A stretch of 35,119 nt of DNA from Pseudobdellovibrionaceae bacterium (GTDB taxonomy: Bacteria; Bdellovibrionota; Bdellovibrionia; Bdellovibrionales; Bdellovibrionaceae): contig JACMMZ010000100.1 in NCBI GenBank assembly GCA_014378775.1, positions 1 to 35,119 on the forward strand, read 5' to 3'. A program made the position numbers and the translations under genes. Within the stretch, counting starts at the first letter, position 1. Every line of letters begins with the position of its first letter. The notes beneath the pieces are model-generated. The model was not told the origin of the DNA. It ran no database searches and saw only the letters and a program-made list of their open reading frames with translations. This document shows, piece after piece, positions 1-35,119 of the stretch.

Positions 1-288
1 GGACCAGAAATGTCATCAAAAGAATTTATGGGCTGGGCATATCGTAATAATATTGCGATAGAATATATTCAACCTGGAAAGCCAGTGCAGAATGCATTTA
101 TCGAATCGTTTAATTCGCGCTTTAGAGATGAATGTTTGAATGAAGAATTATTTTTTGACTTGAACGATGCAAAGAAGAAAATAGAAAAGTGGCGAAAGTA
201 CTACAACGAAGAAAGGCCGCACTCTTCAATCGGAATGAAAACTCCGAATGCTTTTGAAAAAGAATTAACTAACTCGGAAAAACTCTAG
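1..288 (+). mobile_element. IS3-family transposase OrfB, C-terminal fragment truncated by the window edge
   Basis: Frame is open from base 1 (GPEMSSKEF...). Contains YIQPGKPVQNAFIESFNSRFRDECLNE and YNEERPHSSIGMKTP, typical of the IS3/IS407-group rve integrase core C-terminus. Confidence 0.93.
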
Positions 289-339
289 ATCCAAATGGCT
301 CAAAAAATAGGGTAACCTCAATCCGAGTATACGTACTTT

Positions 340-621
340 ATGCTTTTTGTTGAATTTCTTTTTTTAGTTAAGCCGGAGAAAAACCGCAGGCGCGTATTGG
401 CTGGATTTAATAATGCACTCAAGACTTTTTGCAAATCCAAATCTACAAAATACATAAGATTTTATAGTATACGCGGCATAGAGGGCTTGCTGGATCGCAA
501 TTTGTTATTATTTGAATCTGAAGATAACCCTTTTAAAGACATCAACACGGTATTTCAGAAAAAAGTTGTGTGGTATAAGCAGTGGCGGAAAGCTGGATCA
601 AAAAAACAAACTTATAAATAG
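340..621 (+). CDS. hypothetical protein, possibly a remnant next to the IS
   Basis: 93-aa ORF only; no recognisable domain and no clear RBS. Confidence 0.25.
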   Translation: MLFVEFLFLVKPEKNRRRVLAGFNNALKTFCKSKSTKYIRFYSIRGIEGLLDRNLLLFESEDNPFKDINTVFQKKVVWYKQWRKAGSKKQTYK

Positions 622-966
622 TGATCAACATCTATTTTAATAAATTAAAATGCTTCGACAGAAAAAATAATGTCACATCATATCATTTTTATTTTTTTGA
701 TAATTGCGAAATGTTTCATTTCCTTGATGGAGCTTAGTAAAAAATTAATAAATTTAGTAGAGGCATCCATAAATCGGTACGCAAAAAAATCAATAAATTC
801 ATCGATGTTTCCAATTTCATTACGAAGTTCGGTTAAAATATAATCTATTTGGCTTTTTTAAAACCCCAACCCCTAATTCACCTCGCGCAGTCAGAAAGGA
901 CTTAAACCCCAATATATCGAAATGAGCGAACCAAAGGTAGTATTTCTGCCAACCCACAATTAACCT

Positions 967-3039
967 TTACTTGTTTTCTTTAATGTAAGTTACCTCAAAT
1001 GCTTTGCAAGCCCTAAATTTTTGGTTTCGATTTGATACAGCAAAAGCATCATTCATATCGTACTGTTGAAAAATATCTAGCCCTCTATCAAGTAGAATTT
1101 TCCAACCATTGTCTGCAACTATATGCCTTGCATGAATTTTTTCAGTCATATCAAACGACCAACTGAAATTTAACCCGGCGGGAGCCAAATTATCTCTAAT
1201 TTGAGTGAAAAAATTAATTTGTTGTTCCGAACTATGCTCGTCTTTAATAGTAACTAAAACCACTTCGACTTCGTCAGCTTCGGATTTATGTTTTACTAAC
1301 TGCTCGAGCAATTCCATTAAGTTTCGCGTTTGATAAAAAAGTCTTACATAGGGGTCTGTAATTGTAATCTTCCTAACTCCTTCAAGGTACGGAATCAACA
1401 GATCTTCAAAACTGATCCCTTTTTGGTTCTCGCTAACAACAACTTGTTTTTCAATTAAAACACCAGCCTTCGCACTCGTCGCAACAATCGATGCATTTTT
1501 TAATTGGTTATCCGGCAAATTACTTTTTCCTTGAGATGTGCCTTCTGTTCCATCACTAGCGGCTTTATTTTTGAAATAAAAGCTAGGATATTCTTTCTCT
1601 TCAAGAGTTTGCACAAAATATTCGTTATTGTTTTTCACGCTTGAAAATTTAAAATTTACTGGAGCGTAAGTTGAGTCAATTCTAAACAACTGGTCTTTAA
1701 CACGTTTTCGTCCCTCAATAGCAAACTCTAAAATTTCTCGCACTTCGTCTTCAGTTGCTTCATTATGCGGAAATAATATTTTCATTAACCCTGAGAAGGT
1801 CTTGTGTATTCCGTCTCGATCACGCGTGGAAATATCTGTACCTAAACTGAAGAAATTTTTATACTTAAGTGAATAATCGTGATTTCTCAAATGTCGTAAA
1901 ACTTCAGCAAAATAATCAACTACAAACCCATAGCCATCTGAAAACATCTCAGCTCTAATAATATCAAGCTCCCAGCCGGGTATATAGCAATGTAGGCGGT
2001 CTAAAAATGCTGAATCATGGTATTTCTCAGGCAAATCATCAAACAAATCCGAATTCTTTAACATATGAGGAACAGATTTAGAAGTATTGCCGACAAAAGC
2101 CATTGAAGCTTCGGCCCCAAGCGTTTCAACGCCCCTTGAAAAAGTTTTATTGGCCATATAGTTTTTCATCACGTCAACTAAAGCTTTATCAACACGCTTC
2201 TGCTTTCCCGCAAATTCATCGAAAGCAACGGTATCCCAATAACCCACTAGACCAAGCTTTCCGGTAGAATTATTTACGAATAATTTAGCTAACGTGATCT
2301 CACCGCCTGATATTAATATTCCATGTGGCGAAAACTCAGAATACACATGCGATTTACCAGTCCCTTTAGGGCCAAGTTCAATTACGTTATAATTTCTTTC
2401 ACAAAATGGAATCAAACGCACAAGCTGCAAAAGCTTACTTCGTTTACCAAATAATTCTGGGTTAAAACCGATACTTTGAATAATTAAATGGATCCACTCG
2501 TCAGTGGTAAATTTTCTTCTTGTTTCGACATATGAATCGTAATCAAAATGCGACAACTGAATAGGCTTAATAGAAGTCATGCCCCACGGCACCCCCTCTT
2601 CTTCTTCAGAAAAAAAGTATTCTAAATCACATATACACCACACGCCGCCAATCAAAAGCTTAGGGTGTTTTTTAATTATTTCTGAGCCGACAACAACTTC
2701 ATCTATACCAAGGTTTGCAAAGGTTGCTTCGTAGACGTCTTTTTTGTCATTCAAAGACACACTAATTTTATCAATTACTTTGTGCCGCACTTTTTCTTTA
2801 ATTATTGAACGAACCAACCCCGCTTCATTTCTATGAACGTAGTGTTTGCTTAAAATGTCTTTAACAGTTTCAATTCCGGCGTTAATACTGGCCTCGTCCG
2901 AGGTAGCGCAATACTGACCAAGCAAATACTCAAGAACGTAAGAAGGCACTATGGCATTGCCTTTTACAGCCTTTACCAAGTCTTTTCTTACAACTGTGCC
3001 GGCAAACAAATCATTTATCTTTTTATCTAAATTATTCAT
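967..3039 (-). CDS. brxL: BREX system Lon-like AAA+ protein BrxL, with an atypical MIT_C-like C-terminus
   Basis: BrxL-type N-terminus (DKKINDLFAGTVVRKDLVKAVKGNAIVPSYVLEYLLGQYCA), Walker A ELGPKGTGKSHVYSEFSPHGILISGGEITLAKLFVNN, and last-gene position in the BREX operon. Confidence 0.93.
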   Translation of the reverse strand: MNNLDKKINDLFAGTVVRKDLVKAVKGNAIVPSYVLEYLLGQYCATSDEASINAGIETVKDILSKHYVHRNEAGLVRSIIKEKVRHKVIDKISVSLNDKKDVYEATFANLGIDEVVVGSEIIKKHPKLLIGGVWCICDLEYFFSEEEEGVPWGMTSIKPIQLSHFDYDSYVETRRKFTTDEWIHLIIQSIGFNPELFGKRSKLLQLVRLIPFCERNYNVIELGPKGTGKSHVYSEFSPHGILISGGEITLAKLFVNNSTGKLGLVGYWDTVAFDEFAGKQKRVDKALVDVMKNYMANKTFSRGVETLGAEASMAFVGNTSKSVPHMLKNSDLFDDLPEKYHDSAFLDRLHCYIPGWELDIIRAEMFSDGYGFVVDYFAEVLRHLRNHDYSLKYKNFFSLGTDISTRDRDGIHKTFSGLMKILFPHNEATEDEVREILEFAIEGRKRVKDQLFRIDSTYAPVNFKFSSVKNNNEYFVQTLEEKEYPSFYFKNKAASDGTEGTSQGKSNLPDNQLKNASIVATSAKAGVLIEKQVVVSENQKGISFEDLLIPYLEGVRKITITDPYVRLFYQTRNLMELLEQLVKHKSEADEVEVVLVTIKDEHSSEQQINFFTQIRDNLAPAGLNFSWSFDMTEKIHARHIVADNGWKILLDRGLDIFQQYDMNDAFAVSNRNQKFRACKAFEVTYIKENK

Positions 3040-3048
3040 GTGACCTCA

Positions 3049-5541
3049 TTAAAAATCAAAATCACTCGTAAACGAGCGACGTAGTGTGTATTTATAAACT
3101 TTATGTAACTTATCATATCGATCTGTACCTTTAGTTTGCTCAAACAGCCTTAACTCAACCTCGCGGTTATTGAATTTATTGGCTTCCTGCGATAGCAAAA
3201 ACTGCAATTTAAACTCTCGGTCTCTCGGATCCTCAGCAGTGCGATCAAAAAGTATTACCTTAGAATCACTAATCAAAACATCGCCACAAAATAAACCTAT
3301 TTTTAATTGCAAAGGGCGAACTTTATTTGAAATTGGTTCTGACTGATACAAGGCCACGGCAAGTTGCCCTGTCGTAATCAGGTGAGATGTTCCACCTAAT
3401 ATTTCAACAGCTACGTAACCAATATCACTTTCACGTTTTTTTCTAATATCTAGAACCGGTACAACGACTTCTTGCAAAGTTGCCCCGCCATGTACGAACC
3501 GAATACTAGAACCCTTTTTTCTAATTCTATTAACCGTCTTTGGTATTGCAAAGGTAACATCACCGATCAAGCCCGCCTGTGCTGCGGTAAAAACTTTAAA
3601 TGAAGAATTGGTAGCTCTGAGATCTTTACCGATAATAAACCGCCTATCAATCTGCAATAACTCACCTTCAATTGAGCTGTCTGACAAGAAGTCACTTTCA
3701 TCTAAATCTTTATCTTGAAACAAAAATCCATGATCGGCGGTTATTAGTATCCGATTTGCATTTGAAGATGTTAATTTCTTAACCATTTTAAGTATTGTAT
3801 CAAATGTACGCTCGACAGCACCAGGCAATGTGTCAGGGTTCTTTCCTGCACTATCAATTTCGTCGTGGTAAAGATAAATAAACGAATGATCTCTAACTAA
3901 AGTCTTCACATCGTCTAAGTGCATGCCTAAGAAATCTGATGACAAAACAACAGTACCGGAATATTTTTCAGTTTCTGAAACAATTTTTCTACGATTATCT
4001 GTGCCCATCGTCGATTTGCCATCGACAAATACAGTTTCAACTTTCTCAGCGTTTAAACTTATTTGATTGTTTGGCAGAAGCGCCGCCATACCCAATTGCG
4101 TATAGCTAGGTAATACTGATTGTGCGAAGTTTATTTCACCCTCATATCTGTTTTCTTGAAGAATTCGATTGTACAACTCTTTACCAGCCTCAAACCTCAA
4201 TGCATCTGAAATAATAACAAATACCTTATAGTTTTTCTCAAGAATTGGTAAAACGGTCTTTCTGAAAAAACATTTTTGGTCTGAAACTCCGCCGTCGTGC
4301 CAATTCGTTAGATTATCAACGTGAGGCTGCCATTCATTATTTAAACGATTTAAAAAATTATTAGTGTACTGGTTTTCAACTTGGTCAATAAGCGGAATCA
4401 GCGGCGATGACTGCCCGCTTTCTCTAACGAAGTAAACAAACTTTCTATAGTTAAGATCCAATTTATACCAGTTATCGGTATACTTAACAAAACCATCCTC
4501 AAAGCTAGAAATTGAAATATTAAACTCACTTAAAAGCTTAAACACATAAGCCGCGTGGTGCACAGCCTCATACATGTCGCTTATGTTTTCTTTATACCAA
4601 TGCGTTTGCTTTCTGAGAGTTATAAACTTAAGGCAGTGCTCTGGGCTTATTGTTTTATTAGCTAAATCATTGATAAGAGTCGTAAGGATCTTTTTATCAA
4701 TAATCTTAAAGTGATCGGCACTTTGAAGCTCTTCCCGAGTTCTGTTTGCCAAATCGTGCTCGATATCTAAGACAGATTCGAACTCTAAAGATAACTTTTC
4801 AAAATCAGTAACGCGTTTACGACTATCTTTCCATTTCTGCATTAAAACAAAAGCATCGCTGTTAAGCTTAGTTTCTTTCTTGATACTAACAAAATAGCAA
4901 GACTTAAAAAGCTCTATTGCAAAGTCTTTGACTGACGGATTATTAGATTTGTAACCATAGTTCTGTTCGAACATTTTCCATAAAAAACTATCTAAACTAC
5001 ACTTCACAACGGAGTTAAATTTTTCCATCTTGTCATTGGCTAAATCAGACAGAAGCTCTTCTAAAACAGAATCAATTCTATCTTCAGCATTGACACAAAT
5101 AGCTAACATCTTCATTCGCAGTGAATTATTACTATCAAAGCCAGGAAGAATCTCTTTAAGTCTGTCACGAAAGCTCTGCTTTTTAAAAAACGCCACATGC
5201 TCTTGCACGAAACTAGCAAATTCAAAACCTAGGCCAATCTCACCTAGCCAAATTGAAAACTGATCGCTTTTGAATTCAGCAAAGGCTAGCTCTAAATCTA
5301 ACATCCAGTTAGATTTTTCCGTAACTCGTTCGCCTTCGCGATATATTAAAAATTTAGTGTCCGGATTTCGGACTAAAACATCGTATTTTATTGTAAACTC
5401 GTTATTGTCTTGAACAAGCTTCTGAACATTATCTAAAGAAAGCGTTTCAAACTCAGAGCGGAGTTCTTTCTTAACATCATTCCAAAAAACAATTCTGTGC
5501 TGTTCGAATAGTTTTTCTAAAGCTAATTTAATTTTACACAT
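3049..5541 (-). CDS. pglZ: BREX alkaline-phosphatase-superfamily protein PglZ
   Basis: Motifs KVFVIISDALRFEAGKELYNRI and RILITADHGFLFQDKD are typical of PglZ; located between pglX and brxL. Confidence 0.95.
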   Translation of the reverse strand: MCKIKLALEKLFEQHRIVFWNDVKKELRSEFETLSLDNVQKLVQDNNEFTIKYDVLVRNPDTKFLIYREGERVTEKSNWMLDLELAFAEFKSDQFSIWLGEIGLGFEFASFVQEHVAFFKKQSFRDRLKEILPGFDSNNSLRMKMLAICVNAEDRIDSVLEELLSDLANDKMEKFNSVVKCSLDSFLWKMFEQNYGYKSNNPSVKDFAIELFKSCYFVSIKKETKLNSDAFVLMQKWKDSRKRVTDFEKLSLEFESVLDIEHDLANRTREELQSADHFKIIDKKILTTLINDLANKTISPEHCLKFITLRKQTHWYKENISDMYEAVHHAAYVFKLLSEFNISISSFEDGFVKYTDNWYKLDLNYRKFVYFVRESGQSSPLIPLIDQVENQYTNNFLNRLNNEWQPHVDNLTNWHDGGVSDQKCFFRKTVLPILEKNYKVFVIISDALRFEAGKELYNRILQENRYEGEINFAQSVLPSYTQLGMAALLPNNQISLNAEKVETVFVDGKSTMGTDNRRKIVSETEKYSGTVVLSSDFLGMHLDDVKTLVRDHSFIYLYHDEIDSAGKNPDTLPGAVERTFDTILKMVKKLTSSNANRILITADHGFLFQDKDLDESDFLSDSSIEGELLQIDRRFIIGKDLRATNSSFKVFTAAQAGLIGDVTFAIPKTVNRIRKKGSSIRFVHGGATLQEVVVPVLDIRKKRESDIGYVAVEILGGTSHLITTGQLAVALYQSEPISNKVRPLQLKIGLFCGDVLISDSKVILFDRTAEDPRDREFKLQFLLSQEANKFNNREVELRLFEQTKGTDRYDKLHKVYKYTLRRSFTSDFDF

Positions 5542-5543
5542 TT

Positions 5544-8500
5544 TTACTCTTCATCTTTATCAAGCCCTTTAATTGGCTTTAAAGCCTTTCCAAATTTTTG
5601 ATAATTAACTTTAACACCATCGTCGAGATCAATTTCAAGACGTTGTGTTGCCAATGGGTAAAGTATATCATTTTCATATTCGTCGAGCTCAACAATAGTC
5701 TTCTTTAGCTGCTCAATTTCATTTAAAGCTGCTGTTTTGTCGCGCGAAGAAGAGTCGCCAGAAGCAGACAGTCTTTCAAGATTTTCTTTTTTTATCGAAA
5801 GCTTAGTTCTAAATTCACGAAGATAGCCGTTTAGAACGGTACTTACCGTATCCGAGTTATATCTATGTAAATATATTAATGCATTGAAAGTATTTTTCGG
5901 GCTGGAAAACATCCAATAAATGGGGCGATTTTTATATCTCCGAATATGATCTGCATAAAAATCTTTAAGCAAATACTTATCAAGTGTTGAACCTAAAATA
6001 GACTCAATAAAGTCAATATTTTCATTATGCAACTCAGGCCCAAATAATTCGTTTACAGTCTTCTTTACCATAGTTGTAACATCGTCAGAAAACCAACCCC
6101 CACCAACAAAAGGAACCACATTGTCTTTATCGAGCATGGAGTTAAACATACCTTTTTCTTCAAATTTGGCAGACTGAGAGGGCTGCTTCTTTACCATATA
6201 GCTACTATTTACATAATCAAATCTACCAAAAACAACACCTACAATATATGAAATAAAATCAATAATGATTTCCCTAATATTAATTTTCAATTCTGCGGCA
6301 TCATTTTCCTCAAGATTAATTTTTATTTCGTAAATATTTGCTAGAATCTCGTCATTTATCCGCTCTAGTCTTTTAATTTCCAATTTACTGTCTCTAATTT
6401 TTTGCGATAGTTTTTCAACTGAAATTCTGATGGACTTGAATTCAATAAATTCAAGGAGTGCATTGTATTTAAAATCCATGGATATCTCAGAGCTGTCCCA
6501 CTGTTGTTTAGCTACATCTATCAATTTCGCAACATGTTTAAAATCTCTTTTTTTAAGCTCCGTATACATTATTGGCAGGCTAGATATATGACCAACTTCA
6601 AAGTTCAGGGTCGGGGAAATAGCTTTAAGTATACTAATCGTTACTGAGCTATTACAAAATCCCAATATAAGATTATAATCATCTTTTGAATTGGGGAAAA
6701 TTGATGTTCCTGCCACGTCAAAAATAAAACCCTTTGGATAATACCTAAAAGCCGGCGACGAACTACTGATTTTCGACCAGGAGATAGACTCTTTAAAAAA
6801 TAAGTCGACATTTTGTGGTCGTGACCTGAGCTTGCCTTTTTCATCTTTAAAGTTTTTTATTTCATTTCCATTATTCTCCCATAGTACCACGTTCAGCTGA
6901 TTTCCATACCACTTTAGAAAATCTCCCCCTTTATTGTATGGCACCCATCTTTGCGATGAGGTCATTTCATCTGCAGATGATTTGTTAAAAGCAATCGCAT
7001 CCCTATTAACTTCGAACCAAAATCTAACAAATCTTCCATTTTCTCCTGTTTGTAGCCCTACAACTGCATTTCCATGATCAGAAAGCGGATCACTTTTTGC
7101 GAATGCTCCAACATAAGAAGAGTCTAACCAATATACCAAAGGTATTCCTGGTAAAAGTTGAAATACTGAACTCTTTACTGTATATCGCCATGGTGACAAC
7201 GTATTCGAAATAGCCTCTAGTGTTTTAATTGGTTGCAACTCAGCACCTCTAAAATCAGAAAGCTTAATGTAAATACCTTCACTGTTTGCTTTAGCACAAT
7301 TTCGTATAGTAAAAGCACAAACAGGTATACAGGCCGGCGCAAAAGAATTGTATTCAAGCTGGACTAGAGTCGTTACTGTTTTTTCTTTTAGAATCTTCTC
7401 TCTAAGTTTCTCATAAGAAGATATAAACATCCAAACGTACGGGGTCAAAAAAGCAATATATCCGCTCTTCATAGTCAAATTAAAACTTCTTGCAACAAAA
7501 GATGCAAAGATATCACTTTTTGTATCCTTAAAATTATTCAATAAAAAAAGCTTAAGCTCCGGGTTCAATGCTTTGCCACCCATATATGGAGGATTTGCAA
7601 TCAGAACATGATATCGTGATTTTAAATAAACCGATTGTTTTAATATCTTCAATACCTTTTGATGTGTATTTGAAAAAAATAATTGACCTGAAATACTACT
7701 GTTTTCTAAACTTTTTAAAACAGTATCCACATCAGAAACTTCCGGTATAATGAGTGATCCGAAATTCTCAGCTTGTTCAAATTGACGCAATGTATTTTGC
7801 AGTTGAACTGAAAACAAATCACGCCCAACATTATCGATATAATCTTCAATTTCTTGGTCATGAATAGATACGTTTTCCAAAACACATATCATTGGCTGCA
7901 CAGCAGAGCTAAAATAACGTCGCTGCTTTTCTCTCGCTTTCATTGTTAGCGCAAAAGCTGCTAATTCTCCTGCTCTTTTATCAATTTCAATTCCAAATAA
8001 ATTGTTCTTCAAAATAGCCGATGGAATTTCTTTAGGATCTACGCCATCTTCCTCATACATTGAAAAAAGTAAATCAAAAGCATAGACTAACATATGCCCA
8101 GATCCGCATGCAGGATCACATATTTTAATTTCTTCGGGACCTTTTATTTTTAAAAAATCTGTTACTTCCGATTCCGGTTTTATGAAGTATTCCATCTTTG
8201 AAACAAGATTCGAGCTAGGGCGATTAAGCATCCAAAGAGCGCCTAAGGAATTTTCTACTAAGTATTTAACAATCCAGCTTGGTGTGAATATTTGGGTAGC
8301 CGCAGGGATTTCTTCCTTCTTTACTACTGATCTTCTATTTATAACTTCATCTTTTTTTTCTGAAATGTAGAATTGATATAGCCATCCTATAACCTCAACA
8401 TTATTACAATTTTCTTCATCGAGCGCATGCCTAACTTTAAACACGATTGATGATTCAGATAAAAGGTCGTCAGGCATTAACAGCTCTGTATAGTCGTCAA

Positions 8501-8981
8501 TTTTTTCGAATAAAAAAGGCATGATAGAGTGGTAGTAATTACAAGTCATAATTACCAACCGTCGATAGGCTTCAGCTTGCGGATCTTTTGATAAAGCCTT
8601 TCCTGATAGTAAATTGATTACATGATCACGATCAGTTTCGTTACTTAATTCTTCTTTAATGTGACCGGCTTTGGCTTCTACTAGAATTTCGGGCTGCGAA
8701 TGCGCAGCACTCGTTGGCGAAAGTACCCCAATAAGCGAATACTGTTTTACATCCATGTATCTTAATGCGCAGAATCTGTTGAACCAAGTATAAGCAACTT
8801 TTTCAATGACTTGTTCTTTTGAAGTTGAGGCAATATCGTTTTTTAAGTCATCAACCAATCTAGATTTTGCTCTGACTTCGACGTTGTCAGTTGATAGGTA
8901 GTAGTCAATTTTGTTTGCTACGACATCCAACAAATAGCGTCGTGAATCTTGAGCAAATGACTTTAAAGCTGATGTATCCAT
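5544..8981 (-). CDS. pglX: BREX-1 adenine-specific DNA methyltransferase PglX
   Basis: SAM motif DPACGSGHMLVYAFDLLF, catalytic motif IANPPYMGGKAL, 1145 aa, BREX gene order. Confidence 0.96.
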   Translation of the reverse strand: MDTSALKSFAQDSRRYLLDVVANKIDYYLSTDNVEVRAKSRLVDDLKNDIASTSKEQVIEKVAYTWFNRFCALRYMDVKQYSLIGVLSPTSAAHSQPEILVEAKAGHIKEELSNETDRDHVINLLSGKALSKDPQAEAYRRLVIMTCNYYHSIMPFLFEKIDDYTELLMPDDLLSESSIVFKVRHALDEENCNNVEVIGWLYQFYISEKKDEVINRRSVVKKEEIPAATQIFTPSWIVKYLVENSLGALWMLNRPSSNLVSKMEYFIKPESEVTDFLKIKGPEEIKICDPACGSGHMLVYAFDLLFSMYEEDGVDPKEIPSAILKNNLFGIEIDKRAGELAAFALTMKAREKQRRYFSSAVQPMICVLENVSIHDQEIEDYIDNVGRDLFSVQLQNTLRQFEQAENFGSLIIPEVSDVDTVLKSLENSSISGQLFFSNTHQKVLKILKQSVYLKSRYHVLIANPPYMGGKALNPELKLFLLNNFKDTKSDIFASFVARSFNLTMKSGYIAFLTPYVWMFISSYEKLREKILKEKTVTTLVQLEYNSFAPACIPVCAFTIRNCAKANSEGIYIKLSDFRGAELQPIKTLEAISNTLSPWRYTVKSSVFQLLPGIPLVYWLDSSYVGAFAKSDPLSDHGNAVVGLQTGENGRFVRFWFEVNRDAIAFNKSSADEMTSSQRWVPYNKGGDFLKWYGNQLNVVLWENNGNEIKNFKDEKGKLRSRPQNVDLFFKESISWSKISSSSPAFRYYPKGFIFDVAGTSIFPNSKDDYNLILGFCNSSVTISILKAISPTLNFEVGHISSLPIMYTELKKRDFKHVAKLIDVAKQQWDSSEISMDFKYNALLEFIEFKSIRISVEKLSQKIRDSKLEIKRLERINDEILANIYEIKINLEENDAAELKINIREIIIDFISYIVGVVFGRFDYVNSSYMVKKQPSQSAKFEEKGMFNSMLDKDNVVPFVGGGWFSDDVTTMVKKTVNELFGPELHNENIDFIESILGSTLDKYLLKDFYADHIRRYKNRPIYWMFSSPKNTFNALIYLHRYNSDTVSTVLNGYLREFRTKLSIKKENLERLSASGDSSSRDKTAALNEIEQLKKTIVELDEYENDILYPLATQRLEIDLDDGVKVNYQKFGKALKPIKGLDKDEE

Positions 8982-8990
8982 ATTTTTATC

Positions 8991-11900
8991 CTAAATTTGA
9001 ATTTGATTGCCTAGCTCAAGCTCTTTTTTTAATTCAAGCTTAAGCAGTTCGATGTATTGGTCTACTTCAGTATCAGACGACAGTACGGGTTTTTTAAAAC
9101 CGACCTGAATATTTCTTAACTGCACCAATTTAATTTTTTTATCTTCAACAGGCTTGTCACTCATGCTCGCATCAGTGTTAGTTTGAGGAGCCTTTTTTGA
9201 CATCAGACGAGTCAGAATATTATTGTATTCGCTTGATTCAAAGTTCGAAGCAGAGTGCCTGATAATTTCAATGCTGTGCCTTTGCGCTAAACCAGTAGCG
9301 GCTTTATTAAAGATCTGCTCAATGTCTTCTTTTTCAAAAGAGGTCAAAAGACTATACCCTTCTGATTCTTTAATTTTTATTTTTAAAATTTCTAATCGTT
9401 GTTTAACTTCAGAAATTTCTTTGTCTTTTACAGACTTTAATTTGCTAGCAATACTTTCTTTTAAGTCTTTTGCTGTTTTGATTTTGTTACCTAAAAAACA
9501 ACCCGTATCAGCTAAAATAACCGTTACCTGGCTTACTTCTGTTGAATCAATAAAAGAAAAGTTATCAGCCTCTTTAAGTAAAAACTCTTTTACATCTTTG
9601 TAAATGTCTTTTTGCGCGCCCCCCATAAATGTTTCAATTGGCGCTATCGTCTTTTCTTTATAATCTAACAACTGATCTTCGACTTCTTTTAAGTTCGTTA
9701 AAAAATAGCCGTAGTGTTTTTTAGATAGCGAATCGACCAATTCTAATGCGGGGTCAAGTGTTACTAGAAATGAAAACTGATCTTTCTGATAACTTAACTT
9801 TCTTAATCTTTCACCAAGCTCTTTAAACTTTTCAATTGCCTCTTTGGCTAATAATTTAGCCTCTTGAGATTTCGGCTGCTCATCAAAGAAATCCTTGTAA
9901 AAATCTTTCAAGCCCCGTACCTGCGAAGGTGTAAACTCAGCTTGCGATTCAATAATTACCTGTGCATGCATTTGAGAATTTAAAATAGCACGCTCTAAAT
10001 CTTGCCCCTCTAATAAATTGCCATCAAGACGTAATTCAATTTTACCACGCGTACACAGCTTGGCTAGTGTGCACTGGGTGGCAGCCTGAGGCCAACCGTT
10101 AGGCTTGATATTAAAATCACTGATAAGTGATTTTAAAGTCATTCTAATGCCCTTCAGCGCGCTTCGTTGAATTGCGGATAAAACTTCTTGCTCAGACTCG
10201 ATCAAATCATTCGTAAAACTAATTTGACTTGAAGGATTTAAAAAAGCAGCTACCTGTTGTTCCGTATAATTTGTACCTCTCAATAATTGTAAATTCGGAT
10301 AAGTTTTTTTTACTAACTCTACAAACCCTTCGCTAATACGTCCTTTTGGGTCTTTCTGCGAAATATCCAAAACATCTGCACCTGCAGCAATTTTTGCTTC
10401 AGACAATAACTTCTTAAGCCGATCCTCAATGTCAGCTTGTCTCCTGTGATTTTGATCACCTTTTTCTCTTAAAATACGGGCAACTGCATCTTGTTGTGAA
10501 GCATTTGAACTTTGTCTAATATAACAATTAGTTTTTTGGTGCATCATCAGGTCTTTGATCAATCGATCATCCGGAGGCAGAATGACCAGTAACTCACTTT
10601 TAGCAAAAGCCTGATTAAGTATTACTTTTTCATTTCCTGAATGTTCGTGAAATGGAGAAATTATGTGGATCACGAGCTCTTTCTCACGCCCCATGAATTT
10701 ATCATCAAGTTTTCTGGCAAACTCTTTGTCATCTATACCATTTTGATCAAATCTAATTTTTCTGAAACCAAGAATCGAGTCAAAAATAGCTTTCGATAGG
10801 TCTTCAAGTAATAATTGATTGTCTATTTCGGTATTTTTAATTTCTTCTTCGATATCTTTTTCATCGTTAGTCAGAAACTCATAGATCTCGCCATTACGCT
10901 GAATATATGTCTGCTGCTCAAGAAGCGATAAAGCATCTTCTAATTCTTTTTTTAATGCAGGGATTTCTTTATCAAAACTGTCATACATTAAAACCGTAAG
11001 GTTTCGAACAGTGCACTTGAAATCTTTTACGTACTTAACTACAAATAACGCCTTTAACACCTGTATCGCAAACTTATTATCTAAGTTTCTTTCGGCAATA
11101 TTGATAGAGCCTTGAATCTGTGCTTTTAGAGCGGTTCGAAGCCCCTCAAACATGAGGTCAAATGTTGCAAGCCTTCCGACTTCTTTAGTTGATATTTGTT
11201 TTGCAACCTGCTGGAAAACACCAAGCATAGATCTTTCACCGACCGCTGTATGTTTACCTTCAAAGGCGTTATGCTCTGACAGTTGTTGTATGCTGGTTTG
11301 AAATAAATCAAATTGGTACGGTATGAATGGGTACGAAGCAATGAAGTGCTCTTTGTCTTTAAAGTTTTTATAAACTTTTGCCCCGTCTGCAAAATCGAAT
11401 AGCGTTTTAAAATTATTATGTTGCCTGTCGTAGAGTTTTGCTAATTCAGCTTTAGAGGCTTCAGTTTTACTGAGTAATCTAACTTGTATAACTTCGGAAA
11501 CGTCTGTGCTTGTTAATTTCAGTCTGTTTTCAAATCTGGCTTGAATTTTAGTAAAGTCATTACCTTGCTTCTTTGTCATGTCTCCAAGAATTGAATTCAT
11601 GTCTTCTTGCGCTGTTACAATCAGCCAAGATCTACCTTTACACTTTGTATTCAAACTTTCTGCTATTGTTTGCAGATTTGTCATAAGTTTTACATTGTCT
11701 GCAATGTACTGCCCGACTTCATCGACAAAGAAATTCAAGCGAAAATCTTTTCCTTTTTTGTTGATGTAGGCGTTTACTTGATCAGCAAAATCTTCAATCG
11801 AAAGTCTGTATTCGGTTCGATATTTTTCAAGAATACCGTCGGAATTTGAGTCTGAAACAGCATTAAAAGCAGCGTCTATATGTTTCTTTTCTAAAATGGC

Positions 11901-12482
11901 TTGCTGGCGACCTTGCTCCCAGTCTTTGCCGGCGGCTTTTTTAAACTCATCCTTAAACTTTGCTAGAATGCCACGAGAATCTAAGTCACGCTCAAATTGT
12001 GCGATATAGGATTGTTTGCCAAAATATCCGCAGGTTTCATCAAAGACCTTCACAAACACAGACAGCAATGCATCGACTTGATCTTTTCTAATAACATCTG
12101 CTTTCTGATCGATATTAAAAAGAATACTTTGCGAAGATATTGATGCGGCCTTTTCAATTTTTGCTTGCAACAATCTGTCTTCTTTACATTTAGCGATAAA
12201 CATTTCTTTAACTGAAACTCCATCAACAGTTTTGTTTTCTAAAAGCAAAGAAAGCATTTTTAGTAAGTGGGATTTACCAGAACCAAAGAAGCCAGATAGC
12301 CAAGCACCGTTTGCACCTTGATAATTGTTATAGGCCTCTAAAAATGAATCCAAACGCTTAGCAACTTCGTTTGTTAATACATATTCTTCAATTTCGATTT
12401 TTAAACTTGAGGCATCGTCAGCCTTAATAACACCTTCAATTGCTCGATCAACCGGTTTTAAAAATATATCTTTTAATAACAT
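8991..12482 (-). CDS. brxC: BREX system P-loop protein BrxC
   Basis: N-terminal LKDIFLKPVDRAIEGVIKADD and Walker A GAWLSGFFGSGKSHLLKMLSLLLEN; 1163 aa; located between brxB and pglX. Confidence 0.95.
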   Translation of the reverse strand: MLLKDIFLKPVDRAIEGVIKADDASSLKIEIEEYVLTNEVAKRLDSFLEAYNNYQGANGAWLSGFFGSGKSHLLKMLSLLLENKTVDGVSVKEMFIAKCKEDRLLQAKIEKAASISSQSILFNIDQKADVIRKDQVDALLSVFVKVFDETCGYFGKQSYIAQFERDLDSRGILAKFKDEFKKAAGKDWEQGRQQAILEKKHIDAAFNAVSDSNSDGILEKYRTEYRLSIEDFADQVNAYINKKGKDFRLNFFVDEVGQYIADNVKLMTNLQTIAESLNTKCKGRSWLIVTAQEDMNSILGDMTKKQGNDFTKIQARFENRLKLTSTDVSEVIQVRLLSKTEASKAELAKLYDRQHNNFKTLFDFADGAKVYKNFKDKEHFIASYPFIPYQFDLFQTSIQQLSEHNAFEGKHTAVGERSMLGVFQQVAKQISTKEVGRLATFDLMFEGLRTALKAQIQGSINIAERNLDNKFAIQVLKALFVVKYVKDFKCTVRNLTVLMYDSFDKEIPALKKELEDALSLLEQQTYIQRNGEIYEFLTNDEKDIEEEIKNTEIDNQLLLEDLSKAIFDSILGFRKIRFDQNGIDDKEFARKLDDKFMGREKELVIHIISPFHEHSGNEKVILNQAFAKSELLVILPPDDRLIKDLMMHQKTNCYIRQSSNASQQDAVARILREKGDQNHRRQADIEDRLKKLLSEAKIAAGADVLDISQKDPKGRISEGFVELVKKTYPNLQLLRGTNYTEQQVAAFLNPSSQISFTNDLIESEQEVLSAIQRSALKGIRMTLKSLISDFNIKPNGWPQAATQCTLAKLCTRGKIELRLDGNLLEGQDLERAILNSQMHAQVIIESQAEFTPSQVRGLKDFYKDFFDEQPKSQEAKLLAKEAIEKFKELGERLRKLSYQKDQFSFLVTLDPALELVDSLSKKHYGYFLTNLKEVEDQLLDYKEKTIAPIETFMGGAQKDIYKDVKEFLLKEADNFSFIDSTEVSQVTVILADTGCFLGNKIKTAKDLKESIASKLKSVKDKEISEVKQRLEILKIKIKESEGYSLLTSFEKEDIEQIFNKAATGLAQRHSIEIIRHSASNFESSEYNNILTRLMSKKAPQTNTDASMSDKPVEDKKIKLVQLRNIQVGFKKPVLSSDTEVDQYIELLKLELKKELELGNQIQI

Positions 12483-12494
12483 GTGTGCCTCTTT

Positions 12495-13097
12495 CTAAAC
12501 TTCACAATGAAAAACGTTAGTTGCTCTGTAATATTTATCGTCATGTAGCTTGCCAAACAAATCTAGACTTGACCCCATGGTTACAGAGTATGAATAGTCG
12601 CCAGGAAAGAACATGACAGTTGGATTATCTTTAGCGACCTTTTGCAGATTATTCAGAACATTATGGGATCTAATATATGGGTATACTTCGCCAACTCCTG
12701 AAATGAATAATATATCGTGCTCGTTTTTCTTGATCAAATCTGCAATATATGGAACAAGTTCATTTTCAGGATCTAGAGTGTTTTGCAATAGTTCTAATAA
12801 TTCATCTTTTGTGAACTCTTTTTCACGGCCAATAATTTCATCAAAGATACCACGCAACTTTAAAAGCTCGATGGAGATTAAATATAAATCTATATTCAGC
12901 ACTTGTACGCCTTGGGTTCCGAGCTTTGTTACCAGCTGTTTCTGCACACGCTTCATCTCAACTGCATCTTTAGGGCTAAATGGACAAATGAAAAAAGGGA
13001 TATCATTGCCTGGCCCTTCTTTTTTTAAAAAACGCTTACTTGAGAATAATTTTAATAGATGGTTAAATTTTTCTTCTATGGTTGATGTTTCGATCAT
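12495..13097 (-). CDS. brxB: BREX protein BrxB (DUF1788)
   Basis: ~200 aa, BrxB-like C-terminus (GVGEVYPYIRSHNVLNNLQ...PTVMFFPGDYS), operon position. Confidence 0.93.
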   Translation of the reverse strand: MIETSTIEEKFNHLLKLFSSKRFLKKEGPGNDIPFFICPFSPKDAVEMKRVQKQLVTKLGTQGVQVLNIDLYLISIELLKLRGIFDEIIGREKEFTKDELLELLQNTLDPENELVPYIADLIKKNEHDILFISGVGEVYPYIRSHNVLNNLQKVAKDNPTVMFFPGDYSYSVTMGSSLDLFGKLHDDKYYRATNVFHCEV

Positions 13098-13101
13098 TTT
13101 T

Positions 13102-13746
13102 CTATTCCGTAATTTTTCTTATTTGTTCATCGGTCAAAGGGAAAACAGTTAGCGCTCGTTGAGAATTTTTGCCTAAGGTCTTTGCCAAAGTTTTAGAAAT
13201 GTAAATGTTGTTAATAATATCGTTTGCCATAATAATTTCAGCTTCTTTAAGCATCCGAAATAAAACTTGTCTGATTTTTTTTAATGTGTTCATTGTTAAC
13301 TTATCGAGTTCAGGATGCCAATCGGCTTTTTGGTTGAAGAACATGTCAAAATCTTTGTGCGTAACTAACGGCTGAAAATGTAAGTGCTTTTCTCTAATAA
13401 CTTCGACGGCAAATTCACGAATGAATCGGTGCTTTCTGCATGCGCTAATCCACAATAATTGTCTTCGGTCTGTTGTTGAACCCTTTACTAAAAGTTCAAT
13501 TTCTAAATCGTTTAATTGTCGAAGTCTTAAAACTATTTCTCTTAGATAGCGGTCTAACGAAGCTCGCGTTTTCGCTTGTATTTTATTGTTATGAGATACT
13601 AAAGTTTTAACTTCATCCCAGTTTTTTGAATGTAGGTATGCTTCGGCTACAGCAGTAGATTCAATTAAAAACAATCCCCCCGCTATAAAAGACATGCTGT
13701 ATTCTGAATCTGACATTAAACTCTGCTTTCTGATTTCAAGATCCAT
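13102..13746 (-). CDS. brxA: BREX protein BrxA (DUF1819)
   Basis: ~214 aa, YSMSFIAGGLFLIESTAVAEAYL N-terminus and BrxA-like body; operon position. Start overlaps the upstream HTH stop (TAATG). Confidence 0.92.
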   Translation of the reverse strand: MDLEIRKQSLMSDSEYSMSFIAGGLFLIESTAVAEAYLHSKNWDEVKTLVSHNNKIQAKTRASLDRYLREIVLRLRQLNDLEIELLVKGSTTDRRQLLWISACRKHRFIREFAVEVIREKHLHFQPLVTHKDFDMFFNQKADWHPELDKLTMNTLKKIRQVLFRMLKEAEIIMANDIINNIYISKTLAKTLGKNSQRALTVFPLTDEQIRKITE

Positions 13747-13958
13747 TACTGATTCTCCAAACTAGGCTCGGAAGATATTTCAGCTCCGCCTGCCATCACC
13801 CAACTATCAACTTCAGAAGGTTTAAATTTCCATAATTTACCGATACGATGTGCTGGAATTTTTTTACGTTCAAGCCAGCGGTAGATTGTTTCTTTCGAAA
13901 CACCTAAATGTATTGCAATCTCTTCAACAGAGAACCAGCGCTCAGATGACTTCACCAT
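13746..13958 (-). CDS. Excisionase/MerR-type helix-turn-helix protein (HTH_17-like), first gene of the BREX operon
   Basis: WFSVEEIAIHLGVSKETIYRWLERKKIPAHRIGKLWKFKPSEVDSWV is a textbook HTH_17/excisionase-family motif; TAATG overlap with brxA. Confidence 0.9.
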   Translation of the reverse strand: MVKSSERWFSVEEIAIHLGVSKETIYRWLERKKIPAHRIGKLWKFKPSEVDSWVMAGGAEISSEPSLENQ

Positions 13959-13991
13959 TACCTCATATTTTTATAACAATTTCTGTTTAGA

Positions 13992-14020
13992 ATTAGACCA
14001 CCAGATACTGTCAGTGACAA
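13992..14020 (-). promoter_or_regulatory. Predicted sigma70-like promoter of the BREX operon, with a dyad over the -35
   Basis: Minus strand reads TTGTCA-17 nt-TCTAAT (14015-14020 and 13992-13997). Dyad TGTCA-N-TGACA at 14009-14019. Confidence 0.6.
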
Positions 14021-14126
14021 GCAAATACAAAAAGACGAATTGCCGTAAGTTTCTGAAATCTTAGGCAAATTATGAATTCCTTCAGGCATAAGTTAGCTGG
14101 ACCTAAATTAACAATATTGGAGGAAA

Positions 14127-14342
14127 ATGGAAAACGAAAAAAACAAGTTACTCGATACTAAATGGACGGCATGTGAAAGATGGCACTTCACCGGCCATAC
14201 TTTACTTGCTACCGGAACATTATGCATAAGCATTGCTCACTTGCTACAGTTAGCAAGCAGCGGAAAAATCTCAGATTTTTCAGGATACCAGCCAAGCAGT
14301 GGCCGCCAAGGACCCCAGATGACAACCAACCAACACGATTGA
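14127..14342 (+). CDS. small hypothetical protein
   Basis: 71-aa ORF preceded by a good RBS (attGGAGGaaaATG). Confidence 0.45.
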   Translation: MENEKNKLLDTKWTACERWHFTGHTLLATGTLCISIAHLLQLASSGKISDFSGYQPSSGRQGPQMTTNQHD

Positions 14343-14376
14343 TTGTCACCAATGGATTATTTTCGGCGAGGCTGAC

Positions 14377-14700
14377 ATGAGTGAATTTGAAATTGTAAAC
14401 AGATATGAAAGGTTTACTAGTGTAATTGAAGACAAGTTTTCTGGTAGCGAAATTCCTTTAGACGTTCAGATGTTTTATTTAATCGCTTCGCTTATTTCAT
14501 TACAAAGCTTTAAGCGTTTTCATCAAAGATACGGCGCAATTCCGATTGATCCGGAATTTGCGGAAGCTGGAAAAGTAGAGTGGCTGAATCTCGGTCCGCT
14601 CACTAACTTTGAACGTGAATCCTGTACTTTATGGAACCGATACGTAAAAGAAATTAACGACAATTACAAACCAAAACATTTAGCCCCTCCCGGGTATTAA
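14377..14700 (+). CDS. hypothetical protein
   Basis: 107-aa ORF, codirectional with the DUF3768 gene just downstream. Confidence 0.6.
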   Translation: MSEFEIVNRYERFTSVIEDKFSGSEIPLDVQMFYLIASLISLQSFKRFHQRYGAIPIDPEFAEAGKVEWLNLGPLTNFERESCTLWNRYVKEINDNYKPKHLAPPGY

Positions 14701-14726
14701 GAACAACAAAAATATAAAGGAGTCCT

Positions 14727-15065
14727 ATGCTCGACACTGCAAAAGCGACTGTGGCAGCTATTGCTGCAAAAAATGATGAGTTAAGAAAATGTTTACCAAA
14801 CCCATTGCCCTTCCCACATCAAGCTTTACTTACGGATGAAATCGAAGCATTGCCGGAAGATAAAATCCGCTTGGTTCTCTTTATGGTTCGTGAATTTTAT
14901 GACTTCACGGAATCAAATGATCCGCATTCAGAACACGACTTCGGAGAAATTGATTTTGAAGGTCAGAAAATTTTTTGGAAGTTTGATTATTATAATGAAG
15001 ACATGGAACACTTCGAAGAAAATGGCCGGCGGGTTCTTTTAGTAATGTACGCGCATGAATACTGA
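14727..15065 (+). CDS. DUF3768-family protein
   Basis: RBS AAAGGAG. Motif NDPHSEHDFGEIDFEGQKIFWKFDYYNEDME...RRVLLVMYAHEY matches the DUF3768 pattern. Confidence 0.8.
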   Translation: MLDTAKATVAAIAAKNDELRKCLPNPLPFPHQALLTDEIEALPEDKIRLVLFMVREFYDFTESNDPHSEHDFGEIDFEGQKIFWKFDYYNEDMEHFEENGRRVLLVMYAHEY

Positions 15066-15191
15066 CGAAAAAAACGTTCGTTTAATACCGCCTAAATCAG
15101 CTCAGTAAAAGTCTGCCAATCACCCCTTATTTTTAAACACATTCTGTCGATAAATAGTCCACAAATACCTTAAATCACAAAAGGAGCGATT

Positions 15192-15793
15192 ATGGTCATA
15201 GGATACGTGCGCGTAAGTGGCGACAAACAGGACTCAGATAACCAGCGATTTCAACTCTTAAAATATGCAAATAAAAAAGGGTTAAAGATTGCTAGGTGGG
15301 TTGATGAAACAATTTCGTCGCGGAAGGGTTTAGAACATCGACAACTGGGTCAGCTACTTCAGGAGTTAAAGCCAGCTGATATTTTGATTGTATCTGAAAT
15401 TACAAGGCTTGGCCGAAGTTTATTTGAGATTATGGAAATCTTAAATGGGATTATGAAAAAAGGCGTAGTCCTTCATTCGTTAAAAGAAGGCTACACCCTG
15501 AGTGACGATATCAATTCAAAAATTCTGGCTTTTGCATTCTGTTAGCCGCAGAAATCGAGAGAAATTTAATTTCTTTAAGGACTCGCGAGGCGCTCGAGCG
15601 CAAGCGCAGCGAAGGCATGATCTTGGGCCGCCCCGTGGGCAGCTTGAATAAAAATACAAAACTGACAGGACAAGTGAACTCAATCCGGGAGCTGATGCAA
15701 AAACAAATACCGGTTGCAACAGCCGCCCGACTACTGGGTGTTCACAGAACAACACTCGGATCATTCATAAAAACAAGAAAATTAAAACCGTAA
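15192..15793 (+). pseudogene. Mpi/Pin-type serine recombinase (DNA invertase) disrupted by a one-base frameshift near 15540
   Basis: The first frame gives MVIGYVRVSGDKQDSDNQRF...RLGRSLFEIMEIL...INSKILAFAFC*. The -1 frame continues LAAEIERNLISLRTREALERKRSEGMILGRPVGSLNKNTKLTG...AARLLGVHRTTLGSFIKTRKLKP* to 15793. Confidence 0.88.
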
Positions 15794-15838
15794 GCGCTGC
15801 TTACATAACAGCCCATCGGGCAGAACAAAGGAACGTAA

Positions 15839-16114
15839 ATGGAACCAGACAAAAACAAAATCAATCAAGGCACAAAAATTAATGGCAACGAAAAAATGTC
15901 GGCATCAAAATTAACAAAAGATGATGCTTGGAAAACTGAAGCAAAAAGCTTCGCAATGAGTGCCGGATTAACCATTATTCAGGGCGCATTATTTGCCCTT
16001 GGCGGTATCGCCGCCCGGTCAGCAGTTGATAGAGTTAAGACTGGCAGAATAACAAAAGTTGACCCGTTTTCTGACAACTTATTAACAACAAAACGACCGT
16101 CGGCTAACGCTTAA
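15839..16114 (+). CDS. small hypothetical protein with one predicted hydrophobic segment
   Basis: RBS-like AAAGGAACGTAAATG; hydrophobic stretch LTIIQGALFALGGIAARSA. Confidence 0.55.
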   Translation: MEPDKNKINQGTKINGNEKMSASKLTKDDAWKTEAKSFAMSAGLTIIQGALFALGGIAARSAVDRVKTGRITKVDPFSDNLLTTKRPSANA

Positions 16115-16164
16115 TCAAAACGCGTCATGGACGACGCGATTTTAAACCCGAAAGGAACTATTTT

Positions 16165-16434
16165 ATGCTTAATTTAAAAATCGATATTATACTGAGTATC
16201 CCTAAAGACAAACTGGTTGAAATTATTCGTGCGGTTGAAAATAGCGACCTAGAAGTCATTTACGCCAACTCAAACCAGCAGATAAAAAATGAAATTGAAT
16301 CTGTGCTATCCGCCAGAGCGGTTGAACTCTTACGGGAGCTCTCGGCTCCTTTGACAAACGCTGAACCTAGGCTCATCGAGCATAGTGCGAAAAATCTTAT
16401 GTTTGTCGTCTCTAAGCTTTATCAACCGAATTAA
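16165..16434 (+). CDS. small hypothetical protein
   Basis: RBS-like GAAAGGAACTATTTTATG; 89-aa ORF. Confidence 0.55.
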   Translation: MLNLKIDIILSIPKDKLVEIIRAVENSDLEVIYANSNQQIKNEIESVLSARAVELLRELSAPLTNAEPRLIEHSAKNLMFVVSKLYQPN

Positions 16435-16451
16435 ATCGGTTGATAAAGCTT
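16414..16451. repeat. Perfect 16-bp inverted repeat with a 6-nt loop, overlapping the stop codon of the 16165-16434 ORF
   Basis: AAGCTTTATCAACCGA-ATTAAA-TCGGTTGATAAAGCTT read directly. Confidence 0.95.
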
Positions 16452-16535
16452 GGCGGTCGTAAATATAAAAATTATTTTTTTAATTATTGGTCCAGCGGCA
16501 TATCTAGAATTTAAAATATTTAGTATAATAGAATT

Positions 16536-16808
16536 ATGAAAAAACAAAAATATTACACTAAAGACGATGCTATAAAATACTTGGTTCTGGGTGGCACCAT
16601 TGTAAGCGCATCTGGCACGTATAATTCTGACGACATGCTGTATAGTTGCAAATATGTCGAAATTCAAAACGTGGAACCCGCTCTTTCAGAGCTTTTGTAC
16701 CGAGATCATGAAACAGCGAACAAATATTTAATCGAAGAAATCGGCACTAAGATTCTTAAAATCAAAAGTGCCATCGACACGATTGAATTCGTTGTGAATG
16801 TTAATTAG
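16536..16808 (+). CDS. small hypothetical protein
   Basis: 90-aa ORF; upstream TAGTATAATAG looks like a -10 element. Confidence 0.5.
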   Translation: MKKQKYYTKDDAIKYLVLGGTIVSASGTYNSDDMLYSCKYVEIQNVEPALSELLYRDHETANKYLIEEIGTKILKIKSAIDTIEFVVNVN

Positions 16809-16836
16809 TAGCAATGGCGATTCTCCTTAAAAACTT

Positions 16837-17520
16837 TTAGTAACCTTTTTTAAAGCAATACATGTCTATCAACTTCATGTCAGGATACATTTTCAAGCCA
16901 GGGTGTGACTTTCTGATAAGTTCCAATGTGTTTTTTTGCTTACTGAACAAAGTGGCGACGCCGTTTAAACTTCTTTCATTGAAAACTTGCGATATTCCAT
17001 GTTTCTTTAGCGTCTTTTTTGCATAGGTATCGTAAGCAACTATGCACCCTAACGTACCCAAAAGTATTTTTGACGAAAGTGTATCGCTCGGATTAACCAG
17101 AAGCTTTTTGCCGTTTGTTTTAATTATTGATTTCAATTTTCTTTTATACTCTTTCTTAATTTCTTCCGATAAATTAACTATATCTTGCGCCTTCGATCCT
17201 AAATCCCAAATGCTCAATCCCGACAACCCAAACTTTTTATCAGATTTTTTAATTAATTCCACTATTCCTAAATTTACTTTATAGTCCAACTCCAACATAA
17301 ATGAAGAGCCACGATACATGCCCCAACTCGCCAGATACATTGAAAGATGTAACGCCAGTAAGTCGTAATTCTTAGCATTTTTAGGATCATTGAATGCTAA
17401 GTAACAGTGTTCCCACGACTTATACCTGTGAAACTCTGAACCGTTTTTGACAGATTGCTGGTGAAAATCTTTAATGCCGGCTTTAAAGCTCTTTATATCT
17501 ATTGGAATAGTCGTTTTCAT
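16837..17520 (-). CDS. conserved-looking protein of unknown function, third gene of the PLD operon
   Basis: 227-aa ORF 21 nt downstream of the preceding stop. Strong motif LALHLSMYLASWGMYRGSSFML. Confidence 0.8.
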   Translation of the reverse strand: MKTTIPIDIKSFKAGIKDFHQQSVKNGSEFHRYKSWEHCYLAFNDPKNAKNYDLLALHLSMYLASWGMYRGSSFMLELDYKVNLGIVELIKKSDKKFGLSGLSIWDLGSKAQDIVNLSEEIKKEYKRKLKSIIKTNGKKLLVNPSDTLSSKILLGTLGCIVAYDTYAKKTLKKHGISQVFNERSLNGVATLFSKQKNTLELIRKSHPGLKMYPDMKLIDMYCFKKGY

Positions 17521-17541
17521 TAAAATTGACCTTTGGCTTTT

Positions 17542-19164
17542 TTAAATATTTATTACGTTTTTTAATTTAATCAAATCATCACTTTTGCTAATCACGTCCA
17601 CATCGCAAAGAAGATCAATAAATGCATCAAGCCGGTCAGCCATCCAAGGAACTTCCCTTGTACCAATATCAGTTGTACCTTTCGTTGGTACAATTCCTTT
17701 GTCGTCTAAAATAAATCTTATTTTTTGTGATTCCCCATCAAACCTCGATAGAGCAATGCGTATATGTTGTGAAAATATTAACTCTTGAAAAAGTTCATTT
17801 AAGAGTTGTTTTAAATCTAATGTAGATCTTTTATCGATCCAGCCTATAAACCAAGAAATGCTGACTCGATCTGAATCCCCGTATTTTAGAAACGGGACTT
17901 TAATTTCGTCAATCCCCCAAGACTTAACTCGAAGATACCATCCAATTAAAAGGCTTATCGCTCGCGCAGAATTATTCGCATCTTCAGACTCATCAACCTC
18001 TAAATACTCAAAAAACTTATGTTGAAAATGCACAGTATTATTCCAAAGTTTGCTTGTTTCACTTAAATCAATAGTCTTATTTTTAGTAAGCTTGCCACAT
18101 TCAATATTTAATAATTCTGCAAAACTTTGAGTCGAAATGTTACATTTGGTAAGTTCATCAATAGCACGTAATGAAACTTCCTCTATTGAATGGCAACCCT
18201 CAATGAGAGATTGCTCAAAGAATACCAGTAGTTTTTCTAAAAAATACCTTTGATATTGTCGTGCCATAAAAACAGCCCAAATTTTACGATGCTTTTCAAG
18301 TTCGTCGGATAAATTTAATTTTTTACCGTTTGTCATTAGACCGGTATACCAAATCATCCTTAGATCCCAGCCGTCTATCGGACCAACTTGTTCAATTGTA
18401 CTAATTATGAGTTTTGCTGTAAGTCTTCTTTTAAAACCAGAGTCATTTGCTTCAGTTGGTAAAAGTTTTTTTAAAAATGATTTCTTAGTTGCAAGATCAA
18501 AACTTAGGAAAGAGCTCGCACAAAGCCCATGATTACCCAAGTCAGCAGCCTCGTCTTCGTTAATTTTATGATCCTTACTAATTTTTAATTTTTTATAAAA
18601 TCGACTTTCAATTAAGTGTTTCTCTAATGCTGTCATTAATTTTTTGGTGTCGTCATCTTCACTTGTTAATGGTATCCCCGTTGAAGAGCCATCGATTGCA
18701 GCTGCTGGAAACTTCTGAAGCAGTTCCATGTACTTCAATGCAGGGCCATAAAGCGGGGCAGCATAAATACTTGTGGCCTCTGTTCTTTTAACTTTTTCGA
18801 AACTAACTGGACATGGAAATTTGACTTTTTGGCCATTGCCAATTCTATTTTTAGGTTTACCAAATAAAGCGTGAGTATCGGATCCATCTGTCATATGTGA
18901 CGAAAAAATTATTTCAATATATTGTCTAAATAAATTAAAATTTGATATATTAAATTCTGCATTTTTCCAAAGTTGAGTGAACTTCCACGGTATCCAGGCC
19001 CCTACACAAAAAGAACCTGCATCTCGAGTTTGGTTATTAAGACCTGGTAGTAGCTCGTCGCTTAGAATGCCAAGATTCACAAGTCTCAATCCTAGGAAAT
19101 CTACACCACCACCTTTGTCGGAAAAATCTGTCGTAAGAAATGGTTTTTCTGGAAATGTATTCAT
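17542..19164 (-). CDS. ~540-aa protein of unknown function, second gene of the PLD operon
   Basis: The ORF extends to 19230, but the internal ATG at 19164 forms an ATGA overlap with the upstream PLD gene stop. N-terminus DFLGLRLVNLGILSDELLPGLNNQTRDAGSFCVGAWIPWKF vaguely recalls DUF6361-like proteins (from memory only). Confidence 0.8.
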   Translation of the reverse strand: MNTFPEKPFLTTDFSDKGGGVDFLGLRLVNLGILSDELLPGLNNQTRDAGSFCVGAWIPWKFTQLWKNAEFNISNFNLFRQYIEIIFSSHMTDGSDTHALFGKPKNRIGNGQKVKFPCPVSFEKVKRTEATSIYAAPLYGPALKYMELLQKFPAAAIDGSSTGIPLTSEDDDTKKLMTALEKHLIESRFYKKLKISKDHKINEDEAADLGNHGLCASSFLSFDLATKKSFLKKLLPTEANDSGFKRRLTAKLIISTIEQVGPIDGWDLRMIWYTGLMTNGKKLNLSDELEKHRKIWAVFMARQYQRYFLEKLLVFFEQSLIEGCHSIEEVSLRAIDELTKCNISTQSFAELLNIECGKLTKNKTIDLSETSKLWNNTVHFQHKFFEYLEVDESEDANNSARAISLLIGWYLRVKSWGIDEIKVPFLKYGDSDRVSISWFIGWIDKRSTLDLKQLLNELFQELIFSQHIRIALSRFDGESQKIRFILDDKGIVPTKGTTDIGTREVPWMADRLDAFIDLLCDVDVISKSDDLIKLKNVINI

Positions 19165-21842
19165 GATTCCCCAATTTCTAAAATTGAGTAAAGTTTTGTT
19201 GATACCAATATAGAACCACACGAAGAGCAAATCACAGGCATTAACTCTGTTATCAATCTAAATTCGGGATTAATAGTATATCTATTTGAACAGCCTTCCG
19301 AAATGCAATAATTTTGCCCATCACGAGCTTTGATTATTACTGGCATACTTCTTTCGGCCCTATGACGTAGCTTATTTAAACTAGGCTGTGATATTTCTGA
19401 AATGCTTTGAAACAAATTCCATTCTTTATTTTGAACGATTTCTAATATTTTTTTAGTAAGCGCTGCACCTTTTATCTCGGAAACGTTGAAATTTCTTAGC
19501 TGCTCGGCAGCAGATTCAAAATCTGTCATCAATATGCCATCGTTATTTGCCGATAAATAATTTCTAAAAAAACTCTTCAATCGATCTGTGTTAGTAAACA
19601 ATGATTGCATCTTGTTTCCTGAGATTTGCTTATAAGCAATCCAGGATTTGATTGGAAATCTTTTTTTGGTTTTTTTATTTTGTGACATCAAATAAATGAA
19701 GAAGTACAAATAAGTGAGCATAGTTTCTTCCGGAGGAAGAACTTTATATTCAGAATAAATATCTTCTGCAATTGCTGGGAAGGGTTCGCCTTTGTATCGA
19801 TTTCCTTTTGGCAGCACATAGCCCTCCCACGCGGATCTATCAGCAAACAACATTTCAATAAATGACTCACATAGTTCTGCAACCGACTCCGTTTCTACTG
19901 TGTATTTCGAAGACACTCCAACTACACTACGGACCCTTAAACAAATAAGAGCCATTATTGTACACCGTGGCCAAATATTTAAAGAATCTTTCTCAGAGAC
20001 TATGCAATCGCTGAGATGGCCCCATAAGTAGTACAATTGATCAATGGTAATTTTCCAAATTTTATTATATTTGCCTATTTTCTTAGGTGGCTCTTTGGCT
20101 ACTACTGATGCTGCGTTAGTTTCATCTTCCGTGTCCCCATCAGCATTATTAATTGTAGTATTGTTAAATTCAAACTTAGAAAAATGAGCAAATATCGATT
20201 GTAACGTTTGAATGTCATTAAATCTTTTAGAATTTTTAATCCCTTGATCTAAATTATCAATTTGTATTGGCGGCCATATTGCTATTTTGTCTATGATAGT
20301 ATTTTTTTCATCACCAAGAGCTTTTGCGTTCGTATTTTTTATTACAACTTCACCGTTAATACTGGATTGATTCAAATCCTCAAAAAAGTAATCTACAACC
20401 AATGAAGTAAGTGCCGTCAAATCTAAGTAGTCAGGCGTCGCTTCACCAGATAGCAGGGCCATAGCCCCACGCAAAGCATTTCTCTGAGATGGCCCAGTTG
20501 AAAGACTAACAATGTCATTTACAAAACTAATGCCTTTTAAAGCTTTACCCTCAATACTCTGACAATCTATCGATATTGTTGCAGCCTGAAACCTTCTGGA
20601 AGCCTCGGTAATATTTTCTGGCCATTTTATTTTAAGTTTATAATTTTCTATCTTTTCAGTAATCTTGACGGCACCCCTTTGTAAGCCGATTTTAATTAAG
20701 ATACTGATTTTATCTATTGGGAAGTTTTTTTGCGCAGCCTCGTCGAAGTTAATTTCAATGAATTCACCTGATGTAGATGCAAAAAAATTTAATGAACCTA
20801 CGTTTGTTTCTGGATTTGACCTAGATATTTGACGACAACCCTCATACTTACCGGATTTATTCGAAAAATAGTCAAGAATAGTTTTTGAATTGGTTTGTCT
20901 TAATAATCCTGCTTCAAAATTAGATCCGGACAATGCTGCTAAAGTACAATTAGCACTACCGCTAAAAATCCAACTTTCTTTTTTATTTAAAATTCCATAA
21001 AGTTTAAGGTGATGAAACCCCTTTTTATCTAAATCCCATTCTCTTAATTCGACGTTTTCAATTTTCTTAACATCTGAAATATCAAAATCGATTTTATTGT
21101 CCTGATCTAAACCTGGATATAAATAAACTTTTTTAGGCTCGAATTTTGTAATGAATAACCTTATGCCGGCAACCTCGCCTCCAAAGTACGGCGCCCCAAT
21201 ATAAAGATCAGAAGCTTTTTCAATTGGCAATTGCTCTAAAATTGTTTTTCGTGAATTGTTAATAAAATGCAACTCTCTGCTCGGATTTTTCTCATTAGAT
21301 TTATGTACATTTAGTTCCCCCAATATTGAATTGATGTATTGCACTTGAAAAGATGAACTTTGTTTTATATTTGACCATTGCTTAACTAGACCCTCTAAAA
21401 AGTCGACACTATCTGCAACCAATTCTCCGGTTAATGAATCACCGAACTTTCCATGAAAAGAATCAAATATCTCTACGTTTTCAATAAAGCCCGATTGTGT
21501 AAGGTTGCCACTACCCACGAGCAGAGCGAACTCTACCTCATTAAACATGATCCACACTTTAGGGTGAAATGATCCTTTACACGGCACAGCTGTAACCACA
21601 TAGTCTTTACCTGCTGACCTTAAAGCAGGTGCTTCCTGAAATGCTCTGGCCACGCCGAGTGAGTCGGCCAAGATCATACACTTCTCGAGCTTTTCCTTAT
21701 TTATTCTGGAAAAAACTGTAGACTCGAAAAATGCCAAGCTTAACGTGTAAGATGTACCTAAAATATGTGTGGGGCTAAATAATTCAAAAAAGTCTGAAAG
21801 TGGAATTCTATTAATTTCAGACATATTCTTTATCGCATCCAA
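19161..21842 (-). CDS. Phospholipase D-superfamily (HKD) nuclease-like protein with C-terminal zinc ribbon, first gene of the PLD operon
   Basis: Two HxK modules: SFHPKVWIMFNEVEFALLVGSGNLTQSGFIENVE and FHHLKLYGILNKKESWIFSGSANCTLAAL. C-terminal CISEGC...CSSCGSIL Cys cluster. Annotated start is TTG at 21842; an in-frame ATG at 21824 is the alternative. Confidence 0.85.
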   Translation of the reverse strand: MDAIKNMSEINRIPLSDFFELFSPTHILGTSYTLSLAFFESTVFSRINKEKLEKCMILADSLGVARAFQEAPALRSAGKDYVVTAVPCKGSFHPKVWIMFNEVEFALLVGSGNLTQSGFIENVEIFDSFHGKFGDSLTGELVADSVDFLEGLVKQWSNIKQSSSFQVQYINSILGELNVHKSNEKNPSRELHFINNSRKTILEQLPIEKASDLYIGAPYFGGEVAGIRLFITKFEPKKVYLYPGLDQDNKIDFDISDVKKIENVELREWDLDKKGFHHLKLYGILNKKESWIFSGSANCTLAALSGSNFEAGLLRQTNSKTILDYFSNKSGKYEGCRQISRSNPETNVGSLNFFASTSGEFIEINFDEAAQKNFPIDKISILIKIGLQRGAVKITEKIENYKLKIKWPENITEASRRFQAATISIDCQSIEGKALKGISFVNDIVSLSTGPSQRNALRGAMALLSGEATPDYLDLTALTSLVVDYFFEDLNQSSINGEVVIKNTNAKALGDEKNTIIDKIAIWPPIQIDNLDQGIKNSKRFNDIQTLQSIFAHFSKFEFNNTTINNADGDTEDETNAASVVAKEPPKKIGKYNKIWKITIDQLYYLWGHLSDCIVSEKDSLNIWPRCTIMALICLRVRSVVGVSSKYTVETESVAELCESFIEMLFADRSAWEGYVLPKGNRYKGEPFPAIAEDIYSEYKVLPPEETMLTYLYFFIYLMSQNKKTKKRFPIKSWIAYKQISGNKMQSLFTNTDRLKSFFRNYLSANNDGILMTDFESAAEQLRNFNVSEIKGAALTKKILEIVQNKEWNLFQSISEISQPSLNKLRHRAERSMPVIIKARDGQNYCISEGCSNRYTINPEFRLITELMPVICSSCGSILVSTKLYSILEIGES

Positions 21843-22427
21843 TCTGTTTTAATTCGCAAGGTATTTCCCGATAGCGCTTATTCAGCGAAACTTTTTAAAT
21901 AAGAATTTGTTAATTAAAACACAGTTTGTAAATGCCGAGTATTAAAGGCTAATTTGGATCTGGACTATTGGCCTGCAAGTTCGCAGGCTAGAAGAGTTCA
22001 AAATTAAGCTTTATTGGCTTTGAGATAAAGTTTGCATCCGCATCAACTGTGGTTTGCTTGATCTCATTTTTGCTCTTGTCGGGACCCAACACATCGCAAG
22101 TGAACAATTCTGTATTTCCAGAACTCACCAATACGTCGGATCCAGAATATTCAAACCTTTCGAGTTGTCTAAGAATTTAGGCACTAAATAAATACTTACA
22201 AACGTAATTAAATTTCCTATAAATTACTTAATCTGCGTCAACCATACAGCTGCATCGAGTCTGCAAGAGTTTACTTATTCTTTAAAAAAATTCTACGGCT
22301 AAAGTGCAATATCCCACAAAAAATTATAACAACAAAATCAATGATTTTGTGATCTATCAGTCTATCAAAAAAGATTTCTCACACATTCGCTGACCAAGTT
22401 GTGGGCTATTCAGTCACAGCTTCTTCT

Positions 22428-23819
22428 CTAATCTTTTTTTGCATCCGCAAATTTTGCCATCATTGTTGGATTATTCTTTGTAAGCTTTTTAATTGTCACG
22501 TCTTCAGCCTTGCGATTTGCTAAATCCAACTGGTTCTCAGCTCCCAAGAGGACGTCTTTTGTTTTCTGCAGTTGTGCAATTGATTTATCGATTGACTCAA
22601 TCGCCGTTCTAAATTTATCAGAGGCTAATTTATAATTTCTTGCAAAGCCACCTTTGAAAGCTTCTAGCTCTTTTTCAAAATTTGTAATATCTAAGTTCTG
22701 ATTCTTAACAAAAGCTAATTCGGCTTTGTACTTAAGCGAGTTAAGCGCAGCACTTCGTAATAAAGAAATAATTGGCAAAAAAAACTGCGGTCTCACCACG
22801 TACATTTTTGGGTATCGATAGGACACATCAACTATTCCTCTGTTGTAAAGCTCATTATCGGCCTCAAGAAGCGAAACTAGAACCGCGTACTCGCAGCCTT
22901 TTTCTATGCGATCTTTATCTAATTCCTTAAAGAAATCCTCATTCTTATTCTTTTTACCGGTGCCATCAGCCTCATTTTTCATTTCGAACATAATTGAAAT
23001 TATTTCGTTTTCGTTTTCATCTGACTCTTTAAAGATATAATCACCCTTACTGCCAGAGCTGCCATCGTTATCTTTTTCAAAATAGGCCTTAGGAAATGCC
23101 ATAGCTCTTATATTATTAAATTCATTTTCACAGTGTTTCTCTAGCGTCTCACCAACCATTTTTGTAGATAGCTGAAGCTTCATATCTTTAAGTCTTTCAA
23201 TCGAATCGTCTCTATCCTTGATTTGCGTTTCGTATTTTTCTTTAAGTGACTTTTCTGAAAGCTCTTTTTCAAGTTTCAGTTTATCGACGCTGACCTTTAA
23301 TGAATCTCTTTCTTTTTCAACAATCCCAACCGCTTCTGACACTTTAAGTTTTTGTGTCAGCTCAGCAGTATCCAACTTTGATTTGAGAGCAGAAATCTCG
23401 GCCTCTTTTTCAGCCTTGGTTTTATCGACTTCAGCCGCTAGCTTTACTTCAGAGACCTGCGTGGCCGCCAATTTTTCTTGCTCGATTTTTTCGATTTTCG
23501 ACACAAGCAAGTCACGCTCTCTTTCGACCTTAGTGAGTGCGTCTTTAGCTGCCGCCTGAAGAGCTAATTCAGTCGAGACAAGTTTATTTTTCATCTCTTG
23601 AATTTCTGATTCCTTGACTGATGAGTTCTTCTGAAACTCAGCGGTTAGCTTGGCCTTTTCTAGCTCAACTGCTGAGTTTTTCTCTTTTTCAGCAATTTCA
23701 AGGCGATTATGGATCTCCTTTTCAAAGTCACCATCGCGAACTTGCTTTAAAATTGCAGCATACCCCGCCTCATCAATCTTAAAAGCCTTACTACAGTGCG
23801 GACATCTTATTTCGTTCAT
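22428..23819 (-). CDS. DUF2130-family protein (Zn-ribbon, coiled coil, PD-(D/E)XK-like domain)
   Basis: N-terminal [36 protein letters not shown], long coiled coil, then [10 protein letters not shown]...[31 protein letters not shown], typical of DUF2130. Confidence 0.88.
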
Positions 23820-24092
23820 ATCATTCCATTCTAATTGTTAAAAGTTCACATTCCTCAACTTAAATAATCACACCAAAATATTACTTCAAAAATAATAAAC
23901 TTTAAATTATTTACGACTGCATTCCTGCCTTCTGGTCTCTGCGATCGACTTTAAATATTTTTTTTTGATTTTCGCTAAGGTTTTGTGCATTTTTTCCAAC
24001 TCGGTAACTCCGAGAGAAGCCGTAAATTCGTCGAGTTGCCAACACCATTTTTTTTCGAGGGCATTTCGACCAATACAAAATTAGAGATAAGG

Positions 24093-24551
24093 TCAGCCAT
24101 TATTAGTTCCTTTATTTGTACCGATTACGCCAAGAACAATCTTAATTGAGGCCCTCGTCTGCATAGTTCGTTTTTGATCGACCAATTCATCTGTTTGAAA
24201 AGCCGCTATTAAGTCGTAATCTAGATCGTCCCATATAATTGCAATTTCACACTCCGGATTTAGCGGAGCTTTAAATAGAATCTTTTTAATTTCTTCTTCG
24301 GAAGAATCTTTATTAGTCATTAAAAGCGATTTAGCCTTTTTCTTTTGCTCTGAATCTAAAAATACTTCGGGGTTGTCTTTTATTAACATTGTGAAGGAGC
24401 CATTTATGTCTGCGAAGTTTCCGCCTGAACCAAACTTTACGCGACCACTTGCCTTTGGATACTTTTGCCTTAACAGCTTCCAAACTTCGTTGTATTTTTT
24501 TTGAATTTCGTAAAGCTCCGCCCCTAAATAATAGTTCATACTATTCTCCAT
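24093..24551 (-). CDS. hypothetical protein
   Basis: 152-aa ORF, same direction as neighbours. Confidence 0.6.
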   Translation of the reverse strand: MENSMNYYLGAELYEIQKKYNEVWKLLRQKYPKASGRVKFGSGGNFADINGSFTMLIKDNPEVFLDSEQKKKAKSLLMTNKDSSEEEIKKILFKAPLNPECEIAIIWDDLDYDLIAAFQTDELVDQKRTMQTRASIKIVLGVIGTNKGTNNG

Positions 24552-24574
24552 CGTATATTTTAAATTAATTTTGC

Positions 24575-24588
24575 CGTTACGTGCTGCT
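24575..24588. repeat. Direct repeat copy 1, CGTTACGTGCTGCT
   Basis: Identical 14-mer at 26115-26128; the pair flanks exactly two genes. Confidence 0.8.
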
Positions 24589-24629
24589 GATTCCGCTCAA
24601 TCCCAAAGTTGTTTTTCTATTTGGCGACT

Positions 24630-25520
24630 TTAAGATTTTAAGCCAGTTATCTGATGATTTTCGGAATTAAAGTTTGCAAACCATACGTCAGCCCGCTTGA
24701 ACAAACCGTGACTTAAGTTTTTTTCGTTTTCAAATAGGGTAAAGCGAATTGTGTCATCTGCATTTTCGTCATAATATTTTTTTCGATAAATTAAGACTAA
24801 TTTGTCAATAGATCTGAAATCGCGAATTTCTCTTAAATCTGTTGGAAGTGGTCTTTTGTCCAACCTAGATTCCATTCCTAGATTAATCTGACTAGCTACA
24901 ATGACGACTAAATTAAGATCTGTGGACATTGTTTTAAGATTCTTTAAAATGTCTTCAACCTCAAGTAATCGATTCGGGAATTTTTGCTCACTATTTAGCA
25001 ATTGAATATAATCTACAAAAACATACTTGAGTGTTGATTGTTGTGCTTTATAAAGCTCAACACGTTTTCTTAAGTCTTGTACTGACAAAGTGTACGAATC
25101 ATCAATTTCTGCTAGGCCATTTGAAAATGAACTAAAGCCTATTGCTGTATCTTGCTGACTTCTGTACATAGCATTTAGACTTTTAATGCCAACGTCGGAT
25201 TGCAGCGATTGCCATCGCTGCAAAGCCTTTGCTTTACTTAGTTCTATTGAAAAAAAGAGGCTTTTGTATTCTTTGAATTCAGAAACTTCATCTAATAAGT
25301 TGAGCATAACAGCCGACTTACCCATACTGGGTCTGCCCGCAATTATGACTAATTTCGAAAAGGTTTCATTGCCAACCAATGCTTCAAACAGAGGTTTCGG
25401 TTTTTCAATAAACGCTTTTAACTTAAAACTGTTTTCCGTATTTGCGATTGCCTGTGCTGTATTAAATAAAGTGTACAGCGGAAATAATCCGGCAAATTTT
25501 ATGAGTGTTCGTCTTTTCAT
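24630..25520 (-). CDS. DnaB C-terminal-domain-like (RecA-fold) ATPase with a Tat-signal-like N-terminus
   Basis: Walker A IIAGRPSMGKSAVMLNLL, Walker B KYVFVDYIQLLNS, VIVASQINLGMESRLDKRPLPTDLREIRDF are all DnaB-C motifs. N-terminus MKRRTLIKFAGLFPLYTLFNTAQAIA. Confidence 0.85.
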   Translation of the reverse strand: MKRRTLIKFAGLFPLYTLFNTAQAIANTENSFKLKAFIEKPKPLFEALVGNETFSKLVIIAGRPSMGKSAVMLNLLDEVSEFKEYKSLFFSIELSKAKALQRWQSLQSDVGIKSLNAMYRSQQDTAIGFSSFSNGLAEIDDSYTLSVQDLRKRVELYKAQQSTLKYVFVDYIQLLNSEQKFPNRLLEVEDILKNLKTMSTDLNLVVIVASQINLGMESRLDKRPLPTDLREIRDFRSIDKLVLIYRKKYYDENADDTIRFTLFENEKNLSHGLFKRADVWFANFNSENHQITGLKS

Positions 25521-25571
25521 TTTAATTTCCTTTCAAAAATATTATCAAACAGTCATTCTTTTATAGCTCAA

Positions 25572-26024
25572 TTAGATTTTCGATTTCTCTACCGCCAATA
25601 TTGCCTTTATTAACTGATCTAAGCGCATGTGACCCAATTTTTGAAACAGTCTTGATTGCCAGTAACTTGCCTCCGAACCAGCCTTGATACTTAAACTCGT
25701 CGATGTTCCTAGCGTTTCAATTGTTTCACTCACTTCATCCTCTCGAACATCTAAACACTTTAAAGCAAGATCTAAAATTTTTTGGTACTGCGACATAGGT
25801 AACTTATGCCGTGTCACGGATTCGTCATCATGATTTGGGCGTACTAGTCGCAAATAATCATTGGCTGAACCGGTCGAGGTGATGATTACGCCAGGGTGTA
25901 CAACTTCAAACTTTTGCTCGGTACTTTTACCGAAACACGGGAGTATATTGGTTTGTAGGGTAATTGAAATATCTGAAATATTAATTAGATCATCAGCTTT
26001 TACGGTAATAGTTTTTTTGCTCAT
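25572..26024 (-). CDS. hypothetical protein
   Basis: ~150-aa ORF. The internal Met (MSKKTITV, 26024) has RBS GAAAGGATCAAAA, preferred over 26039. Confidence 0.6.
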   Translation of the reverse strand: MSKKTITVKADDLINISDISITLQTNILPCFGKSTEQKFEVVHPGVIITSTGSANDYLRLVRPNHDDESVTRHKLPMSQYQKILDLALKCLDVREDEVSETIETLGTSTSLSIKAGSEASYWQSRLFQKLGHMRLDQLIKAILAVEKSKI

Positions 26025-26114
26025 TTTTGATCCTTTCATTTTAATTTCGCAAAGCTCGGCGCCAGAGCAATATAAACATTCCCATTATTCTTCCATTTAT
26101 ATTTTCTTATTCTG

Positions 26115-26128
26115 CGTTACGTGCTGCT
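26115..26128. repeat. Direct repeat copy 2, CGTTACGTGCTGCT
   Basis: Identical to 24575-24588. Confidence 0.8.
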
Positions 26129-27614
26129 AACTATGGTGCTGAAGCCACCTAAATAACTCAACCATCGCCATCGTGTCTTGCCGGCAATAGGCCAGCATAT
26201 CTTCAACGACTTGGTTTTTTGCTTTTGGGTCAATTTTTCCGCGTAAAATCAATTCGGCAAAGGCTTGTGTCGTCGAGCCATCCCCAATCGTTAAATTCTT
26301 GTAATTTAATTTTTCACCGATTAAAGCCGGCGCCACTTCTTTAATACTAAAACTACCGTAAAATTCCGGATGATAAACGGCACTTCTAAAGAGCGGTAGT
26401 GGATCGACGAATCTTTCGACCAAGGCCAATAGAGCTTTGCGATTTTTCTTATCTTGTTCGGCCAGTTTTTTTATAACTCCAATTTCGAATACTTTGTTGT
26501 AACTAACAATGCTTCCTTTAGCGCCAAGGCCATCAAGCATGGCTTTTATTATGCCAGCGCGCGGGTCGCTGGCTTCGGTATGTAAATACTCAAAGTGTTT
26601 CAACTTTGAACTCCTTGCTGATTCTAAAATATAGCAACTAAATTGAAATGGTATTTTACCATAAGGGTGCGTTCCCTCATATCTTGGAATCGCAGGGTTA
26701 ATTGTTTCGAAGTCGAAAAAGTAGAGTGGAAACTTCCATGTTGCCAGCTCTGATTTGATTTGAGATTTATCTACAAAAAGCTTGTTACTTTTAGTAACTT
26801 CTATGGCGCGTTTGGTATTATTTTTAAAATCTTTGGGGTCTAAATCTGTGATTTTTATTTTACCTGCGTTATAAAGCTCCCAGACTTTTTTACCGCGCAC
26901 ACCGGGTAGTGCAAAAATTGATTTTTTAGGAATATTTTTCCAGCACGTGCTTTTAAAAGGACAGCCGTAGGGATCACTACAATACGGGCCAATTTCTTTT
27001 TCGGGTAGTTTTGTGGCTAGTGCCACTTTTAATAATGTCTTAATGTTTTTATTTACGCTTGCTTGCATTGCGCGGACTTCTTTTGTGATATCAACAGTTC
27101 CAAAAATATTTTTTAAATCTGGATACGTCACTTCGGTGTTAATGTGTCTTATTGAAATTGATGCCAAATTTAAGCCGGTGCTTTCAATAACTATAGACTG
27201 AATAGCAGCGTCTTGATAATACTGCTCTTTAACTTCTGAAGCTTTTTTGACTTCAATTAAATGCCAGCCTTTTTTATCTTTCTTAAGTATGTCAACTCTA
27301 GCAAAAATGCCGTTATTTAAAAACGAAGCTTCAAATATTAATGTTTCACCATCGGCCAATGCTTTTTCTGTTAAATCGTGAGCTTTTTTATAATCCCAGT
27401 AATCGGCCTGAATAAGTACGCCCACGCCCGCGTGTTTACGCGCAAGCTCGCCCACTTCATTACCTTCATCGAACTGCATTTGCGTGGCTGCATCGGTATC
27501 TGCAGCGGCTTCAGGTTGATTTATTGATAGCCATAAGTATTTTTCGCATTGAAAGCCCTTCATTAACGAAGATTTTGAGAGGGTTTTCGGTTTCGTTTTT
27601 TTACTTTCGGCCAT
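26127..27614 (-). CDS. DUF2779-family protein (Cas4-like PD-(D/E)XK with Fe-S cysteines, plus RNase H/DEDD exonuclease-like domain)
   Basis: LSKSSLMKGFQCEKYLWL, IFARVDIL...HLIEVKKASEVKEQYYQDAAIQ, YCSDPYGCPFKSTCW, YFFDFETINPAIPRYEGTHPYGKIPFQFSCY, YCRQDTMAMVELF. Confidence 0.92.
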   Translation of the reverse strand: MAESKKTKPKTLSKSSLMKGFQCEKYLWLSINQPEAAADTDAATQMQFDEGNEVGELARKHAGVGVLIQADYWDYKKAHDLTEKALADGETLIFEASFLNNGIFARVDILKKDKKGWHLIEVKKASEVKEQYYQDAAIQSIVIESTGLNLASISIRHINTEVTYPDLKNIFGTVDITKEVRAMQASVNKNIKTLLKVALATKLPEKEIGPYCSDPYGCPFKSTCWKNIPKKSIFALPGVRGKKVWELYNAGKIKITDLDPKDFKNNTKRAIEVTKSNKLFVDKSQIKSELATWKFPLYFFDFETINPAIPRYEGTHPYGKIPFQFSCYILESARSSKLKHFEYLHTEASDPRAGIIKAMLDGLGAKGSIVSYNKVFEIGVIKKLAEQDKKNRKALLALVERFVDPLPLFRSAVYHPEFYGSFSIKEVAPALIGEKLNYKNLTIGDGSTTQAFAELILRGKIDPKAKNQVVEDMLAYCRQDTMAMVELFRWLQHHS

Positions 27615-27790
27615 TGCTTATTCCTATTCTGTTACTTCGTGCCATTTTTATCTACAAAAACTGGTCTATACAACTTATTTTAGTACTCTGAGTAATATTT
27701 TCATATTAAATATTAGTATTTTATCGATATAATACACTTTTTACTTAATTTTATAACTAATTGGGACGATAAGCATTTTAAGAGGTCCAT

Positions 27791-28141
27791 ATGAGCAAAG
27801 CAAAGATTTCTAAAGCAGATTACACCATCGGTGAGCGCTTAACCTACCTTCGCAACGTAAGAGGTATAACGCAAACAAAGTTAGCCGAAATTGCTGACGT
27901 CAGCCAAAGCACGATCACGCAAATAGAAAAAGGCCACAAAGATCCGTCGCTTTCGACATTAACTAAATTGGCACACGCACTTGATTGCCATATCGCCATT
28001 TTATTTTCGAGTGATGATGTGCATGTGTTTGATATGGCGAGGTTGCGGAAGAAGTACACTCATGTGAATAAATTGAACCCGACTTTGTACCATGCTTTGG
28101 GGAAGGTGGTTGCGTATGCGAAAGAGATTGAGTTTATTTAG
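27791..28141 (+). CDS. XRE-family HTH transcriptional regulator
   Basis: IGERLTYLRNVRGITQTKLAEIADVSQSTITQIEKGHKDPSLSTLTKLAHALD. Confidence 0.93.
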   Translation: MSKAKISKADYTIGERLTYLRNVRGITQTKLAEIADVSQSTITQIEKGHKDPSLSTLTKLAHALDCHIAILFSSDDVHVFDMARLRKKYTHVNKLNPTLYHALGKVVAYAKEIEFI

Positions 28142-28188
28142 TTCTAAATAACTGCAAGCCATAGGATGATGGTCAAACTGGAGGATAA

Positions 28189-29229
28189 ATGGCGAGGAAT
28201 TTTTTTTATAAATATGGCGAAAAAAATTTCGCATTTAAGACCTTATACGAAATGGATCCAATTGATAAATCGTTAAAAATGATTCAAAAGGGAGGCAAGG
28301 CGCTAAAAAACTGTGAAGTTTACTGGCTTTGCATATTTAATGGCGATTTTCGCTTTAGAGATTTTAACAAAATAACTGAAACACACAAAAATGTTAAGTC
28401 GAGAAAGAAAACTGAGCTGCATCATACGCAATTCAAAGATTGCAGAAACTTCTTTGGCGCAAAAAATGGCGATATATTATGGGTTTTTACGGAAACAAAT
28501 ATTTTTGCTTTCGAATTGTTAGAAGACAAAACATATGATGCCGATAGTGACGAGCTTATCAAGCCTACTGATATCCCGGATTGCCTAGGCCTACTTCCCG
28601 ACTATCCAAAACTACGCAAGGCCAAACTGGCCATAACACCACTGAAACGATTTGAATATACCGTCCCAGAAATATTTTTGAGTACCGACACATCTGGCAT
28701 TTACGGAACGATTCGACTTCTTGACGGCGATCGAGACGCTAATTCAAAAATAGGAACTTCGCTAGTCACATCTAAAAAAATAAAACCATCATCAAATTTT
28801 GAAATTTTAGACTTTTTATCACCTACTCAACTTGAAACGTTTTTATTTAAGGTTTTTGATTCCAATGATTTTTTTGTTTCATCCTGCAAAGGGGCCTCAA
28901 GATCGCAGATTGATTTACATATATTTCCCAAAGAACAAACAATTTCGCTTGGGGGATTAACCGTAGATATCAATGATGGCCTACTTCTCCAAGTTAAACG
29001 AAGAATAACTAGCGAAGATGCAATCGAATTTCTTAAGAACAGTGATAGCAATATTTTTCTATTTACTTTATCTGACATCGGGCAGTTGGGCCCACAAAAT
29101 ATCGGAATAGCAAGCCGACTAATAGACAAATCTCATATTATAAAAAATCTGGTAGACTGCAATGAAGTAGAGAAAGCGATGGCTTGGGCAAAAAAGATTC
29201 TTGGAAGCCGCTGCTTTGATTTTAATTAG
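28189..29229 (+). CDS. hypothetical protein paired with the XRE regulator
   Basis: 346-aa ORF, RBS-like GGAGGATAAATG, 47 nt after the XRE gene. Confidence 0.7.
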   Translation: MARNFFYKYGEKNFAFKTLYEMDPIDKSLKMIQKGGKALKNCEVYWLCIFNGDFRFRDFNKITETHKNVKSRKKTELHHTQFKDCRNFFGAKNGDILWVFTETNIFAFELLEDKTYDADSDELIKPTDIPDCLGLLPDYPKLRKAKLAITPLKRFEYTVPEIFLSTDTSGIYGTIRLLDGDRDANSKIGTSLVTSKKIKPSSNFEILDFLSPTQLETFLFKVFDSNDFFVSSCKGASRSQIDLHIFPKEQTISLGGLTVDINDGLLLQVKRRITSEDAIEFLKNSDSNIFLFTLSDIGQLGPQNIGIASRLIDKSHIIKNLVDCNEVEKAMAWAKKILGSRCFDFN

Positions 29230-29557
29230 ATTAAAAGTATCATTCCATAATTGATAACGCCGTAAACGCCTTGTCGTAGTTATTCATGTATACAAAATAT
29301 AAATACTTTCAACGAATCACCTTAGCTTTAGAACCCCTCAAATCTTGTATATTGCTTTTAAAGTAGTATTTCTCGCAATAGCTAGACCGCACTGTCCGGT
29401 TTATCGGGACCTAACGGCCAAATATTACGCTTGCACCGTAGGGCACTGCTAAAGCAAGGTGGGCCTTTAAGTTCGAAACCTTCATTTGGCTGAAGTGCCT
29501 GATTTCAAACACTTACGAAGCTATAACTCCATTAAAGAAGTTCTAAATTCGTCGATC

Positions 29558-29571
29558 TGGGAACGCCAATT
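29558..29571 (+). repeat. TGGGAACGCCAATT, copy of the tRNA-Glu 3' end (att-like scar)
   Basis: Identical 14-mer to 31904-31917. Confidence 0.6.
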
Positions 29572-30466
29572 AAAACAAATACTTATACATTTTAGAAAAG
29601 AATCTACTTGCTGCAGCAGTCTTAAAGGCAAAACAATGCCATGACTGGGACAGTCTGAAATGGCGAACAGCAGATTTTACAAGCTGGCATAGGTTGAATA
29701 GGACATTGTTTTCATTTGTGCAAACGGGGTTTAAGCTGTGCCCGTGCAGCGTGAAATAATGGCCTTGGTCATTCAGCCAAAAGAGAGTCGACAAGATTCG
29801 GGGCTCATCGGTAAATTTTTATAAAGAGACGGATACAACGAATTCTCGAGTTTAAACACGAAGGCCAGAAGTCTCGCATAAGATAAGACGAGCAGAAGTA
29901 GTTCATGGCCACGATAACGGACATTTGCAATCAGGCAATTTTTCATTTTTTTAATTTTTCAATCTTACAACGAGTAGATTCACATTTTTACCGGCGAACA
30001 ATTTTGGAACAGTGTCGTGGTTATGATAAATGAAAACGTAATAAGTAGCATCAACTTGTAGTTCTTTTGATTTATCATTCTATCCCCCTGGAGTCTCAAA
30101 TTTAAAAAAATAACTCATACAACACTAGCCTATTCGGCTATGTTGCTAAAAAAAGTAGAAACGATGTTGCAAATTTTTCGTAAAAAAGTTCGTCATCAAA
30201 TCTGTGCGCATGCTCTTTACATTACAAGTTCGAAGCCACCCGCCCAGCTGCATGGGCGCTAAAACTGAAGAACTTTTAATCGCTGTATGTCAAAATGAAC
30301 ACGGTGTCTTGCAATGAGATTTTATTAAGGTGTGTCCACTTACGCAATTTGATCCACGGCCTGCCAAATTTTTAGAAATCAGGCATCTTTTTCTGGTTCG
30401 GCGCTTACTAGATGACATAACCATTTTTTTATAGCATCCCATCAAAAAACGGCGTAAATTGATGCT

Positions 30467-31612
30467 ATGTCATACAAAAGAGATTTCAACATACCGAAGA
30501 CAAGCTTTTTTCTACTGGGCCCCAGGGGCTCTGGCAAAACAACCATGCTTAAGAATTTGAATTTCGCGAGCCACACGATAGATTTGCTTGATAGCCAAAA
30601 TTTTCGCAGGCTTTCAGCCAATCCGCATTTATTGTATGAAGAACTATCAAGTTTAAAAGCGAATTCTTTTGTTATAATAGATGAAATTCAAAAAATTCCA
30701 GAGTTACTGAATGAGGTCCATCGCTTGATTGAAAATAAAAAAATTAAATTTGCATTAACCGGATCAAGTGCAAGAAAGCTTAAATCTGTTTCAGCAAATT
30801 TACTGGGTGGACGAGCCGCTTTAAAATACATGTACCCATTAACTCCGCATGAAATGGGTGCTGATTTTAATTTAAATCAAGCGCTTGAACTAGGGACGTT
30901 ACCGTTAATTATTAAATCTGATGACCCTGAAGAAACTTTAAAATCGTATGTCGATCTGTATTTAAAAGAAGAAATACAGGCTGAAGCTTTAGTTCGAAAC
31001 TTATCTGGTTTTATTAGATTTTTACCGATCGCGGCTTTGATGCATGGCCAGAAAATTAATTTATCATCGATTGCCCGTGATTCAGAAGTTCAAAGAGCTA
31101 CCGTTCAAGGTTTTTTTTCAATCCTAGAGGACACACTTCTTGTCAGAAGACTCGAAGCCTATCAAGCCAAAATAAGAGTTCGAGAGCAACAAAAAGCGAA
31201 ATTTTATTTTATTGATCCCGGCATTGTGCGCTCTTGCAAAAACATAAAAGGTGAAGTGGCTGCCGAAGAAAAAGGAAGCTTATTCGAAGGTCTTATTTTT
31301 ACCTTACTTACAATTCAAAAAGAAATGCATCAAGATATAGACAGTCTTCATTACTGGTCGCCAGCCGAAGCAAAAAATACAGAAGTCGATTTTTTAATTT
31401 CAAAAGGAAAAGGAAAAATTGCCGTCGAAGTTAAGTCTGGCACACAAGTTAGTACTGCAGATCTAAAAGGACTTAAGGCCATCACAGAATTGAAATCAGT
31501 TAAGCGAAAAATAATTGTTTACAATGGAAACACAAGCCGAACTACCGCAGAGGGAATTGAAATAATGCCCTTTAAAACTTTTATAAATGAACTCGCGAAG
31601 AAAAATATATAA
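30467..31612 (+). CDS. ATP-binding protein, AAA_14 + DUF4143
   Basis: FFLLGPRGSGKTTMLKNL, SFVIIDEIQKIPELLNEVHRLIE, FALTGSSARKLKSVSANLLGGRAALKYMYPLTPHEM, ...EVDFLISKGKGKIAVEVKSG. Confidence 0.93.
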   Translation: MSYKRDFNIPKTSFFLLGPRGSGKTTMLKNLNFASHTIDLLDSQNFRRLSANPHLLYEELSSLKANSFVIIDEIQKIPELLNEVHRLIENKKIKFALTGSSARKLKSVSANLLGGRAALKYMYPLTPHEMGADFNLNQALELGTLPLIIKSDDPEETLKSYVDLYLKEEIQAEALVRNLSGFIRFLPIAALMHGQKINLSSIARDSEVQRATVQGFFSILEDTLLVRRLEAYQAKIRVREQQKAKFYFIDPGIVRSCKNIKGEVAAEEKGSLFEGLIFTLLTIQKEMHQDIDSLHYWSPAEAKNTEVDFLISKGKGKIAVEVKSGTQVSTADLKGLKAITELKSVKRKIIVYNGNTSRTTAEGIEIMPFKTFINELAKKNI

Positions 31613-31870
31613 CAGCTTAACAAATGTTTGTGACCCCGATTTGAATTGGACACCCAAACCAGGGAGTCTTTATGGAAGCTGTATCCACCTATACAGGGCG
31701 AGTTTCGGTCTCAAAATTCTGCTACCACTAGCTACCATGACTTCCCAGAAAACCATGCAACAAGACTGAACAAGATGGATTACCACCAAGTTTTTAAGTC
31801 TCTAAATCTATTCAATATTACGCGAAAATGTGAGTCTTTTTAATTAGTTCATAGCTCCATAAACGTGGCT

Positions 31871-31914
31871 CTTTCACGGAGGATACAGGGGTTCGAATCC
31901 CATTGGGAACGCCA
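31871..31914 (+). pseudogene. 3' half of a tRNA-Glu(UUC) gene, from anticodon loop to CCA (att-site scar)
   Basis: CTTTCACGGAGGATACAGGGGTTCGAATCCCATTGGGAACGCCA is 44 nt and position-for-position collinear with the E. coli tRNA-Glu 3' half (CTTTCACGGCGGTAACAGGGGTTCGAATCCCCTAGGGGACGCCA). No matching 5' half upstream. Confidence 0.85.
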
Positions 31915-31972
31915 ATTCGGTTTTTATCGAACTTTCGTTTACATTAATCCACTAACTTCTTATTCTTTAAAA

Positions 31973-32467
31973 ATGATTAATAAAACAACCTACGCGATAG
32001 CCGGACACATCGGCTCTGGAAAAACAACTTTAGCAAGAAAGCTCGCCAAAGAAAAGCAGGCTCTATTCTTTTCAACAGATCAGTGGATCGCTAGTTTAGG
32101 CGTGCCTATTCGAAGCCATGAGGTTTATGCAAAATATTACACAGTTATTCGCGATCGCATCTTTGAAGTGGCGCAACAAGCCCTTCACTTAGAAGTTCCT
32201 GTAGTTTTCGATTTCGGAGTGAACAGCCCAAAAGGCCGAGCAGGGCTTCAGAAATTTGCTCCAGCAGCTGATGCTGATTTGGAAATTTACCATGCTTCTG
32301 TACCAATAGAAGTGTGCCGAGAGGGCGTTCGAGAAAGAAACAAAAATAAGTCGCAAGATATTTTCTCTTTCACCTGCTTAGATGACGACTTCGACTTCAT
32401 CTCTAAAGATTATGAACCCCCGACAAGCAACGAAGGCGCAACAGTAATCGAGGTCAAAAATGACTAA
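31973..32467 (+). CDS. P-loop AAA_33/zeta- or CPT-like kinase
   Basis: ORF opens at 31865, but the likely start is MINKTTYAIAGHIGSGKTTLARKLAKEKQ at 31973; Walker A GHIGSGKTT. Confidence 0.82.
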   Translation: MINKTTYAIAGHIGSGKTTLARKLAKEKQALFFSTDQWIASLGVPIRSHEVYAKYYTVIRDRIFEVAQQALHLEVPVVFDFGVNSPKGRAGLQKFAPAADADLEIYHASVPIEVCREGVRERNKNKSQDIFSFTCLDDDFDFISKDYEPPTSNEGATVIEVKND

Positions 32468-32990
32468 GTTAAATTCTTCTAAATTTTTGATCCGAAAAGC
32501 AACCAGCGATGATGCCCCAAGTGTAGCCTTTATTAATGCACAATCTTGGCAAACAACATACCGCGAAATCATAGATCAAGATTTTTTAAAAACAATTACG
32601 CAAGAGCAGCAGCTTCCGCGCGCCAACAGGCTTGTCGAAAGCATAGACCTTAGCTGCATTGTCGCCGAGAACAATTCAACTAAAGAAATTGTAGGCTTCA
32701 CTTGCTTTGGTAAAAGCAGAGAACCTAAAGTTGATGCTGACTGCGAACTTCAGGCTATCTACTTGCTGGAAGCCTTTCAAAAATTAGGGATAGGAACGAT
32801 GCTTTTTGAATATGGAGTTAAAGAATTAAAAGAAAAGTCTAAAGAAAAAATGACGGTTTCCGTATTCGAAAGCAACAAGGGTGCACGATTTTTTTATGAA
32901 CGACAAGGTGGCAAGCAGATCGAAAATGATCACGTTGATCTTGCTGGAACGAGACATATAACTTCTACTTATATTTGGAATTTAAAATAA
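32460..32990 (+). CDS. GNAT-family N-acetyltransferase
   Basis: FLIRKATSDDAPSVAFINAQSWQTTYREII...LQAIYLLEAFQKLGIGTMLFEYG...VFESNKGARFFYERQGGK; overlaps the upstream gene (ATGACTAA). Confidence 0.93.
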   Translation: MTKLNSSKFLIRKATSDDAPSVAFINAQSWQTTYREIIDQDFLKTITQEQQLPRANRLVESIDLSCIVAENNSTKEIVGFTCFGKSREPKVDADCELQAIYLLEAFQKLGIGTMLFEYGVKELKEKSKEKMTVSVFESNKGARFFYERQGGKQIENDHVDLAGTRHITSTYIWNLK

Positions 32991-33015
32991 CAGCGTGCTC
33001 GGAAACTTTAATTCT

Positions 33016-33040
33016 TAGTTCTTCGCAGTGCGTACGCCAA
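33016..33040 (+). repeat. Degenerate copy of the tRNA-Glu 3'-end-like repeat
   Basis: TAGTTCTTCGCAGTGCGTACGCCAA versus AATTCTTCGCAGTGGGAACGCCAA at 34150-34173. Confidence 0.6.
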
Positions 33041-33076
33041 ATTTATTTTGCAAAAACAAATCTGCAACTCTTAGAT

Positions 33077-33619
33077 TTACTTATTTTTTTTTAATTTTAA
33101 GATATTTAGAAATATTTCAAATTTGTCTTCTTGGCCTTCTTCAAGAGACCATTTTTTTACTTCGCTTAATTTTATTGGATGCCTGATTGCAACCATCACG
33201 GCCTGGTCTAAACATTGGCGATCATTGTTAAAATAAAACCATGCCAGACGATCCATTACGGACTGGGTCGGCGATAATAATATAACCTCAGTTTTTCCGA
33301 CTTTAATTTTACCTTCAGGCTTTACCGGTACGCGATCGCCGATGCCGATCGGGCCCGCCGGAAATTCAACACTTAATTCGATGAATTTATGATAAAAATT
33401 TTTGCCTTCGCGCTCAAATCCTAGATTTTCCATAACCGCTATAATTTTTTTATGCTCGGCGGGCGAGATAAAATCAAGATCCTTAGATTCATATTCGTTG
33501 TCTGTGTAAATAGAGACGACTCCCCCACCGACCAAACAAGTTTGAATGCCTTGCTTCGCTAAAGCTTCCGTAATCAGAGCGGCTAATTCGAGACGTGAAG
33601 TTTTGGGACCAATCTTCAC
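33077..33619 (-). CDS. nucleotidyltransferase-fold protein (DUF6036-like), possible AbiEii-like partner
   Basis: CLVGGGVVSIYTDNEYESKDLDFISP is an NTase GG...DxD motif. GTG start overlaps the upstream stop (GTGA). Confidence 0.78.
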   Translation of the reverse strand: MKIGPKTSRLELAALITEALAKQGIQTCLVGGGVVSIYTDNEYESKDLDFISPAEHKKIIAVMENLGFEREGKNFYHKFIELSVEFPAGPIGIGDRVPVKPEGKIKVGKTEVILLSPTQSVMDRLAWFYFNNDRQCLDQAVMVAIRHPIKLSEVKKWSLEEGQEDKFEIFLNILKLKKNK

Positions 33620-33945
33620 AATTCTTTTCCGGTTTTTCTAGGGCGAGTACGATTACGAAAAAATTTTTTTTGATCTTCAGTGGGAACTAATGCCAGAATC
33701 GCTTCTAGTAATTGCATGAGTGGTTTTTTTATTGCTAGCCTTGGACTAACTGAAAAAACTTTTGTTCGTCCGGATTGCTTGGCCACCAGTATTCCTTCTT
33801 TTTCCAAACGAATTAATTGCTGGTAAACCTGCGAGGTGCTTAAGGTAAATGTAGTGGCTATCGCTCGCGTATGACCTTCACCATAATTGGCGATATATAA
33901 AAGAACTTTTTCGGCGGTTGGATTTCCAAAAATAGCTGCGTACAT
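33616..33945 (-). CDS. winged-helix (ArsR/MarR-like) transcriptional regulator
   Basis: NPTAEKVLLYIANYGEGHTRAIATTFTLSTSQVYQQLIRLEKEGILVAKQSGRTKVFSVSPR; RBS AGAGAGG before ATG. Confidence 0.85.
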   Translation of the reverse strand: MYAAIFGNPTAEKVLLYIANYGEGHTRAIATTFTLSTSQVYQQLIRLEKEGILVAKQSGRTKVFSVSPRLAIKKPLMQLLEAILALVPTEDQKKFFRNRTRPRKTGKEL

Positions 33946-33960
33946 AGGTTACCTCTCTTT

Positions 33961-34013
33961 CTATTATATAGAACATATGTTCTTAAAACAAGAACATATG
34001 TTCTATATAATAG
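33961..34013 (-). promoter_or_regulatory. Autoregulatory promoter/operator of the wHTH-NTase operon
   Basis: Perfect 24-bp inverted repeat (33961-33984 / 33990-34013, spacer AAAAC), each arm carrying palindrome AGAACATATGTTCT. Minus strand reads TTGTTT-17-TATAAT with one palindrome inside the spacer. Confidence 0.85.
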
Positions 34014-34149
34014 AACATTAGCCCTGAACAAGTCACTTTGGAATCGCCTTACTCAGCCAAAGCGCACAGAAAAAAGGCTGGAAACATTTTAACAACATTA
34101 GTAAAATCCAGTATTTTTTACATAAGCGTATTCTGGAACACTAATTCTC

Positions 34150-34173
34150 AATTCTTCGCAGTGGGAACGCCAA
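34150..34173 (+). repeat. tRNA-Glu 3'-end-like repeat, AATTCTTCGCAGTGGGAACGCCAA
   Basis: Shares TGGGAACGCCAA with 29558 and 31904, and TTCTTCGCAGTG with 33018-33030. Confidence 0.65.
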
Positions 34174-34297
34174 CTACTTCTAAGTAATTATCCAAAACAT
34201 CGAGCTCAGATTTACGATCAAAAAAATTCGAAATATCAATAAATTTTTCTATTTTTCATCGGGGATAATTTTCGGTGTGACCGATTTAATAATAAAG

Positions 34298-34346
34298 GAA
34301 GCTTTCTTCATGAAATATGAAGCTTTCTTCATGAAATATGAAGCTT
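34298..34346 (+). repeat. 21-bp tandem repeat, 2.3 copies of GAAGCTTTCTTCATGAAATAT
   Basis: Copies 34298-34318 and 34319-34339, partial 34340-34346. Confidence 0.95.
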
Positions 34347-34659
34347 CGGCGACAAATATTCCAAGATCTTCAAGAACCCCGTTATCAGCCTTTTCCAATG
34401 CCCTGTAATATTTCTTACGGTCATTTTTTAAAATAGAAACTTCACCACATTACCCATTTACTTAGTTTTATACTTCCTTATCGAATTTCAATAAAGATTT
34501 CAATTCCGAATCTGAAACCTTTATTGCGATTCGAAAGTCCAAACTTTTTCTTCGTAAATTTTTTTTACACTGAACATAATTAAGTGGATCAAAAATATCT
34601 GATATCTCAATTTTAAAAAAGCTAAACTCTAATCTTTATTTTGGAATTAAAACGGCATC

Positions 34660-34687
34660 TTTTGCTGCAACTTATTTTGCAGCAAAA
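34660..34687. repeat. Perfect 11-bp inverted repeat (hairpin)
   Basis: TTTTGCTGCAA-CTTATT-TTGCAGCAAAA; no following T-tract on either strand. Confidence 0.85.
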
Positions 34688-34963
34688 AAAATAACCGTTA
34701 GTTTCTTTGCAATATCTTAACAAAGCAAGTTTCTCTTGTTCGTGTGCAAGCGTTCGCTTCCGAGGCAATTGTTCATTTAATTATTCTTAATCTTTGAAAT
34801 GAATACTCCAATCTTTCTTCAGTGAACCAATTAAAACTTATTTTTTGTACAGCGACCGACTAGCACTTCATAAACTTTAGAGTCACAAGTATCATTTATG
34901 AAATAATCATGTTAGCTATCGGCTGTTTCGAAATTACTCGAAATTTATACAAAGGAGACTTCA

Positions 34964-35119
34964 TTGTCTAATCAAACGCATGATATCGTCGATACAGCAG
35001 TAGCTGCCGGCACATTCAAAACTTTAGTTGCAGCTGTTGGAGCCGCAGGTTTAGTAGAAACTTTAAAAGGTGCTGGACCGTTCACAGTATTTGCACCAAG
35101 CGATGAAGCTTTTGCAAAA
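34964..35119 (+). CDS. Fasciclin (FAS1)-domain protein, truncated by the window end
   Basis: TTG start after [58 protein letters not shown] is a classic FAS1 N-terminus. Confidence 0.93.

Follow-up and report, generated by a model that had tools for sequence, protein, structure and literature searches.

A gene pair for a ZacB-like PLD protein and a ZacA-related partner, without the helicase of Azaca, in a Pseudobdellovibrionaceae bacterium

Layout of the locus

The window, by which we mean the whole analyzed stretch of 35,119 nucleotides (contig JACMMZ010000100.1 of a Pseudobdellovibrionaceae bacterium), carries three open reading frames on its minus strand that a first-pass annotation had regarded as a candidate three-gene defense operon (Table 1). 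ORF calling reproduced the three codirectional genes with the coordinates claimed, and the sequence itself shows the ATGA by which genes 1 and 2 overlap (19164-19161) as well as the 21-nt spacing between genes 2 and 3. Gene 1 has two possible starts, the TTG at 21842, which gives 893 aa, and the in-frame ATG at 21824; the 540 aa of gene 2 are counted from its ATG, and the mechanically called ORF begins with a TTG at 19230.

Table 1. Coordinates of the three genes and of the elements recognized in the proteins of genes 1 and 2
Feature	Position	Strand	Evidence
Gene 1, ZacB-like PLD protein, 893 aa	19161..21842	-	ORF; PADLOC, Foldseek, hhalign
Gene 1, two-lobed PLD region, residues ~26-325	20868..21767	-	AlphaFold pLDDT mostly >85; Foldseek
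Gene 1, PLD half-site 1, H93-x-K95 ... S111-x-N113 ... E124	21471..21566	-	Invariant, 52 homologues
Gene 1, PLD half-site 2, H278-x-K280 ... S296-x-N298 ... E310	20913..21011	-	Invariant, 52 homologues
Gene 1, FnIII-like beta-sandwich, residues ~353-443	20514..20786	-	AlphaFold strands; weaker Foldseek FnIII matches, E 5e-3
Gene 1, C-terminal cysteine cluster (C-x4-C ... C-x2-C), putative zinc ribbon	19218..19307	-	Sequence; model confidence low
Gene 2, ZacA-related partner, 540 aa, mostly helical	17542..19164	-	ORF; adjoins gene 1 in 82/87 loci; AlphaFold
Gene 2, ZacA/DUF6361-like N-terminal motif, residues ~19-85 (G-x-D-x-LG-L-R ... L-PG-x-N-N ... W)	18910..19110	-	hhalign vs ZacA
Gene 2, C-terminal helix and two short beta hairpins, possibly winged-helix-like	17563..17814	-	Model secondary structure; conserved R/L pattern in alignments
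Gene 3, 227 aa, judged outside the conserved module	16837..17520	-	0/86 other gene-1 loci; phage/viral relatives

A complete type 1 BREX set with strong PADLOC matches (brxL, pglZ, pglX, brxC, brxB, and brxA) occupies positions 967-13746 on the minus strand of the window. Genes 1 and 2 recur beside many other systems and do not belong to this set. Between BREX and the pair, at 14727-15545 on the plus strand, a DUF3768 gene is followed by a 117-aa N-terminal resolvase fragment, which suggests the remnant of a mobile element. Immediately upstream of gene 1 lies the gene for a DUF2130 protein whose N-terminus bears a zinc-ribbon-like motif (22428-23819, minus strand). The window also encodes a 296-aa protein, flanked by two small genes, that has the C-terminal helicase domain of DnaB only and is not a full replicative helicase (24630-25520, minus strand), a DUF2779/TM0106-like nuclease of the RecB family that contains an RNase H-like stretch and weakly resembles Cas4 (26127-27614, minus strand), and an AAA_14 and DUF4143 ATPase that matches the PADLOC candidate PDC-S01 with E 7e-53 (30467-31612, plus strand).

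Predicted structures of the proteins

The two HxK/GSxN half-sites that had been recognized in gene 1 are present, and their catalytic residues are invariant over 52 homologues. The AlphaFold model, compared with solved structures using Foldseek, bears out the PLD fold on which this assignment hinged: it is two-lobed and Tdp1-like, with Tdp1 as the best match (E 9e-11), followed by PPK1, SauUSI, the NgoAVII R protein, and BfiI. A PDB-sequence profile search with gene 1 also matched SauUSI and BfiI, and Pfam gave a sub-threshold PLDc_2 match. Gene 1 thus has what characterizes the PLD (HKD) superfamily, namely a PLD fold that contains two half-sites of the pattern HxK...GSxN...E. The model is confident for the PLD region, fairly confident for the sandwich that follows it, and poor beyond residue ~490. 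The center of the protein, which had been considered unassignable, is so in part only, as the FnIII-like sandwich is found there and a helical region of low confidence comes after it. The C-terminal cysteine cluster is real in the window sequence; a crude count of cysteine patterns found it in 36 of 44 members of the branch with gene1>gene2 order and in 3 of 34 members of the other branch, and CxxC pairs were not seen in the gene-1 tails of the two closest relatives (loci L035 and L036).

SauUSI, BfiI, and the NgoAVII R protein have the same PLD/HKD nuclease fold and active-site pattern as gene 1. In SauUSI a helicase, and in BfiI a specificity domain, is part of the same chain, whereas no search found either of these in gene 1, which has a separate partner instead. 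Tdp1 (tyrosyl-DNA phosphodiesterase), the best solved fold match, likewise has two PLD lobes per chain, but it is a eukaryotic repair enzyme with neither a partner gene nor the C-terminal parts, and the identity is only ~12%. PADLOC also matched the PLD motifs of gene 1 to DrmC of DISARM and PbeA of Pbe; as the matches were weak, the labels DISARM, Pbe, and PDC-M27 were rejected for gene 1. Among the window proteins scanned, there were no other DISARM or PbeABCD genes, and neither the drmA/drmB helicase nor the DUF1998 partners of DISARM were found.

For gene 2, the AlphaFold model is good (mean pLDDT 84, pTM 0.87) and shows helices almost throughout, apart from two short C-terminal hairpins; its fold had no match in the PDB or in a viral fold library. 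To judge from the model, the C-terminus may be winged-helix-like. Pfam gave no matches for genes 2 and 3, NCBIfam and PHROGs searches yielded nothing useful for any of the three genes, and a search for gene 2 in viral contigs found no relatives.

Pairing, spread, and neighbors of genes 1 and 2

Using profile HMMs, gene 2 was found to adjoin gene 1 on the same strand in 82 of 87 gene-1 loci, an adjacency far beyond chance. Gene 1 comes before gene 2 in 46 of these loci and after it in 36, and the two genes usually overlap or are spaced by <=10 nt, larger overlaps being due to the choice of the longest-ORF start. Two of the five unpaired loci are at contig ends (L033, L037), and the other three have a shortened gene 1 (L070, L077, L104); there, at ~8900-9900, the gene-1 relatives have 309-353 aa and no gene 2, and they are truncated copies or single-PLD forms. 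A reverse survey of 399 Pseudomonadota genomes, with gene 2 as the starting point, gave nine loci in seven genomes, with gene 1 adjoining in eight of them. At the ninth (L176:6527-8101), a lone gene-2-like gene without gene 1 lies beside a tyrosine-type integrase and is apparently either a remnant or a divergent form.

The pair occurs in many phyla. When 84,980 species genomes were scanned, 70 gene-1 loci turned up, distributed over about a dozen phyla that include Pseudomonadota, Verrucomicrobiota, Thermodesulfobacteriota, Acidobacteriota, Chloroflexota, Bacteroidota, Gemmatimonadota, Myxococcota, Caldisericota, and Actinomycetota, and the regions around further gene-1 matches repeated the pairing in Actinomycetota and Bacteroidota. 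On plasmids of Rhizobium, Polaromonas, Novosphingobium, and others, tblastn found relatives of the two genes next to each other. A search of 369 genomes of the window's own phylum revealed no other gene-2 relative, and the pair therefore was probably acquired horizontally.

The earlier suggestion that the module is placed among defense genes agrees with the neighborhood analysis. At a cut-off of E <1e-15, 219 PADLOC families were matched among 93 immediate neighbors and 2 among 93 control genes, figures that count families and not matched neighbor genes, and that are indicative only because the controls were taken at fixed coordinates from genomes of other Pseudomonadota species and have a lower average length. 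The matched families include Pycsar cyclase, Druantia, Zorya, BREX BrxL, type I RM, Mokosh, and Tiamat. A type I RM operon encloses one of the pairs, another is followed directly by genes for a DNA methyltransferase and a restriction endonuclease, and others are found beside Zorya or DrmD.

The co-conservation that a three-gene module would call for holds for genes 1 and 2 and fails for gene 3, which is present in none of the 86 other gene-1 loci, including L035 and L036, and is likewise absent from the loci checked later. Relatives of gene 3 with 25-43% identity were found in one phage genome (PV036438) and 15 IMG/VR contigs, with neither gene 1 nor gene 2 beside them within the contig stretches examined, and plasmids gave no match. 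This unnamed family (16837-17520 in the window; L007-L022) comprises proteins of ~230 aa with the motif YLASWGMYRGSSF, and it had no match in Pfam, PADLOC, PHROGs, or NCBIfam. Its members occur solo in phage or viral contigs, some of them near recombinase-type genes, and beyond recombinase-like genes no widely conserved partner was found in the viral contigs.

Kinship to Azaca and proposed function

The best PADLOC match of gene 1 was ZacB of Azaca (E 8e-11), and two gene-2 relatives matched ZacA weakly; true Azaca loci were therefore collected by a ZacA profile search of genomes. A PLD-like domain has been stated for Azaca (PMC10952713), ZacC has been given as a helicase (PMC10925250), and the mechanism has been listed as unknown (PMC12926258). 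In the true loci, ZacA (DUF6361, E 1e-76), ZacB, and the DEAD-type helicase ZacC are encoded in one operon, and ZacC was present in 9/9 loci that were read far enough. In hhalign comparisons, the gene-1 family aligned with ZacB over 280 columns of the PLD domain (probability 99.6) and the gene-2 family with ZacA over 65 N-terminal columns (probability 90.9, E 1.2e-6), while mismatched profile pairs, which served as control, reached 0.1-0.4. When the 399 Pseudomonadota genomes were searched, the ZacA profile gave four ZacA and three weak matches, all three being gene 2, and the sole weak extra match of the gene-2 profile was a ZacA. The similarity of gene 1 to ZacB alone would prove little because PLD domains are widespread, and the similarity of gene 2 to ZacA, as judged by profile alignment, is limited to ~65 columns, which weighs against the reading preferred below.

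As in Azaca, where ZacB is encoded beside ZacA, a PLD protein stands beside its partner, the PLD domains are homologous, the N-terminal motif of ZacA is common to gene 2, and one of the two branches (gene2>gene1) has the gene order of ZacA>ZacB. Unlike Azaca, the pair lacks the ZacC helicase, and the gene order is reversed in the window's branch. Gene 2 is longer than ZacA (about 500-560 versus about 390-440 aa), and outside the aligned columns it does not belong to DUF6361, as neither gene 2 nor its relatives gave a DUF6361 match. Gene 1 is longer than ZacB (about 780-950 versus about 610-660 aa), and its additional parts are FnIII-like, helical, and, in one branch, rich in cysteine. A quick tree of the N-terminal 520 residues, with some long branches, placed ZacB on a single branch (support 100) and the window's gene 1 with two Verrucomicrobiota sequences (support 100), while the gene1>gene2 order makes up one side of a branch (support 80). 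Gene 1 has the PLD domain expected of a ZacB, though it branches apart from ZacB.

Having no ZacC and no DUF6361, the pair is not counted as a member of Azaca, and its kinship to ZacB and ZacA without ZacC therefore makes it a helicase-less sister of that system. A divergent yet true Azaca that obtains its ZacC from another place in the genome is an improbable reading of the pair: the homology of both genes and the matching order in one branch would agree with this, but no ZacC-like gene is present in any locus of the pair, where the best helicase is a DrmD-type protein with E 2e-13, whereas a true ZacC scores near zero, the ZacC profile gave weak generic helicase matches in 12 host genomes, and the fully supported branch is ZacB's own. 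We also see little prospect that all three genes of the window form one functional operon in which gene 3 is a lineage-specific accessory of the PLD module, e.g., an immunity or sensor protein. Gene 3 is possibly co-transcribed with the pair, and the short gap, the shared strand, and a terminator-like site directly 3' of gene 3 would fit this, but its absence from every other gene-1 locus and the solo occurrence of its relatives on phage-type contigs speak against a component of the module. Gene 3 is a neighbor.

Because the solved fold that gene 1 matches best is that of a repair enzyme, the helicase-less pair could also be thought to repair protein-DNA adducts or to control plasmids, and the many copies on plasmids would suit such a non-antiviral role. 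We consider this role unlikely, since the Tdp1 fold is common to restriction nucleases, the distribution is sporadic (7/399 Pseudomonadota genomes and no second copy in the window's phylum), horizontal spread together with defense-rich neighbors fits defense better, and an activity against plasmids would still be defense.

The constant pairing, the PLD fold with two intact half-sites, the kinship to ZacB, the partial kinship to ZacA, and the placement in defense islands, all seen by computation, lead us to the view that genes 1 and 2 probably constitute an obligate two-gene defense module related to ZacB and ZacA, without ZacC, in which gene 2 would be the sensor or regulator that permits nucleic acid cleavage by gene 1. 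We propose that the two proteins form a complex, and that gene 2, with its ZacA-type N-terminal motif, would recognize a sign of infection and would hold or position gene 1. Gene 1 would then cut the invading DNA, or cellular DNA in an abortive mode, presumably by a metal-independent PLD active site built by both lobes, by analogy with BfiI, SauUSI, and Tdp1. Either direct restriction or abortive killing may apply, the computed evidence fitting both alike. As there is no dedicated helicase, the trigger probably needs no DNA motor of its own, or it borrows the motors of neighboring restriction systems.

The idea of an undescribed system stands insofar as the pair has no name in the catalogues and papers searched, and it has to be qualified insofar as kin exists, the pair being a sister of Azaca. 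The pair is absent from the PADLOC 2023, Pfam, NCBIfam, and PHROGs models, and a newer catalogue may name it; open-licence papers on Azaca, ZacA, DUF6361, and PLD two-gene systems do not describe it, and a closed paper could have named it. The pair may well represent a distinct and unnamed helicase-independent immune system in about a dozen phyla, in which gene 2, a protein of unsolved fold, recognizes infection directly and switches a Tdp1-like PLD nuclease. If this is true, Azaca would be a relative that gained a helicase, or the pair a form that lost one. A two-gene relative without a helicase separates the nuclease and the ZacA-type parts from the motor, and the minimal working unit therefore becomes directly testable. 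The pair would add a family present in about 2% of the sampled Pseudomonadota genomes to the catalogues of defense systems, and it points to the short N-terminal motif of ZacA/DUF6361 as a shared building block.
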